Positions 1 to 64,000 of a DNA stretch of 64,000 bases are shown piece after piece. The DNA comes from Aureimonas sp. AU4 (GTDB taxonomy: Bacteria; Pseudomonadota; Alphaproteobacteria; Rhizobiales; Rhizobiaceae). The notes below the pieces were generated by a model, which ran no database searches, was not told the DNA's origin, and saw only the letters and a program-made list of their open reading frames with translations. How positions within the stretch are numbered: the stretch's first letter is position 1; every line of letters starts with the position of its first letter. Both the position numbers and the translations under genes were made by a program. Location of the stretch: NCBI RefSeq assembly GCF_001463765.1, contig NZ_BBWK01000014.1, positions 1 to 64,000 of the forward strand, read 5' to 3'.

Positions 1-702
1 GCTAGGGGCCGGGCCGGGCGGCGAAGCCGCCTCCCGCCCGCGCCGCCGCCGCTCGCGCCGCGCGAGATACACCTCGACGCCGGCCCGCGTCAGGAACGAG
101 GCGAGGGCGATCGCCACCGCCACCCAGCGGATGCGCCGCTCGTCGCGATCGACCTCGCTCTGGCGCTCGGCGAGAAGCGCGGTCTCGCCGCGCGTGATCT
201 CGCCGATCACCGCGCGGATCCGATCCATCGTGGCGCGCTCCATCATCGCGACCTCGCGGTCGCGCGCCGCCTCGAAGCCCTGGCTGTCGTGAAGCGCGAT
301 CGAATCCTTGAGTTCCGCCAGCTTCGTGTCCACCAGCGCATCGAGCTGCGATACGCGCTCGACCTGCGCGGCATTGTCGGAGATGTGCGAGCGCAACTCG
401 CCGCGCAGCCGCCACAAGCGTCCCAGCGCCTTGTCATAGGGGTCGAGATAGCGCCGGTCGCCGCTCAGGAGATAGCCGCGCTGGCCGGTCTCGGCATCGT
501 CGAGCCCGATCAGGACATCCTTGGTGTTGTCGATCGCCTCGAACGTGTGGACCACCAGCCCCTGGTGGTCGGCGAGCAGCCGGTGCGTCCAGCCCGTGGC
601 AAGAACGCCCGCCGCGATCACGACGCCGACCGGGATCGAGCGCAGGAGGACGGGCGTCGTCAGGGTGTTCCGGCGCAGGGCCCGCCACGACCAGTCGACC
701 AT
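1..702 (-). CDS. CHASE3-domain membrane sensor protein (C-terminus off window)
   Basis: The frame opens at ATG 702 and stays open to base 1, so the 3' end is missing; 234 residues are visible. A transmembrane helix (about 23-40) is followed by an extracytoplasmic domain (about 45-185) with the motif DAETGQRGYLLSG near residues 69-81, typical of CHASE3 sensory domains. A second helix lies near 194-214, then a very Arg-rich stretch. CHASE3 usually precedes a histidine kinase, diguanylate cyclase or chemoreceptor output, but no output domain is inside the window, so the class is unknown. A second CHASE3 protein, a complete kinase, lies at 33808-35280. It is divergent from metH across about 180 bp. 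Confidence 0.75.
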   Translation of the reverse strand, partial: MVDWSWRALRRNTLTTPVLLRSIPVGVVIAAGVLATGWTHRLLADHQGLVVHTFEAIDNTKDVLIGLDDAETGQRGYLLSGDRRYLDPYDKALGRLWRLRGELRSHISDNAAQVERVSQLDALVDTKLAELKDSIALHDSQGFEAARDREVAMMERATMDRIRAVIGEITRGETALLAERQSEVDRDERRIRWVAVAIALASFLTRAGVEVYLARRERRRRGREAASPPGPAPS

Positions 703-815
703 CTTGCCTGTCCGCTCCCCTGATCCGCCGCGCCGCTCGCTAGCCCGAGCCGCCATCTAAGGCGCCGCATCCCGAGCGCCATGGCCGTCGCCTCGCTCGC
801 CAAGCGGTGCGGTAT

Positions 816-837
816 CATATAAGGACATCCTTATATG
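816..837. promoter_or_regulatory. Palindromic operator ahead of metH (SahR-like)
   Basis: Two perfect 10-bp arms, CATATAAGGA and TCCTTATATG, flank a 2-nt centre. The shape (ATATAA..TTATAT) resembles operators of the ArsR-family S-adenosylhomocysteine regulator SahR known ahead of methionine genes in Proteobacteria. The right arm contains an in-frame ATG at 835, which argues that translation starts downstream of it. Assignment to SahR is inference; no regulator gene is next to it. Confidence 0.6.
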
Positions 838-885
838 TCCCGGGCGCGCCATGGCCGGGACACCGGCCAGCCTTGCGAGTCCGCC

Positions 886-4656
<3,771 letters not shown>

Positions 4657-4661
4657 GATCG

Positions 4662-4705
4662 CTGCATTGCAGTAATTTAAGGCGGCCATCGCTTTCCCGA
4701 GCGAT
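4662..4705. promoter_or_regulatory. Short palindrome and hairpin between metH and RND operon
   Basis: Just after the metH stop, CTGCATTGCAG (4662-4672) is a perfect 5-1-5 palindrome. ATCGCT and AGCGAT (4688-4705) can form a 6-bp stem with a 6-nt loop. The second could be a weak metH terminator; the first could be an operator for the efflux operon starting at 4769. Neither has a T-run, and no local regulator gene supports the operator reading. Confidence 0.3.
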
Positions 4706-4768
4706 CACGTGCCCATAACATTGGGGTGAAGAGGCCGCGCCGTCGCGCGTCCGTAAGGATCGGGCCGC

Positions 4769-6004
4769 ATGCGCCGCTGGTTCATTCTCGTTCTCGTCGT
4801 TCTGATCGCGGCCGCCGTCGTCGAGCGCGACCGGATCGCTCCCTACCTGCCGCCCGCGCTGGCCGCCTATCTGCCCTCGCAGGGCGGCGAACAGGACGGG
4901 AGCGGCGGCAAGGGCGGCGGGCGGGGCCGCTCGCAGGGGGGCACGGCCACGGTCACGGTGGCGACCGCCGCCGACGGCTCGCTGCCGATCCTGCGCGACT
5001 CCATCGGCTGGGTGCGTCCCGTGGCATCCACGGTCCTCACCAGCGAGACGGCGGGCACGATCGCCGAGATCGCGGTGGGCGACGGGGCGAGCATCAAGGC
5101 GGGCGACCTCGTCGCGCGGCTCGACGACCGCGCCGCCAAGGCGCTGGTCACCAAGGACGAGGCGGCCGTGGCGCGCGACCAGGCGACCCTGGATGCCGCC
5201 AACGACTCGCTTGCGCGCATCGAGCGGCTCGTCGCGTCGGGGGCCGCCACCAGCCAGGCGGGCGACGACGCCCGCACGGCGGTGCGCAGCGCGACCGCGA
5301 CGGTCGCGGTGGACCGCGCGGCGCTCGCCGCCGATCATGTCGCGTTCGACAAGACGCAGATCCGCGCGCCCTTCGACGGGCGACTCGGCGTCGTCTCGCC
5401 CTCGCTCGGCACGCTGGTCACGCCAGGCACCGCGATCGCGACGCTGACGCAGGTCTCGCCGGTGCTCGCCGAGTTCTCTCTGCCCGAGAACGACCTCGAC
5501 CTTCTTCAGGCCTCCCTCCAGGCCGGAACGCTTCAGGCCACGATCGACCCGCCCGGCGAGAGCACGCCGGCCCGCACCGGTCCCGTGGTCTTCATCGACA
5601 ACGCGGTGGACCAGGCGTCGGGCACGATCCGCCTGCGCGCGCGCCTTCCCAACGACGACGGCGCGCTCGTGCCCGGCCAATCCATCGCGGTGCGGGCACA
5701 GGCCGGCCTGCAGGGCGGGCTCGTGGTCGTGCCCGGCGTCGCGGTCGAGCCGCGCGAGGACGGCTCGGCGGTCTACGTGGTCGGCGCGGACGCGACCGTG
5801 GAGGTTCGCCCCGTCACGGTGGCCCTCAGGGTCGGCGATCAGGCGGGGCTTTCCGCGGGCCTCAAGGCGGGCGAGCGCGTCGTCACCGAAGGGCAGGGCG
5901 GCCTTCGCGCCGGCTCGCGTGTGGAGGTGAAAGAAGCCGCGCCCCAGCCCGCGGAGGGCGGTCCGGTCGCCGCCACCGACAAGCCGGCGGAGGACAAGTC
6001 GTGA
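4769..6004 (+). CDS. RND efflux periplasmic adaptor (membrane fusion protein)
   Basis: 411 residues. An N-terminal hydrophobic anchor (about 4-20) is followed by a Gly/Ser-rich linker, then the lipoyl/barrel-sandwich halves (VRPVASTVLTSETAGTIAEI and FDGRLGVV) around an alpha-helical hairpin (about 125-180), a beta-barrel and a membrane-proximal domain. This is the HlyD/AcrA/MdtA family, which bridges an inner-membrane RND pump to an outer-membrane channel. The stop overlaps the GTG start of the pump gene, so the two are translationally coupled. No outer-membrane TolC-like gene is nearby, so a channel encoded elsewhere must be used. Substrate cannot be read from sequence. Confidence 0.92.
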   Translation: MRRWFILVLVVLIAAAVVERDRIAPYLPPALAAYLPSQGGEQDGSGGKGGGRGRSQGGTATVTVATAADGSLPILRDSIGWVRPVASTVLTSETAGTIAEIAVGDGASIKAGDLVARLDDRAAKALVTKDEAAVARDQATLDAANDSLARIERLVASGAATSQAGDDARTAVRSATATVAVDRAALAADHVAFDKTQIRAPFDGRLGVVSPSLGTLVTPGTAIATLTQVSPVLAEFSLPENDLDLLQASLQAGTLQATIDPPGESTPARTGPVVFIDNAVDQASGTIRLRARLPNDDGALVPGQSIAVRAQAGLQGGLVVVPGVAVEPREDGSAVYVVGADATVEVRPVTVALRVGDQAGLSAGLKAGERVVTEGQGGLRAGSRVEVKEAAPQPAEGGPVAATDKPAEDKS

Positions 6005-9000
6005 ACTCGACCCTCTTCATCCGCCGCCCGGTCGCCACCATCCTCCTGTCGCTGGCCGTGATGATCGCGGGGCTGGCCGCCTACAGGCTCCTGCCGGTCG
6101 CCGCCCTGCCGCAGGCCGACTTCCCGACGATCAACGTCTCGGCGCAGCTCGCCGGCGCCTCGCCCGACACGATGGCGAGCGCGGTCGCCACCCCCCTCAT
6201 CAAGCAGTTCGAGACGATCGCCGGCATCGACACGATCTCGGCGCGCTCCTCGCTCGGCAACACCTCGATCACGCTGCAGTTCGACCTGTCGCGCGACATC
6301 GACGCGGCGGCCGCCGACGTGCAGGCCGCGATCGCGCGAACGACGCGCCAGCTGCCCGACAACCTGACGACGCCTCCGAGCTACCGCAAGGCCAACCCCG
6401 CCGACGCGCCCGTCCTGCTGCTGGCGCTCGTCTCCGACGGCGCGCCGCTCACCAAGGTCGACGACCTCGCCGAGAACGTCGTCTCACCCGCCCTGTCCAC
6501 CGTGTCGGGCGTCGCGCAGGCGCAGGTCTACGGCTCCAAGACCTTCGCGGTGCGGGTCGGCGTCGATCCGGTGCAGCTTGCCGGACGCTCGCTCTCCATG
6601 AACCAGGTCGCCTCGGCCCTGCGCGCGGCCAACGACCAGACGCCGGTCGGAACGCTCCAGACGCCGACCCAGACCCTCACGGTCGACGCGCCGACGCAGC
6701 GCACCGAGGCCGACGAGTTCCGCACCCTCGTGATCGCGCGTCCGAACGGCCAGACCGTGCGGCTCGGGGATGTGGCCACCGTCACCGACAGCGTGTCCAA
6801 CACGCGCCAGGGGTCCTGGCTCGACGGCCAGCCCGCGATCGTTCTCGCCGTCCAGCGCCAGCCGGGCGCCAACACGGTGGAGGTGGTGGACGCCATCCGC
6901 GCCAAGCTGCCGGAGATCGAGGCGAGCCTGCCGGCCTCCATGCATGTCGAGGTCACCAACGACGCCTCTCGCTCGATCTCGGCGGCGGTGGAGGACGTCC
7001 AGTTCACGCTGATGCTGACGATCGCGCTGGTGATCCTCGTGATCTACCTGTTCCTCGGCCGCGTCGCCGCGACGCTGGTGCCGGCCGCCGCCGTGCCGCT
7101 GTCGCTGGTCGCCACCTTCGCCGCCATGTACGCGCTCGGCTACTCCATCGATAACCTCTCGCTGCTGGCGCTGACGCTCTCGGTCGGCCTCGTGGTGGAC
7201 GACGCCATCGTCATGCTCGAGAACATCGTGCGGCACACCGAAGAGGGCGCGGCGCCGATGCAGGCCGCGCTCCAGGGCTCCGGCGAGGTGGCCGGCACGA
7301 TCGTCTCCATGTCGCTGTCGCTGGTCGCCGTGTTCCTGCCGATCCTCCTGATGGGCGGCGTGGTGGGCCGCGTCCTGCTCGAGTTCGGCATGGTGGTGAC
7401 GCTCGCCATCCTCGCCTCGGCGGTGGTGTCGCTGACGCTCACCCCCATGCTCGCCGCGCGCCTGCCCCATTCGGCGCCGCCCTCGCGCGGCCTCGCCTTT
7501 CGCTTCGGCCAGGGCTTCGATCGCGTGACCGCCGCCTACGGGCGCTCGGTCGACTGGTGCCTGCGCCGCCAGGGCTTCATCGCGGCCGTGTTCCTTCTGT
7601 CGTTCGGCGCCTCCGCCTGGCTCATGGCGGACCTGCCGCGCTCCTTCTTCCCGCAGGAGGACACGGGGCTCCTGACGATCTCGACGCAGGGGCGCCAGGA
7701 CATCTCCTACGAGGCCATGTCGGCGCTCCAGTCGCAGGCCGCCAAGGCCGTGTCCGCCGACCCCGCCGTGCTGCATGTCACCTCGACGCTCGGCGGCGGC
7801 CCCGGCGGCTCGGCCACCAACAGCGGCAACATGTTCGTGCAGCTGCGCCCCAAGACCGAACGCCCGCCGCTGGAAAAGACGCTCGCCTCGCTGCGCCGGG
7901 AGCTCGGGAAGATCCCGGGCCTGCGCTCCTTCCCGACGCCCGTCCAGAGCCTGCGCTTCGGCGGCCGCTCCTCTCAGAGCCAGTACCAGCTCGTGGTCCA
8001 GTCGCTGGACGCGGCGGCCGCGCGCGACTGGTCGGGCCGGATCGAGGACAAGCTGCGCGCCGACCGCGCGACCTTCACGGACGTCGCGACCGACCTCCAG
8101 GACGACGGCCTCCAGGCCCGCATCGTGGTGGACCGCGACCGTGCCGACGCGCTCGGCATCTCGGCCGAAGACCTTCGCACCGCGCTGGAGGCCGGCTTCG
8201 GCACGCTCGCCGTCACGCAGATCCAGTCCACCGGCAACAGCTACGACGTGATCCTCGAGTACCGGGAGGATTTCGGCTGGGACGAGAACGCGCTCGCCGC
8301 GATCCGCGTGGCGGGTTCGGGCGGCCAGCTCGTGCCCTTGGCGAGCTTTGCCCATGTGGAGCGTGCGAGCGGTCCGGTCACGGTCAACCAGACGGGGCAG
8401 CTGACCTCGGTGACGCTGTCCTTCAACCTGCCGGCCGGCGTGTCGCTCGGCACGGCCACCGAACGCGTCTCGGCGATCGAGAGCGAGATCGGTCTGCCCG
8501 CCAACGTCTTCACGAGCTACGGCGGCACCGCGCAGGTCTTCCAGCAGGCGACCGGCAATCTCGGCCTCCTGATCGGGGCGGCGGTTCTAACGATCTACAT
8601 CGTGCTCGGCATCCTCTACGAGAGCTTCCTCCACCCGCTCACCATCCTGTCGGGCCTGCCCTCGGCCGCGCTCGGCGCGCTCCTGTCGCTGGAGCTTCTG
8701 GGCTTCGACCTCTCGATCATCGCGGTGATCGGCCTCCTGATGCTGATCGGCATCGTGAAGAAGAACGCGATCATGATGATCGACGTGGCGCTGGAACTGC
8801 GCCGCGAGGAGGGCATGGGCGCGAGGGACGCGATCCGCGAGGCGGCCGTGCGCCGCTTCCGCCCGATCATGATGACGACCTTCTGCGCGCTGATCGGCGC
8901 GCTGCCGATCGCGCTCGGCACGGGCGCCTCGTCGGAGCTGCGCCAGCCGCTCGGCGTGGCGGTGGTCGGCGGCCTCCTGGTCAGCCAGGTGCTGACGCTC

Positions 9001-9141
9001 TTCATCACGCCCGTGGTCTTCGTTCAGGTCGAACGGCTGGGCGGATGGCTGCGGGGCCTGGGCCGGCGCCGCGCGCGGGACGCCGGGCCGCACGCGGTCG
9101 CGCAGCCCGTCTCCGACGCCCTGCCGGCGGCGGCGGAGTAG
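6001..9141 (+). CDS. RND multidrug efflux permease, HAE1 family
   Basis: About 1046 residues starting at GTG 6001, which overlaps the adaptor stop (GTGA). It starts NSTLFIRRPVATILLSL, the usual first helix of AcrB/MdtB-type pumps. It shows two large periplasmic loops and two six-helix bundles; the proton-relay aspartates sit in GLVVDDAIVMLEN, and the second half has GIVKKNAIMMID. The length matches complete HAE1 pumps. It acts in the inner membrane as a trimeric drug/proton antiporter with the adaptor upstream. The C-terminal tail is short and Ala/Arg-rich. Drug or detergent export is the family role; the actual substrate is unknown. Confidence 0.94.
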   Translation: MNSTLFIRRPVATILLSLAVMIAGLAAYRLLPVAALPQADFPTINVSAQLAGASPDTMASAVATPLIKQFETIAGIDTISARSSLGNTSITLQFDLSRDIDAAAADVQAAIARTTRQLPDNLTTPPSYRKANPADAPVLLLALVSDGAPLTKVDDLAENVVSPALSTVSGVAQAQVYGSKTFAVRVGVDPVQLAGRSLSMNQVASALRAANDQTPVGTLQTPTQTLTVDAPTQRTEADEFRTLVIARPNGQTVRLGDVATVTDSVSNTRQGSWLDGQPAIVLAVQRQPGANTVEVVDAIRAKLPEIEASLPASMHVEVTNDASRSISAAVEDVQFTLMLTIALVILVIYLFLGRVAATLVPAAAVPLSLVATFAAMYALGYSIDNLSLLALTLSVGLVVDDAIVMLENIVRHTEEGAAPMQAALQGSGEVAGTIVSMSLSLVAVFLPILLMGGVVGRVLLEFGMVVTLAILASAVVSLTLTPMLAARLPHSAPPSRGLAFRFGQGFDRVTAAYGRSVDWCLRRQGFIAAVFLLSFGASAWLMADLPRSFFPQEDTGLLTISTQGRQDISYEAMSALQSQAAKAVSADPAVLHVTSTLGGGPGGSATNSGNMFVQLRPKTERPPLEKTLASLRRELGKIPGLRSFPTPVQSLRFGGRSSQSQYQLVVQSLDAAAARDWSGRIEDKLRADRATFTDVATDLQDDGLQARIVVDRDRADALGISAEDLRTALEAGFGTLAVTQIQSTGNSYDVILEYREDFGWDENALAAIRVAGSGGQLVPLASFAHVERASGPVTVNQTGQLTSVTLSFNLPAGVSLGTATERVSAIESEIGLPANVFTSYGGTAQVFQQATGNLGLLIGAAVLTIYIVLGILYESFLHPLTILSGLPSAALGALLSLELLGFDLSIIAVIGLLMLIGIVKKNAIMMIDVALELRREEGMGARDAIREAAVRRFRPIMMTTFCALIGALPIALGTGASSELRQPLGVAVVGGLLVSQVLTLFITPVVFVQVERLGGWLRGLGRRRARDAGPHAVAQPVSDALPAAAE

Positions 9142-9148
9142 CTGCCCT

Positions 9149-9901
9149 TCAGCGCACGACGCGCGAGATCGCCTCGGCCATGAGGTCGAGCGCGCAGGGG
9201 CGCTGGTCGGCAACAGGCAGGACGCGAGGCGCGTCCTCGGACAGGTAGCGCATCGCCGCGTAGCGCCGCAGCACCGGCACCTGCTCCTCCCGGCCGACCG
9301 CCGCGATCTCGCTGACGTAAGGGGCGTAGAGGCTCTCGTGCTGGACGCGCGGCACGAAGGGCGGGTCCACCAGGAGAAGGTCGGCGCCCGCCGCCTCGCT
9401 CCAGGCCAGCGTCGTGTCGAGCGCGTCGCCGAAGGCGCGGATGTCGCTGGAGGCGAGCGCGTCGCGCACGCCCACCGGCCAGACCACGAGGTCGGGCTTC
9501 ACCTGCTGGAGGATGCGGCGGATGCTCTGCCCGTCCTCGGCGGCGAGGCCGGCCGAGGAGACGGCGGCGATCTCGAAGCGCGCGCCCGGAATGCGCCGCT
9601 CCAGCGCCGCTCCCAGGATCTGGTGGGCGGTCGCGGTCGCGTCCATCATCACCACGCGCACGGGCCGCCGGTGGGTGATCAGCGTCTCCGTGCGCTCCAG
9701 GCCGCCGGCCAGGCGCAGGAACTGGTCGGGCACCTGGCAGGCCGGGCCGACCGCGGGAACCGCTGTCGCCTGCGCCGGCGCGGCCTGCGCGAGGGAAGGG
9801 GCGGGCGCTTCCGCCTCGTGTGAGCCTCGAAGCGCCAGGCCCGCCGCTACCGCGCCGGCGAGGAGGCCGGCGAGGAGGAGGGGCTTCGCGATCGCTGCCA
9901 T
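9149..9901 (-). CDS. Exported SGNH-like protein with degenerate active site
   Basis: 250 residues with a clear N-terminal signal or anchor helix (MAAIAKPLLLAGLLAGAVAA), then an Ala/Pro linker and an alpha/beta domain that reads like an SGNH/GDSL hydrolase: VVMMDATATA at the first strand, LVVWPVGVRDAL at the position of the usual G-x-N-D block, and VADQRPCALDLMAEAI at the last block. The nucleophile Ser of GDSL and the DxxH His are not visible, so it may be inactive or another family. The ATG lies inside the 3' end of the OpgC gene (55-nt overlap), implying coupling. By context it may act on OpgC-modified periplasmic glucans. That function is inference. Confidence 0.55.
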   Translation of the reverse strand: MAAIAKPLLLAGLLAGAVAAGLALRGSHEAEAPAPSLAQAAPAQATAVPAVGPACQVPDQFLRLAGGLERTETLITHRRPVRVVMMDATATAHQILGAALERRIPGARFEIAAVSSAGLAAEDGQSIRRILQQVKPDLVVWPVGVRDALASSDIRAFGDALDTTLAWSEAAGADLLLVDPPFVPRVQHESLYAPYVSEIAAVGREEQVPVLRRYAAMRYLSEDAPRVLPVADQRPCALDLMAEAISRVVR

Positions 9902-11004
9902 TCGAGGACTCCCGCAAGACAAAGCTGGATGAGGATGCCGCCGCCCACCAGGACGCTGTCCACCGCGATGTCGTTCCCGGTCTGGGTGCGGATCATCTGC
10001 CCGATGATGGCGAGGATCGTGCCCAGCGAGAAGACCGAAAGCGAATGGCGCCCGAGCACGACGAAGGGCCAGGCCGAGCGGCTTTGCGCCAGCCACCGCT
10101 CCAGCGGCAGGCGCGAGACGACGAGCGCCAGCGCCAGCACGTGGAGAAGGCGCGGCAGGGTCAGGTAGGTCTTGTCGAACTCGAAGGCGAAGCGCGGCAG
10201 CCAGGACGGACTGAACTCGGGCCGGAAGCCGCTGACGATCCAGACGGCCGACAGGAGCACGTAGAGAAGGGCGGCCGCGTCGAGGAGCGTTGGCGCCCCG
10301 CGGGGTTCGCCGCTCGCGATCCGCTCGCCCAAGAGGATGCCGATCACGAACAGCAACTGCCAGGCGAAGGGGTTCAGGAACCACCAGCCGCCCACCGGGT
10401 AGGTGGGAACGTTCAGCCAGAGGAGCTGGGCCGCGACATACAAGGCGCCGGAGGCCAGGAGCAGCGCCGCCCGACCGAGGCGCACGCGCACGAAAAGAAG
10501 GACCGGCGCCGCCGCCAGGAGCGCGATGTAGACCGGCAGGATGTTGAGATAGGCGGGCTGGAGGCCCAGCGTCGCCAAACCCATCAGGCTTTCGACCGTG
10601 TCGTTGATCAGGACGTCGAGGCTCAGCATCTCGTAGAAGCGCAGATCGCCCGTAATCGCCACCGTGCGCGCGATCACCGCTGCGCTGAGGATCACGAGCA
10701 CGATCTGCGCCATGTAGAGCTGGAAGGCGCGCTGGAGGATGCGGAAGGCCCCCGCCATGCCGCGACCCGCCCGGAACAGCGGCAGGTAGACGAAGGCCAC
10801 CGCCACGCCCGCCAGGAGCACGAAGACCTCGGTCGCGTCCGAGAAGCCGACGTTGCGGTGCGTGAACCGCTCGAAGGCGTTGCCGGGCATGTGGTTGACG
10901 AAGATCGTCAGGAGCGCGAGCCCGCGCCAGAAGTCGATCGAGAGAACGCGCCGCGCGCCCGTCCGCTCCGGGTCCACCTGTCTCATGCGCCTTCCATGTT
11001 TCAC
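9847..11004 (-). CDS. opgC: OpgC-type acyltransferase (osmoregulated periplasmic glucan modification)
   Basis: 385 residues, or 379 if ATG 10986 is used (MRQVDPERTG). It is multi-spanning, with about ten predicted helices, and begins RVLSIDFWRGLALLTIFVNHMPGN, the hallmark of the OpgC/acyltransferase_3 clan with a conserved Asp-Arg and His in the first helices. OpgC proteins transfer succinyl groups to osmoregulated periplasmic glucans in the inner membrane. The gene overlaps the downstream SGNH-like gene. No opgG/opgH backbone-synthesis gene is in the window. Confidence 0.8.
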   Translation of the reverse strand: MKHGRRMRQVDPERTGARRVLSIDFWRGLALLTIFVNHMPGNAFERFTHRNVGFSDATEVFVLLAGVAVAFVYLPLFRAGRGMAGAFRILQRAFQLYMAQIVLVILSAAVIARTVAITGDLRFYEMLSLDVLINDTVESLMGLATLGLQPAYLNILPVYIALLAAAPVLLFVRVRLGRAALLLASGALYVAAQLLWLNVPTYPVGGWWFLNPFAWQLLFVIGILLGERIASGEPRGAPTLLDAAALLYVLLSAVWIVSGFRPEFSPSWLPRFAFEFDKTYLTLPRLLHVLALALVVSRLPLERWLAQSRSAWPFVVLGRHSLSVFSLGTILAIIGQMIRTQTGNDIAVDSVLVGGGILIQLCLAGVLEWQRSRSPSSSPASSPAR

Positions 11005-11225
11005 GCGCCGCAGGACGCAGATCGTCGCCTGGCGCGCGGAACGCCGGAGGGCGCACCGCGTCTGTTCGTCCGCCTTACATCTTGCACCGAAGGGGCCGCC
11101 GTCAACCGTCGGGGCGAACGCTTCGCGGGGCCGTCCACCCTTTGCGCGAGGTTGACGCGGGCGCCGTGCCCGCCGAAACAGGGTAGCGGGACGGGGAGCG
11201 TCCGCGATCGCAGGGGAGGAACGGG

Positions 11226-13505
<2,280 letters not shown>

Positions 13506-13705
13506 CGGTCAGCGCAGGGGACGCCGTCCCCTGCACCCCTGCCAGGGGAAATGATTTCCCCTGGACCCCTCTTCATTTGAAGCGTGTCCGAGACCGGGCG
13601 GGGCCGCAGGCCCCGCCCGGTCTCGGAAAAGATCTCCAAACGAAAGGAAGGGTTCGGGAAGTCTTTCCCGAGCGGGGACCGGGGCGGCAGCCCCGCTCCT
13701 GTTCG
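13506..13705. terminator. Hairpin array between convergent maeB and ytf operon
   Basis: Five inverted repeats lie in 200 bp: GCAGGGGAC arms (13514-13534, 3-nt loop); 11-bp arms CCAGGGGAAAT (13542-13564, 1-nt centre); 18-bp arms starting CCGAGACCGGGCGG (13588-13605 and 13609-13626, loop GCA); CGGGAA arms (13655-13670); and AGCGGGG arms (13671-13697). The very strong 18-bp stem between two converging transcripts fits a bidirectional terminator. Only a short A-run follows (13627-13630). The array also looks like a REP/BIME-style dispersed element, which only a genome-wide comparison could decide. Confidence 0.7.
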
Positions 13706-14668
13706 CTAAGCCGCCTGCGCGAGCGCGGTGCGCTTGGTGAGGCTGCGCTGGAGGGCGATGAAGCCGAACAGGAGGATGCCGATGGCGATCTTGGTCCACC
13801 AGGACGAGAGCGTGCCGTCGAAGACGATGTAGGTCTGGATCAGGCCGGAGATGAGGATGCCGACGAAGGTGCCGGCGACGAAGCCGACGCCGCCGGTCAG
13901 CAGCGTTCCCCCGATCACGACGGCGGCGATGGCGTCGAGTTCGACGCCGACGGTGGCGAGCGAGTAGCCGGACGAGGTGTAGAGCGCGAAGACGACGCCC
14001 GCCACGCCGGCGAGAAAGCTCGACAGGGCGTAGATGCCGACCGTGGTGCGGGCCACGGGCACCCCCATGAGCTCGGCCGAGGTGCGGTCGCCGCCGAGCG
14101 CATAGACGTAGGTGCCGAAGCGCGTGCGGTGGGCGACGAGGATGCCGAGTGCGAAGACGGCCAGCATCACCATGGCGACGAAGCTCAGGCGCCCGCCGCC
14201 GGGCATGCGCCAGTAGATGGACTGGAGCGCGTCGAAGGCGGGGTTCGAGATCGGCACCGCCTCGGTGGTGAGGAGGTAGCAGCCGCCGCGCGCCAGGAAC
14301 ATGCCGGCCAGCGTCACGATGAAGGGCGGCGTCTGGAGGTAGTGAATCATCGCGCCCATGAGCGCGCCGAAGAGCGCCGAGATCACGAGGATCGCGGCGA
14401 TCATCGCGTAAGGGGGGTAGCCGTCACGCATCGTCACGGCGAGGAACACGCCGGTGAAGGCGACCACCGAGCCGACCGACAGGTCGATGCCGCCCGACAG
14501 GATCACGAAGGTCATGCCGACCGCGATGATGCCGAGGAAGGCGTTGTCGGTGAGGAGGTTGGCGACGACGCGCGTCGACAGGATCGCCGGGAACTGGAGC
14601 GAGGACAGGGCGAAGGCGAGCGCGAAGACGCCGAGCGTGACGAGAAGGGGCAGGAAGCGGGCGTTCAT
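13706..14668 (-). CDS. yjfF: Galactofuranose-type ABC transporter permease
   Basis: 320 residues, about nine to ten membrane helices, of the RbsC/YjfF family (BPD_transp_2). The conserved GMTFVILSGGIDLSVGSV stretch and the IGGTLLTGGVGFVAGTF loop are visible. It pairs with the YtfT-like permease upstream (ATGA overlap, 14665-14668) to form the membrane channel. It is last in an operon ordered as in E. coli (ytfQ, ytfR, ytfT, yjfF), so I used those names. Imports a furanose sugar by family knowledge; the substrate rests on the close YtfQ match. Confidence 0.88.
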   Translation of the reverse strand: MNARFLPLLVTLGVFALAFALSSLQFPAILSTRVVANLLTDNAFLGIIAVGMTFVILSGGIDLSVGSVVAFTGVFLAVTMRDGYPPYAMIAAILVISALFGALMGAMIHYLQTPPFIVTLAGMFLARGGCYLLTTEAVPISNPAFDALQSIYWRMPGGGRLSFVAMVMLAVFALGILVAHRTRFGTYVYALGGDRTSAELMGVPVARTTVGIYALSSFLAGVAGVVFALYTSSGYSLATVGVELDAIAAVVIGGTLLTGGVGFVAGTFVGILISGLIQTYIVFDGTLSSWWTKIAIGILLFGFIALQRSLTKRTALAQAA

Positions 14669-15702
14669 CGGATGCGGGCTCCGGCGGCGGGGGCCTTGGC
14701 GGCGGGCGGCACGGTGGGCGCGTCCTGGGCGCGCGAGCGGCGAAGGAACTGTGCAAGGCCGCCGAAGGCCGGCGACTGCACGACCAGGATCAGGGCGATC
14801 AGCGCGGCCTTCAGGATGAGGTTCATCTCCGGCGGGAAGCCCGATAGGAGAATGCCAGTGTTCATGGCCTGGATCACGAGCGCGCCGACCAAGGACAGGA
14901 GGATCGAGAAGCGCCCGCCCATGAGCGAGGTGCCGCCGATCACGACCGCGAGGATGGCGTCGAGCTCCAGCCAGAGGCCCGCGTTGTTGGCATCCGCCCC
15001 CCGGATGTCGGCGGCGGCGATGACGCCCGCGACCGAGGCGCACAGCCCCGAGGCGACATAGGCGAGGGCGACCGTCGCCTTGGCGTCGACGCCCGCCAGC
15101 GCCGAAGCGCGGCGGTTGATGCCCACGGCCTCGATCAGGAGGCCGAGCGCGGTGCGCCGCACGAGGAGCGTCGCACCGAAGGCCACGATCAGCGCGATCC
15201 AGACCGGCATGGGCAGGCCGAGAAAGGCGCCGCTGCCGATGAAGAAGAGAACGGGATCGTTGAAGGTGACGATCGTGCCGGAGGTGACGAGCTGCGCGAT
15301 GCCGCGGCCCGCGACCATCAGGATCAGGGTGGCGATGATCGGCTGGATGTCGAGGACCGCGACGAGAAATCCGTTCCACAGGCCGCAGAGGAGGCCGACG
15401 CCGAGCGCGGCCACGAGCACCACGGCCGGCGGGTATCCGGCGACGGTGAGGGTCGCGGCGACGGCTCCCGCGATCGCCATGGTCGCGCCCACCGACAGGT
15501 CGACGCCCTTGGTGGCGATCACCAGCGTCATGCCGACGGCGAGCAGCATCACCGGCGCGCCGCGGTTGAGGACGTCGACGAGCGGCCCGTAGAGGCGGCC
15601 GTCGCGCGTGGCAAGGTCGAAGAAGCCGGGGAAGACGGCCCAGTTGGCGAGGAGAACGAGGAGGAGGGCCCCGATCTGGGGCGCGGCGCGGCGCAGGCTC
15701 AT
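14665..15702 (-). CDS. ytfT: Galactofuranose-type ABC transporter permease
   Basis: 345 residues, multi-spanning, of the RbsC family, with the signature AVGMTLVIATKGVDLSVGAT and a cytoplasmic loop IGGTSLMGGRFSILLSLVGA. The C-terminus ends in a basic Ala/Pro-rich tail. The start ATG at 15702 overlaps the ytfR stop and the stop overlaps the yjfF start, so three genes are tightly coupled. It forms the permease heterodimer with YjfF. Confidence 0.88.
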   Translation of the reverse strand: MSLRRAAPQIGALLLVLLANWAVFPGFFDLATRDGRLYGPLVDVLNRGAPVMLLAVGMTLVIATKGVDLSVGATMAIAGAVAATLTVAGYPPAVVLVAALGVGLLCGLWNGFLVAVLDIQPIIATLILMVAGRGIAQLVTSGTIVTFNDPVLFFIGSGAFLGLPMPVWIALIVAFGATLLVRRTALGLLIEAVGINRRASALAGVDAKATVALAYVASGLCASVAGVIAAADIRGADANNAGLWLELDAILAVVIGGTSLMGGRFSILLSLVGALVIQAMNTGILLSGFPPEMNLILKAALIALILVVQSPAFGGLAQFLRRSRAQDAPTVPPAAKAPAAGARIR

Positions 15703-17219
15703 GCGGCATCCCTCGTGTGGCCGGACGCGATCATCGCCATGATGCCGTCGGGCGAGACGGCGGCGCCCTCGAGGTCGCCGACATGGCGTCGGTCGCGAAG
15801 GACGCGCACGCGGTCGGAATAGACGGCGATCTCCTCGAGCTCCGAGGAGATGACGAGCATGGCCATGCCGTCGCGGCACAGGTCCTCGATCAGGCGCACG
15901 ATCTCGGCGTGCGCGCCGACGTCGATGCCGCGCGTCGGCTCGTCGAGGATCAGGAAGCTCGGCTCGGTGGCGAGCCAGCGGGCGAGGATCGCCTTCTGCT
16001 GGTTGCCGCCCGAGAGGAGGCGGATCGGCTTCTCGATGTCGGTGGTGCGGATGTCGAGCGCCTTCACGAAGCGCTCCGCGATGCGCACCTGCTCGCGCAT
16101 GGGCAGGGGCTTGCGCCAGCCCTGGCGCGCCTGGAGGGCGAGGATGATGTTCTCGCGCACCGACAGGTCGCCGACGATGCCCTCGACCTTGCGCTCCTCC
16201 GGGCAGTAGCCGAAGCCGAGGCGGATGGCCGTGCGCGGGTTCTGGATGCGCACCGGCCTGCCGTCCACGAAGGCGCGGCCCTCGTCGGCGCGAAGCGCCC
16301 CGAAGACGAGGCGCGCCGTCTCGGTGCGGCCCGAGCCCAGCAGCCCCGCGACGCCCACCGCCTCGCCGGGATGGACCGTGAGGTCGAAGGGCTCGATCTC
16401 GCGGCGGCGGCCATAATGCTCGAAGCGCACGCGCGGCTCGCCCGTGCGCTTTTGCGCCGGGCCAGCCGGCGCGTGGGCGACGGCGGCGCGCAGCTCGCGG
16501 CCCAGCATCAGGGACACGATCTCGGCGGTCGAGGTGTCGCGGATCGCGCGCTCGCCGACTAGCTTGCCGTTGCGCAGGACGGTCGCCCGGTCGCAGACCG
16601 CGAAGACCTGGTCGAGGAAGTGGGTGACGAAGAGGATCGCAAGGCCCCGGTCGCGAAGCGCGCGCATGGCCGTGAACAGCGTTTCCACCTCGGCGGCGTC
16701 GAGGCTGGCCGTCGGCTCGTCGAGGATCAGCACCTTGCCCGACACGTCGACGGCGCGCACGATCGCGACGAGCTGCTGGATGGCGACCGACAGGGTGCCG
16801 AGCGTGGCGTTCGGGTCGATGTGGCCGAGGCCGTGCTCGGCGAGCAGCGCCTTGGCCCGCCGACGCATGAGGCCGGTGCGCGTCAGGCCCGCCCAGGTCG
16901 GCTGGCGCCCGAGATAGAGGTTCTCGGCGACCGAAAGGTTCGGCAGGAGGTTCACCTCCTGGTAGACGGTGCCGATGCCCAGGCTCTGCGCCTCGCGGCT
17001 GTCGGCGGGGTCGATGGCGCGGCCCTCGAGCTCGGCCGAGCCGCCGTCGCGCCGGTAGATGCCGGTGAGCGTCTTGATGAGGGTCGACTTGCCGGCGCCG
17101 TTCTCGCCGAGCAGCGCGTGGATCTCGCCGGCCCGAAGGGTCAGGTCGACGCCGTCGAGCGCGCGGATGCCGACGAACGCCTTGGTCAGGCCGCGGATCG
17201 CAAGGAGCGGTGGGGACAT
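15699..17219 (-). CDS. ytfR: Sugar ABC transporter ATPase with two nucleotide-binding domains
   Basis: 506 residues. The first ABC domain has Walker A at 38-46 (GENGAGKST) and Walker B LILDEPTASLD; its signature motif is degenerate (LSVAIQQLV). The second has LSGGNQQKA and LILDEPTRGID, with a modified Walker A (LLGSGRTET). This asymmetric double-domain layout is standard for RbsA/MglA/YtfR carbohydrate importers. I chose ATG 17219 (MSPPLLAIRGLTKAF) rather than the longer frame upstream because it leaves the usual short lead before the first strand. It sits about 110 bp after ytfQ, with a stem-loop between them. Confidence 0.92.
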   Translation of the reverse strand: MSPPLLAIRGLTKAFVGIRALDGVDLTLRAGEIHALLGENGAGKSTLIKTLTGIYRRDGGSAELEGRAIDPADSREAQSLGIGTVYQEVNLLPNLSVAENLYLGRQPTWAGLTRTGLMRRRAKALLAEHGLGHIDPNATLGTLSVAIQQLVAIVRAVDVSGKVLILDEPTASLDAAEVETLFTAMRALRDRGLAILFVTHFLDQVFAVCDRATVLRNGKLVGERAIRDTSTAEIVSLMLGRELRAAVAHAPAGPAQKRTGEPRVRFEHYGRRREIEPFDLTVHPGEAVGVAGLLGSGRTETARLVFGALRADEGRAFVDGRPVRIQNPRTAIRLGFGYCPEERKVEGIVGDLSVRENIILALQARQGWRKPLPMREQVRIAERFVKALDIRTTDIEKPIRLLSGGNQQKAILARWLATEPSFLILDEPTRGIDVGAHAEIVRLIEDLCRDGMAMLVISSELEEIAVYSDRVRVLRDRRHVGDLEGAAVSPDGIMAMIASGHTRDAA

Positions 17220-17270
17220 GGCTGGCACCTGAAGACAAATGTCGCATCGCCCGGAGGCAGAGGCGGTTCC

Positions 17271-17302
17271 GCCGGGCGGGAGCCACAAGCTCCCGGCCCG
17301 GC
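17271..17302 (-). terminator. Stem-loop between ytfQ and ytfR
   Basis: GCCGGGCGGGAGC and GCTCCCGGCCCGGC flank CACAA, forming a strong stem with one imperfection. It sits directly after the binding-protein gene and before the ATPase gene. In sugar ABC operons such stems protect or partly terminate the binding-protein mRNA, giving more of it than of membrane subunits. That role is inferred from position. Confidence 0.6.
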
Positions 17303-17331
17303 GGCACGGATCGGTCAGGATGACGGGGAGC

Positions 17332-18297
17332 TTAGTATCCCATGCCCTTCTTGGCTTCCATGACGGCCTTCGGGTCGTCCTTCTGCGTGTAGAGCTTGGA
17401 CTCGGTCTGGATCCACTTCGGCGGCTCCTTGCCGTCCTTCTTGTAGGCTTCCAGCGCGTCGAAGGCGGGGCCGGCCATGTTGGGCGTCAGCTCGACCGTG
17501 GCGTTGGCCTCGCCGTTGCTCATCGCCTGGAAGATGTCCGGCACGGCGTCGATCGAGACGACCATGATGTCGCTGCCGGGCTTCAGGCCGGCTTCCTTGA
17601 TGGCCTGGATGGCGCCCACCGCCATGTCGTCGTTATGGGCGTAGACCGCGCAGATGTCCTTGCCGCCGTTCTCTGCCTTGATGAAGCTCTCCATGACTTC
17701 CTTGCCCTTGGTGCGGGTGAAGTCGCCGGTCTGGGAGCGGGTAAGGCTGATGTTGTCGTGGCCCTTGATGGCCTCCTCGAAGCCCTTCTTGCGGGCGATG
17801 GCGGGCGAGGAGCCCGTGGTGCCCTGGAGCTCGACGACCTTGCAGGGCTTGGAGCCGACCTGGCCGACGAGGTAGTCGCCCGCCACCTTGCCCTCGTGGA
17901 CCTGGTCCGAGGTCACGGCGGTTAGGTAGAGCGAGTCGTCCTTGGTCTCGATGTTGCGGTCGAGCAGGACCACCGGGATCTTGGCGTCCTTGGCCTCTTC
18001 CAGGACTTGGTCCCAGCCCGTGGCGACGACCGGGGCGAGCAGGATCGCGTCCACCCCTTGCGCCACGAAGGAGCGGATCGCCTTGATCTGGTTCTCCTGC
18101 TTCTGCTGGGCGTCGGCGAACTTGAGGTCGATGCCGCGCTTCTTGGCCTCCTCGCGGGTGACCGAGGTCTCGGCCGCGCGCCAGCCGGACTCCGAGCCGA
18201 CCTGCGAGAAGCCGACCGTCATGCCGCTCTGGGCGAGCACCGGCGAGGCGAGAAGGGTCGCGAGCGCGAAGCCGGCGAGCGTGGAGCGAATGCGCAT
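17332..18297 (-). CDS. ytfQ: Galactofuranose-binding periplasmic protein
   Basis: 321 residues with a Sec signal peptide (MRIRSTLAGFALATLLASPVLAQ) and then a LacI-type periplasmic binding fold. The mature start MTVGFSQVGSESGWRAAET, the block QQKQENQIKAIRSFVAQGVDA and the end MGY closely match what I recall of E. coli YtfQ, far beyond general family similarity. YtfQ binds galactofuranose, and to some extent other sugars, and delivers it to YtfR/YtfT/YjfF. I chose ATG 18297 over a longer frame because it gives a clean signal peptide. Confidence 0.92.
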   Translation of the reverse strand: MRIRSTLAGFALATLLASPVLAQSGMTVGFSQVGSESGWRAAETSVTREEAKKRGIDLKFADAQQKQENQIKAIRSFVAQGVDAILLAPVVATGWDQVLEEAKDAKIPVVLLDRNIETKDDSLYLTAVTSDQVHEGKVAGDYLVGQVGSKPCKVVELQGTTGSSPAIARKKGFEEAIKGHDNISLTRSQTGDFTRTKGKEVMESFIKAENGGKDICAVYAHNDDMAVGAIQAIKEAGLKPGSDIMVVSIDAVPDIFQAMSNGEANATVELTPNMAGPAFDALEAYKKDGKEPPKWIQTESKLYTQKDDPKAVMEAKKGMGY

Positions 18298-18414
18298 GAG
18301 ATGAAGACCTCCCGTAGAGCCGACGCTCACCGGCCGGGCGGCCCTCCCGAGGCCCCGGCCGGCACGTTCACGAAGCGCCGGCGACCACCCGCACGTTTGA
18401 GCGGGAATAACTCA

Positions 18415-18443
18415 TACAAAAGCCGCGCGCACGATTCTGTCAA
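18415..18443 (-). promoter_or_regulatory. Candidate promoter of the ytf operon
   Basis: On the reverse strand TTGACA (18443-18438) is a perfect -35 hexamer. About 17-18 nt further lies an AT-richer stretch (TTTTGTATGAG) that could supply a weak -10. It is about 120 bp ahead of ytfQ in the divergent region with the GH13 gene. No regulator gene is adjacent. Confidence 0.4.
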
Positions 18444-18556
18444 CTCCCCTGACGGTCCGATCGCGTCGCAACCTGCGCGCACGGTCCCGTGCTTCGCTGC
18501 GGCGCTTCGCATCAAGCGCCCTAGCTTACGCGCGCAACCCCCACGCGGAGCGCCCG

Positions 18557-20167
18557 ATGCTGAACCTCTGGTACAAGAACGCCGTGATCTACTGCGTCGA
18601 CGTCGAGACCTTCCAGGACTCGGACGGCGACGGGATCGGCGACTTCCGGGGGCTCATCTCGCGGCTCGACCATATCGAGGCGCTGGGAGCGACCTGCATC
18701 TGGCTGCTCCCCTTCTACCCCAGCCCCAACCGCGACAACGGCTACGACGTCGCCGACTATTACGGCGTCGACCCGCGCTACGGGACCCTCGGCGACTTCG
18801 TGGAGTTCACCCACGCCGCGCACGAGCGGGGCCTGCGTGTCCTGGTCGACCTCGTGGTGAACCACTCCTCGATCGACCATCCCTGGTTCCAGGCCAGCCG
18901 CCAGCGGGACCCGGCCTTCGAGGACTGGTACGTCTGGCGCAAGGAGAAGCCGGCCGACGCGGAAGAGGGGGTGATCTTTCCCGGCGTGCAGGAGTCCACC
19001 TGGACCTATGACCGCACGCGCCGGGAATACTACTTCCACCGCTTCTACAAGCACCAGGCCGACCTCAACATCGCCAACCCCGCCGTGCGCGAGGAGATCG
19101 AGCGCATCATCGGCTTCTGGCTGGCGCTCGGCGTCTCGGGCTTCCGCATGGACGCGGTGCCCTTCATGCTGGAGGAACTCTCGACCGCCCATTCGGGCTG
19201 GGAGCCGCATCGCTACCTGTCGGAGCTGCAGACCTTCGCCTCCTGGCGGCGGGCGGAGGCGATCCTTCTGGCCGAGGCCAATATCGAGATGCGGGAGGCG
19301 GACGACTATTTCGGCACGGGCGACCGGCTCCACGTCATCTTCAACTTCCCGCTCAACCAGAAGCTCTTCCTCGGCCTAGCCCGCAAGGACGCCTCGCCGG
19401 TGGTGGACTTCCTCAAGGCGCTTCCGGACATCCCGGCGGTCGCGCAATGGGCGACCTTCCTGCGCAACCACGACGAGATCGACCTCGGGCGTCTCGAGGA
19501 GGGCGAGCGCGAGGAGGTCTTCGCCGCCTTCGGCCCCGACAAGGGCATGCAGCTCTACGAGCGCGGCCTGCGTCGTCGTCTCGCGCCCATGCTCGGCGGC
19601 GACGCCAAGCGCCTCGCCATGGCCTTCTCGATCATGCTGGCGCTGCCGGGCACGCCGGTGATCTGGTACGGCGACGAGATCGGCATGGGCGAGGATCTGG
19701 CGCTTCCCGAACGCCATGCCGTGCGAACGCCCATGCAGTGGGACGCGACGCCGAACGGCGGCTTCTCCTCGGCCGAGCGCGGGGCCTGCGTGCGCCCGCC
19801 CGTCACCGGCGACCCGCTGGGCTTCGAGCGCACCAACGCGGAGGCCCAGCGCCTCGACCCCGCCTCGCCCCTTTCCACCGTGCGGCGCCTGATCCGCGCG
19901 CGGCGCGAGGCGGTGGAGATCGGCTGGGGCGAGGCCGAGCCGCTCGACCTCGGCACGACGGCGGTGCTGGGCCTGCGCTCGCGCTGGCGCGGCGGCGAGA
20001 TCGTCACGCTGCACAACCTGTCGGACGCGCCCGCTCGCATCCGCTGGCCGAAGGGCGTCGCGCGCACCAAGCTGCATCCGCTGATCGAGGAGGGGGCCGC
20101 GCTTCTGGAGGATAAGTCCCCCGAGCTCGGCCCCTACGGCTTCGCCTGGTTCCGCGTGAAGACGTGA
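18557..20167 (+). CDS. GH13 alpha-glucosidase/trehalose synthase-like enzyme
   Basis: 536 residues with a TIM barrel of family GH13. Conserved regions are WLLPFYPSP, DLVVNHSS, the nucleophile D199 in GFRMDAVPF, the acid/base E240 in LLAEANIEM, and D306 in LRNHDEID, followed by a small C-terminal beta domain. No signal peptide, so cytoplasmic. The opening LWYKNAVIYCVDVETFQDSDGDGIGDF and the HAVRTPMQWD block are typical of trehalose synthases (maltose to trehalose) and close relatives. The maltokinase partner often fused to it is absent. Related alternatives are oligo-1,6-glucosidase or sucrose-acting enzymes. The divergent ytf operon hints at sugar metabolism. Confidence 0.85.
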   Translation: MLNLWYKNAVIYCVDVETFQDSDGDGIGDFRGLISRLDHIEALGATCIWLLPFYPSPNRDNGYDVADYYGVDPRYGTLGDFVEFTHAAHERGLRVLVDLVVNHSSIDHPWFQASRQRDPAFEDWYVWRKEKPADAEEGVIFPGVQESTWTYDRTRREYYFHRFYKHQADLNIANPAVREEIERIIGFWLALGVSGFRMDAVPFMLEELSTAHSGWEPHRYLSELQTFASWRRAEAILLAEANIEMREADDYFGTGDRLHVIFNFPLNQKLFLGLARKDASPVVDFLKALPDIPAVAQWATFLRNHDEIDLGRLEEGEREEVFAAFGPDKGMQLYERGLRRRLAPMLGGDAKRLAMAFSIMLALPGTPVIWYGDEIGMGEDLALPERHAVRTPMQWDATPNGGFSSAERGACVRPPVTGDPLGFERTNAEAQRLDPASPLSTVRRLIRARREAVEIGWGEAEPLDLGTTAVLGLRSRWRGGEIVTLHNLSDAPARIRWPKGVARTKLHPLIEEGAALLEDKSPELGPYGFAWFRVKT

Positions 20168-20192
20168 ATGTTCACGCGCCGCCGGCGAGCGC

Positions 20193-21251
20193 TCATGCGC
20201 CGCCGGCGACCTCGACCTCGTCCAGTACCTCGTCCTCCTCGGCCTCCAGGGCCGGAGCCTCCGAGGGCTCGAGGCCGAAGAGGGCGGCCACGTCCGGCGC
20301 GTAGCGCAGGAGGTCGGGGCGAAGCCGCATGAGCGCGAGGTCCTTGGCCTTGGCCTCCAGCATGACGTCGAAGCGCAGGCCTTCCGCCTCGCGCATGAAG
20401 GTCGCGAACTCGAACGGGTTGCAGAAGTCGGCATGGCCCGTGAAGACCGGCGCGACATGGCGGACGGTCTTCTTCTTCGTCTTCTTGTCGACGCGCACCT
20501 GCTCGCGCAGCTCCGTGCGGGGCGAGGAGAAGTGGATCTTCGGCTGCTGGTCCTCGGGCCAGGTCTTGAGGATGGCGGCCAGCGTGTCGCGCACCGGCAC
20601 CTGTCCGGGGTTGAGGCACCAGTGGTGCTGGTAGTCGAAGATGCAGCGCACGCCGGTGCGCTCGTGGATCCACAGGACGTCGGCGGCCGAGAAGCGCAGA
20701 TCGTCGTGCTCCAGCACGAGACGCCGCTGCACGGGTTCGGGCAGCGTAGCCCAAGTCTCCACCCAGCGCTCGCGCGAGGCCGGCACGTCGCCGTAGGTGC
20801 CGCCGACATGGATCACGAGCACGGCCTCGGGCGGCTGCTCCATGAGGTCCAGCATCTCGGCCTGCGATACGAGGTCGGCGACCGACTTCGCGACGAGCTG
20901 GGGGTCGGGGCTGTTGAGGACGATGAACTGCGAGGGGTGGAAGGAGAGGCGGATGCCGAGCCGCCGCGCCTTGGCGCCGAAGGCCGCCAGCTCCGCCCTG
21001 GAGTCGCGAACCATCGAGTGGAACTGGGGCATGTCGGGATGGGTCGCGTAAGGCGCGATGTCCGACGACATGCGGTACATGCGGATGTCATGGCGGTCCA
21101 AGTGGTCGAGGATCGCGTCGAGATAGCCGAGCGAGACCGTGAGATGCGGTTCGCTCGCGGCCCTGCGCGCGTCGTTGCTCTTCAGGTCGTCGCGCGCCAT
21201 GACCTTGACCGGGAAGCCGAGGCGCGAGGGGGCGGGGGCGACGAGCTTCAT
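20193..21251 (-). CDS. uvsE: UV damage endonuclease (UVDE)
   Basis: 352 residues with a TIM barrel of the UvdE family. Metal-binding motifs are in order: FHPSQFIVL, VIHVGGTYG, LEHDD, FDYQHHW, HFSSPR and GHADFCNP. The enzyme nicks DNA directly 5' of UV photoproducts and abasic sites, an excision route independent of UvrABC. The core ends near residue 310; an acidic tail follows. The gene overlaps the DHH phosphoesterase upstream by ATGA (21248-21251), so both are made from one message and may act in one repair path. Confidence 0.92.
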   Translation of the reverse strand: MKLVAPAPSRLGFPVKVMARDDLKSNDARRAASEPHLTVSLGYLDAILDHLDRHDIRMYRMSSDIAPYATHPDMPQFHSMVRDSRAELAAFGAKARRLGIRLSFHPSQFIVLNSPDPQLVAKSVADLVSQAEMLDLMEQPPEAVLVIHVGGTYGDVPASRERWVETWATLPEPVQRRLVLEHDDLRFSAADVLWIHERTGVRCIFDYQHHWCLNPGQVPVRDTLAAILKTWPEDQQPKIHFSSPRTELREQVRVDKKTKKKTVRHVAPVFTGHADFCNPFEFATFMREAEGLRFDVMLEAKAKDLALMRLRPDLLRYAPDVAALFGLEPSEAPALEAEEDEVLDEVEVAGGA

Positions 21252-22297
21252 GCCGCGGCCTCCAGCTCGGGCCCGAAGCCGATCGCGTGGACGAAGTGGT
21301 TCCAGTCCGCGAGCCTGAGCGCGCCGCCCGATGCCAGGCGGTGGCCGTTGCCGTATTCCTCGCCCGCCCCGGGCGGCCGGTGCTCGGCGAGGAAGGCGAT
21401 GAGGTCGCGATCCTCGCCGGTGCGGGCGGCGAAATGCACCCAGCCCTCGAGGTAGCCGAAGTTGGCGGCGATCACGATGCGGTCCTTGATGCGCGTGCGC
21501 CAGGCCTGGGCGACGAGCGGATGGATCTGGCAGGGCGAGGAGAAGGGGATCAGCGCGACCTCGGCCGAGACGCGGGGGCCGATCTTGCGCGCGGCGTCGA
21601 GCGCGGCCTTCACCTCCTCCTTGGCGGCCAGAAGCGCGGCGGTCTCGCCGTGCTCGCCGGAGAGAACGGCCTTGGCCCCATCCGCCTTGAGAAGAAGGTC
21701 CAGCGCGGCGGACGCGTCCCCGCTCGCCGTGCGGCGCGGCGCGTTGACGAGCGAGACCGCCTTGCGCAGCGCCGTGATGCCGAGGCGCCGGGCCTCCTCC
21801 ATCTCCGGGAAGCCGTCCTCGTCGGCCATGTCGCCGATCAGGCCGATCGCGGCCAGCCACAGGAGGTCGGAGGTTTCTATGCCGGTCGCCTTCGCGCAGC
21901 GATAGGCGAGAAGCGAGGAGGTCGGGATCGGATCGTCCTCGATCCCGGAGATGACGCAGGCATGGGTCGGTACGCCGGTCGGCACGTGGTGGTCGATCAG
22001 AACGGTGGGGAGGCCGAGGTCGGGCAGGCGGCTCGACACGCCGAGGTCGGTGACCACGAGGCCCGTCATGGCCCGGCCGCGCAGCTCGGCGATGAACGCG
22101 TCGGAATAGGCGTTCTCGCCCTTGCCGACGATGCGCGTGGAAGGCTCCATGCCGAGACGCCGGAGGGTCTTCACGAGGATCGCGCCGGCCGACAAGCCGT
22201 CCGCGTCGTTGTGGCATGCGACGAGCGGTGAGGGGCCGAGCGCGCGCGCCGCCTCAGCGAAGGCCTCGGGCCGTTTCATGCCGGAAAAGATGCTCAT
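21248..22297 (-). CDS. DHH-family phosphoesterase (RecJ-like)
   Basis: 349 residues. Metal-binding motifs are HNDADGLSAG (N30, D31, D33), VVTDLG (D84) and IDHHVP (D102-H103-H104), followed by GDMAD and a C-terminal DHHA1-like region (GEEYGNGHRLASGGAL). The DHH superfamily includes RecJ 5'-3' exonucleases, nanoRNases and cyclic-dinucleotide phosphodiesterases. Coupling to uvsE by a 4-nt overlap favours a nucleic-acid role, perhaps trimming 5' ends after UVDE incision. That is inference; the family alone does not say. Confidence 0.85.
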   Translation of the reverse strand: MSIFSGMKRPEAFAEAARALGPSPLVACHNDADGLSAGAILVKTLRRLGMEPSTRIVGKGENAYSDAFIAELRGRAMTGLVVTDLGVSSRLPDLGLPTVLIDHHVPTGVPTHACVISGIEDDPIPTSSLLAYRCAKATGIETSDLLWLAAIGLIGDMADEDGFPEMEEARRLGITALRKAVSLVNAPRRTASGDASAALDLLLKADGAKAVLSGEHGETAALLAAKEEVKAALDAARKIGPRVSAEVALIPFSSPCQIHPLVAQAWRTRIKDRIVIAANFGYLEGWVHFAARTGEDRDLIAFLAEHRPPGAGEEYGNGHRLASGGALRLADWNHFVHAIGFGPELEAAA

Positions 22298-22385
22298 GCG
22301 CTCGCGGTCCCCTGACTGTCAGGGAGCCAACGCATGGAGGCGGCGATCCGATCCGCCGCGCCCATGCGGCATGATGCAAGCGCCG

Positions 22386-22547
22386 TCAGCGGCCCGCGTC
22401 GGTTGTCGCGCCGCCGTCCGGGATCCGGCGCAGCGCCTCCTGCAGCTCGTCCTCCTGCGACTGCTGCGAAGCCTGGTCGGCGTCGCGGTCCTGGTTGTCG
22501 GCCTGGTCCTGCTGGTTGTCGAAGCGATCGTGCGGGATGCGGCTCAT
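22386..22547 (-). CDS. 53-aa Gln/Asp-rich hydrophilic protein
   Basis: A short frame with a good ribosome site (AGGAGAGAG, about 4 nt ahead) encodes 53 residues, very rich in Gln, Asp and Arg with the core DNQDRDADQASQQSQEDEL. No hydrophobic helix and no recognised domain; probably disordered or a single amphipathic helix. A near-consensus EcfG promoter lies about 33 nt upstream of the start, which suggests general stress induction. Coding bias in third positions (G/C) agrees with a real gene. Function unknown. Confidence 0.6.
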   Translation of the reverse strand: MSRIPHDRFDNQQDQADNQDRDADQASQQSQEDELQEALRRIPDGGATTDAGR

Positions 22548-22579
22548 GCTCTCTCTCCTGAAGATGGGTTCCCGGCCCC

Positions 22580-22604
22580 AACGATCGGCCGCCGCCTTCG
22601 TTCA
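22580..22604 (-). promoter_or_regulatory. EcfG-type stress promoter (one mismatch)
   Basis: On the reverse strand TGAAC (22604-22600), 16 nt, CGTT (22583-22580) matches the alphaproteobacterial EcfG/RpoE2 consensus GGAAC-N16/17-CGTT except at the first base. It ends about 33 nt ahead of the ATG of the 53-aa protein. The spacing is exact and the position is right, but one chance match in a GC-rich window cannot be excluded. Confidence 0.5.
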
Positions 22605-22676
22605 GGCGACTGCGAAGGTTTGACGCGAAGGCTAGGAGGCGCTTCAAGGCGCTCGTCCCCCTCGCGGAGCCCCTTC

Positions 22677-23753
22677 ATGCAAGTCTTCGACGGCCACAAC
22701 GACATCCTCCTGCGCATCCATCTCGACGAGACGGGCCAGGCCTTCCGCCAGTTCCTGGAGGGGGGGTCGGACGCCCACATCGATCTCGAGAAGGCGCGCG
22801 CGGGCGGGCTCGCGGGCGGACTCTTCGCGGTCTTTCCGCCCTCGCCCTGGCGGGGCTCCGACGGGACGCCCGACCCGATGCGCCGCGCGCCCTTCGATCT
22901 GCCCCTGCCGGCCCCGCTCGCCCATCCGTTCGGGCTCGACAGCACCGTTTCGATGATCTCGATCCTCCTGCGCCTGGAGCGCGAGTCGGGCGGGCGGCTC
23001 ACGGTCTGCCGGACGGTCGCCGAGATCGAGGCGGCGATGGCCAGCGGGCGCCTTGCCGCCATGCTCCATATCGAGGGTGCCGAGGCGATCGACGCGGAGC
23101 TGAAGACGCTCGACGTGCTTCATGCCGCGGGCCTGCGCTCGATCGGCATGGTGTGGAGCCGGCACAACCATTTCGGCCACGGCGTGCCGATGCGCTTTCC
23201 CTCCACGCCCGACACCGGTCCGGGCCTGACGGAAGCCGGCCGGCGGCTGGTGAAGCGCTGCAACGAGCTCGGCATCCTCCTCGACCTCTCGCATCTCAAC
23301 GAGGGCGGCTTCTGGGAGGTGGCCGAGCTCTCCGACGCTCCGCTCGTCGCCACCCATTCCAACGTCCATCGCCTATGCACGGTGAGCCGCAACCTCACCG
23401 ACCGGCAGCTCGACGCGGTGGCGCGCTCGCGCGGGCTCGTCGGCCTTAACTTCGCGACCGCCTTCCTGCGCGAGGACGGGCACATGGACGCCGACACGCC
23501 GCTGGACACGATGCGTCGCCATCTCGACGCGATGCTGGAGCATCTGGGCGAGGGGGGTGTCGCGCTCGGCTCCGACTTCGACGGGGCGACGATCCCCAAG
23601 GCCATCGGCTCGGCCGCCGGCCTGCCGCGCCTTTTGGAGCACCTGTCGCAGGCGGGCTACGGCGACGCGCTTCTGGAACGCATCGCCTGGCGCAACTGGA
23701 TGGACGTCCTGCGCCGCACGTTTCGCGAACCGTCCACAGCTGCCGCGCAATGA
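22677..23753 (+). CDS. Membrane dipeptidase, family M19 (zinc)
   Basis: 358 residues. Zinc ligands are visible in FDGHND (H7, D9), LHIEGAE (Glu) and the later DLSHLNEGGFWE and ATHSNVH histidines, followed by GSDFDG. This is the renal-dipeptidase family, which cleaves dipeptides including some with D-amino acids. No signal peptide, so cytoplasmic here. It precedes a complete peptide ABC importer by about 110 bp on the same strand, so the pair probably imports and hydrolyses small peptides. Confidence 0.9.
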   Translation: MQVFDGHNDILLRIHLDETGQAFRQFLEGGSDAHIDLEKARAGGLAGGLFAVFPPSPWRGSDGTPDPMRRAPFDLPLPAPLAHPFGLDSTVSMISILLRLERESGGRLTVCRTVAEIEAAMASGRLAAMLHIEGAEAIDAELKTLDVLHAAGLRSIGMVWSRHNHFGHGVPMRFPSTPDTGPGLTEAGRRLVKRCNELGILLDLSHLNEGGFWEVAELSDAPLVATHSNVHRLCTVSRNLTDRQLDAVARSRGLVGLNFATAFLREDGHMDADTPLDTMRRHLDAMLEHLGEGGVALGSDFDGATIPKAIGSAAGLPRLLEHLSQAGYGDALLERIAWRNWMDVLRRTFREPSTAAAQ

Positions 23754-23798
23754 GGCTTGCCCCTTTCTTGGGCTTATCCTAGCCTTTCACGCGAACGT

Positions 23799-23819
23799 CA
23801 CCGGGCGACAGGCCCGGTG
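23799..23819 (+). terminator. Hairpin between dipeptidase and peptide-transport genes
   Basis: CACCGGGC and GCCCGGTG around GACAG form a perfect 8-bp stem in the 108-bp gap. No T-run follows. It may attenuate read-through from the dipeptidase into the transporter or sit in the leader of the binding-protein message. Confidence 0.4.
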
Positions 23820-23861
23820 GCCTCCGTGCCGCTCGGGAAAGGGTTCCTCGTCTTGCTCCAC

Positions 23862-25457
23862 ATGCGCTCGCTCACCGCGCGGCTTCTGGCCGGCACGCTC
23901 GTTCTCGCCGGCCTCTCGGGCCCGGCGCTCGGTGCGACCCCGGCCGACACGCTGGTGATCGCCAACACGATCGACGACCTGAAGGTGCTCGATCCCGCCG
24001 AAAGCTTCGAGTTCTCGGGCGGCGACGCGATCAACAACATCTACCGCAAGCTGGTCGAGCTCGACCCCAAGACCCTGAAGCCGGGACCGGGCGTGGCGGC
24101 GAGCTGGAGCGTGGGCGGCGACGGGCGCGTCTTCACCTTCAAGATCGCGCCGGGCCAGGTCTTCGCCTCCGGCAACCCGCTGACGGCCGACGACGTGGTC
24201 TTCTCGCTGCGCCGCATCGTGAAGCTCGACAAGACGCCGAGCTTCATCATCTCGCAGTTCGGCCTCACCAAGGACAATGTGGACCGGACGATCCGCAAGG
24301 TCGACGACGCGACGGTCGAGATCGAGACCGACAAGCCCTACGCCCCGACCTTCCTCTACAACGCGCTCACCGCCGACGTCGCCTCGATCGTCGACATGAA
24401 GACCGTGATGGAGAACGAGAGCGGCGGCGACATGGGCAACGAGTGGCTGAAGACCCACTCGGCGGGCTCGGGCCCCTACATGCTGCGCGCTTGGAAGCCC
24501 AACGAGTCGGTGCTGCTCGAGGTCAACCCGAAATGGCCCGAGGCGCCCGCCATGAAGCGCATCTTCGTGCGCCACGTGGCCGAGCCCGCCACCCAGCGTC
24601 TTCTGCTCGAGCGCGGCGATGTCGACATCGCGCGCAACCTGACGCCCGAGGACGTCGCCTCGGTGCAGGGCAACGCCGCGCTCAAGGTCGTCGACGAGCC
24701 GCGCGGGCGCATCTACTACCTCTCGGGCAACCAGAAGTACGAGCCGCTCGCCAAGCCCGGCGTCATGCAGGCCATCAAGTATCTCGTCGACTACGACGGC
24801 ATGGCCTCGTCCTTCCTGAAGGGCCAGGTCATCCCGCAGCAGAACTTCCTGCCGGTCGGCTTCCTCGGCGCGGTGGACGACAAGCCCTTCAAGCTCGACG
24901 TCGCCAAGGCCAAGGAAATGCTGACCCAGGCCGGCTATCCCAACGGCTTCGACGTCGAGATCTTGGTGCGCAACGACCAGCAGCGCCTCGCCATCGCCCA
25001 GTCGCTCCAGAACACGCTCGGCCAGGCCGGCATCCGCGTTTCGATCAAGGCGGCGACGGGCTCGGAGGTGCTGTCGATCTACCGCGCGCGCAACGCGCAG
25101 CTGACGCTGGAGGCCTGGGGCCCGGACTATCCCGATCCCAACACCAACGCCTCGGTCTTCGCCTCCAACGAGAACAACTCGGACGAGGGAAACCTCGTCG
25201 GCAACCTCGCCTGGCGCAACGCCTATGCCGCGACCGAGACGACGCCGCTCGTCGCCCAGTCCGTGGTGGAGCAGGACGAGGCCAAGCGCGTCGAGCTCTA
25301 CCACCGCATGCAGGAGATCAGCCGCAACTCCTCGCCCTTCGTGATGATGTTCCAGCAGATCGCCCAGAACGCGATGGCCAAGGACGTGGAGGGCTTCAAC
25401 AGCGGCGGCGCCGTGTCCTCGGCCTTCTACTACGTGGTGACCAAGGCCGCGAAGTAA
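23862..25457 (+). CDS. Peptide/oligopeptide ABC transporter substrate-binding protein (family 5)
   Basis: 531 residues with a Sec signal peptide (MRSLTARLLAGTLVLAGLSGPALG) and a DppA/OppA-type fold: NNIYRKLVELDP early, PLTADDVVFSLRR in the first third and HRMQEISRNSSPFVMMFQQ near the end. It captures a peptide or similar ligand in the periplasm for the permeases that follow. I chose ATG 23862 for the signal peptide. A TTG at 23853 has a better placed purine-rich site (GGGAAAGGG) and is an alternative. First gene of a five-gene importer operon. Confidence 0.9.
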   Translation: MRSLTARLLAGTLVLAGLSGPALGATPADTLVIANTIDDLKVLDPAESFEFSGGDAINNIYRKLVELDPKTLKPGPGVAASWSVGGDGRVFTFKIAPGQVFASGNPLTADDVVFSLRRIVKLDKTPSFIISQFGLTKDNVDRTIRKVDDATVEIETDKPYAPTFLYNALTADVASIVDMKTVMENESGGDMGNEWLKTHSAGSGPYMLRAWKPNESVLLEVNPKWPEAPAMKRIFVRHVAEPATQRLLLERGDVDIARNLTPEDVASVQGNAALKVVDEPRGRIYYLSGNQKYEPLAKPGVMQAIKYLVDYDGMASSFLKGQVIPQQNFLPVGFLGAVDDKPFKLDVAKAKEMLTQAGYPNGFDVEILVRNDQQRLAIAQSLQNTLGQAGIRVSIKAATGSEVLSIYRARNAQLTLEAWGPDYPDPNTNASVFASNENNSDEGNLVGNLAWRNAYAATETTPLVAQSVVEQDEAKRVELYHRMQEISRNSSPFVMMFQQIAQNAMAKDVEGFNSGGAVSSAFYYVVTKAAK

Positions 25458-25467
25458 GGCATCCCGC

Positions 25468-26562
25468 ATGACGATCCTGCCGGGCGACGAACTCGCCGCC
25501 GAACAGGTCGCCGAGGAGCGGACCGGGGGCGGGCACGCGGGGCGCATCGCCTCGCGTCTCCTCAAGACCCTGTTCAGCCTCCTCGTCACCCTGTTCGGTC
25601 TGGTGCTCGTCACCTTCGCCATCGCCCGGCTCGTGCCGATCGATCCCGTGCTGGCGGTGGTGGGCGAGCGGGCGACCGCCGCGCAGTACGAGGCGGCGCG
25701 CACCGAGCTCGGGCTCGACCAGCCGATTCCCGTGCAGTTCGCGCGCTATCTCGGCGAGGTGGCGCGCGGCGACTTCGGGCGCTCGGTCACGACCTCGCAG
25801 CCCGTTCTGGACGACGTGCTTCGCGTCTTTCCCGCAACGCTGGAACTGGCGACGCTGGCGACGCTGCTCGGCGTCCTCCTCGGCGTTCCGGCGGGCGTCG
25901 TCGGCGCGGTGAACCAGGGGCGCTGGCCCGACCATGTCCTGCGGGTCGTCGGGCTGCTCGGCTATTCCATGCCGGTCTTCTGGCTGGGCCTCGTTGCGCT
26001 TCTTCTCTTCTACGGGCATCTGGGCTGGACCGGCGGACCGGGACGGCTGGATGTGGCCTTCGAGCTCTCCTACGAGTTCGACGTGACGCCCCGCACCGGC
26101 TCGATCCTCGTCGACTCCGCCCTGTCGGGCGCCTGGGACGTGTTCCGCAACGCCCTGTCGCACATCGTCCTGCCGGTCTGCGTGCTCGGTGCCTATTCCA
26201 TGGCCTATATCAGCCGCATGACGCGCTCCTTCATGCTGGAGCAGCTCGGCCAGGAATACGTCACCACCGCCCGCGTGAAGGGCGTCTCGGAGCGGCGCGT
26301 CGTCTGGGTCCACGCGCTCGGCAACGCCGCCGTGCCGCTCATCACCGTGATCGCGCTCTCCTACGCCGCGCTGCTGGAGGGCTCGGTCCTCACCGAGACC
26401 GTCTTCGCCTGGCCGGGGCTCGGCCTCTACATCACGCAGGCGCTGTTCGCCGCCGACCTCAACGCCGTGCTCGGCGGCACGCTCGTGATCGGCTGCGCCT
26501 TCATCCTCCTCAACATCCTGTCCGACCTCGTCTACACGCTGGTCGACCCGAGGGCCCGATGA
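25468..26562 (+). CDS. Peptide ABC transporter permease, DppB type
   Basis: 364 residues with six membrane helices. The N-terminal cytoplasmic segment is about 30 residues longer than usual. Family motifs are ARTELGLDQPIPVQFARYL, GDFGRSV and the EAA loop ARVKGVSERRVVWVHALGNA that contacts the ATPase. It overlaps the next permease gene by ATGA. With the DppC-type partner it forms the inner-membrane channel. Confidence 0.9.
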   Translation: MTILPGDELAAEQVAEERTGGGHAGRIASRLLKTLFSLLVTLFGLVLVTFAIARLVPIDPVLAVVGERATAAQYEAARTELGLDQPIPVQFARYLGEVARGDFGRSVTTSQPVLDDVLRVFPATLELATLATLLGVLLGVPAGVVGAVNQGRWPDHVLRVVGLLGYSMPVFWLGLVALLLFYGHLGWTGGPGRLDVAFELSYEFDVTPRTGSILVDSALSGAWDVFRNALSHIVLPVCVLGAYSMAYISRMTRSFMLEQLGQEYVTTARVKGVSERRVVWVHALGNAAVPLITVIALSYAALLEGSVLTETVFAWPGLGLYITQALFAADLNAVLGGTLVIGCAFILLNILSDLVYTLVDPRAR

Positions 26563-27485
26563 GCCTTGCCCCCGCACAGCCCCGCGGCCTGCGCGCCTGG
26601 CTGACCACCGACACGCCCCACTCGCGCCTCCAGGCGCGGCTCGTCTCGGCGGCGGCGGCCGCGCGCGAGCTTCTCGCCAATCCGCTCGCCGTCGCGGGCC
26701 TCATGATCGTCGCCGCGCTCGTCCTGATGGCGCTCCTGGCGCCCTGGCTCGCGACGCACGACCCCAACGCGCAGAACCTTGCCCTCCGCCTCCAGCCCCC
26801 CGGGGCCGACGGGCACTGGCTGGGCACGGACGAGCTCGGCCGCGACATCTGGAGCCGCCTCGTCTTCGGCTCGCGCGTCACGCTCCAGGTGGTCGCGCTC
26901 GTCGCCGTCACCGCGCCGGTCTTCGGCCTGCTCGTGGGCACCGTGTCGGGTACGCTCGGCGGTTGGACGGATCGCGTCCTGATGCGCGCGACCGACATCT
27001 TCCTCGCCTTTCCCCGCCTCATCCTCGCGCTCGCCTTCGTGGCCGCGCTCGGCCCCGGCATCCTCAACGCCATCCTCGCCATCGCGCTCACCGCCTGGCC
27101 GCCCTATGCGCGCGTCGCGCGCGCCGAGACGCTGACCGTTCGCCGTTCCGACTTCATCGCCGCCGCGCGCCTGCAGGGGGCGGGCACGCCGCGCATCGTT
27201 CTCGGCCATATCGTGCCCTTGTGCCTTCCGTCCGTGATCGTGCGCGTCACGCTCGACATGGCGGGTATCATCCTGACCGCCGCCGGCCTCGGCTTCCTCG
27301 GGCTCGGCGCGCAGCCCCCGCTCGCCGAATGGGGCGCCATGATCTCGACCGGCCAGCAGTTCCTCCTCAGCCACTGGTGGGTCCCGACCATTCCCGGCAT
27401 CGCCATCCTCCTCGTCAGCCTCGGCTTCAACCTGATCGGCGACAGCCTGCGCGACGTTCTCGATCCGCGGAGCGCCAAGCGTTGA
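26559..27485 (+). CDS. Peptide ABC transporter permease, DppC type
   Basis: 308 residues with an N-terminal OppC_N-type helix, then LGTDELGRDIWSRLVFGSRV, the hallmark of DppC/OppC, and the EAA loop AARLQGAGTPRIVLGHIVPL. It is coupled to neighbours on both sides (ATGA overlap upstream, TTGA overlap downstream). Second permease of the importer. Confidence 0.9.
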   Translation: MSLAPAQPRGLRAWLTTDTPHSRLQARLVSAAAAARELLANPLAVAGLMIVAALVLMALLAPWLATHDPNAQNLALRLQPPGADGHWLGTDELGRDIWSRLVFGSRVTLQVVALVAVTAPVFGLLVGTVSGTLGGWTDRVLMRATDIFLAFPRLILALAFVAALGPGILNAILAIALTAWPPYARVARAETLTVRRSDFIAAARLQGAGTPRIVLGHIVPLCLPSVIVRVTLDMAGIILTAAGLGFLGLGAQPPLAEWGAMISTGQQFLLSHWWVPTIPGIAILLVSLGFNLIGDSLRDVLDPRSAKR

Positions 27486-28321
27486 GCGAGCCGCTTCTCC
27501 AAGTCGAGAACCTGCGCGTGTCCTTCGAGACGCGGCGCGGCCCCGTCGAGGCCGTGCGCGGCGTCTCCTTCGCTTTGGGGCGCGAGCGCGTCGGCATCGT
27601 CGGTGAATCGGGGTCCGGCAAGACGATGACGGGCCGCGCGCTCCTGCGCCTCGTGCGCCCGCCCGGGCGCGTCGCGGCCGACCGCATGGCGCTCGGCGAT
27701 ACCGACCTCGCCCGCCTGTCCGAGCGCGAGATGCGCGCGGTGCGCGGGCGGCGCGTCGCCATGATCCTGCAGGACCCGAAATACTCGCTGAACCCCGTGA
27801 TGCGCGTCGAGCGCCAGCTCGGCGAGGCGCTGGACGCTCACGGCCGGCTCGGGCGCAAGGAGCGCCGCCGGCGCATGGTGGAGATGCTGCGCGAGGTCGC
27901 GATCCGCGATCCCGAGCGCGTGCTCGCCGCCTATCCGCACGAGCTGTCGGGCGGCATGGGCCAGCGCGTCATGATCGCCATGATGCTGATTCCCGAGCCC
28001 GAGATCCTGATCGCCGACGAGCCGACCTCGGCGCTCGACGTGACGGTCCAGCTCGACGTCCTCGCCATCCTCGACCGGCTCGTGCGCGAGCGTGGCATGG
28101 GGCTCCTGTTCATCAGCCACGACCTGCGCCTCGTCTCGACCTTCTGCGACCGCGTACTCGTCATGTATGCGGGGCGCATCGTCGAGGAGATCGAGGCCAG
28201 CCGCCTTCACGAGGCGCAGCACCCCTACACGCGCGGGCTTCTCGCCTGCCTGCCGCGCATCGGCGGCGGCAAGGGGGACCTGCCGGTCCTGCGGCGCGAC
28301 ACCGTGTGGGCCGCCGCATGA
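27482..28321 (+). CDS. Peptide ABC transporter ATPase, DppD type
   Basis: 279 residues, starting at TTG 27482, which overlaps the previous stop as TTGA. No ATG occurs before the first conserved strand, so the rare start is forced. Walker A GESGSGKT at 41-48, signature LSGGMGQR, Walker B ILIADEPTSALD, switch FISHD. The extended C-terminal block EAQHPYTRGLLACLPR is the OppD/DppD tail. It drives peptide import with the DppF-type partner. Confidence 0.9.
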   Translation: MSEPLLQVENLRVSFETRRGPVEAVRGVSFALGRERVGIVGESGSGKTMTGRALLRLVRPPGRVAADRMALGDTDLARLSEREMRAVRGRRVAMILQDPKYSLNPVMRVERQLGEALDAHGRLGRKERRRRMVEMLREVAIRDPERVLAAYPHELSGGMGQRVMIAMMLIPEPEILIADEPTSALDVTVQLDVLAILDRLVRERGMGLLFISHDLRLVSTFCDRVLVMYAGRIVEEIEASRLHEAQHPYTRGLLACLPRIGGGKGDLPVLRRDTVWAAA

Positions 28322-29088
28322 GCGCTTCGCCCCGCATCGTGGTCGAGAACCTTTCGGTCGCCTTCGGCACGGGCCGCGCGCGCGTCGAGGCGGTGAGCGG
28401 CGTGTCGCTCGCCGTACCCGCCGGCGCCTCGTTCGGGCTGGTCGGCGAATCGGGCTCGGGCAAGTCGACGGTCCTGCGCGCGATCTGCGGGCTCGCACCG
28501 GTGACGGGCGGCCGCATCCTGATCGACGGCGAGGAGATCCGCGGGCGTCGCGGCCGCGAGTTCGCCGCGCGCGTCCAGATGGTCTTCCAGGACCCCTACG
28601 GCTCGCTCCATCCCCGCCACACGATCGACCGCATCCTCTCCGAGCCGCTCGCGATCCACGGCCTGGGCGACCGCGACCGGCGCGTCGGACAGGCGATGGC
28701 GGACGTCGGCCTGCCGGCCTCCTTCCGCTTCCGCCTGCCGCACCAGCTCTCGGGCGGCCAGCGGCAGCGCGTGGCGATCGCCCGCGCGCTGATCCTCGGG
28801 CCCCCCATCCTCCTTCTCGACGAACCGACCTCGGCGCTCGACGTGTCGATCCAGGCCGAGGTCCTGAACCTCCTGTCGCGGCTGCGGCGCGAGCGGGACC
28901 TGACCCTTCTCTTCGTCAGCCACGATCTGGCCGTCGTCGACCACATGTGCGAGCGGGCGCTCGTCCTGCGCGGGGGGCGCGCGATCGAGGAGCTGGACGC
29001 CGAGGCGCTGGCGCAGGGGCGCGTCGAGAGCCCCTATGCCGCCGAGCTCGTACGCGCCGCCGAGGGGTTCCGCCGCCCGGCGCCCTGA
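28318..29088 (+). CDS. Peptide ABC transporter ATPase, DppF type
   Basis: 256 residues; ATG 28318 overlaps the previous stop (ATGA). Walker A GESGSGKST (43-51), Q-loop MVFQDPYGSLHPRHT, signature LSGGQRQR, Walker B LLLDEPTSALD, switch FVSHD. It is shorter than typical OppF/DppF (about 320) because the C-terminal peptide-transporter extension is cut to a short ESPYAAELVRAA. Last gene of the importer operon. Confidence 0.9.
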   Translation: MSASPRIVVENLSVAFGTGRARVEAVSGVSLAVPAGASFGLVGESGSGKSTVLRAICGLAPVTGGRILIDGEEIRGRRGREFAARVQMVFQDPYGSLHPRHTIDRILSEPLAIHGLGDRDRRVGQAMADVGLPASFRFRLPHQLSGGQRQRVAIARALILGPPILLLDEPTSALDVSIQAEVLNLLSRLRRERDLTLLFVSHDLAVVDHMCERALVLRGGRAIEELDAEALAQGRVESPYAAELVRAAEGFRRPAP

Positions 29089-29134
29089 TCGGCCGGGCGC
29101 GGCCAGGTTAACGAAGTTTTAAGGTAATTCCGGG

Positions 29135-29159
29135 GGAACGCCGCGTCGGCGCCGACGTT
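29135..29159 (+). promoter_or_regulatory. EcfG (general stress sigma factor) promoter, perfect consensus
   Basis: GGAAC (29135-29139), exactly 16 nt, CGTT (29156-29159) is the full alphaproteobacterial EcfG/RpoE2 promoter consensus. It lies about 60 nt ahead of a 32-codon membrane peptide gene with a ribosome site. The sigma factor and its PhyR/NepR partners are not in the window. Prediction only. Confidence 0.7.
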
Positions 29160-29221
29160 GAAACGTGGCCGAAACGTGACGGTGCTATGCCTCTCGCCGT
29201 TCGGGAAGAGGAACCCCAGAA

Positions 29222-29320
29222 ATGCGCATCGAGACCATGGTCGCCCTGTTCGTGAACGTCACCGCTCTCGCGCTGCTGGGGGCGGTCGGAACGGTCGCGG
29301 CCGCGATCCTCCTTCCCTGA
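29222..29320 (+). CDS. 32-aa single-helix membrane peptide
   Basis: ATG 29222 has a purine-rich ribosome site (GAAGAGG) about 9 nt upstream and a perfect EcfG promoter ahead of that. The peptide MRIETMVALFVNVTALALLG continues as one hydrophobic segment (about 6-31) ending in LLP and TGA. It is likely an inner-membrane single-span microprotein made in the general stress response. No family recognised. It is convergent with the BLUF gene, only about 60 bp away. Confidence 0.6.
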   Translation: MRIETMVALFVNVTALALLGAVGTVAAAILLP

Positions 29321-29378
29321 CGGGGGTGCTCCCGGCCGCATTGCCGCGCGCGCGTCCGGCCCTGTCCGGCGCGCCGAC

Positions 29379-29397
29379 GTCTCAGGTGAGCTGAGAC
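29379..29397. terminator. Short inverted repeat at the microprotein/BLUF convergence
   Basis: GTCTCAG and CTGAGAC around GTGAG form a 7-bp stem that includes the BLUF stop codon. It may help end transcription from either side. No T-run is present. Confidence 0.3.
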
Positions 29398-29708
29398 AGG
29401 AACACGACGTCGGCAATCGGCCGGCGAACCATGCCCCAATCGCGAAAGCTCACGGCCTCGATCGTCTTGCGCTCGAGCTCGATCACCTCGACATGGCGCG
29501 GATCGTCGCGAATGGTCTGGAACAGGGCGTTCACGCTCGCTGTCGGGCCCTCGAGAATCTGCATGATGCGGTCGCCCTCGAAGGCGATGCAGCCGCTGAT
29601 GCCCGCCGCCAGGTTCTTGGCGCGGAAGTGCCCGATCTCGTCGAGAAGCTCGGCCATGCTGGTGTCGGGACCGAGGCGGCTGACATAGGAAAGATGCAGA
29701 AGCGTCAT
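29382..29708 (-). CDS. BLUF-domain blue-light photoreceptor
   Basis: 108 residues, essentially a lone BLUF domain. The flavin-site residues fall at family spacing: Y8 (LSYVSR), N32 (KNLAAG), Q50 (MQILEG), W91 and M93 (WGMV). From AppA the expected offsets from the Tyr are +24, +42, +83 and +85, and all are met, so photochemistry should be intact. BLUF proteins bind FAD and switch protein partners in blue light; short ones act by protein contact, for example in PixD- or BlsA-like control. No EAL or other output is fused and no obvious partner is adjacent; the signalling set at 32326-35280 is the nearest. Confidence 0.88.
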   Translation of the reverse strand: MTLLHLSYVSRLGPDTSMAELLDEIGHFRAKNLAAGISGCIAFEGDRIMQILEGPTASVNALFQTIRDDPRHVEVIELERKTIEAVSFRDWGMVRRPIADVVFLSQLT

Positions 29709-30118
29709 GACGCGATGCGGCGCTGACGGGCCGCGAGCGTTGGCGGACGCGCAAACCGGCCCGCGCATGGTCGGAAGGCGTCGGGAGAGGCGGTGCGGCG
29801 CGGCCGTGTCCGGCTTAAGCGCTTGCACATCCTCCGGTTTTCGGACTCTAGAAGAAGGCGCATCGTCGTCATGTGCGCCAAAGCCCCTGATCGGGTGCAT
29901 GGTTCCCCATACCCGGGGAGCATCCTCAAGTTTTTCGGCAGAGCCTCGCCAGCGTGAGCCGGGACAGTCCTGTCGCATGAGATCGCGCCCCCGCCGCCCG
30001 CATCGCTTCGCTCATGCGGAGGCTTCGCACGGCGCCGTGGCGCCGGGCTGGCGGGGACCGGACCGGGCGCGCGGCCACCCGGTCCGAAGCGGCCGACCGG
30101 CCGGACGGGGAAGGGGCC
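29709..30118. other. 410-bp stretch without a supported gene
   Basis: Holds the upstream region of the BLUF gene and the downstream region of the polyol dehydrogenase. I see GCTTAAGC (a short palindrome) and, near the dehydrogenase stop, CGGACCGGG and CCCGGTCCG (30059-30086, 10-nt loop), a plausible terminator for that gene. Open frames here have atypical codon use and no good ribosome site. No tRNA fold or consensus promoter seen. Confidence 0.5.
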
Positions 30119-31588
30119 TCAGCGCGCGTTCTGGCGAACGCGCAGGTAGGCCTCGATCGTCGGGGCGACGCCGTGCTCCCAGAGCGAGCGCACGAAGCCC
30201 GAGAAGAGCGGAGCGTAGACCGGGTCGGAGCCGAGGTCGCCGAACACGTCGCGCAGCTCCAGGAAGCGCGCCGGGTTCTCGCGCGCCTCCAGGGCCGTGC
30301 GGTTCAGGAGGTCCCAGTTCGGGTCGTTGGGCTCGACCGGCGTGCCGTCCTCGAGCGTTCCCGCGCAGTAACGGCACCACAGCGCGCTGACGAGCGCGAG
30401 GCCCGACACATCCTTGCCTCGACCCAGAAGCTCGCGCACCGCCGGCAGCACGAATTTCGGCTGGCGGTTGGATCCGTCGAGGCAGAGGCGCCGGATCGTG
30501 TCGCCGATCGCGGGGTTGGCGAAGCGGTGGGTGATGCTCGCAAGGTAGTCCTCGCGGCTGACGCCCCGGATCTCCGGCGAGGCCGGCAGGAGGAAGCCCT
30601 CCTCGACGTCGCGGAAGAAGCGCGACACGAGATCGTCGCGCATGGCCTCGTGCGCATAGGTCAGCCCGATCAGCGCCGCCGGATAGGCGATCGTGGCGTG
30701 GCCCGCGTTGAGGATGCGCAGCTTCATCAGCTCGTAGGGGGTGACATCCTCGACGAAGGTCACGCCGACGCGCTCCAGCGCCGGGCGGCCGGCGGAGAAC
30801 GCGTCCTCGATCACCCACTGCATGAAGGGCTCGCAGAAGACCGGGCGGCGGTCCTCGATGCCGTCCTTCGCCAGGCTCTCGATCTGGGCCATCGTGGTGG
30901 CCGGCGTGATGCGGTCCACCATCGAGTTCGGGAAGCGGATCGCCTCCGCGACATGGGCCGCGAGGCCCGCGTCGACGCGCTCGGCCAACCCGTGCACGAG
31001 GCGGCGCGTCAGGTCGCCGTTATGGGGAAGGTTGTCGCAGCACAGGACCGTGAAGGGCGGCGCGCCCGAGGCGTGGCGGTCTGCGATGGCGGCGAGGATC
31101 AGGCCGAACACGGTGCGCGCCTCGGCCAGATTCGCCGCATCCGCCTGGAGGTCGGGATGGTCGAGGTTCGGGTGGTCGCCCGACAGGTAGTAGCCGCCCT
31201 CGGTGATGGTGAGCGAGACGATGCGGGTCTGCGGGTCGGCAAGGGCGCGCAGGATGCCCGGCCGGTCGCCCGGCTCGACGAGACGGTGGATCGAGCCGAT
31301 GACGCGCGTCTGGCGGTGTCCCTCGTCGACCTCGGTCACGGTGAACAGGGCGTCCTGCGCCTGCATGTCGGCAAAGGCCGGCGCGTCCTCGGCGCGCACG
31401 CTGACGCCCGTGATGCCGAAGGACAGGTCGCCCCCCGCCTCGAACAGGTCGTCGAGATAGACGCACTGGTGCGCGCGGTGGAAGTTGCCCACGCCGAAAT
31501 GGACGATGCCGCCGCCGAGCCGGCTTCGGTCGTAGCCGGGCGTGCGGCAGGACAGGTCGCGAAGGGTGGCTTGGGACAGAACGGTCAA
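30119..31588 (-). CDS. Mannitol dehydrogenase family polyol/uronate oxidoreductase
   Basis: 489 residues of the long-chain polyol dehydrogenase family. The N-terminal Rossmann part has GGGIVHFGVGNFHRAHQ; the middle has TVLCCDNLPHNGD and FPNSMVDRITPAT; the C-terminal catalytic part has KLRILNAGHATIAYPAAL, with the conserved Lys and His-containing NAGH. It interconverts mannitol and fructose or fructuronate and mannonate with NAD(H); the family does not separate these. The start is TTG 31588, with a strong site (GGAGGA) 6 nt ahead. Adjacent to sugar-transport genes only loosely. Confidence 0.88.
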   Translation of the reverse strand: MTVLSQATLRDLSCRTPGYDRSRLGGGIVHFGVGNFHRAHQCVYLDDLFEAGGDLSFGITGVSVRAEDAPAFADMQAQDALFTVTEVDEGHRQTRVIGSIHRLVEPGDRPGILRALADPQTRIVSLTITEGGYYLSGDHPNLDHPDLQADAANLAEARTVFGLILAAIADRHASGAPPFTVLCCDNLPHNGDLTRRLVHGLAERVDAGLAAHVAEAIRFPNSMVDRITPATTMAQIESLAKDGIEDRRPVFCEPFMQWVIEDAFSAGRPALERVGVTFVEDVTPYELMKLRILNAGHATIAYPAALIGLTYAHEAMRDDLVSRFFRDVEEGFLLPASPEIRGVSREDYLASITHRFANPAIGDTIRRLCLDGSNRQPKFVLPAVRELLGRGKDVSGLALVSALWCRYCAGTLEDGTPVEPNDPNWDLLNRTALEARENPARFLELRDVFGDLGSDPVYAPLFSGFVRSLWEHGVAPTIEAYLRVRQNAR

Positions 31589-31792
31589 GGAAGGTCCTCC
31601 CGGGAGGTGGTGAGCGGCGCGTTGTCTGGCCGCGCCTTCTAGAGGGTGTTTCGCCCCTTGGATAGCGCAAGGGCCGGCGCGCCCCGCCTATGGGGCGAAG
31701 CGCGTGCGTCGGCGCCAGATTGGCGGGCGAGGCGGCGTTTGTCGACGGCCCTCGCGGATGGGGAAGGGGCCTTTCCGCCGCCGGGGCGCAGC

Positions 31793-32239
31793 TCAGCCGA
31801 TGGTGGAAGCGTTCAGCGAATCGCGCACGCGCAGGATGGCCTGCCGCAGCCGGCCGAGCTCCGCCATGCTTTCACCGGTCGCGGTCGCGATCTCCGGCGG
31901 GATCGCCCAGGCGCGCTCGCGCAGGGTCTGGCCCTCTGGCGTCAGCGTCACGTCCACGACCCGCTCGTCGCGCGTCGAGCGCGTGCGCCGCACAAAGCCG
32001 GCCGCCTCCAGCCGCTTCAGGAGCGGCGTCAGGGTGCTGGAATCGAGCAGCAGCAGGTCGCCGAGGCTGCCGACCGTCTGCGGCTCGGTCCGCCACAGGA
32101 TGCTGAGCACGAGGAACTGCGGATAGGTGATTCCGAGCGCGTCGAGCTTGGGCTTGTAGAGGCGGTTGAACGCATGCGCCGTGGAATACACCGCGAAGCA
32201 GAGCTGCTCGTCCAGCTGGAACGAGGACTGATCGGTCAT
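31793..32239 (-). CDS. MarR-family organic peroxide regulator, OhrR-like
   Basis: 148 residues with the OhrR opening LDEQLCFAVYS (redox Cys at residue 14), then LDALGITYPQFLVL and the winged helix LLLDSSTLTPLLKRLEAAGFV with wing RSTRDERVV. OhrR represses the peroxidase gene ohr until its Cys is oxidised by organic peroxides. No ohr gene lies next to it. ATG 32239 has GGAG 6 nt upstream, so I prefer it to the 16-residue longer frame from 32287. Confidence 0.85.
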   Translation of the reverse strand: MTDQSSFQLDEQLCFAVYSTAHAFNRLYKPKLDALGITYPQFLVLSILWRTEPQTVGSLGDLLLLDSSTLTPLLKRLEAAGFVRRTRSTRDERVVDVTLTPEGQTLRERAWAIPPEIATATGESMAELGRLRQAILRVRDSLNASTIG

Positions 32240-32325
32240 GGCAACTCCAAGGAGGCGTCTTCGCAAGGTTCGTGGCGCCAGAACCATGACATAGATCGAT
32301 GCTTGTTACGATCCATAACCTCGCC

Positions 32326-33375
32326 TTAAAGAACGGCGTCCAACATAACCTTGTAACCGTTTTCGCTTTCGACGTGCGGCTCCGTGCCGAGCGAGTGGGC
32401 CATGGCGCGAATCAGCTTGCTGCCCATGCCGGTGCCGCTTCCGCGCCCGGCCGCCGCGGCCGGGCCGCCCCCGTCGTCCTCGACCGTCAGGCGGAAGCGC
32501 GAGGCGTCGGCGCTGGCGCGCACGCGCACCTCGCCCGCTTCCTCCGGTCCGTAGGCATACTTGCAGGCATTGCCGACGAGCTCGGCGACGATCACCCCGA
32601 CCGACACCGCCCGGTCCGTCGCGAGGCGGAACGGCGCGCAATCGACCCGGATCGTGCGGGAGGCGCCGGGCGTCGACCACGTGGCCTCGAGCTCTGCGGC
32701 CAACGCCTCCAGATAGTCCGCCATGTCCACGGTTCCGATGTCGTCGGAGCGGTAGAGGCGGCGATGGACCTGGATGATCGCGCCGATGCGCTGCTGCGTG
32801 TCGCGAAGCGCCGCGCGCGTCTCCGCATTGTCGGTCTCGGCTGCCTGCATGCGCACGAAGGCCGAGACGATGGCGAGGCTGTTGGCGACGCGGTGGTTGG
32901 CCTCCTTGAGAAGGGCCTCCAGCCGCTCGTGGCTGACGCGCAGCAGGGCCTCGGCCTCGTCGCGCTCCCGCACGAGCGCGGCGCGGTCGAGGACCTGGCG
33001 GAACGACGAGGCGAGGAGGTCGAAGAAGTCGTCGCCCAGCGCCTTCACGACGTAGTCGGCCGCGCCCGCCTTCAGCGCGGCCACGGCCACGCGGCTCTCG
33101 TCGGAGCCCGTGACGTAGACCACCGGCGGCGCGTCGGCGCGCGCGCGGATGCGCTCCAGGGTCTCGAGACCGTCGAGGCCCGGCATGTAGTGGTCGACCG
33201 CCACGAGGTCGTAGCCCGTGCCGTCGTCGAGCCGCTCCAGGCCCTCCAGGCCGCCGCCCGCACCCACGATCTCGTAGCCGCGCCGGCCGAGCGCGCGGCG
33301 CACGAGCCGGCGCAGGCCCTCGTCGTCGTCGATGAAGAGGATGCGCGCGAGGGGGCGCGGCGCGTCGTCAGGCAT
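32326..33375 (-). CDS. Receiver domain fused to HisKA_2-type histidine kinase
   Basis: 349 residues. A receiver domain (about 10-125: acidic IDDDEG, D61 phospho-acceptor in VAVDHYMPG, K111) joins by a coiled coil to a HisKA_2/HWE-like dimerisation part with H161 in EANHRVANS, then a HATPase (VAELVGNACKYAYG, VEDDGGG). No membrane segment, so a soluble hybrid that takes phosphoryl groups on its receiver and controls its own kinase. This layout is common in alphaproteobacterial general-stress and light signalling. Its start overlaps the end of the upstream response regulator (33368-33375). It is last in a coupled four-gene row. Confidence 0.87.
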   Translation of the reverse strand: MPDDAPRPLARILFIDDDEGLRRLVRRALGRRGYEIVGAGGGLEGLERLDDGTGYDLVAVDHYMPGLDGLETLERIRARADAPPVVYVTGSDESRVAVAALKAGAADYVVKALGDDFFDLLASSFRQVLDRAALVRERDEAEALLRVSHERLEALLKEANHRVANSLAIVSAFVRMQAAETDNAETRAALRDTQQRIGAIIQVHRRLYRSDDIGTVDMADYLEALAAELEATWSTPGASRTIRVDCAPFRLATDRAVSVGVIVAELVGNACKYAYGPEEAGEVRVRASADASRFRLTVEDDGGGPAAAAGRGSGTGMGSKLIRAMAHSLGTEPHVESENGYKVMLDAVL

Positions 33376-33811
33376 CGACCGCCGGCATCTGCATGACCGA
33401 CAGGAACAGGCCGAGCTGCCGGATCGCCTGGGCGAAGCTCTCGTAGTTCACGGGCTTGGTGATGTAGACGTTGGCGCCCAGATCGTAGCAGCGCTGGATC
33501 TCGACCTTATCGTCGGTGGTGGTGAGCACCACGACCGGCGTGCGGCGCAGGGCGCTCGCCTCGCTCTTCATGCGCTGCAGGATGTCGATGCCGCTCATGT
33601 CGGGCAGGTTGAGGTCGAGCAGCACCAGGACCGGGTGCCCGCGCGCGGGGCCGTCCACGTCCTCGAAGAGATAGCGGAGCGCGCTCGTGCCGTCCGTGAA
33701 GTGCCGGATGGGATTGGCGACGCCCGCGCGCCGGATGTTCTTCTCGATCAGGCGGGCATGGCCCTCGTCGTCCTCGACCATGACGATCGTGACGGATTGC
33801 TGTGCGCTCAT
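33368..33811 (-). CDS. Single-domain response regulator (Rcp1-like)
   Basis: 147 residues, receiver only: acidic patch VEDDEGH, D66 in LLDLNLPD, T97 and K119 in ITKPVNY, with the extra loop between strand 3 and the phospho-Asp (DVDGPARGHPVLVLLDLNLP) typical of phytochrome-partner Rcp1 proteins. It has no DNA-binding output. Overlap with both neighbours (ATGA with the kinase upstream) implies it shuttles phosphate between the CHASE3 kinase and the REC-HisKA_2 kinase. Confidence 0.9.
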   Translation of the reverse strand: MSAQQSVTIVMVEDDEGHARLIEKNIRRAGVANPIRHFTDGTSALRYLFEDVDGPARGHPVLVLLDLNLPDMSGIDILQRMKSEASALRRTPVVVLTTTDDKVEIQRCYDLGANVYITKPVNYESFAQAIRQLGLFLSVMQMPAVDA

Positions 33812-35280
33812 GACGGCCTCGAAGTCTCGCCGGACGGGGTGATCCGTCTCATGGAAAGGCGAAAGGTCGCACCCTCGTCAAGGGCGGACCGGCAGCTGAT
33901 GGTTCCGCCGAGGCGATAGGCCTGCGCCCGGACGTGGGCCAAACCGATGCCCTCGCCCGGCTGGTCCTGGGGGCCCGAGCGGCGGAAGAGGTCGAAAATG
34001 CGCTCGTGATCCTTGGGGTCGATGCCGCGCCCGTTGTCCTCGAACTCGAATACGGCGCGCTCGCCCTCCACGTGGCCGCGCACGCGGATCAGCCCGGCGC
34101 GCCCGGGCTTCAGGTACTTGACCGCGTTCTCCATGAGGTTCGAGACGATCTGCTCGACGCCCACCCGGTCGCTGACGACGGTCGGCAGCGGCCCGATCTC
34201 GACGTGGGCGCCGGTCTCGGTCAGGCGGTGCTGGAGGCTCGCCTCGACGCCGCGCACGAGCTCGCCCATGTCGATCGGCTCGGGATTGATGGTGCGTCGC
34301 CCCTCGCGCGACAGGCGCAGGATCGCGTTGATGAGGCGGTCCATCTTGGCGGTGGAGGCGCGGATGAAGCCGATCGCCTCGGGCAGGTCCTCGGCTGCGG
34401 CCAGCCGGGCCTCTTCGTTCAGGAGTTCGGGCGCCTCGGTCTCGACGCGGCGCACCATGTCCCCGAGCAGGCCCGTGGCCGCCTCCAGCTCGCCCGTGAA
34501 GCCCATGATGTTGACCAGCGGCGAGCGCAGGTCGTGGCTGACGATATAGGCGAAGCGCTGGATCTCCTCGTTGGCGCGCATGAGTTCGGCCGTGCGCTCC
34601 TCCACGGCTCCCTCGAGATCGTCGTTGAGAAGGCGCAGCCGCTCGCTCGTGTCGGCGAGCGCGCGCACGTTGCGCCGCGTCAGCCAGATCGTGGCGCCCG
34701 CCAGCGCCAGGAGGGCGGGCAGCGCCAGCGCGATCACCGCCACCGACCAGCGCAGGTTCAAGGTCTCGCGCGCCGAGCGCTCGGCCAGAAGCGCGCGCTC
34801 GCGCTCGATCAAGGCCGCGATCTCCTCGCGCACCTGTCGCACGGGCGGCAGGTTGCGCGCGAGGCTGAAGCTGGGTGGAAGCGAGGGCTGCGCGCGTCGC
34901 TCGGCGATCTCGGCCCGCAGGAAGTCGACATGGGCTCGGGCGGCGGCTTCCAGCGTCTCGACGCGGGCGACCTGGTTGAGGTTGTCGGCCACGAGGAGCT
35001 TCAGCTTCAGAAGGGCGGGGTCGAGTTCGGCCGCGGTCGCCTCGAAGGCCTTCGCGAACTCCTCGTCGGGATCCAGCAGGAAACCGCGCTGCGTGGTCTC
35101 GGCGCGCTCGGTCAGGGTGCGCACCTCGTTGGCGGCGAGTTCGACCTGCAGCGAATGGCTGGCCAGGCGCCCCGCCTCCTGCGTGCGCAGGACGAGCCAC
35201 GCGGTGGCCGCCACCAGAAGGATCAGGACCGCGAAGCCGGCGGCGAGACCCGCGAGCGTGCCGCGACCGAAGCGCGTCAC
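33808..35280 (-). CDS. CHASE3 transmembrane sensor histidine kinase
   Basis: 490 residues. TM1 about 10-31, CHASE3 about 40-170 (RGFLLDPDEE), TM2 about 178-201, coiled coil, then HisKA with H249 in YIVSHDLRSPLVNIMGF, N-box LMENAVKYL, G1 FEDNGRGID, F-box and G2 GEGIGLAHVRAQAYRLGG. The H-box form SHDLRSPL is that of phytochrome-like kinases that partner Rcp1-type regulators, as seen downstream. The start is GTG 35280, overlapping the stop of the sulfotransferase-like gene (GTGA). Confidence 0.88.
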   Translation of the reverse strand: MTRFGRGTLAGLAAGFAVLILLVAATAWLVLRTQEAGRLASHSLQVELAANEVRTLTERAETTQRGFLLDPDEEFAKAFEATAAELDPALLKLKLLVADNLNQVARVETLEAAARAHVDFLRAEIAERRAQPSLPPSFSLARNLPPVRQVREEIAALIERERALLAERSARETLNLRWSVAVIALALPALLALAGATIWLTRRNVRALADTSERLRLLNDDLEGAVEERTAELMRANEEIQRFAYIVSHDLRSPLVNIMGFTGELEAATGLLGDMVRRVETEAPELLNEEARLAAAEDLPEAIGFIRASTAKMDRLINAILRLSREGRRTINPEPIDMGELVRGVEASLQHRLTETGAHVEIGPLPTVVSDRVGVEQIVSNLMENAVKYLKPGRAGLIRVRGHVEGERAVFEFEDNGRGIDPKDHERIFDLFRRSGPQDQPGEGIGLAHVRAQAYRLGGTISCRSALDEGATFRLSMRRITPSGETSRPS

Positions 35281-36089
35281 GGCGCGCGCCCCGCAAAGGC
35301 GTGCGGCAGGCCGTAGAGGCCTTCCACGCCCGCGTCGAGATGCGCCTCGATCCAGGCGAGGTCCGCCTCGGACAGAGGATCGTAGCGGATCGGGCGGAAG
35401 GGGCGGATCTCCTGTCCCTTGTAGGTGTCGACCGGCCGGAAGGGCTCGGCCGGCGCAAGGCCCGCCGCCTCGCCCAGGACGCGTATCACCGCTTCGGGCT
35501 CGCGCCGGAGCGTCTCGTAGGAGAGAAGGACGAGGTTGGGCGCGCGCTCCTCGAGGCCGGCCCAATGGGCGAGCTTGGCGCGGCGCTTGGCCAGCGGCCC
35601 GGCGAAGCGCGAGCCGGTGAGGGGATCGCGCTCGTGCAGCATCTCGCGCCCGCGCATCGGGTGGCGCTCGTCGATGCCCCCGACATGGTCGTCCCAAGTG
35701 CTGTGCCATTCCGTGCGGATGAAGCGCGAGAAGTCCAGCGCCTTGATGTCGGGATGGGCATGCCAGGGCTGGCGGTGGAGGCTGCGCAGCCAGTCGAAGG
35801 CGTCGCGCGCGATCACCACCACGAGGACGTCGGGGCCGAACAGGACCTGGTCCGGCACGAACCAGTGCTTGAAACCGTAGCGCTCCGAGAAGAGGTCGGC
35901 CCCGAGGTTTCGCTCGACCAGCCGCGCGAGCGCGTTGGTTCCCGAGCAGCGCTGGCCGTAGATCTGGATGTGACGGGCAGGCTCCATGCCGCGCCGCAGG
36001 ACCCGCAACCCCGGCAGCGCGTCGCGCCAGGGCGCGGCGGGAGCGACCGGGGCGGGGAAGGGCGGCGGGGAAAGCGAGATCAGGTCCAT
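35277..36089 (-). CDS. Sulfotransferase-like P-loop protein
   Basis: 270 residues with IYGQRCSGTNALARLVERN, a PAPS-type P-loop variant of the sulfotransferase superfamily, then VVIARDAFDWLRSLHRQPW (like the 3'-phosphate binding block RxPxxWxxS), and LLSYETLRREP, a common C-terminal block. No signal peptide. Acceptor unknown; by position beside a large glycosyltransferase locus it may decorate a glycan. Odd point: it is translationally coupled to a histidine kinase. It could also be a non-sulfating nucleotide-binding relative. Confidence 0.6.
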   Translation of the reverse strand: MDLISLSPPPFPAPVAPAAPWRDALPGLRVLRRGMEPARHIQIYGQRCSGTNALARLVERNLGADLFSERYGFKHWFVPDQVLFGPDVLVVVIARDAFDWLRSLHRQPWHAHPDIKALDFSRFIRTEWHSTWDDHVGGIDERHPMRGREMLHERDPLTGSRFAGPLAKRRAKLAHWAGLEERAPNLVLLSYETLRREPEAVIRVLGEAAGLAPAEPFRPVDTYKGQEIRPFRPIRYDPLSEADLAWIEAHLDAGVEGLYGLPHAFAGRAP

Positions 36090-36321
36090 CGGAGCGGTTT
36101 AGGTGGCCTCCTCCGCGCTTCTTCAAGGGGTGGCTGCGGTAAGGCTGACGTAGCGTTGCCGCGGAGCCGCAGTTCCCGGGTTCGAATTCCTCGGACAAAT
36201 TCGGGCGGGAACCGGGTTCGGCGGTTTCCCTGCGCGGCGGTTCGCTGTATCGGGAGCCATCGACGGCGGACCCGGGACGTGGCCGTGCGTCGCACCGTCG
36301 CAACACGGAAGGACCTGCGCC

Positions 36322-37905
36322 ATGACCATCCAGGGCGAACAGATCATCGGCCGCCAGATCGCGCGCGGAACGGAAGGCGCGATCCACGGCATCGAGGCGG
36401 CGACCGGCCAGACGCTGCAGCCCGCCTTCGGCGGCGCCACGCAGGCCGATCTCGAGCGCGCCTGCCAGTTGGCGGACGAGGCGTTCGATCCCTATCGCGC
36501 GCTGCCGGCCGAGCGCCGCGCCGCGTTCCTGGAGGCGATCGCGGACGAGATCCTCGCGCTCGGCGACGAGCTGATCGAGCGCTGCTGCGCCGAGAGCGGC
36601 CTGCCGCGCGGACGCATCGAGGGCGAGCGCGGCCGCACCATGGGCCAGCTGCGCCTCTTCGCATCCGTGCTGCGCGACGGCGGCTATCTCGACGCGCGCG
36701 TCGATCCCGCCATGCCCGAGCGCCAGCCGCTGCCGCGCGTCGACCTTCGCCTGCGCAACGTGCCGGTCGGGCCGGTCGCCGTGTTCGGCGCCTCCAACTT
36801 CCCGCTCGCCTTCTCGGTGGCGGGCGGCGACACGGCCTCGGCGCTCGCCGCCGGCTGCCCGGTCGTGGCCAAGGCCCACTCGGCCCATCCCGGCACATCG
36901 GAGCTGGTCGGGCGCGCCGTTCTGGCGGCGGCCCAGCGCTGCGACATGCCGGAAGGCGTCTTCTCGCTGCTGTTCGATTCGAGCCGCCGCATCGGCCAGG
37001 GCCTCGTCGCCGACCACCGCATCAAGGCCGTGGGCTTCACCGGCTCGCGCGGCGGCGGCACGGCGCTCATGAAGATCGCGGCCTCGCGCCCCGAGCCGAT
37101 CCCGGTCTATGCCGAGATGAGCTCGATCAACCCGGTCTTCCTGTTTCCGCAGGCGCTCGAGGCGCGCGCCGAGGGTATCGCCAAGGGCTTCGCGGCCTCG
37201 CTCGTGCTCGGCGCCGGCCAGTTCTGCACCAATCCGGGCCTCGTGATCGCGGTCGAGGGTCCCGCGCTCGACCGCTTCGTCAAGGCCACCGGCGAGGCGC
37301 TCGCGGCGCTTCCGGCCAGCGTGATGCTGACGCCCGGCATCCACAAAGCCTTCGAGCAGGGCGTCGCCCAGCTCGCCGGCCATGCGGGCGTCGAGACCGT
37401 GGCGCGCGGCCAGGAGGGCGGCACCCTTCGCGGCCAGGCGGCCTTCTTCGCCGTCGACGCCGAGGGCTTCCTCGCCGACCCGGTGCTGCAGGAGGAGGTC
37501 TTCGGCGCCTCGTCGCTTCTCGTGCGCTGCCGCGATGCGGCCGAGATGCGCCGCGTCGCCGAGCGCCTCGAGGGCCAGCTCACCGCCGCGCTCCATATCG
37601 AGCCCGCCGACCACGAGGCGGCGCGTCCGCTGCTGCCGCTTCTGGAGCGCAAGGCCGGCCGCATCCTCGTCAACGGCTTCGGCACGGGCGTCGAGGTCAG
37701 CCACGCCATGGTGCACGGGGGACCGTTCCCCGCGACCGCCGACGGCCGCTCGACCTCGGTCGGCTCCAAGGCGATCGAGCGCTTCCTGCGCCCGGTCTGC
37801 TACCAGGACATGCCCGACGACCTCCTGCCGCCGGCCCTCCAGAACGCGAACCCGGAGCGCCTGTGGCGCCGGGTCGACGGTGTCCTGACCCAGCCCTCCG
37901 CATGA
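36322..37905 (+). CDS. 2,5-dioxovalerate (ketoglutaric semialdehyde) dehydrogenase-like ALDH
   Basis: 527 residues of the NADP-type aldehyde dehydrogenase branch: [28 protein letters not shown], Glu265 (YAEMSS) and nucleophile Cys302 (GQFCTNPG). The block [20 protein letters not shown] is typical of alpha-ketoglutaric semialdehyde dehydrogenases that end non-phosphorylating pentose, uronate or hydroxyproline breakdown. No other gene of such a pathway is next to it. The stop overlaps the ATG of a glycosyltransferase (ATGA), an unexpected pairing. Ribosome site GGAAGGA ahead of ATG 36322. Confidence 0.88.
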
Positions 37906-39089
37906 GGGAGACGGCGGGGCGGGACAACCTGCCGCCCCGCTTCCACCCCGACCGCCTGGGCGACCACCCGCTGGTGGCCCAGGCCTCGACCCTGCGCGGC
38001 GGCGACTTCGGCCGCGCGCCTGTGGCGGTCGCCATCCCCGCGATGAACGAGGCGGAGCGCATCGGCCGAACGCTGGAGGCGCTGGACGGCGAGCTTCAGC
38101 CCGGCGACGCCGTGGTGGTGGTGGTCAACAACTCGCAGGACCGCAGCGCGGACCTTGCCCGCCGGCACCTTGCGACGCGGCGCCGGCCCTTTCTCCTGAT
38201 CGATCTCGCCTGGCGCGGCGCCAGCGGCTCCGCCCCGCTCGCCCGTCGCCTCGCGCTCGAATGCGCCGCCGCGCTGAGCCCGCAGGCCCACCTCCTGTCG
38301 CTCGATGCCGACACGCTGGTGCGCCCGCTCTGGCGCGCGAGCTACGAGGCGCTGTTCGCGCAGGGCTTCGACCTCGTGTGCGGCGGCATCGGCTTCGTGC
38401 CCGAGGAGGCGGCGCTCCTGCCCGAGGGCGATCCGGAGGCCGAGCGCGTCCTGCGCGAGGCGCGCGCGGCGAGCCGCGAGGCCGAGGCCCTGATCGACCC
38501 CGATCCCGACAATCCCTGGCCGCACCACGGCAATATCGGCGGCGCCAACTTCGGCCTGCGGGCGGGTGCCCTTGAGCGCGCCGGTGGCCTTCCCCACGTG
38601 CCCTCGGCCGAGGACCGCGAGCTTCTGCGCCGCGCTCGCGCCCATGGACTGCGGGTGCGCTTTGCGGGCGATCCTTGCGTCTGGACCTCGCCGCGCCTCG
38701 GCGGGCGCGCGCGCGGCGGCCTGTCGGACGAGCTCGCCCGATCGCGCCGCGAGGAGGACCCTTTGGTGGACGAGGCGCTGGAGCCGGCCGAGCAGCTCGA
38801 GCTGCGCATCCGCAGCCGCCGCGCTTGTCGCCTGGCCGACGCGGAAGGGCGCGCCGCGCTTCTGCGCGAGCTGGAGCTACCCCCCGGCGATGCGGAGGCC
38901 CTGCAAGGCGCAAGCCCCGGCGAAACCTGGCTCGCCGCCGAGGACGCGAGCCCGAGGCTGCGCCGGCGCCGGTTGCGCCGCTCCGAGCTCGCCCGCCATC
39001 ATCCCGATCTCGTCGCCCTGCGCGACCGCCTCAGGCAAGCCGCTCGAGAAGGTCGAGACGAAACCCTTCCGCACGCCGCTCGGACCTGA
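37902..39089 (+). CDS. Family 2 glycosyltransferase
   Basis: 395 residues with a GT-A fold: [19 protein letters not shown], a metal-binding [10 protein letters not shown] motif, [14 protein letters not shown] and the acceptor-side acidic VPSAEDREL. No membrane helix, so a soluble cytoplasmic enzyme. A C-terminal third (about 270-395) rich in Arg/Glu has no clear motif. ATG 37902 overlaps the dehydrogenase stop. The last 59 bp overlap the 3' end of the oppositely oriented PIG-L/methyltransferase gene. Confidence 0.8.
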
Positions 39090-40347
39090 CGGGCCGCCAG
39101 CCGCCGGCCGCGCTCGCCCGCAGGAAGTCGGCGGCGGCGTCGCCGTCGAGCGGCGTTCCCGTGGGGCCGAGATAGTTCACGAGAAGGCAGAGCGCGCCGG
39201 GCGGGGCGTTGCGCGTCGCGCGCGAAAGCAGCGCTGCGATCTCGCGCTCGTCGAGGAAATACAGCATCTCCGACACGACCAGGAGATCGAACGGCTCGTC
39301 CGGGAAGCCCTCCGGCATCCGTCCCTGCCGGAACGAGGCGCCGGGCAGCGAGGCGTGGGTCTGCCGGGCGCGCTCCACGATGCCGGGATCGAGGTCGATG
39401 CCGAGGATATTGCGTACTGCGCCCGACGCCAGGAGACGCGCCGCGAGAAAGCCCTCGCCGCAGCCGAGCTCCAGCCCGCGCGCGCCGCGCCATGGGCCGA
39501 GAAACGCCGCCGCCGCCTCGCGCTTGGCGAGCTCGTAGGGGCGGTCGCGCACGCCCCAGAAGTCGCGGCCGCCCTGGTAGATCCGGCTGAAATGCTCGGC
39601 GTCCGGCGGCGAGCCGGGCATGGGTGACCAGAACACGGATTCCGAGCCGGCGAGGTGATGATCGAGAAACCAGTCGGGCAGGCCGAAGCCTTCGGGATCG
39701 TCGAGGATCAGGGTGCCGCCCTGCGTCTCGTGGCGCGCGATCGCCCGGCGCTTGCGGTCCAGCGGGGCCGCGAGGCGGAAGGGGTGAAGGCCAGCGGCCG
39801 GGATCTCGTCCTCGGCGCCGTGGCGGAGCGACCAGATGGGGTAGAGGATAAGGCGGATGCCGGGCATGAGCGCCTGGACGCGCGTACCGAGCTCCGCCGC
39901 CGCCTCGTGGTCGGGATGGGGATCGAAGACGGGCGTCGTCATGAGAGCGGTCGCGCCGAGCTCTTCGCAGAACCGCGCGACGGCCGCTGCGGCGTCCGTG
40001 AACCCGTCTGCCCAGCGCGAGCCTCCATCGGGCAGGGACAGGCGCAGGACACGTGCGGCGCCCGCGCCCAGTTCCTCCATCGCCGCCTGCTGCTCGGCCC
40101 GCCGCCGCTCGGCGATGCGCGCGGGCGGCCAGGAAGGCGAGCCGCGATGCGAGCCCTCGCCGTCGGTCAGGGCCACGAGGCCGATCGGGCGCCCGGCCGC
40201 TGCCGCCGCCGCGATCATCGCCGAGGCCCCGATGCTCTCGTCGTCGGGGTGGGGCGAGATCACCACGAGCCCGCCGGGGCCGACGAGGTCGAGCGGATCG
40301 GCCGGCGGCGCGTCGTGCTGCCTTTGTGTCCAGTCCCCGTAGCGCAT
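39031..40347 (-). CDS. PIG-L deacetylase fused to SAM methyltransferase
   Basis: 438 residues in two domains. The N-terminal part (about 1-230) is a PIG-L/LmbE zinc deacetylase: PHPDDE (H33, D35, D36) and the later FDPHPDHEAA. The C-terminal part (about 240-438) is a class I methyltransferase: RGLELGCGEGF (SAM loop), IDLDPGIVERA, and LLVVSEMLYFLDE, like the NodS group that N-methylates deacetylated chitooligosaccharides. Deacetylating an N-acetyl sugar and then N-methylating the amine would be a coherent two-step job. The start shares a base with the stop of the acyl-CoA-dehydrogenase-like gene (TGATG). Confidence 0.85.
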   Translation of the reverse strand: MRYGDWTQRQHDAPPADPLDLVGPGGLVVISPHPDDESIGASAMIAAAAAAGRPIGLVALTDGEGSHRGSPSWPPARIAERRRAEQQAAMEELGAGAARVLRLSLPDGGSRWADGFTDAAAAVARFCEELGATALMTTPVFDPHPDHEAAAELGTRVQALMPGIRLILYPIWSLRHGAEDEIPAAGLHPFRLAAPLDRKRRAIARHETQGGTLILDDPEGFGLPDWFLDHHLAGSESVFWSPMPGSPPDAEHFSRIYQGGRDFWGVRDRPYELAKREAAAAFLGPWRGARGLELGCGEGFLAARLLASGAVRNILGIDLDPGIVERARQTHASLPGASFRQGRMPEGFPDEPFDLLVVSEMLYFLDEREIAALLSRATRNAPPGALCLLVNYLGPTGTPLDGDAAADFLRASAAGGWRPVRSERRAEGFRLDLLERLA

Positions 40348-41459
40348 CAGCCAAGGAGGTCCGGCAGGCGACGGCTCAGTCGGCGCGCCTGGTCGAGCAA
40401 CAGCGCGTCCGGGTTCGCCTGGCGCAGGTAGACGGCCAGATCCCGCATGATCCGCTCGGCGGCATGGTCCTCGTGGAAGGCGGGCAGGCCGAGGCCGCGC
40501 TGGACGAGTTCGATGACGTCGAGCGCCGCCTTCTCGACGCGCAGCCGCGCAAGGGCGGCGAAGGATACGGCCAGCTCGGCATCCACCGAGGCGGTCTCCA
40601 CGGCTTCCGCCGCCGCCTCGACGTTCAGCCGGGCGTCGCGCGCGGCCATGATCGCCTCGCCGACCCGCGCCGACTGGAGGGGATGCTGGAGCCGTTCGCT
40701 GGCGGTCAGCTCGGCGGCGAGGATCTCGACGAGGCGCTCCACCGCGCCGAGCTGTGCGGCGGCGCAGCGCCAGATGCCGCCGACGAAGAAGGGCTCGCGC
40801 CGGTAGTCGCCGGGGGCGCCGACCCGCGCGGCGCTCTCGTCGATGGTCAGGCCCTCGAAGCGAAAGGTGCCCGAGCGCGAGCCGCGCATGCCGCCCATGC
40901 GCCAGGGAGCGCCGTCCTGTCGCTCGGGATCGTCGACCGGCAGGAGAAGGAGATGCGAGACGCGCGCCTCGTCCTCGTAGGGAACGAGCGCGAGGCCGAC
41001 GAGGCCGAGGCCCGAGGCGTAGCGCTTGGCGCCCGAAAGCCGGAGTTCACCCGAGTCCGCGCCCGAGACCGCGAAGCGCGGCTCGGTGTCGGCGCCCCAC
41101 ACCCCGAGAAGCGTACCCGCCCGCACGCTCGCCAGGACATGCCGCTTCTGCGCCTCGCTGCCGTAGAGGGCGACGAGCTGCAGAGCGTTGAGATGGCCCT
41201 CCAGAAGACGACCGAGGCTGAGATCGGCCCCGCCGATCCGGGCGAGAAGGCGCAGAACCGTGCGCCAGGGCGGATCGTAGCGGTAGCCCTCGGCGGTTTC
41301 CCGCGCCGCAACGTCGAGAAGCCCGGCCTCGCGCAGAACGGCAAGGCCCGCTTCGGGCGCGTCCTCGACACGGGGGAGCGCCGCGATGCGGCGCGCCGCC
41401 TCGTCGATGCGCGGCACGACGTCCGCCCTTGGATCCGTCGGCCTGGAAATCTGGTCCAT
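40347..41459 (-). CDS. Acyl-CoA dehydrogenase-family flavoprotein
   Basis: 370 residues with the family layout: helical N-terminal part, a beta middle part (LLGVWGADTEPRF, LSGAKRYASGLG, GMRGSRSGTFRFEGL) and a C-terminal four-helix part (AAAQLGAVERLVEIL, VQRGLGLPAFHEDHAAERIMRDL). Gene fusion logic with the coupled PIG-L/methyltransferase suggests a small-molecule or sugar-linked substrate rather than beta-oxidation. The usual catalytic Glu near the C-terminus could not be placed with confidence. Substrate unknown. Divergent from the zinc-ribbon glycosyltransferase across about 100 bp. Confidence 0.75.
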   Translation of the reverse strand: MDQISRPTDPRADVVPRIDEAARRIAALPRVEDAPEAGLAVLREAGLLDVAARETAEGYRYDPPWRTVLRLLARIGGADLSLGRLLEGHLNALQLVALYGSEAQKRHVLASVRAGTLLGVWGADTEPRFAVSGADSGELRLSGAKRYASGLGLVGLALVPYEDEARVSHLLLLPVDDPERQDGAPWRMGGMRGSRSGTFRFEGLTIDESAARVGAPGDYRREPFFVGGIWRCAAAQLGAVERLVEILAAELTASERLQHPLQSARVGEAIMAARDARLNVEAAAEAVETASVDAELAVSFAALARLRVEKAALDVIELVQRGLGLPAFHEDHAAERIMRDLAVYLRQANPDALLLDQARRLSRRLPDLLG

Positions 41460-41557
41460 CGCGCGCCCTCACTCTGGTTGCGTCTGGAGGCTGCGCCTGT
41501 CACCAGCGCTGTAGCACAAGGTGGCCCTGTGGCGACCGGAGGGAAGGACGGCACGGG

Positions 41558-42529
41558 ATGGCGGAAAGCTTAGGCGGCGAGCGGTGTCCGGTCTGCGGCG
41601 CGCGCTGGTGGGGGGCGACGGAGCGCCGCCTGCGCTATCCCGCCGGCCTGTGGCGCGGCTTCGAGGCGGAGTGCCGGTCCTGCGGGGCGCTGCGCGCGGC
41701 GGGCGCGAGCGCGAGCGCCTTCGAGCCGGAGCTGGCCGCGCGTCTGGCCGGTGAGCGTTACGAAAGCCGCACCGACGACCCCTTCGCCTTCTCGCCCTAT
41801 ACGCTGCGGATCGCGGCCTCGCGGCGCGCAAGGCTCGTTCAGCCGCTGGACGAGGCGGGGCGGCAGGCCCTCCTCCACCCGCACGGCGAGGTGGCGGCCG
41901 ACGCCCGGCTCGCCGACTATCCGCAGGCGGCCGCTCCGCAGGCGAGCCTTGCGATCCTGTGCCGGGAGGAGGAACTCCACGCCGTCCTGGCCGGGGTGCC
42001 TGCCCATGGCGACTGGACCGACGACGTGCTGGTCCTCGTGGACGGCGAGGGGGAGGCACGCGACCGGGGGATCCTCCGTCTGCGCTACCGCCGGCTCGGC
42101 GACGACTTCAGCGCCCAGCGCAACGCCGCCCAGGCCATGGCGCGCCACCCCTTCGTGCTCCAGCTCGACGCCGACGAGACGGTCGGGCGCGGCGTGCGGC
42201 GCCTCCTGCGCGCCCTGCCGGAGGCGGCGGGCGAGGGGGTCGTCTCGGTCGGCCTGCCGCGCAAGAACTTCGTGGAGGGCGAGCGCGCCGACCTGTGGCC
42301 GGACGTCCAGTATCGCCTGAACCGGCGCGAGGTGCGCTTCCGCGGCCGCGTCCACGAGCGGCCGGCGGTGGACGGCTGGGCATGGACGGCGATCGCGCTC
42401 ACCGGCGCGATCCGCCACCAGCTGACCCGCGCCCATGTGGAAGGGCGTTCGGAGCGCTACGAGAGGATCGCGCCCGGCGAGGGCCGCCTTTTCGAGCGCC
42501 GGGCGCTGCTTCAGCCCTTCCGGCCCTGA
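41558..42529 (+). CDS. Zinc-ribbon plus WaaE-like family 2 glycosyltransferase
   Basis: 323 residues. The first 45 hold two CxxC pairs (CPVCG at about 8-12 and CRSCG at about 39-43), a zinc-ribbon layout. From about residue 125 comes a GT2 core: SLAILCREEE, the motif FSAQRNAAQAMARHPFVLQLDADE, WPDVQYRLNRREVRFRGRVHERP. The core resembles LPS-core transferases of the WaaE/KdtX type. An unusual fusion; the Cys pairs could bind zinc or a partner. Start ATG 41558 was chosen because the ribbon begins right after it. Part of the sugar locus. Confidence 0.75.
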   Translation: MAESLGGERCPVCGARWWGATERRLRYPAGLWRGFEAECRSCGALRAAGASASAFEPELAARLAGERYESRTDDPFAFSPYTLRIAASRRARLVQPLDEAGRQALLHPHGEVAADARLADYPQAAAPQASLAILCREEELHAVLAGVPAHGDWTDDVLVLVDGEGEARDRGILRLRYRRLGDDFSAQRNAAQAMARHPFVLQLDADETVGRGVRRLLRALPEAAGEGVVSVGLPRKNFVEGERADLWPDVQYRLNRREVRFRGRVHERPAVDGWAWTAIALTGAIRHQLTRAHVEGRSERYERIAPGEGRLFERRALLQPFRP

Positions 42530-43695
42530 CGCGCGAGCGCGGCTTCGTAGAGCGCGAGCGTCTCGGCCCCCAGCGTCTCGCGCGTGAAGCGGCCGGCGGC
42601 GCGGAGCGCGTTCTCGCGCACGCGGCGCCGCTCGCCGGGATCGGCGAGGAGCGGGCGCATCGCGTCGGCCAGCGCTTCAGCCGTGTCGGTGCGCGCCAGC
42701 GGCCCCGCGCCCGTGTCGCCCACGAAGAGCGATCCGCTCGCGTCCACCGCGCAGGCGACCGTGGGACGGCCGAAGGCGATCGCCTCCTGGTAGACGAGGC
42801 CGAAGCTCTCGTAGCGCGAGGGGGCGAGCACGAGATGGGCGCCCTCGTAGAGCGCGGCGAGTCGGTCCTCCGGCACGCGGCCGTGCGGATCGAGCCGTTC
42901 GCGAACGGCCGGGGCGAGGTCGCCCGGCAGGTCTTCGGGCGGGACCCCGGCCAGGTCGATGCGGAACGCGGGCAGCACGCCGGTGCGCGCCTCGGCGTCG
43001 AGCATGGCGACCGCGCCAAGGATCATGTCGAAGCCCTTGCGGTGCTCGGCCCGGCCGACGAACAAGGCGCGCACCGGCGCCTCGCCGTCGGGATAACGGG
43101 CCTCGCGACCGCGCCGGAGCGTGGCAGGCGGCAGGCTGAGGCCGACCACGGCGTGGGGAACGGCGGGGTCGAGGCCGTATTCGGCGGCGATGCGGCGGGC
43201 GTGGTCGGCGGTGTTGGAGATGAGGCCGATCGAGCGGCGCGCCTGCGTGCGCTCCAGCCGGTCGGCGAAGCGCCCGTCGAGCCGGTCGCGCAAGCCGCCG
43301 CCGGGCGCACGCGAATAGGCGGCGGGCGTCGAGTTGCGCGTCACCAGGGGCACATGGCGGGCGAGCAGCACGGCGGGCGCGTACCAGTTCGTCGCCTCGA
43401 CGACCGCGAAGGGCCGGCGCCGGTGCTCGGTCAGAACCGCGCGGCGGATCGCGAGCGGGGCGGCGAGGTGCCCCGCGCCCGCCCAGCGGCGCAGGGCTCC
43501 GAGGCCGCTCGACGGCTCCACCCGGCAGCCGTGGATGCGGATCGATCCCTCCCGCGTCTCGCCCGCGCGGTCGGCGGTGAAGACCGTGACCTCGGCTCCC
43601 GCTTCCGCCAGACTCTCGGCGATCTCGCGCGCGGCGGTCGACAGGCCGCTCGGCGAGGGCGGATAGTCCCAGGCGATCAGGGCCGTGCGCATCAT
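42511..43695 (-). CDS. Family 4 glycosyltransferase
   Basis: 394 residues with a GT-B fold: IAWDYPPSPSGLSTAAREIAESLA at the start, ALFVGRAEHRKGFD in the donor-side domain and LAPSRYESFGLVYQEAIAFGRPTVA, the E-x7-E donor motif. Soluble. The start (ATGATG at 43695) overlaps the stop of the GT4 gene upstream, so the two are coupled. Its 3' end overlaps the convergent zinc-ribbon GT by 19 bp. Donor and acceptor not predictable. Confidence 0.85.
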   Translation of the reverse strand: MMRTALIAWDYPPSPSGLSTAAREIAESLAEAGAEVTVFTADRAGETREGSIRIHGCRVEPSSGLGALRRWAGAGHLAAPLAIRRAVLTEHRRRPFAVVEATNWYAPAVLLARHVPLVTRNSTPAAYSRAPGGGLRDRLDGRFADRLERTQARRSIGLISNTADHARRIAAEYGLDPAVPHAVVGLSLPPATLRRGREARYPDGEAPVRALFVGRAEHRKGFDMILGAVAMLDAEARTGVLPAFRIDLAGVPPEDLPGDLAPAVRERLDPHGRVPEDRLAALYEGAHLVLAPSRYESFGLVYQEAIAFGRPTVACAVDASGSLFVGDTGAGPLARTDTAEALADAMRPLLADPGERRRVRENALRAAGRFTRETLGAETLALYEAALARQGRKG

Positions 43696-44741
43696 CGATC
43701 CACCTGCTTCGCGAGCCGGCGATAGATGGCGAGGTAATCCTCGGCCATGCGGCGCGCGGTGAAGCGCGCCTCGAAGCGATGGCGGATGGCCCCGCGGTCG
43801 AGCCTGCGGGCCTTGGCGATCGCCTCGACGGCCTCCTCCTCGCAGTTCACCACGAAGCCCGTCACCCCGTCCTCCACGACCTCGGGCACCGAGCCCCTGT
43901 TCCAGGCGATCACCGGCGTGCCGCAGGCCATGGCCTCGATCATGACGAGGCCGAAGGGCTCGGGCCAGTCCACCGGGAAGAGTAGCGCCTCGGCGCCCGA
44001 GAGAAGGTCGCCCTTTCCCCGGTCGCCGAGCGGGCCGACATAGACCGCCTCGTCCGACAGGTGCGGCCGCACGTAGGTGTCGAAGTAGCGGGGATTGCCG
44101 ACGTCCACCGTGCCGGCGAGCCGGATCGGCCGGCCGGCGGCGGCGGCCACGCGGATCGCGGTGTCGGGGCGCTTCTGGTCGGTCATGCGGCCGACGAAGG
44201 CGAGATAGCCCCCGTCGCCCGCCCCGAGCGCGTAGCGGCCTTCGGCGATGCCGTGGTGGACGACGCCCGCCCGGTTGGGAAGCGGGATGCCGCTCTCCTG
44301 GGAGCGGGAGATGGCGGCCACCGGCAGGTCCGGGAAGGCGGCGAAGAAGAGCTCGCGGTCGAGCTCGTCGACGCGCCAGTGGATCGTCGTCAGGCTTTGG
44401 GGCCGGCGCTCGCCCAGCATCACGGCGTGCATGAACTCGCCGTGGCAGTGGACGATGTCGAACTCGCTCAGGCGCCTGCGAAGTCCTTCCATCTGCGCCG
44501 CTTCGAGAACCGCCGGAATCGAAGGTGGAACCGAGCCGTACCGAGTCTCCAGGGCGTGGAGACTGGGCAGGTTACCCACAGGGTTCAATTCTGTCGCACT
44601 GTCCGAGGGGGCGAACAGCGTTACCTCTACGCCCAAGTCTCGCAGCGCGACCGAAAGATCTTCGACGATTCTTTCCGTGCCGCCGTGATCGAGGGGCGGG
44701 ACCGGAAAAATGTTAGGCGCGACTTGAGCGATCCGAAGCAT
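43692..44741 (-). CDS. Family 4 glycosyltransferase
   Basis: 349 residues: MLRIAQVAPNIFPVPPLDHGGTERIV with the GGTE glycine loop, FDIVHCHGEFMHAV, LAFVGRMTDQKRPDTAIRVA and VDWPEPFGLVMIEAMACGTPVIA (E-x7-E). Close in layout to glycogen-synthase-like and mannosyl-type GT4 enzymes. I use ATG 44741; an 11-codon longer frame starts at TTG 44774. Divergent from the sucrose-phosphate-synthase-like gene by 79 bp, so they probably share a control region. Confidence 0.87.
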   Translation of the reverse strand: MLRIAQVAPNIFPVPPLDHGGTERIVEDLSVALRDLGVEVTLFAPSDSATELNPVGNLPSLHALETRYGSVPPSIPAVLEAAQMEGLRRRLSEFDIVHCHGEFMHAVMLGERRPQSLTTIHWRVDELDRELFFAAFPDLPVAAISRSQESGIPLPNRAGVVHHGIAEGRYALGAGDGGYLAFVGRMTDQKRPDTAIRVAAAAGRPIRLAGTVDVGNPRYFDTYVRPHLSDEAVYVGPLGDRGKGDLLSGAEALLFPVDWPEPFGLVMIEAMACGTPVIAWNRGSVPEVVEDGVTGFVVNCEEEAVEAIAKARRLDRGAIRHRFEARFTARRMAEDYLAIYRRLAKQVDR

Positions 44742-44820
44742 TCGATGGCCCTGAACGTTTGATGGTTTCTCCAAGGGGCCCGAGCCCGGCGGAGCGGAAG
44801 TTCGAGGGAAACGGGCGCTG

Positions 44821-46914
44821 ATGTATGTGCTTCACATCGCCTTGCAGGGGTGCCTGCGCGCCGGAACGGTGGACTACGGGATCACCGCCGATACCGGGGG
44901 GCATATCCGGTATCTGCTCGATCTCGTCAACGCGTGCGTCTTGAGCGGGGAGGCGCGGCGCATCGTCATGGCGACGCGCGCCTTCGAGGGGGCGCCCGGT
45001 CCCGGATACGAGGCGGGCGAGGAGCGCGTCTCGGACGCCGTGTCGATCTTGCGCCTTCGCACCGACGATCCCGCCTACCTCCCCAAGGAGGAGCTCTGGC
45101 GCGAGACGCCGCGCTTCGCGGACGCCCTCGTGCGCTGGATCGAGGGACAGGACGAACGCCCCGACATGATCCACGCGCACTATGCCGACGCCGGCACGGT
45201 GGCGGCGACCGTGGAGGAGCGGCTCGGCATTCCCTTCGTCTTCACGGCCCACTCGCTCGGCCGCGTGAAGCGCGCGGTGATGGGCGGCGGGGACGATGCG
45301 CTCGACCGGCGCATCGCGATCGAGGAGGCGGCGCTCGGGCGCGCCAGCCTGGTCGTGGCCTCCTCGCGCGACGAGGCCGAGGTGCAGTACGCGGACTACG
45401 GAAGCTACGATCCCGGCCGCATCCGCGTCATCCCTCCGGGCAGCGATCTCGACGGCTTCGACGGCGCCCTCGGCTCGCGCCGGCTGGAGCAGGAGATCGG
45501 CCGTTTCCTGATCGACCCCGCCAAGCCGGTGATCCTCGCGCTCGCCCGTCCGGTCGCCAAGAAGAACCTGCCGGCGCTGGTGCGGGCCTTCGGCGAGTCG
45601 GCCGAGCTGCGCGCGCGCGCCAACCTCGTTGTCATGGCCGGCAACCGCGCCGGGCTGGAGACGCTCGACGCCGAGATGCGGGGCCAGGTCGAGGAGATGC
45701 TGCGCCTCGTCGACCGCTACGACCTCTACGGCCACGTCGCCTACCCCAAGACCCACCGGCCCGAGGAGGTGGCGGCGATCTACGCCTATGCGCGCCAGCG
45801 TCGCGGCCTCTTCGTCAATCCCGCCCTGAACGAGCCCTTCGGCCTGACGCTCCTGGAGGCGTCCGCCGCCGGGCTGCCGCTGGTCGCCACCGACAGCGGC
45901 GGGCCGAACGACATCATCGAGATGTGCCGCAACGGCGAGCTGGTGGACCCGCGCGACCCGGCTGCGATCGCCAAGGCTTGCCTTGCCATCCTGCGCGATC
46001 CCGCGCTCTGGGACCGGTATGCGGCGGCGGGCGCAAGGGCCGTCGCGGCCTACGACTGGACGCGCCATGCCCGGCGCTACGGCGAGCTCCTGCGCTCGCT
46101 CAAGGCCCCGCCGAAGGCGCCCCAGGCCCCGGCCGAGCGCCCCACGCAGCTTCTCGTCTGCGACATCGACAACACGCTGGTCGGCTGCGAGGACGGCATC
46201 CGCTCCTTCAACGGCTGGCGCCAGGAGCAGGAGGGGCTGGCCTTCGGGGTGGCGACCGGCCGCTCCTTCCACTCCGCCATGGCGATCCTGGAGCAGCAGG
46301 AGGCGCCCCGGCCGCAGGTCATGATCACCTCGGTCGGCTCTGAGATCTACCATCTCGGCCCGAACGGCACGACCTACGGCGCCGACCGCTCCTGGGAAGC
46401 GCTGGTCTCGCGCGGCTGGGAGCGCGAGCGCGTCGCGGAGACGCTGGAGGACATGCCGGGCATACGGCCCCAGGCGGCGCTGGAGCAGCGGCGCCACAAG
46501 CTGTCCTACTTCTCGGACGGCGACCCAGAAACGGCGGCGCGCGTCCACGCGCGGCTGGAGCGGGCGGGCCTGCGATGCTCGGTGATCCACAGCCACGGGC
46601 GCTATCTCGACATCCTGCCGCTGCGCGCCTCCAAGGGCACGGCGGTGAACTGGGTGCGCCGTCTCTACGGCCTCGGCCGGGAGGCGGTGTTCGTGGCGGG
46701 CGATTCCGGCAACGACATCGAGATGCTGCGCGCCATCCCGCAGGCGATCATCGTCGGCAACTTCTCGGACGGCCTGCCCGAACTGCCGGGCCTCGGCCAC
46801 ACCTATGTCGCACGCGCCACCCACGCGCGCGGCATCATCGAGGGCGTCGCCCACTTCCGCGCCAAGGCGCTTCCCTCGGGCAAGGCGCTCGTCTCGTGGC
46901 CGTCTCCGTACTGA
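44821..46914 (+). CDS. Sucrose-phosphate synthase fused to sucrose-phosphatase-like HAD domain
   Basis: 697 residues. The GT4 part (about 1-430) has GITADTGGHIRYLLDL, MIHAHYADAGT and FTAHSLGRVK, the donor block ARPVAKKNLPALVRAF and NEPFGLTLLEASAAGLP; these blocks are the ones that mark sucrose-phosphate synthases. The HAD part (about 440-697) begins CDIDNTL (D448, D450), with ITSVGSEIY and GDSGNDIEMLR, as in sucrose-6-phosphatase. Together they would make sucrose from UDP-glucose and fructose-6-phosphate. A close alternative is mannosylfructose-phosphate synthase/phosphatase, known in Agrobacterium. Likely a compatible solute. The stop overlaps the next GT gene. Confidence 0.85.
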   Translation: MYVLHIALQGCLRAGTVDYGITADTGGHIRYLLDLVNACVLSGEARRIVMATRAFEGAPGPGYEAGEERVSDAVSILRLRTDDPAYLPKEELWRETPRFADALVRWIEGQDERPDMIHAHYADAGTVAATVEERLGIPFVFTAHSLGRVKRAVMGGGDDALDRRIAIEEAALGRASLVVASSRDEAEVQYADYGSYDPGRIRVIPPGSDLDGFDGALGSRRLEQEIGRFLIDPAKPVILALARPVAKKNLPALVRAFGESAELRARANLVVMAGNRAGLETLDAEMRGQVEEMLRLVDRYDLYGHVAYPKTHRPEEVAAIYAYARQRRGLFVNPALNEPFGLTLLEASAAGLPLVATDSGGPNDIIEMCRNGELVDPRDPAAIAKACLAILRDPALWDRYAAAGARAVAAYDWTRHARRYGELLRSLKAPPKAPQAPAERPTQLLVCDIDNTLVGCEDGIRSFNGWRQEQEGLAFGVATGRSFHSAMAILEQQEAPRPQVMITSVGSEIYHLGPNGTTYGADRSWEALVSRGWERERVAETLEDMPGIRPQAALEQRRHKLSYFSDGDPETAARVHARLERAGLRCSVIHSHGRYLDILPLRASKGTAVNWVRRLYGLGREAVFVAGDSGNDIEMLRAIPQAIIVGNFSDGLPELPGLGHTYVARATHARGIIEGVAHFRAKALPSGKALVSWPSPY

Positions 46915-47765
46915 CGCTGCTGCGCGGGCGGCACGCGCATCTTCGCAACCTTCTGAAGGGCCTCGCGCAGCAGACGCGGCGGCCCGACGAGGTCGTCGTC
47001 TGCTGGATGGGCGAGGAGCCGGCGCGCGACCTGCCGGATCTCGGGCCCGTGCCGGTGCGGCACGTGCGGGTCGACGGCGATCCGATGCCGCTCGCCGCCG
47101 CGCGCAACCGAGCGGCCGACGCCGCGAGGGGCGAGACGCTGGTCTTCCTCGACGTCGACTGCATTCCCTCGGCAACGCTGGTCGAGCGCTACGAGGCCGA
47201 GATGCACGGACGCGACGCGCTTCTCCTGGGCGAGGTCCTCTACCTTCCGGCGGGAGCCGTCGGGCAGGGGGCGATCGACTACGCGCGCCTCGACGGCCTC
47301 GGCCGCGTCCACCCGGCCAAGCCGCCGATCCCGGTCGAGGGCGTTCGCGAGGAGCGCGACCACGGCGAACTCTGGGGCCTGTCCTTCGCGCTGCGGCGCG
47401 CGCGCTACCTCGCGCTCGGCGGCATGGACGAGCGCTTCACGGGCTACGGCGCGGAGGAGACCGACTTCGCCGCGCGGCTGGGCGAGGCCGGCGTTCCCGT
47501 GTTCTGGACGGCGGGCGCGCGGGCCTACCACCAGCACCACCCGGTCCACGTGCCCCCGCTCCACCAGTTCGACGCGATCCTCGCCAACGCCCGGCGCTTC
47601 CGGGCCAAGCACGGGCGCTGGTGCATGGACTACTGGCTCGGCCAGTTCCGCGACGCCGCGTTCGTCCGCTGGTCGCCGGAGGCGGGCGCGATCGAGGTCC
47701 TGCGCCGCCCGAGCGAGGCCGAGGTGACGGCCTCGCGCCGGGGCGGCGAGCAGCTCTTCAGCTGA
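46896..47765 (+). CDS. Family 2 glycosyltransferase
   Basis: 289 residues starting at GTG 46896, overlapping the sucrose-synthase-like gene by 19 bp. GT-A signs: VSVLTLLRGRHAHLRNLLKG, AAARNRAADAARGETLVFLDVDCIPS (nucleotide and metal site), then GLSFALRRARYLALGGMDERF and GYGAEETDFAARL, the chondroitin-polymerase-like galactosyl/acetylgalactosaminyl C-terminal block. Soluble. Translational coupling to a soluble-sugar synthase is unexpected and suggests its product or the timing is shared. Confidence 0.83.
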   Translation: MAVSVLTLLRGRHAHLRNLLKGLAQQTRRPDEVVVCWMGEEPARDLPDLGPVPVRHVRVDGDPMPLAAARNRAADAARGETLVFLDVDCIPSATLVERYEAEMHGRDALLLGEVLYLPAGAVGQGAIDYARLDGLGRVHPAKPPIPVEGVREERDHGELWGLSFALRRARYLALGGMDERFTGYGAEETDFAARLGEAGVPVFWTAGARAYHQHHPVHVPPLHQFDAILANARRFRAKHGRWCMDYWLGQFRDAAFVRWSPEAGAIEVLRRPSEAEVTASRRGGEQLFS

Positions 47766-47772
47766 TACCGTT

Positions 47773-48909
47773 TCAGCCGACGGCGGCGAGGGCAGGCTTG
47801 GCGTCCGAGGCCGCGCCCGCCCAGAGCTCGTCGGTCAGCCCCTCCAGCCATCCGGCCGCTCGCGCGGCGGCGTCGGGGGCGTAGAGCGGGCGGATGGCGT
47901 CCGTGTCGAGGCGGCGCGCGTCGGCGAGGAGCGACTGCCAGCCGGCGAGATCCCCCGGCCAGGCGGGGCGCGTGACCGCCGCCCCGAGTCGCACCAGCGC
48001 TTCCGCCTTGCGCGTCTGCTCACCGAAGTAGCGCCATTCCGGCATCACCGCGAGCGGGCGCCCGACGCGCGCGATCTCGTGCACCGTGTTGTCGCCGGCC
48101 GAGGCCAGAACGATGTCGGCGGCCGCCAGATAGTCGGTGACGCCGCTCACCCAGCCGAGCTCGCGAAGGTTCGAGAAATCGGTCTCGTGGCCCTCGCGGT
48201 GGGTGGGGCCGAGCGTCAGGAAGAGCGTGTCGGGCGCGGCACGCGCGGCCACCGTCAGCGGCGCGTAAGGCGTGCCGGAGCCCCCGCCGCCCGTCACCAC
48301 CACGACGATCTCGCTGCTCGGATCGAGGCCGAGCCTCGCGCGGGCCGCCGCCTTTTCCGCGACCGGCTCGCGCGTCGTGCACAGACCCCCGGAATAGAAG
48401 GTCTTGGCGCGCAGGTGCGCGGGATAGTCGTCCTGCTCCATGCGCTCGTCGAAGGGCGCGAGCATGCCGACGCTCGCCTCGTAGGAGCCGACATGGCCGA
48501 TGTCAGATCGGTCGCCGTGCATGCGGATCTGGACGGCCGGGACGCTCGCGATGCGAGACAGGAGCGCGATCTCGGCCGAAACGTCCACCACGAAGAGGCC
48601 CGTGTCGCGTTCGTCGAGATGATCGAGAATGGCGCGCATGGTCGCGCGCATCTCGCGCAAGCCCAACGGCACGCAGTGGAGGACCTGCGGGGTCGGCTCG
48701 GCATAGAGGCGCTCGGTCGGGACCCCGGCCCCGATCATGTTGGGCAGCGTCACGATCTCGATGTCGCGCTCGAAGCCGTCGAAGAGCTGGGGCCCGGCGG
48801 TCAGCACGCTGACCGGCCGGTCGCGCGCGAACTCGGCGGCGATCGCCATGGTGCGGTTGGCATGTCCCCGTCCCTGGTGGTGGACGAAGAACGTGATCGG
48901 TCTCTTCAT
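47773..48909 (-). CDS. MurG-like glycosyltransferase
   Basis: 378 residues of GT-B type: FFVHHQGRGHANRTMAIA (Gly-rich acceptor-side loop), VVVVVTGGGGSGTPYAPL and the C-terminal VSGVTDYLAAADIVLASAGDNTVHEIARVGRPLAVMPEW, where the Gly-Asp-Asn-Thr stretch replaces the usual G-G-x-x-T-x-x-E of MurG/UGT donor sites. Soluble. Only 7 bp from the convergent GT2. Upstream lies gapR in the opposite direction. Probable last enzyme of the sugar locus. Confidence 0.8.
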   Translation of the reverse strand: MKRPITFFVHHQGRGHANRTMAIAAEFARDRPVSVLTAGPQLFDGFERDIEIVTLPNMIGAGVPTERLYAEPTPQVLHCVPLGLREMRATMRAILDHLDERDTGLFVVDVSAEIALLSRIASVPAVQIRMHGDRSDIGHVGSYEASVGMLAPFDERMEQDDYPAHLRAKTFYSGGLCTTREPVAEKAAARARLGLDPSSEIVVVVTGGGGSGTPYAPLTVAARAAPDTLFLTLGPTHREGHETDFSNLRELGWVSGVTDYLAAADIVLASAGDNTVHEIARVGRPLAVMPEWRYFGEQTRKAEALVRLGAAVTRPAWPGDLAGWQSLLADARRLDTDAIRPLYAPDAAARAAGWLEGLTDELWAGAASDAKPALAAVG

Positions 48910-49052
48910 GCGGCGGCAGTCTCCTGAAGGCCCACGCGCCCGCTTCGAACGGGGTGAAGCGGGTCGGCGGGCGTCGGGGGCAGTTTAACGGAGCATTGAC
49001 CGTTCCGCTCGATAACCGGTCCCGCCAGACAGCAGCAGTTCAGGAGACGGCT

Positions 49053-49331
49053 ATGGAAATGGATACGGTCGGCATGGCGGGCGGGCGGATCCGGTCCTTC
49101 GTGGAGCGCATCGAACAGCTCGAGATCGAGATCTCGGAGCTCACCGAGGGCAAGAAGGAGGTCTTCGCCGAGGCCAAGGGCGAGGGCTACGACGTCAAGA
49201 TCCTTCGCGAGATCATCAAGCTGCGCAAGCAGAACCAGGACGAGCGCGACGAGCACGAGACGCTGCTCGAAACCTACATGCGCGCGATGGACGAGGCCGG
49301 CGAGGCCGAACACGGCCTCAAGGCGGCCTGA
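49053..49331 (+). CDS. gapR: GapR nucleoid-associated protein (DUF2312)
   Basis: 92 residues: RIRSFVERIEQLEIEISELTEGKKEVFAEAKGEGYDVKILREIIKLRKQ in one long helical pattern, matching DUF2312, the family of Caulobacter GapR. GapR forms a tetrameric clamp on overtwisted AT-rich DNA and supports topoisomerase action during replication. ATG 49053 has AGGAG 7 nt ahead; the ten-residue N-terminus before the first helix is normal. The C-terminal tail is a few residues longer. A 5-bp inverted repeat (AACGG, CCGTT) lies about 60 bp upstream. Confidence 0.9.
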   Translation: MEMDTVGMAGGRIRSFVERIEQLEIEISELTEGKKEVFAEAKGEGYDVKILREIIKLRKQNQDERDEHETLLETYMRAMDEAGEAEHGLKAA

Positions 49332-49334
49332 GGT

Positions 49335-50579
49335 TCAGGCCGCGATCTCGCCATGCCGCGCGGCGACGATACGTCGCGCGGCCTCGACGCCGGTGAGATA
49401 GGCACCGTGGGCCGTGGAGTAGTGCGTCGGCGACACGGCCTCGCCGGCGAAGAACAGGCGCTCGCCGACCGGCTCGGCGAGCCGCTCGCGCATCCGGGCC
49501 ATGCCGGGACGCGCATAGGAATAGGAGCCGAGGCTCTCCGGCTCGCGGCCCCAGAGCGTCATCGGCAGGGCATGGAGGCGCCGGCGGATATCCGCGCCGT
49601 AGAGCGCCGAGAGTTCCTCCAGGGCGAAGGTCTCGAAGGCTCGCGCATCGTCCCGTTCGAGATCATAGGCCAAGGCGCCGCCGAAGTAGCATTCGACCTG
49701 CGCGAAGCCGGAGGGACGGAACGTGTAGGAGGCTGTGCGCCGCGTGTCGGTCCGCCCGAACACGGCTCGGTCCGCCTCGAAGCCGTCCGCGTCGTCCAGC
49801 CGGAAGGTGAGCTTGTCGGCCAGACCGAGCGGCAGCGCGTCGGCCGCCTCGATCTTGTCCGGCAGGGCGGGGTGGAAGCGAAGGGCGCCGGTCGCCAGAA
49901 CCGCGCTCGGCAGCGCCACCACGACGGCCGAGGCCTCGATCGTGCCCCGGCTCGTCTCGACGGTGAGCGTCCGCCCGTCGTGACGCACCGCCTCGGCGCG
50001 GACCCCGAGCCGGATATCGAGGCCCCGGCCCAGCGTTTCGATCAGCCGGCCGTATCCCTCGCGCACGCGCCAGTTCCGCCCGTTGTCGTCGTAGCGGTCG
50101 AGATCCTCGGCCGAGACGAGGTCGAGCTCGGCGCCGCTGTACCAGGTGCTGACCGCATCGATCAGCGGGTTCCAGCGGTTGCCCGGCTCCAGCATGGCGG
50201 AGGCGGGGCGGTCGTCCTGTCCGCGCGCTTCCACGAGCCGCTCGTCGAAGCGGTCGATCGCCGCGCCGAAGGCCGCCTGGTCCGTTTCCGAGAAGCCCGG
50301 CGTCGCGGAGCGCCGCTGCCAGGGCGGCGTCAAGCGGTCGACCGTGAAACCCTCGCGCTCGGCGATGGCGACCATCGGGTTCTCGGTCGCCGAATGGAGC
50401 CAGCCGCAGCCGTGGTCGATCGGATCGCCGCCGGGCGAGAGCACCGTATGCGCCCGCCCGCCGATGCGGTTCCGCGCCTCGATCACGAGCACCGGCACGC
50501 CGGCATCGGCCAGCGTGCGCGCGGCGCCGAGGCCGCCGGCACCGGCGCCGATCACGAGAACGGGAAGGGAAGAGGACAT
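49335..50579 (-). CDS. FAD-dependent amine oxidase (flavin monoamine oxidase family)
   Basis: 414 residues: the ADP-binding fold VLVIGAGAGGLGAARTL, VIEARNRIGGRAHT, then a helical substrate domain and the C-terminal FAD block ERLFFAGEAVSPTHYSTAHGAYLTGVEAA. These are the marks of amine oxidase/polyamine oxidase flavoproteins. No signal peptide. Substrate unknown (amine or, less likely, a carotenoid-type compound). Convergent with gapR, 3 bp between stops; its neighbour upstream is the 95-aa unknown. Confidence 0.87.
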   Translation of the reverse strand: MSSSLPVLVIGAGAGGLGAARTLADAGVPVLVIEARNRIGGRAHTVLSPGGDPIDHGCGWLHSATENPMVAIAEREGFTVDRLTPPWQRRSATPGFSETDQAAFGAAIDRFDERLVEARGQDDRPASAMLEPGNRWNPLIDAVSTWYSGAELDLVSAEDLDRYDDNGRNWRVREGYGRLIETLGRGLDIRLGVRAEAVRHDGRTLTVETSRGTIEASAVVVALPSAVLATGALRFHPALPDKIEAADALPLGLADKLTFRLDDADGFEADRAVFGRTDTRRTASYTFRPSGFAQVECYFGGALAYDLERDDARAFETFALEELSALYGADIRRRLHALPMTLWGREPESLGSYSYARPGMARMRERLAEPVGERLFFAGEAVSPTHYSTAHGAYLTGVEAARRIVAARHGEIAA

Positions 50580-50666
50580 GGAGCGTGTCTGCCTGTGGTG
50601 CCGATCGTGCCGTCCTCGCACGGAAGGCACGGTCGGCAAACCGTCGGGCGGGGCCCCGCGTTCCCT

Positions 50667-50954
50667 CTAGATCTGCTGCTTGTCGGCCGGCATGCCGTAG
50701 ACGCTTCCGCGCCCGATCTCCTCGACCGGATCGAAGCGGTTCGTCTCCTGCGCCCGCGACAGGAGCGTGATGCCGGACTGGTTGAGGTAGTCGCCGAAGT
50801 CCGCGACGTCCTTGTCGGACTGGCCTTCCGCCTTGGTCTCGTCGGAGCGCTGGGCGCGAGTCGCCTGGCCGAGCTCCAGCGGATCGCCGAGGCGCTCCTC
50901 GATCCGGTTCGAGACGATGGGCTGCGCGACGCTGCCCCCGATCGCTCCCGCCAT
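50667..50954 (-). CDS. 95-aa hydrophilic protein of unknown function
   Basis: Begins MAGAIGGSVAQPIVSNRIEERLGDP and is charged throughout (TRAQRSDETKAEGQSDKD), with one short hydrophobic run near YLNQSGITLLSR. No domain recognised and no membrane helix. Codon use fits the host. It lies between the amine oxidase and the block of motor-like genes, on the same strand as both, about 50 bp from the latter. It might be a secreted or regulatory companion of the T3SS block; nothing in the sequence proves it. Confidence 0.6.
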   Translation of the reverse strand: MAGAIGGSVAQPIVSNRIEERLGDPLELGQATRAQRSDETKAEGQSDKDVADFGDYLNQSGITLLSRAQETNRFDPVEEIGRGSVYGMPADKQQI

Positions 50955-51004
50955 GACGTGTCTCCCTAAGCTCCGCCGCCCGCAAGGGCTCGATCGTCGC
51001 GACC

Positions 51005-51760
51005 TTAGCCTGTCCGCCGCTCCGCTTCCATGCCGAACGGCACAGCGAGCGCTCGGCGGCGACGGCGGATTTCAGCGACGAGGAGCCAGAGGAGCGCGCC
51101 GAGCGGCAGGACGACGTGAAGGCCGAGATCGAGCGCCGCGTCGAGGCGGCTTCCGATCCGCTCCAGGAGCCCCGCCGCCGCGCCGCCCGTCTCGGGCGCC
51201 GAGGCGCCCCGGCCTTGGCGCGGCGGCGCGGCATCGAGGATACGGGCGAGTTCCCGTTCGAAGGCGGCGCGGTCGAGCGGCGCGGCGTCGAGCCGGCGGA
51301 AGTCGGCGGACCAGTCGAGGCGCGGGCGCGCGGGGTCGCGCAGGGCGTCCGGCACCGACATCTCGGCGGCGATCCGCCCGCCGTGTCCCAGCGCGTCGAG
51401 AACGGCGGGATAGAGCGCGGGGTCGAGCACGAAGAGCCGCAGCGGCTCGGAGCCGCCGGCCAGCTCGGCAGGCGTGACGGGCCGGGGTGGAAGGCCCTTC
51501 TCGCGCCGTTCGATCCGGTCGGCGAAGAGGTCGACCGAGGCCGGGGCGTCGGGTGCGCCGCGCTCGAAGAGAAGCCCCACCATGTCCGGCCCGGTCAGCG
51601 GCTGCCGCGTGGTGATGCGCAGGAGCGTCCCGGCGTCGGGCGGCGCGGCCGGCCGGCGGGGCTCGGTGGTGAGCGGCAGGAGCGTCAGTAAGACCACGAG
51701 GCAGACCGACAGGACGTTGGCGGTGAGGTCCGCCACCACCGCGAACTCGAAGCGCAGCAT
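51005..51760 (-). CDS. Second ExbD/TolR-like membrane protein with two helices
   Basis: 251 residues. The N-terminal helix FAVVADLTANVLSVCLVVLLTLLPL carries an Asp (residue 11) near its start, at the place where ExbD/TolR/MotB hold the proton-binding Asp. A periplasmic-like domain (about 35-205) and a second helix LGLHVVLPLGALLWLLVAEI near 211-232 with a basic tail follow. The extra C-terminal helix is not usual for ExbD. It follows the other ExbD-like gene by 6 nt. Assignment rests on the Asp-helix and on the neighbours. Confidence 0.5.
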   Translation of the reverse strand: MLRFEFAVVADLTANVLSVCLVVLLTLLPLTTEPRRPAAPPDAGTLLRITTRQPLTGPDMVGLLFERGAPDAPASVDLFADRIERREKGLPPRPVTPAELAGGSEPLRLFVLDPALYPAVLDALGHGGRIAAEMSVPDALRDPARPRLDWSADFRRLDAAPLDRAAFERELARILDAAPPRQGRGASAPETGGAAAGLLERIGSRLDAALDLGLHVVLPLGALLWLLVAEIRRRRRALAVPFGMEAERRTG

Positions 51761-51766
51761 CGTTCG

Positions 51767-52273
51767 TCAGCCCCCGCCGAGCGCGGCGAGGCAGTCCGCG
51801 CCGGGGCGTGGCGCGGGGCGCTGGAAGCCACAGGATCGGTCGAGGCGCAGCTGGCGGACCGGCCCGCCGAGCGTTGCCGCCAGAAGCGGGTCGAGGAGAA
51901 ACGCCGCCTCCTCGCCGCCCGGCTCGATCGCGACAAGCGCCGCCCGCCCGTCGCTCACGGCTGCGCGGATCGCATCGAGCAGCGGCGCACCGGGACGAAG
52001 GGCCATGAGCGGCGTCGGTGCGCCCGTGTCCTGCGCGAGCCGCGCGCCGTCGGCGCCGGCCAGGATCACGAGCGGCTCGGCGCCCGCCACGGTGGCGGCC
52101 CCGTCGAGGAGCGCGGCGAGCGGGTCGGCCGGCGCGGCTCTTGCCAGCTGCAGCTCCGGTCTGACGAGAAAGAGGGCGAACAGGAAGGAAGCGCCGAGTG
52201 CCAGGAAGAGGTCGGCGAGCGGCACCGAGCGGATCGCCGCCTCCTCACCCTCCGCCTCCTCCTCGTCATCCAT
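51767..52273 (-). CDS. ExbD/TolR-like protein
   Basis: 168 residues: an acidic N-terminal tail (DDEEEAEGEEA), then one helix IRSVPLADLFLALGASFLFALFLV whose P-L-A-D-L pattern matches the T-P-L-I-D of ExbD, with the Asp at about residue 21. A small extracytoplasmic domain completes it. It overlaps the MotA/ExbB-like gene by 8 nt (ATGGATGA). Such proteins supply the proton-binding Asp at the centre of an ExbB/MotA pentamer. Confidence 0.65.
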   Translation of the reverse strand: MDDEEEAEGEEAAIRSVPLADLFLALGASFLFALFLVRPELQLARAAPADPLAALLDGAATVAGAEPLVILAGADGARLAQDTGAPTPLMALRPGAPLLDAIRAAVSDGRAALVAIEPGGEEAAFLLDPLLAATLGGPVRQLRLDRSCGFQRPAPRPGADCLAALGGG

Positions 52274-53384
52274 CGGCGCGCACCAGGACCTCGACCAGAC
52301 GTCGGCACTCCTGGCGAAGCTCCGCCTCGCGGCGCTCCAGGATGGCCATGAGAAGCGAGGCGACGAGACCCGTGGCAAGGCCCAGCAACGTCGTCTCGAA
52401 CTGGATCGACAGGCCGGCAAGGCTCGAACCGATGTCGACGGCCGTGGCGTCGGGGCCGTTCGTTCCCAGGCTTCCGATCGCGACGGCCAGGCCGATCACC
52501 GTGCCGACGAAGCCGAGCAGCGGCAGAAAGGCCAGAAGCGCGCGCAGGAAGCGTCGCGAGGCCGTGTGGAAGCCTTCCAGCGTTTCGCGCTCGGCCCGCG
52601 CGCCGGGCAGGGCGCAGGCCTCCAGAAGATAGGCCGAGGTGCGGCTTTCGGCCGGGCGGCCGGGCAGGGTGCGCACGACGCCCGCGATCTCGGCCGGCGA
52701 CAGGCGCGGCGCCGGACCGCCGGTGGCCAGGCGCCGGCGCGCGACGGACAGGAGCGTGCGGTCGGTGAGGTGCGCGAGCGCTGCGTCGAGAAGTGCGGCC
52801 AGGAGCACGAAGAACAGCGCGATGATCGCCGCGTGCACATAGGTCGGCCCGGCGAAGGCCCGCAGCGTGACGCCGACGGGATCGAGCGCGGCGCCCGGCG
52901 CCCACCGCCCGACGAGGCTGTAGAAGAGAAGTGTCAGCGCGGCGCCCAGACACAGCGCCGCCGCGGTGGACTGGGTGCGCGGCGTCGAGCCCTCGCGCAA
53001 GGGAGCGTTCCAGAAGAAACGGAAGCGCTCCTCGGCATTCAGCGACAGGACCCGGCCGGCGAGCAGAAGCACGAGGATCTGCGGCCAGACCGGCAGGCGC
53101 GCGGCAAGCTGCGGCAGGGGCTCGGCGGGCAGGAAGGCCAGGGGCACGAGCGCGGCGAGGAGCCCCGCGCCCCGCGCGCCCCAGCGCAGGAGCGCGCCGC
53201 GCCCGGTGAAGGCGCCGACGAGCGCCACGAGGCCGGGAAGGGGCAGGAGCGCGCGCATGGGGGCGGGTGCGCCGCCGGACGCCAGAAGCGCCTGGACGGC
53301 GAGCGCCGCGAGAAGCGCGGCCGCCAGGATCGGGGCGAGCGCGAGGCTGGCGGGGCGGCGAAGGGCGCCCCCGGTGGCCGTCAC
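52266..53384 (-). CDS. MotA/TolQ/ExbB-family proton channel with extended N-terminus
   Basis: 372 residues. The family core is at the C-terminus: FLPLLGFVGTVIGLAVAIGSL and SIQFETTLLGLATGLVASLLMAILERRE, the two pore helices of MotA/TolQ/ExbB. Ahead of it are about five more hydrophobic segments, so the protein has seven to eight helices instead of three (ExbB) or four (MotA). The start is GTG 53384, only 4 nt after the sctV stop. With the two ExbD-like genes it forms one coupled row, giving a likely proton-driven rotary stator. Confidence 0.75.
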   Translation of the reverse strand: MTATGGALRRPASLALAPILAAALLAALAVQALLASGGAPAPMRALLPLPGLVALVGAFTGRGALLRWGARGAGLLAALVPLAFLPAEPLPQLAARLPVWPQILVLLLAGRVLSLNAEERFRFFWNAPLREGSTPRTQSTAAALCLGAALTLLFYSLVGRWAPGAALDPVGVTLRAFAGPTYVHAAIIALFFVLLAALLDAALAHLTDRTLLSVARRRLATGGPAPRLSPAEIAGVVRTLPGRPAESRTSAYLLEACALPGARAERETLEGFHTASRRFLRALLAFLPLLGFVGTVIGLAVAIGSLGTNGPDATAVDIGSSLAGLSIQFETTLLGLATGLVASLLMAILERREAELRQECRRLVEVLVRADG

Positions 53385-53388
53385 AGGG

Positions 53389-55518
53389 TCAGGCCGCGGT
53401 CAGCTGCGCGCCGCCATGGGCGAGCTTGATGCGTTCCAGCGGCTGGATGTTGGCGGAGGGCGAGAGCTCCTGGTAGCTGAGGACGGCAAGGCTCGGAAAG
53501 TCGCGCTCCACGATCTTGCGCATGAAGCGGCGGATATCCATCGGCGTCAGGATCACGGGCGACATGGCGCGCCCGCCCGGATTGCCGACCACCTGCTTCA
53601 TGGCGGTGATCATCTCGCGGTGAATGTCGGGCGAGAGCGCGAGGTAGGAGGCGCCGCTCGTCTGGCGCACGGCGCCGCGCACCGCGTCCTCGATCTCCTT
53701 GGACAGGAGGAAGGCGGGGATGACGTTCTGGCCGCCGGAGAACTTGTGGGTGATGTAGCGCGAGAGCGCGCCGCGCACGTGCTCGGACAGGACGATCGGG
53801 TCCTTCTCGCGCTGGCCCCAGGTGACCAGCGCCTCGAGGATCGTGCGCATGTCGCGGATCGAGATCTCCTCCGAGACGAGGCGCTGCAGGACGTCGGTGA
53901 TCGTGGTGACCGGCAGGAGGCGCGTCGCCTCGCGCACCAGCTCGCCGAAGTTCTTCTGCATCTGGTTCATCAGGAACATGGTTTCCTGAACGCCGACGAA
54001 CTCGGCGGCGTGCGCCTTCAGGATGTGCGCGAGATGGAAGGTCAGCATGTTGGAGAGGGTCATCGTCTGGATGCCCGCCTTCTCCAAGAGCGGCAGGTGC
54101 TTCATCTGCACCCAGAGGCTCGCCGTGTTGGGCAGGAAGTCCTCGCCCCGCTCGAAGGGCACGTTGAACATGCGCAGGTTCGTCTCGGTCTCGCGCACGA
54201 TGAACCAGCCGGGGCGCGAGGCGCCCGCCGCCACCGGAATCTCGTTGACGAGGATGCGGTACTCGCCGTCCTTGAGGTTCTCGTTGAGGCGCAGGTTGAT
54301 GCCGGGGAAGGGCACGCCGAGGTCGAAGTAGAGGGCGCGGCGCACGCGCGCGACCTCGCGGTCGAGCTTGTCGGGTCGGATCGAGTTGCGCACCGAGGCC
54401 GCGATGTCGACGATCAGCGGCACGGTGAGCGCGAAGTTCACCGGCTCGACCGGCAGGCCGTCGTCGTCGTCGGGCAGCGATGGCGCTTTGCCCTGGGGCG
54501 CGAGGGCGGCGGCGAGCGCGGGCATCTCGCCCGAACGCTGCGTCTGGCCGGCGGCCTTCGACTTGCGCATGGCCAGGAAGCCGCCGCCGCCGGTCACCAC
54601 CGCCAGCCCCAGGAAGACCAGCGCGGGAAAGCCGGGGATCACCGCGAAGATCAGCATGATGACCGCGGTGATCATCAGGGCCTTGGGCTCGGAGACGAGC
54701 TGGCTCGCGATGTCGGAGCCGAGGTTGTCGTTTTCCTCCGAGGCGACGCGCGTGACGATGAAGCCGGCGGTGATCGAGACGAAGAGGGCGGGGATCTGCT
54801 GGATCAGGCCGTCGCCGATGGTGAGGAGCGAGTAGAGGTGGACCGCGTCGCCCGCCGCCATGCCGCGCTGCATCGTGCCGATGGCGAGGCCGCCGATCAT
54901 GTTGACGGCGATGATGATGAGGCCCGCGATGGCGTCGCCCTTCACGAACTTCATGGCGCCGTCCATGGCGCCGTAGAGCTGGCTCTCCTTCTCCAGCTTG
55001 TTGCGGCGGCGCTTGGCCTCGTCCATCTCGATCTGGCCGGCGCGCATGTCCGAGTCGATCGACATCTGCTTGCCGGGCATGGCGTCGAGCGAGAAGCGGG
55101 CCGAAACCTCGGCCACGCGCTCCGAGCCCTTGGTGATCACCATGAAGTTCACGATCGTCAGGATCAGGAAGATCACGAGGCCGACGATCAGGTTGCCGCC
55201 CACCACGAACTTGCCGAACGTCTCGACGATGTGGCCGGCATTGGCCTGGAGCAGGATGAGGCGCGTCGTCGAGATCGCCAGAGCCAGGCGGAAGAGCGTC
55301 GTGATCAGGAGGATCGAGGGAAAGGCCGAGAGCTGCGTGACGTCCTTGAGGTAGATCGCGACCATCAGGAGGATGGCCGAGAGCGACAGGTTGATCGCGA
55401 TCAGGATGTCGATGATCACAACCGGAAGCGGCAGGATCATCATGAAGACGATGCAGACGAGGAGGAAGGCGAGCAGCAGGTCGTTGCGCTTGGACAGGAT
55501 CTGAAGGAAGCGTGTCAT
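53389..55518 (-). CDS. sctV: Type III secretion export gate SctV (FlhA family)
   Basis: 709 residues. The N-terminal half has about eight helices with the family motifs FPSILLITTLFRLALAISTTRLIL and ARFSLDAMPGKQMSIDSDMRAG (FHIPEP-type loop), then LYGAMDGAMKFVKGDAIAG. The C-terminal cytoplasmic half (about 350-709) forms the nonameric ring. It resembles YscV/SsaV more than FlhA, and no flagellar gene is nearby, whereas translocators and chaperones are. It is the export gate through which substrates reach the needle. Followed within 4 nt by the proton-channel gene. Confidence 0.92.
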   Translation of the reverse strand: MTRFLQILSKRNDLLLAFLLVCIVFMMILPLPVVIIDILIAINLSLSAILLMVAIYLKDVTQLSAFPSILLITTLFRLALAISTTRLILLQANAGHIVETFGKFVVGGNLIVGLVIFLILTIVNFMVITKGSERVAEVSARFSLDAMPGKQMSIDSDMRAGQIEMDEAKRRRNKLEKESQLYGAMDGAMKFVKGDAIAGLIIIAVNMIGGLAIGTMQRGMAAGDAVHLYSLLTIGDGLIQQIPALFVSITAGFIVTRVASEENDNLGSDIASQLVSEPKALMITAVIMLIFAVIPGFPALVFLGLAVVTGGGGFLAMRKSKAAGQTQRSGEMPALAAALAPQGKAPSLPDDDDGLPVEPVNFALTVPLIVDIAASVRNSIRPDKLDREVARVRRALYFDLGVPFPGINLRLNENLKDGEYRILVNEIPVAAGASRPGWFIVRETETNLRMFNVPFERGEDFLPNTASLWVQMKHLPLLEKAGIQTMTLSNMLTFHLAHILKAHAAEFVGVQETMFLMNQMQKNFGELVREATRLLPVTTITDVLQRLVSEEISIRDMRTILEALVTWGQREKDPIVLSEHVRGALSRYITHKFSGGQNVIPAFLLSKEIEDAVRGAVRQTSGASYLALSPDIHREMITAMKQVVGNPGGRAMSPVILTPMDIRRFMRKIVERDFPSLAVLSYQELSPSANIQPLERIKLAHGGAQLTAA

Positions 55519-55601
55519 ACCCGTTCAACCCCTTGCCGACATGCGGTCAGACCCTTGAGGACGGACGCGGCGACCCATTCGCTGGAGCGCGGACCCCGTT
55601 C

Positions 55602-55617
55602 TGTCAAGAGGTTGACA
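55602..55617. promoter_or_regulatory. Inverted repeat TGTCAA/TTGACA ahead of sctV
   Basis: TGTCAA, 4 nt, TTGACA is a perfect 6-4-6 inverted repeat in the 155-bp gap between the coiled-coil gene and sctV. It offers a consensus -35 hexamer on each strand, or a regulator site. The sctV start is about 85 nt away. I found no clear -10. Confidence 0.35.
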
Positions 55618-55673
55618 CGGCGACGCGATCCAAACGCCCAGATTGTCGCGGAAGCATGGCGAACGCGACAGGC

Positions 55674-56711
55674 TCAGACGCGCAGCCGCAGCCGGTCGAG
55701 CCCGGTCTGCTCGGGTGGACGCGCCAGAAGCAGGGGATCGAAGCCGTTGAGCTCGCGCAGGAGATCGGTCAGCGCGAACTGAAGCGCGGCCGCCACCGCG
55801 ACGGGACGAGGAGGGGGCTCGCGGGTCGCCGCGTCGTCCTCCGGAAGGGCGTCGTCCCGCAGGAGCGGGTTGGCGTTGCGCAGGGATTGCGCCGCGAGGT
55901 CCTGTATGGCGGCGAACAGGTCTTCGACGTCGAGGTCGACCGCGCGCGAGCGCAAGCCGTCGATCTGCGTTTCGGAAGCTTGGCGCGTGGCCAGGCTGGC
56001 CGCAACGGTCTGCTGCATCTTCGCCAACGTCGTGATCTGCGCATTCAGGGACTTGATGGCAACGTCCGTCGCCGCGATCTGGTTGTCGAGGTCTGCGACC
56101 TTTCCCTGCGCCGCCTGCAACGCGTCCTCGGCGCCGCTTTTCCGCGTGCTCAGCGTGGCGAGCGTCGCCTGTTCGGCGGAAAGCCTGGCCTCGGCGGCCG
56201 ACTTCTCCTCGGGCGTCTTGGCGGCGGCGACGGCCGCCTTCGCCTCCGCCACGACCGCGTTTTGTGTGTCGATCTGCTCCTGGAGGCGTTCGACGGTTTG
56301 CTGCTTCGCGGCGACGTCGGCCACGGCCGTCGTGCGTGCGGCAGCAAGCGTCTTGCGCTCACCCTGCTTGGTCTCGACGTCCTTCTGCAGCCCGGTCGTG
56401 TCGAACCGTCCGTCCAGGCTGAGAGCGGTGGTGGCGGCGGTCGCAACGCGCTGCCGCTCGGCGTCGCTGCGGGTTTCCTCCGTTCCGAACAGCGTCTGCG
56501 CGAGCAGCACGGAGATGTCGCCGGTTCCCGAGGGAAGGCGCAGGCCCGCCAGTCCGAGACGAAACAGGATCTCGCTCGCCGCCGGCACCGCATCGGGAAC
56601 AGCCGGCGCGGCATCGCCTTCCGTGGTCGCGGAGGGCACCGAGCCGGCGGCATCGATGGCCGGGTCCCAAGAGGGGCGTGTGGTTGAGGAAACCGACGGG
56701 ATCAAGGACAT
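55674..56711 (-). CDS. T3SS-locus coiled-coil protein (translocator or effector candidate)
   Basis: 345 residues. The N-terminus is rich in Ser, Thr and Pro (MSLIPSVSSTTRPSWDP), as in many T3SS substrates and without a Sec signal. Residues about 105-270 form one long coiled coil (KTLAAARTTAVADVAAKQQ onward, repeated Ala/Glu/Lys heptads). The C-terminus has FALTDLLRELNGFDPLLLA. No membrane helix, so not a classical SctE/SctB. It could be a secreted ruler, plug or effector. Lies between the proline-rich gene and sctV on the same strand. Function unknown. Confidence 0.6.
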   Translation of the reverse strand: MSLIPSVSSTTRPSWDPAIDAAGSVPSATTEGDAAPAVPDAVPAASEILFRLGLAGLRLPSGTGDISVLLAQTLFGTEETRSDAERQRVATAATTALSLDGRFDTTGLQKDVETKQGERKTLAAARTTAVADVAAKQQTVERLQEQIDTQNAVVAEAKAAVAAAKTPEEKSAAEARLSAEQATLATLSTRKSGAEDALQAAQGKVADLDNQIAATDVAIKSLNAQITTLAKMQQTVAASLATRQASETQIDGLRSRAVDLDVEDLFAAIQDLAAQSLRNANPLLRDDALPEDDAATREPPPRPVAVAAALQFALTDLLRELNGFDPLLLARPPEQTGLDRLRLRV

Positions 56712-56806
56712 CGGGGGGCAATCCTGGATGAGGCGTGGCTGGGACCTGAATAGCGGATCGCGAGGCCGCGTCCTGTGCCGTATGCGACCGTGCGCGTTCG
56801 GCGCGC

Positions 56807-58063
56807 TCAGCGCAGGATCAGACGGTCGCGACGGGGGGGCGGGGCTTCGTCGCGCGAGATCCAGGTGCCCAGTTCCTCGGCCCACAGGTTCAGAAGCATG
56901 CGTGTCTGCGTGGCGAGCAGCGCCAGAAGCGCCAGAACCTTGCGTCTGCGGCGCTGCGTGCGAAGAGCCGCCAGGAGAGCGGCGACCCGAGCGGGATCGC
57001 CCAGCAGCTTGGCGAGAAGAAGTCCCGCCTCCATCTCGTCCGCCGCCCAGGCCGTCCCGGGAAGAGGAACGGGAACCTGCCGCAGAAAGCTCGCCGGTTC
57101 GATGGGGCGGGGTGGCGGCCAGCCCGGAATCATCGCGGCGTTCAGGACGAACGAGGCCAGCACGCCGGCGCGCTCCGCCTGACCCTCACTCCCGCCCGGC
57201 GTTTCTTCGCCAAGGCCAGCCCGAAGGAGAAATCCGTCGAGTGTCGAAAGGGCAGGCGCCACGGAGCTGATTCGAAGATCCGGCCTCCGCCGCGCGTCCT
57301 CTGTGGGCGCCGTCCGATCCTGCGGCCAGACCGCGCTATCCTGCTGCACGGAGGAGGTGAGGGCGCGCTCTTCGCGCAAGGAGCCGCACGCCGAGGCGTA
57401 CCCCTTGTCTGCGGCCGAGTCCGGCAAGGGGAGCTTGCCGGCAAAGCCTGCCGGCGCGGGACGTCTTTCTTCGGCGCCGGGAGCAGAGGGGGCGGAAGGT
57501 GGCCCGGCCAAAGCCTCCATGCTCGACCAAGGCTCGGAGGGCGCGAGCCGCGCCGCGGGCCCGTTGAAGGCAGGCCCGTCGGGAGCGGGCGCCGCGAAGA
57601 CGGGCGCGGCGCGCGCGGCCATGCCGGGCGCTGGTCGCGTCGCGGCAGGTGAACCCCCTTGCAGGAAGCCGTCGTTGTCCGACCGGGACAAGGCGATGCG
57701 TCCCGGGGCTGTCCCCATCTTCCGCAGTGCGTCATCCCCGTCGGCCGCCAGCCCGGGCACCGAAGCCGATTCGGCCATGGCGAGGATGCGCGGGGGGCGC
57801 AAGCCCGCCAGGGTGAAGACCGTCGCGATCCGGACAGGCGATCCCGGCGCCTCCGCCTCGAAATCGGCCGCGATCGGCCGGTCTGCGGACGGTCCATCGC
57901 TCGACGCCGACGCCGTGTCGGAAGACCGATCCGGAGCGACGCTGGCTTCCCGGCGACTTCCGGTCCCCGCGGGCACGGGACCGGGGCTCGATCCCGCGAT
58001 GTTGCGGCCGATCAAGGCGAAGAGCTGGCGCAACTCGTCCCGGTCGATGCGGGCCTCGATCAC
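56807..58063 (-). CDS. Pro/Ala-rich T3SS-locus protein with helical ends
   Basis: 418 residues from GTG 58063, which overlaps the previous stop (GTGA). A short helical start (IEARIDRDELRQLFALIGRN) is followed by about 250 residues of low-complexity Pro/Ala/Ser sequence, then a helical C-terminal part (VAALLAALRTQRRRRKVLALLALLATQ and LLNLWAEELGTW). A long disordered stretch with a folded C-terminus is the layout of needle-length regulators (SctP), but I cannot see the T3S4 motif. No membrane helix certain. Function not assigned. Confidence 0.55.
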   Translation of the reverse strand: MIEARIDRDELRQLFALIGRNIAGSSPGPVPAGTGSRREASVAPDRSSDTASASSDGPSADRPIAADFEAEAPGSPVRIATVFTLAGLRPPRILAMAESASVPGLAADGDDALRKMGTAPGRIALSRSDNDGFLQGGSPAATRPAPGMAARAAPVFAAPAPDGPAFNGPAARLAPSEPWSSMEALAGPPSAPSAPGAEERRPAPAGFAGKLPLPDSAADKGYASACGSLREERALTSSVQQDSAVWPQDRTAPTEDARRRPDLRISSVAPALSTLDGFLLRAGLGEETPGGSEGQAERAGVLASFVLNAAMIPGWPPPRPIEPASFLRQVPVPLPGTAWAADEMEAGLLLAKLLGDPARVAALLAALRTQRRRRKVLALLALLATQTRMLLNLWAEELGTWISRDEAPPPRRDRLILR

Positions 58064-58614
58064 GACGCGGAATCCGCCATCGTCCGCAGGCGCTGCGCCT
58101 CCCGCCTCATGGTCTCGGGCGTGTCGGCATCGGCATGGAGGCCGAACTGTTCGAGAGCGGCCACCGCGTCGCCCCAGCGTCGTTCGCGCACGGCCAGCGC
58201 GGCAAGGTGGAACAACGGCACCGCCCATCCGGGACGCAGGCGCGAAGCCGTTTCGAAGGCGAGACGGGCCGGCTCTATGCGGTCGGCCAGATGCAGGCAG
58301 ACCCCGTGCCCGACCCAATGGTCGGCGCTCGCCCCGTCCAGCATGCAAAGAATGCGAAACAGGGGTTCGGCCTTTTCCGGACGCCCTACCGCGAACCACT
58401 GCGTTGCACGCGCATACAGAACCTCGCCGGCTCCCGGCGGAAGCCCGAGCCCTTCGGAGAGCGGCCGGTCGGCCCGAATGGCGGAAAGGAGCGGGGAGAC
58501 CCGCGACTCCCCCAGATCCGCCAGAAGCGGGCCGAGGAGGCCGAGGACGAGGTCGCCCTCGCCCGGCTCCAGATCGAAGCGCTGCTCGAAACCGGTGCGG
58601 GGCGGTGCGTTCAC
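58060..58614 (-). CDS. TPR-like T3SS chaperone candidate
   Basis: 184 residues if started at GTG 58614, 16 nt after the preceding stop; the start is uncertain. Helical repeats: VLYARATQWFAVGRPEKAEPLFRILCMLDG, WVGHGVCLHLADRIEPARLAFETASRLRP and LFHLAALAVRERRWGDAVAALEQF, tetratricopeptide-like, as in class II chaperones (LcrH/SycD) or SctG/SctY relatives. It overlaps the proline-rich gene's start, so it may serve that protein. Confidence 0.6.
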   Translation of the reverse strand: MNAPPRTGFEQRFDLEPGEGDLVLGLLGPLLADLGESRVSPLLSAIRADRPLSEGLGLPPGAGEVLYARATQWFAVGRPEKAEPLFRILCMLDGASADHWVGHGVCLHLADRIEPARLAFETASRLRPGWAVPLFHLAALAVRERRWGDAVAALEQFGLHADADTPETMRREAQRLRTMADSAS

Positions 58615-58630
58615 GACCAGGATGTCCCGA

Positions 58631-59116
58631 TCAACCGAACTGGACGGCCGGGGCGGCGGTGGACTGCGCCGCGTGAGCCGACAGGCCGGCCAGCAGCATA
58701 TCGGCCTCCCGCTGGCAGTTGCCGTCGCCACGCGCCCCTGCGAGGTCCGACGCCCTCTGCAGGTCCTCGCGCGCCTCGGGCCATTCCTGCGCGAGGAGGC
58801 AGCCCTTGCCGGACAGAAGATAGCCCAAGGGATCGTCCGGTGCGCCCGCGATCAGGACCGCCGCTGCCTGAATGGCGATGTAGGGCGCCCCGACCTCCAG
58901 CGCGCCGGATGCCAAGCCGGCCTGCGCCGCCCGATGCTGCGGGTCGCACAGGACGATCGTTGCATAGAGGCGAAGAGCCCTGTCATGGGCTCCGCGCCGG
59001 GCGAGGTCGCCGGCCATCGAAGCGGCCACGTCGAGATGCCTGGCCTCGATACCGAACTGGCGTCCCAGTTCACCTTGCGCGATCGCCTCCAATGCGGCGC
59101 GCTCCTCGTTCGTCAT
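58631..59116 (-). CDS. LcrH/SycD-like TPR chaperone
   Basis: 161 residues: MTNEERAALEAIAQGELGRQF, then TPR repeats (DLARRGAHDRALRLYATIVLCDPQHRAAQ, SGKGCLLAQEWPEAREDLQRA). This is the size and fold of class II T3SS chaperones, which hold translocators before export. ATG 59116 has GAGGGG 8 nt ahead. A 162-bp non-coding gap precedes it. Because a second LcrH-like gene at 61985 is placed beside the translocators, this one may serve the unknown substrates at 55674-58063. Confidence 0.7.
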   Translation of the reverse strand: MTNEERAALEAIAQGELGRQFGIEARHLDVAASMAGDLARRGAHDRALRLYATIVLCDPQHRAAQAGLASGALEVGAPYIAIQAAAVLIAGAPDDPLGYLLSGKGCLLAQEWPEAREDLQRASDLAGARGDGNCQREADMLLAGLSAHAAQSTAAPAVQFG

Positions 59117-59278
59117 CGCCCAACCCCTCATCCCGATCATGTCGTTATTGCCGGAAGCCGGTCCGCCTGGCCCGATGTTCGTCCCGCGCCCGGCTTGGTG
59201 CCACGGCCGCGGTCTCGCGCTTTCCGGCGATCCTGCTCCTGTCCCGCACCCTCGGCAAGCGGGTGGCAGGTGTCTTTT

Positions 59279-59779
59279 CTACAACCGAAAGATCATGACG
59301 TCGCTTTCCGGCACAACCGTTCCCGATCGCGTGCCGGAAGCGGGCAATCCGTCCAGCATCGAGCGGTAATGGTCGGCCTGGGTCGTCACGTCCTCGATCA
59401 GCCGCTCCAGACGCTCGAGCCGGCCGCGGCGCAGCGGGTAGCGCGCATGGACGACCAGCGTTTCGGCCTGTCCCTGCCGGCGCACGAACACGCCGGCCTC
59501 GTTCAGGAGAAACCATCCCGGCGCCCCTCGCAGGACGGCGGCCCGCCAGCTTCGCCGCGCCGCGCCATCCTCGGGCGCACGCCCCGCCACGGTCTCGACC
59601 AGCATGTAGCCGCGCCCGTCATCCGACAGGTTCACCCCCTGGTTGTCGATCAGGAGACGGACGATCCCCGTCGCGTCGAAGCGCGGTGGCGAGAGGCCGA
59701 GGCGCGCGAAAAGCGCCGCGGCGGTCGGGCGGAAGCCGGTTGGGTCGGACGCGGCCGGCGCGTTGAAGCTTACGCTCAC
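59279..59779 (-). CDS. Class I T3SS chaperone (CesT/SycE-like)
   Basis: 166 residues. Pattern of class I chaperones: ALFARLGLSPPRFDATGIVRLLIDN (first helix and strand), FLLNEAGVFVRRQGQAETLVV and a last helix LERLIEDVTTQADHYRSML. These small dimers bind the N-terminus of an effector or of YopN-type gatekeepers. The start is GTG 59779, overlapping the SctB stop (GTGA), so it is made together with the translocators. Confidence 0.65.
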   Translation of the reverse strand: MSVSFNAPAASDPTGFRPTAAALFARLGLSPPRFDATGIVRLLIDNQGVNLSDDGRGYMLVETVAGRAPEDGAARRSWRAAVLRGAPGWFLLNEAGVFVRRQGQAETLVVHARYPLRRGRLERLERLIEDVTTQADHYRSMLDGLPASGTRSGTVVPESDVMIFRL

Positions 59780-60747
59780 CGGGTGATCGCGCGCATCATC
59801 TCGACCTTGTTCTCCTGCATCTCCTTCACGAAGTTGATGACCTGCTTGATCATGTCGTCCATGGCCTGCTGGACGTCCTTGGCGATTTCGGCCTTCTGCT
59901 GATGGGACGTGGCCTCGGCGGCAGCGACCGATCCCTCGGCCTCCTCGCGCTTGGCCTGCGCCTGTTCCTTGGTGTCGAGCCCCTGGCCGAGCTGGCGGCC
60001 GATGTCGCCGCCGCGGGACGTCAGATCGGCGGCCGACTGGTAGCGCTGCAGCATCTTGTCGATCTGCGCGCCCTCGTTCGAGGCGATCTTGAACTTCATC
60101 TCGGCGTTCAGGACGTCGGTCTTGACCTTGTCGGTCGCGAACTTGCCGGCATCGGTGAATGTGTCAGCCTTCTTCGTCGCCGCCGTCAGCTCCTGCTGCG
60201 CCTTCGACATGTTGTTGGCGGCGTCGGCGCTCTGCTTGAGGCTGCCGACCTGCTTGTAGAGCGAGATGCCGCTGCCGATCATGGCGATGCCGGCGGTGAC
60301 GATGCCGATCGTCATCGACAGGACCGCGCCCTTGTCCATCTTGTCGGCGGCCTGATTCATGTCGGCGGCCTGCTGAATCGACTGGGCCTTGGCCTGCTCG
60401 TAGCCGGCCGTGCGCTGGTTCATGGCCTGCGACCGGCGATCGTTGCTCTGCTGGATCATCAGATTGGCAAGGGTGCTGATGACGCTGTCGTAGTCGAAGT
60501 TGCCGCGCCCCGTCGACAGGCCGGCCGCCGAAAGGGACTCGCTTAGGGCCGAGAGTTCGGCGTCGGACAGGGGCGGCGGAGGCGCCGGCGGGGTGTAGGA
60601 GGCCGGAACGCCCGGGAGCTGCCCGCCCGCCGCGCCGGCGTTGCCGGCGCCGGTCGTCGTGCCGGTGCCTGACGTCTGCTGGGTGCCGGTCGTCGTGTTG
60701 TAGTTGACGAAGGCCGGATTCGGGGTGTTGCCGATGGTCGTGTTCAT
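59776..60747 (-). CDS. sctB: T3SS minor translocator SctB (YopD/SseD-like)
   Basis: 323 residues: a Thr/Asn/Pro-rich N-terminus (about 1-60) without Sec signal, helix-rich middle, one hydrophobic segment at about 140-163 (AVLSMTIGIVTAGIAMIG), then a long coiled coil to the C-terminus. One membrane segment is the mark of the minor pore-forming translocator. It follows the two-helix translocator by 22 nt. In SPI-2, Edwardsiella and Yersinia the order is chaperone, SctE, SctB, as here. Confidence 0.8.
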   Translation of the reverse strand: MNTTIGNTPNPAFVNYNTTTGTQQTSGTGTTTGAGNAGAAGGQLPGVPASYTPPAPPPPLSDAELSALSESLSAAGLSTGRGNFDYDSVISTLANLMIQQSNDRRSQAMNQRTAGYEQAKAQSIQQAADMNQAADKMDKGAVLSMTIGIVTAGIAMIGSGISLYKQVGSLKQSADAANNMSKAQQELTAATKKADTFTDAGKFATDKVKTDVLNAEMKFKIASNEGAQIDKMLQRYQSAADLTSRGGDIGRQLGQGLDTKEQAQAKREEAEGSVAAAEATSHQQKAEIAKDVQQAMDDMIKQVINFVKEMQENKVEMMRAITR

Positions 60748-60769
60748 GGGAGCGCCTCGAAGAAGGGGA

Positions 60770-61951
60770 TCAGCCGGCGAAATGCGCGCGGGCGGTGAAC
60801 TGGGCGCGGTCGTTGCGCGCCTCCATGATGCCGTCCAGAACGGCGTTGAACCGGTCGCCCGCGGCCATGAGGCGTGTGAAGGCCTGATCGATGGCGTCGT
60901 TCAGCATGGTGATCAGCGCTTCCTCCTCCTTGGAGTTGGCCTCGGCGCGCTTGGCGTCGGCATTGGCCATCGTGGCGACGCCCTTGTAGGCGGTCGAGGT
61001 GATGCCGGCGGCCTGGGTGCCGATCGTGTTGGCCGCCTCGGCGATGTTGGCGCCTCGCGAGGCCCACTTCATGGACTGGCTCACGCCCTCCTCGAAGGCG
61101 CCGTTGCGCAGCAGGGCCCAGGCGATCTTCAGACCTTCCTTCATGGCCTCGCGCGTCGCGGTCATGATGCTGTTGCCGGCCATGCGGGATAGCTGGAACG
61201 TGGCGCTGGCGACGGACCGCACACCGCTGACGATACCGACGCCTCCGCCCGCAAGGCCGCACACGGCGCCGACGACGGCGACGGTCACCTGGAAGGCCTG
61301 CTCGTGCTTGCGCGCCTCCTCGTCCGAAAGGCCCATGGATTTGGCCGAGTAGAAGCCGATGCCGTTGCCGGTCGCGACCGTGACCGTGGAATCGGCCGCC
61401 GAGATGAAGGAGGCAACCGCCGCGGCGATCAGCAGCGCGCCCACCACGGCCAGCGCGCCGCCGGTCAGCGGGCTGGTGGCGATCGCCACCACCGCCACCA
61501 CCACGGCGATCACGGCGCCGAGCCATTCGAAGGCGAGCTTGATCTTGTCCGCGATCGAGGCCGACTCCTTGGCCTCCTTCGCTTCCTTGATTTTGGCGGT
61601 CATCTCGTCGATCTGACGGCTCTGCTCGCCGATGCGCGAGCGCACGCTGGCCTGGTCGTTCTTGATCTTGGCGTCCTGGGTCTTGGACTCGGTGTCGCGC
61701 ATGGAGATCGCGACCTCGACCAGGAGCACGTCGACCTGGGCCTGCGTCATGTTGAGCCCGAGCGAGGCCATGCTGGCGCGAATGTCGGAGATCGTGGCGC
61801 CGTTGGCGGGGCTGGGCGCCGGGGCCGGGCCGCTCTGGGCGGTCGTGCCGCCGCCGACGGATCTCTGCTTGATGACCTCGCTTCCCAACACGCGGTTGAG
61901 AGCATCGTTGGTGATCTGGTTGACGCTGCTGGGACCGTTGACCTGCGACAT
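60770..61951 (-). CDS. sctE: T3SS major translocator SctE (YopB/SseC-like)
   Basis: 393 residues: a coiled coil about 85-130 (AKIKEAKEAKESASIADKI), then a hydrophobic hairpin about 144-160 and 165-185 (GAVIAVVVAVVAIATSPLTGG), a third hydrophobic stretch near 225-255 (VTVAVVGAVCGLAGGGVGI), and a helical C-terminus. No Sec signal. The hairpin before a coiled coil marks YopB/IpaB/SseC, the main pore protein inserted in host membranes. It lies next to its LcrH-type chaperone and to SctB. Confidence 0.85.
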   Translation of the reverse strand: MSQVNGPSSVNQITNDALNRVLGSEVIKQRSVGGGTTAQSGPAPAPSPANGATISDIRASMASLGLNMTQAQVDVLLVEVAISMRDTESKTQDAKIKNDQASVRSRIGEQSRQIDEMTAKIKEAKEAKESASIADKIKLAFEWLGAVIAVVVAVVAIATSPLTGGALAVVGALLIAAAVASFISAADSTVTVATGNGIGFYSAKSMGLSDEEARKHEQAFQVTVAVVGAVCGLAGGGVGIVSGVRSVASATFQLSRMAGNSIMTATREAMKEGLKIAWALLRNGAFEEGVSQSMKWASRGANIAEAANTIGTQAAGITSTAYKGVATMANADAKRAEANSKEEEALITMLNDAIDQAFTRLMAAGDRFNAVLDGIMEARNDRAQFTARAHFAG

Positions 61952-61984
61952 GGGAAACTCCGGGAAAAGGGAAAAAGCGATCGT

Positions 61985-62539
61985 TCAGGCGGCGGCATCG
62001 AGCGTGGCGAGTAGGCGTTCGGCCTGGTCGGCCGCCTCGGCGCGACCCTTGCCCTGCCGGGCGAAAGCTCGCGCCGCCCCCAGCGCATCACGGGCGTTGT
62101 CGACCTCGCCGGCCGCCATGCAGCATTCGCCCAGCCGCAGGTAGCCATCGGGATTGGTGGCATCGAGGGCCAGGAACTGAAGGTAGAAGTGAGCGGCCTT
62201 GGCGATGTCGCCCTCGGTCTGAAAGGAAACGCCCATCAGATAGGGGGCGCGCGCCTCCAGCGGGTCGAGATGCATGACCTGCAGCGCCAGGTCGCGGGCG
62301 GGCTGGTGGCGGCCGGCGGCCAGGAGCTGGCTCCCCTGCGTCAGCAACGCGGTCATGTGTTCGGTGGAAAGGCCGAGCGCGTTGCGCAGCGTCAGGCCCT
62401 GACCCATGAGGTCGGCGATGCCCTTCGTGCGCTCGTCCATCTCGACGCCGTCCATGAGGTCGGCCACCATGTTGCTCGCGCGGGCGACGAAGTCCTTGGG
62501 ATCGTCCTGACCGGGAAACAGGCCGTCGAGGATGGACAT
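61985..62539 (-). CDS. Translocator chaperone, LcrH/SycD type
   Basis: 184 residues with three tetratricopeptide repeats: TQGSQLLAAGRHQPARDLALQVMHLDPL, YLMGVSFQTEGDIAKAAHFYLQFLALD and YLRLGECCMAAGEVDNARDALGAARAF. This repeat pattern and the position directly ahead of SctE/SctB are those of the class II chaperones SycD, SscA and EscA. It keeps the translocators soluble before export. About 33 nt separate it from sctE. Confidence 0.85.
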   Translation of the reverse strand: MSILDGLFPGQDDPKDFVARASNMVADLMDGVEMDERTKGIADLMGQGLTLRNALGLSTEHMTALLTQGSQLLAAGRHQPARDLALQVMHLDPLEARAPYLMGVSFQTEGDIAKAAHFYLQFLALDATNPDGYLRLGECCMAAGEVDNARDALGAARAFARQGKGRAEAADQAERLLATLDAAA

Positions 62540-62632
62540 GGGCTGGCGCTCGCTCTGGCTGGGTGGCTGGTAGGTTCAGGTCTACCCGCTCTTGCCCCGT
62601 GCCCTTGTGCCGAACGCGACAAGCCCCGCCTT

Positions 62633-63055
62633 TCAGACCTCCTCCTTCTCGGGTCCGCTCTCGCCGTGGCGCAGATATCCCTCCAGGGCGTCGCGCGCGC
62701 GGGCCGGCTCGCCCAGTTCGAACAGGCAGCGGGAGCGCAGGTAGCGGCGCATGCGCTGGCGTTCGTTCAGGCGGTAGCTGCCGAAGCGCTCGGAAGGGAA
62801 GGTGCGGTCGAGTTCGTCGAGAGAGGCAAGCGCCTCGCCCCAGCGTCGCTCCAGAAACAGGAGCACGGCCTGCGCCAGCATGACCTCCGCCGTTCCGTCG
62901 CCCAGACGCCGCAGCGCCTGCGCCAGCACCAGCGCCCGCTCGTGGTAGCCGTGACGAAGCTGGACGTAGACGGTCAGAAGCAGGAAATCGCGCTGGCGCC
63001 GCGACAGGCGCGTGGAGGACCCGCCCCGCTCGGACGGGCGGGACAGGTCGCTCAT
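62633..63055 (-). CDS. sctY: T3SS chaperone SctY (YscY-like)
   Basis: 140 residues. The N-terminal part LSRRQRDFLLLTVYVQLRHG followed by ERALVLAQAL lines up with YscY from memory (R-Q-x-x-F-L-L-L, Q-L-x-x-G-x-x-E-R-A). TPR-like helices follow. YscY is the small partner of YscX and is needed for early export. The start overlaps the stop of the SctX-like gene (ATGA), matching the yscX-yscY pair. Confidence 0.7.
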   Translation of the reverse strand: MSDLSRPSERGGSSTRLSRRQRDFLLLTVYVQLRHGYHERALVLAQALRRLGDGTAEVMLAQAVLLFLERRWGEALASLDELDRTFPSERFGSYRLNERQRMRRYLRSRCLFELGEPARARDALEGYLRHGESGPEKEEV

Positions 63056-63438
63056 CCGCGCAGGAGCATGGCGAGCGCGGCGCGAACTTCGGTATCCATG
63101 GTCATGTCGTCGCCCAGGAGGCGTCCCGCCGCGCCGAACAGGTCCCGGTCCTCGGGCTGGAGGTCGGCGGCCTGGCTTTCGCGCTCGAAGAAGAGCTGCA
63201 GCCCGGCACGCACGTCGCTGAGCGCGGCGGGCTCCAGAAGACCCGGATCGAGATTGGCGGGGATCAGGAGATCGGGAAGGCGCTCGTCGAGACGCGGCCG
63301 GTTCACGATCTCGTCCAGAGCCTGGACCTCGGGCAGGAAGGCGGGCGCGGCACGTCCATCCGCTGGCAGATGGACCTCGTCCTCGTGCTGCCACAGCGTG
63401 ACCGACTCGACGCCGACATCGAACGGCTTGATGCGCAT
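63052..63438 (-). CDS. sctX: T3SS protein SctX (YscX-like)
   Basis: 128 residues. VHLPADGRAAPAFLPEV resembles the L-P-x-D-G-x-x-x-x-P-x-L block of YscX, and the end EVRAALAMLLRG matches its helical C-terminus. YscX is an early exported component that binds YscV through YscY. Assignment depends on the coupled SctY-like gene downstream and is less sure than that one. A 161-bp gap without a visible gene separates it from the tip/filament candidate upstream. Confidence 0.55.
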   Translation of the reverse strand: MRIKPFDVGVESVTLWQHEDEVHLPADGRAAPAFLPEVQALDEIVNRPRLDERLPDLLIPANLDPGLLEPAALSDVRAGLQLFFERESQAADLQPEDRDLFGAAGRLLGDDMTMDTEVRAALAMLLRG

Positions 63439-63599
63439 GGGCCGAACTCCTGGCACGGGGATTGTAGGATCTCGAGGCACGTCCGACGGGAGGCCGTCGC
63501 GGGACGCGGCGGACCGCTTGGAGAGCAGGCCGGCGAGCCTGTCCGCCGAACAGGGTCTAGATCACGACCCGGCGGACGGCGCAACGCCGCCCGCGACGG

Positions 63600-64000
63600 T
63601 CAGCCCGTCGCGCGCAGGATGCTCTGCAGCGCGTCGTTCATCTTCGACAGGGCGGAGTTGGCCAGGTCGTAGTGCCGGTTGCGCTGCTTGTCCATGTTGT
63701 TGATGTCGTTCATCTTCTGCTGGCTGTCCTGGTTCAGCTGCGTCACCTTCGAGGCCAATCGCTGCGAGTAGGTGTTCCACTCGTTGTAGGTGTGCGCGGC
63801 CGTCTGAAACCGCTTGCCTTTTTCGTCGGAACTGCTCAGGAAGATATCGAAGCCGTCCGGACGGGTGATGCCCTTCTCGACCTCGGCCGGATGCATGGGG
63901 TACCCGATGGCTTCGCCCGTGACGCCGTTGTTGGAGTCCTCGAACATCATGGCGAGCTTGAACAGACGCTTGGTCTTGTCGCCGCCCGTGCCGCTCCGGT
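63600..64000 (-). CDS. T3SS tip/filament protein candidate (N-terminus off window)
   Basis: Open to the right edge; 132 residues of the C-terminus are visible. A short helical block KRLFKLAMMFEDSNN is followed by a spacer and a long amphipathic helix to the end (LASKVTQLNQDSQQKMND and LSKMNDALQSILRATG). A C-terminal coiled-coil helix of this kind is found in LcrV, IpaD and EspA/SseB. Its place upstream of chaperone-SctE-SctB is that of lcrV or sseB. Which of these it is cannot be told without the rest. Confidence 0.5.
   Translation of the reverse strand, partial: RSGTGGDKTKRLFKLAMMFEDSNNGVTGEAIGYPMHPAEVEKGITRPDGFDIFLSSSDEKGKRFQTAAHTYNEWNTYSQRLASKVTQLNQDSQQKMNDINNMDKQRNRHYDLANSALSKMNDALQSILRATG

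What the first reader, a model, noticed from the sequence alone, without database searches (positions are those of the whole stretch)
51005..55518. T3SS export gate gene directly coupled to a MotA/ExbB channel and two ExbD-like proteins
sctV is followed 4 nt later by a MotA/TolQ/ExbB-like protein, which overlaps an ExbD-like gene by 8 nt, which is 6 nt from another protein with an Asp at the start of its single N-terminal helix. A channel plus two TolR-like subunits is the composition of the Myxococcus AglRQS gliding motor. I know of no described T3SS with its own stator. It could energise export by proton flow, couple secretion to motility or surface sensing, or drive an outer-membrane device.
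Basis: partly seen in the sequence, partly recalled or inferred. Interest (0 to 1): 0.8.

Follow-up and report, generated by a model that had tools for sequence, protein, structure and literature searches.

The report
Motor-like genes built into injectisome operon
In a group of Alphaproteobacteria, the operon for the export gate of a protein-injecting needle also carries a conserved three-gene set that looks like a proton-driven membrane motor, a pairing I could not find described for this kind of machine.

Summary
sctV (53389-55518, -) is followed 4 nt later by a MotA/TolQ/ExbB-family gene (B), which overlaps D1 by 8 nt; D2 starts 6 nt after D1. It is no local accident. A collection scan with B alone gave 30 loci; in 20 of 30, all alphaproteobacterial, B directly follows sctV and D1 and D2 follow B. 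In 21 aligned sets the D1 Asp, the D2 Asp and two B Thr never vary. The triad marks one SctV clade: 25 of 31 rows have it, 5 lack it, 1 cannot be judged; 0 of 38 other SctV have it next door. G348 keeps a complete-looking T3SS without it, so it is an accessory. Best reading: a dedicated proton-driven, stator-like complex serving a Ysc-type injectisome. Not shown: proton flow, 5:2 stoichiometry, contact with SctV. D1 and D2 match no ExbD profile, and D2 usually has a second, C-terminal hydrophobic segment, unlike TolR/ExbD. Structure prediction could not be run. Similar triads without T3SS exist in cyanobacteria, Albimonas and G724. I found no T3SS stator in the papers searched.

The parts
53389..55518 (-). 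sctV, inner-membrane export gate subunit
   Evidence: TIGR01399 over cut-off; 53.9% identical to AscV of Aeromonas salmonicida (listing)
52266..53384 (-). B: MotA/TolQ/ExbB-family channel protein, 372 aa, 8 hydrophobic segments by hydropathy
   Evidence: PF01618 in 21 of 21 homologues; Thr295 and Thr331 invariant in 21 of 21
51767..52273 (-). D1: 168 aa, acidic N-terminus, Asp-bearing membrane helix (P-x-x-D), then a domain with a nearly invariant Cys
   Evidence: overlaps B by 8 nt; Asp21 21 of 21, Pro18 12 of 21; Cys148 nearly invariant; no Pfam match
51005..51760 (-). D2: 251 aa, N-terminal Asp-bearing helix (D-x-x-x-N/S/T), central domain, second C-terminal hydrophobic segment with basic tail
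   Evidence: Asp11 21 of 21, Asn15 16 of 21, C-terminal segment 17 of 21; no Pfam match
50667..50954 (-). X: small conserved protein (95 aa) after D2; it follows sctV directly in G348, where B-D1-D2 is absent
63052..63438 (-). sctX
   Evidence: TIGR02502 over cut-off
62633..63055 (-). sctY-like chaperone
   Evidence: NF052415, 41 bits, under the cut-off of 70; scanned as part of the longer frame 62633-63394
61985..62539 (-). LcrH/SycD-like chaperone
   Evidence: TIGR02552, 55 bits, under the cut-off of 105
60770..61951 (-). translocator-like protein (SseC family)
   Evidence: PF04888 over cut-off
59776..60747 (-). second translocator-like protein (by position only)
   Evidence: no family match of note
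59279..59779 (-). CesT-like chaperone
   Evidence: PF05932, 21.7 bits against a cut-off of 22
56807..58399 (-). W: protein with the motif NAAMxPGWPP near its C-terminus; found in 15 of 25 triad-bearing clusters

Best explanation
sctV-B-D1-D2-X is the export-gate operon of a Ysc-type injectisome that has taken on a dedicated, stator-like, proton-driven complex. B would form the pentameric membrane channel, and the Asp-bearing helices of D1 and D2 would form its core, most likely as a D1-D2 pair, one copy each, because the two genes are kept together in every triad cluster long enough to see both. Protons crossing at the two Asp against the B threonines would drive motion or force in the extracytoplasmic domains of D1/D2. 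D2's second helix would tether the complex in the inner membrane next to the export apparatus in place of a peptidoglycan-binding domain. The output would help or gate secretion through the injectisome; it is an accessory, not a core part. Shown: the genes, their coupling, their linkage and co-inheritance with one SctV clade, the invariant residues, B's family. Inferred: proton flow, 5:2 stoichiometry, the D1-D2 pair, the topology of D2, contact with the injectisome, the effect on secretion.
For: Adjacency: B found without using sctV lies directly behind sctV in 20 of 30 loci. D1 and D2 follow in 24 of 25 triad clusters; in the 25th, L052, the contig ends inside B. Overlap: B and D1 overlap by 4-17 nt in 17 of 19 junctions counted, with gaps of 2 and 6 nt in the other two; starts were picked by my own gene caller. 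Residues: D1 Asp21, D2 Asp11, B Thr295, Thr331 in 21 of 21; D21 is one of only two fully invariant D1 columns, D11 one of two in D2. Family: all 21 B match PF01618. Co-inheritance: distances of SctV with B, D1, D2 correlate at r 0.82, 0.77, 0.81, 0 of 2000 permutations as high (species relatedness contributes). One clade: 25 of 31 against 0 of 38. Dedicated: the genome has three other PF01618 places and two ExbD places elsewhere. Precedent: the 5:2 motor GldLM powers type IX secretion (PMC9389320, passages).
Against: D1 and D2 match no ExbD/TolR/OmpA profile and no convincing solved structure by sequence. B as a profile matches only one PDB chain, weakly (MotA 6ysl, E 0.049). Five genomes in the same SctV clade lack the triad next to sctV; G348 has a complete-looking T3SS without it, so the triad is not needed. 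SctV is itself held to use the proton motive force (PMC10333785, passage), so an extra engine is not required. No fold or complex could be predicted. D2's second hydrophobic segment is unusual for a rotating axle. Operon membership alone does not prove physical contact.
Confidence: 0.58

Rival explanations
1. An envelope motor of the Tol kind that is co-expressed with the T3SS but does not touch it: it would use proton flow to remodel peptidoglycan or steady the outer membrane while injectisomes are inserted.
For: The triad is dispensable to the T3SS. Similar triads without sctV nearby exist in cyanobacteria, Albimonas and G724, so such a module can work on its own.
Against: The high-scoring B family was found only behind sctV; distances track SctV; D1/D2 have no recognisable peptidoglycan-binding domain.
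Confidence: 0.2
2. A regulatory ion channel or contact/PMF sensor: B-D1-D2 passes protons or senses load and tells SctV when to open or switch substrates, rather than doing mechanical work.
For: Direct coupling to sctV; accessory distribution; a D2 hairpin (second segment in 17 of 21) fits a membrane-tethered sensor; D2 of M. oryzihabitans is cut to two hydrophobic segments and a short loop (108 aa) yet is retained.
Against: The invariant Asp/Thr set is that expected of force-generating stators (recalled); no sensor domain found by Pfam.
Confidence: 0.15
3. Hitchhiking genes: an ExbBD-like set that happens to sit in the operon and has no role in secretion or envelope.
For: The triad is missing in five genomes inside its SctV clade.
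Against: Kept in the same order behind sctV across many families, purifying selection, invariant residues.
Confidence: 0.04

Closest known systems
[quoted passage not shown]
   Same: A dedicated 5:2 proton-driven inner-membrane motor tied to a protein secretion system (PMC9389320, passages).
   Different: Different secretion system; GldLM has two components and a long periplasmic GldM shaft; sequence relation not tested here.
AglRQS gliding motor of Myxococcus
   Same: One MotA/TolQ-like channel with two Asp-helix partner proteins (PMC9389320, passages).
   Different: AglQ/S are described with TolR-like peptidoglycan-binding domains; none detected in D1/D2; D2 usually has a second hydrophobic segment; no sequence comparison with Agl proteins was made.
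TolQR / ExbBD
   Same: B belongs to PF01618; D1 has an acidic N-terminus and P-x-x-D at the start of its membrane helix (Pro in 12 of 21, Asp in 21 of 21).
   Different: D1 and D2 match no ExbD profile; two partners instead of one; more hydrophobic segments in B; two channel+ExbD pairs of the genome lie elsewhere.
Ysc-family type III secretion systems
   Same: SctV equivalog, SctX over cut-off, SctY-like, LcrH-like and SseC-like proteins, needle SctF-like; SctV 53.9% identical to AscV.
   Different: B-D1-D2-X behind sctV; in the Aeromonas and Yersinia records an LcrR-family gene is annotated under the sctV match (listing; gene order not inspected). Secretin closer to GspD than to SctC profiles.
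Triads without T3SS (Synechococcus L077-L079 and L083, Albimonas L087, G724 L124)
   Same: Channel gene followed by two Asp-helix proteins, the second with D-x-x-x-N.
   Different: No sctV or other T3SS gene found in the stretches held; D2 profile did not hit them, D1 profile only in L074 at E 9e-4 (L124 was not in that scan); function unknown to me.

Membership tests
MotA/TolQ/ExbB proton channel family (PF01618) | Match to the Pfam profile | tested here: met
   34.4 bits against a cut-off of 22.9 in the window; 21 of 21 homologues match at E 0.01 or better
MotA/TolQ/ExbB proton channel family (PF01618) | Conserved channel threonines in the two core helices | tested here: met
   Thr295 and Thr331 in 21 of 21; that these equal the TolQ/ExbB threonines is recalled
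MotA/TolQ/ExbB proton channel family (PF01618) | Proton conduction / pentamer | not testable with these tools
   no experiment; structure tool off
ExbD/TolR family (PF02472) | Match to the Pfam profile | tested here: not met
   0 of 21 D1 and 0 of 21 D2 at E 1; hhalign E 0.12 and 0.14 against four sequences
ExbD/TolR family (PF02472) | Invariant Asp near the start of an N-terminal membrane helix | tested here: met
   21 of 21 for D1 and for D2
ExbD/TolR family (PF02472) | Single membrane helix with a free periplasmic C-terminal domain | tested here: not met
   D2 has a C-terminal hydrophobic segment in 17 of 21; D1 has one segment in 15 of 21 and a second, weaker one in 6, the window's included (hydropathy only)
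MotB | OmpA-like peptidoglycan-binding domain | tested here: not met
   no OmpA match in 21 D1 or 21 D2
AglRQS | One MotA-like and two Asp-helix proteins | tested here: met
   composition as in PMC9389320 (passages)
AglRQS | TolR-like peptidoglycan-binding domains in the partners | tested here: inconclusive
   none found by Pfam; fold not predicted
Ysc-family T3SS | SctV equivalog and SctX | tested here: met
   TIGR01399 and TIGR02502 over cut-off; that SctX marks the Ysc family is recalled
Ysc-family T3SS | Own type of secretin (SctC) | tested here: not met
   best profile is GspD, 341 bits (cut-off 351), SctC 101 bits (cut-off 238)
GldLM | Sequence relation to GldL/GldM | not tested
   no GldLM sequence was compared

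The most novel reading that the evidence does not exclude
A type III injectisome with its own two-partner rotary motor: proton flow through B turns or strains a D1-D2 axle that acts directly on the export gate or basal body, so that one class of injectisome is mechanically driven in the way that GldLM drives type IX secretion, a function regained long after the flagellar MotAB was lost.
Probability: 0.3. Interest if true: 0.92.

Novelty: new variant of a known kind. Interest (0 to 1): 0.77.

Why it matters
How the proton motive force drives type III secretion is still open (PMC10333785 says the molecular mechanism is not known; passage). A natural injectisome with a stator-like module in the sctV operon, alongside a close relative that lacks it (G348, SctV 80% identical), gives a direct genetic test of whether a separate proton-driven motor can power or gate export. 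It would also be a second secretion system, after type IX, with a dedicated 5:2-type motor, and it points to a wider class of channel-plus-two-partner modules in cyanobacteria and Alphaproteobacteria that I could not match to anything named.

Tried and rejected
Ordinary ExbB at this place: rejected for the linked loci. The weak hit in G022 (30%) is an ExbB-ExbD-ExbD-like operon (by eye) and was set aside. The profile of the T3SS-linked B family scores frames in the genome's own MotA-, TolQ- and ExbB-like loci at E 0.0015 or worse in a very small database, so it is not simply finding any family member.

Annotation artefact or read-through: rejected; frames are open and under purifying selection.

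Zorya defence (ZorAB): PADLOC gives only weak ZorA matches to the channel part of B (E 3e-4 at best) and nothing for D1/D2.

Plasmid carriage: no match of B in 72,556 plasmid records. The two rhizobial plasmid T3SSs opened, out of 263 plasmid records with a SctV match, have sctD directly after sctV.

A tree of B with other family members was not used: the own TolQ row was a wrong 117-aa frame, and branches were very long. Whether the T3SS-linked B form one clade is therefore open.

W protein as a fourth partner: seen in 15 of 25 triad clusters and absent from G348, but also not found in the other 10, several of them cut by contig or stretch ends; kept as a lead only.

Fold of D1 and D2: never obtained.
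Full report
What is there. The window is the start of contig C14 (158,256 bases) of a 4.49-Mb genome; its nearest relatives by SctV are Aureimonas species. On the minus strand sctV (53389-55518) is followed by B (52266-53384), D1 (51767-52273), D2 (51005-51760) and a small gene X (50667-50954). SctV is an equivalog match to TIGR01399. B is over the Pfam cut-off for the MotA/TolQ/ExbB family. D1 and D2 have no family match.

The surrounding system looks like a complete injectisome. Minus strand: SctX over cut-off, SctY-like and LcrH-like under cut-off, an SseC-like translocator over cut-off, a CesT-like chaperone just under it. In the next 20 kb (L003): SctI, SctJ, SctN, SctR, SctS, SctT, SctU over a curated cut-off; SctL, SctQ, SctD and the needle SctF under theirs. 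The secretin scores better with GspD (341 bits) than with SctC (101 bits) and passes neither cut-off. The genome has a flagellar FlhA as well (TIGR01398 over cut-off; place), two other channel+ExbD pairs and one further channel gene on the FlhA contig, so B-D1-D2 is an additional set.

Is the linkage real? The triad is rare: B was found in 4 of 121 relatives, and one of those four (G022) is an ordinary-looking ExbB operon. A search of 397 genomes of the order with SctV gave 31 genomes at E 1e-150 or better, with a close group at 68-80% identity. Within that group B follows sctV in G141, G177, G301, G289, G281, G399 and G333. A scan of the genome collection with the B alignment, blind to sctV, returned 30 loci: 20 have sctV directly upstream, and 10 do not (8 cyanobacterial, Albimonas, an Omnitrophota MAG). 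D1 and D2 profiles hit behind B in all 20. Many of these sequences were in the profiles, so this is partly by construction; for D1 those of L063, L070, L071 and L086, and for D2 those of L062, L063, L068, L070, L071 and L072, were not. Named carriers include Aureimonas jatrophae and leprariae, Antarcticirhabdus aurantiaca, Rhizobium oryzicola, Bradyrhizobium sp. Y36, Prosthecomicrobium hirschii, Methylobacterium hispanicum and oryzihabitans, Breoghania corrubedonensis, Tabrizicola sp. and Rhodobacter sp. (record titles). In 337 genomes of the class and 299 of the phylum, the B profile gave nothing between the sctV-linked scores (E 3e-106 or better) and E 1e-18. The best unlinked match, G724, is again a channel followed by two Asp-helix proteins. 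Neighbours were read for 5 of the 11 non-window loci, and not for the one further unlinked locus.

Distribution on the SctV tree (quick search, SH-aLRT only, several open forks). Of 69 SctV rows plus FlhA, a 31-row clade (support 100) holds 25 with the triad, 5 without, and 1 whose contig ends at sctV. The 38 rows outside have none, but there only about 1.3-1.5 kb behind sctV was looked at. Whole genomes of 3 of them (G730, G572, G695) gave no B at E 1e-5; G280, G319, G336, G379 and G106 were among the genomes without a match at E 1e-10, and G662 had a weak one away from sctV (3.6e-12). The 5 in-clade rows without it are G348, G357, G434, G422 and G398; a whole-genome search found no B in G348, G357 and G434, and only weak matches (E 2e-7 or worse) in G422 and G398. 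The simplest history is one gain and two or three losses (the tree tool counts 3 changes with open forks, 4 with the other labels included). G348 is informative: X follows sctV directly, and SctX, SctY, LcrH-like, translocators, SctD, secretin, SctI, SctJ, SctL, SctN, SctQ, SctR, SctS, SctT and SctU are all found by tblastn within about 59 kb, with no B, D1 or D2. So the triad is an accessory of an otherwise complete-looking T3SS. In G357 and G434, transposase-like frames lie near the sctV end (by eye, no family search).

Residues and topology. In 21 aligned sets D1 Asp21 and D2 Asp11 are invariant, each one of only two invariant columns of its protein; D2 residue 15 is Asn in 16, Ser in 4, Thr in 1; B Thr295 and Thr331 are invariant. 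The D1 and D2 helix segments resemble each other (hhalign E 2.5e-4 over 26 columns, probability 43%). By hydropathy B has 6-8 segments, more than the three or four I recall for ExbB or MotA; D1 has one in 15 of 21 and a second, weaker one in 6; D2 has a C-terminal one in 17 of 21. Of the four D2 without it, L071 stops at the contig end and L068 is only 129 aa. The second D2 segment is followed by a basic tail, which suggests a hairpin with both ends in the cytoplasm (inference). Distances of B, D1 and D2 follow those of SctV (r 0.77-0.82) and each other (r 0.85-0.88), 0 of 2000 permutations as high; relatedness of the species contributes to this.

Against the reading. D1 and D2 are not members of the ExbD/TolR family by any sequence test made here, and B is far from every solved channel. 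The fold and the complex could not be predicted, because the structure tool was busy, lost the one accepted job, and was then switched off. Physical contact with the injectisome is inference from the operon.

Mechanism. In known 5:2 motors a pentameric channel surrounds a dimer (PMC9389320, abstract and passages). The same paper notes that AglQ and AglS both have the conserved Asp helix and that it is unknown whether they pair. D1 and D2, kept together and coupled, are a natural heterodimer. Secretion by T3SS is held to be energised by the proton motive force through SctV with help of the ATPase, the mechanism being unknown (PMC10333785, passage). I therefore think most likely that B-D1-D2 is a proton-driven force generator placed at the export gate that helps or gates secretion; an independent envelope motor is the main rival, a sensor channel the next.

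Wider kin. Channel genes followed by two Asp-helix proteins, the second with D-x-x-x-N, occur without T3SS genes nearby in 4 of 6 cyanobacterial loci read (L077, L078, L079, L083; in L074 and L080 the second partner's frame did not show, and L081 and L082 were not read), in Albimonas and in G724. They may be the source of the T3SS triad; this was not tested, and the one B tree made was unusable.

What is in print. Searches for T3SS together with ExbB, stator and injectisome, with TolQ/ExbD/MotA/rotary/SctV (15 of 40 papers listed), with 'TolQ ExbB proton channel' (no paper), with Methylobacterium or Hyphomicrobiales, with SctV phylogeny (10 of 33 listed), with the carrier genera (12 of 14 listed in 76) and with injectisome, proton motive force, rotation and stator gave no paper whose title or abstract in the listing describes a T3SS stator. 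I read passages, not whole texts, of PMC9389320, PMC12505986, PMC9603459, PMC8780523, PMC4295842, PMC3459982 and PMC10333785; none of the passages shown mentions one. The library holds open-licence papers only, so this is weak evidence of absence. PMC3459982 describes T2SS-like secretins in chlamydial T3SS and says that Myxo T3SS lack MotAB (passages).

Verdict. A real, conserved, clade-specific accessory module of a Ysc-type injectisome that looks like a stator with two partner proteins; function untested. New variant of a known kind.

Noticed in passing
L077, L078, L079, L083 (Synechococcus and a cyanobacterial MAG), L087:6166-7954 (Albimonas), L124 about 1250-3322 (G724): Triads without a T3SS: a PF01618-like channel followed by two Asp-helix proteins, the second with D-x-x-x-N. 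In Albimonas coiled-coil-looking and TPR-like frames sit beside them (by eye). A module class that matched no named system here.
   Followed up: partly
window 56807-58399 (-): W protein with NAAMxPGWPP near the C-terminus, in 15 of 25 triad-bearing clusters, absent from the triad-less G348 cluster; possible partner or chaperone.
   Followed up: partly
L003:13177-15585: The secretin of this Ysc-like T3SS scores far better with the GspD profile than with SctC; homologues of it are found in several other clusters of the clade.
   Followed up: partly
window 50667-50954 (-): X: small conserved protein after the triad, kept directly behind sctV in G348; no family match in NCBIfam.
   Followed up: partly
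L049:6806-7132 / L069:6806-7129 (Methylobacterium oryzihabitans): D2 shortened to 108 aa: two hydrophobic segments and the Asp are kept, most of the domain between them is gone.
   Followed up: no
L003:18629-19375: CRP/FNR-like regulator beside the T3SS genes (weak family matches); a similar-looking frame lies behind the triad in Breoghania L072 (by eye).
   Followed up: no
L043, between the TPR genes and sctV: In G348 a small chaperone-like frame and a 686-aa frame with a patatin-like look (by eye) lie where W is in other clusters.
   Followed up: no
window 42511-48909: Block of glycosyltransferase-like genes next to the T3SS cluster (by eye, no family search).
   Followed up: no
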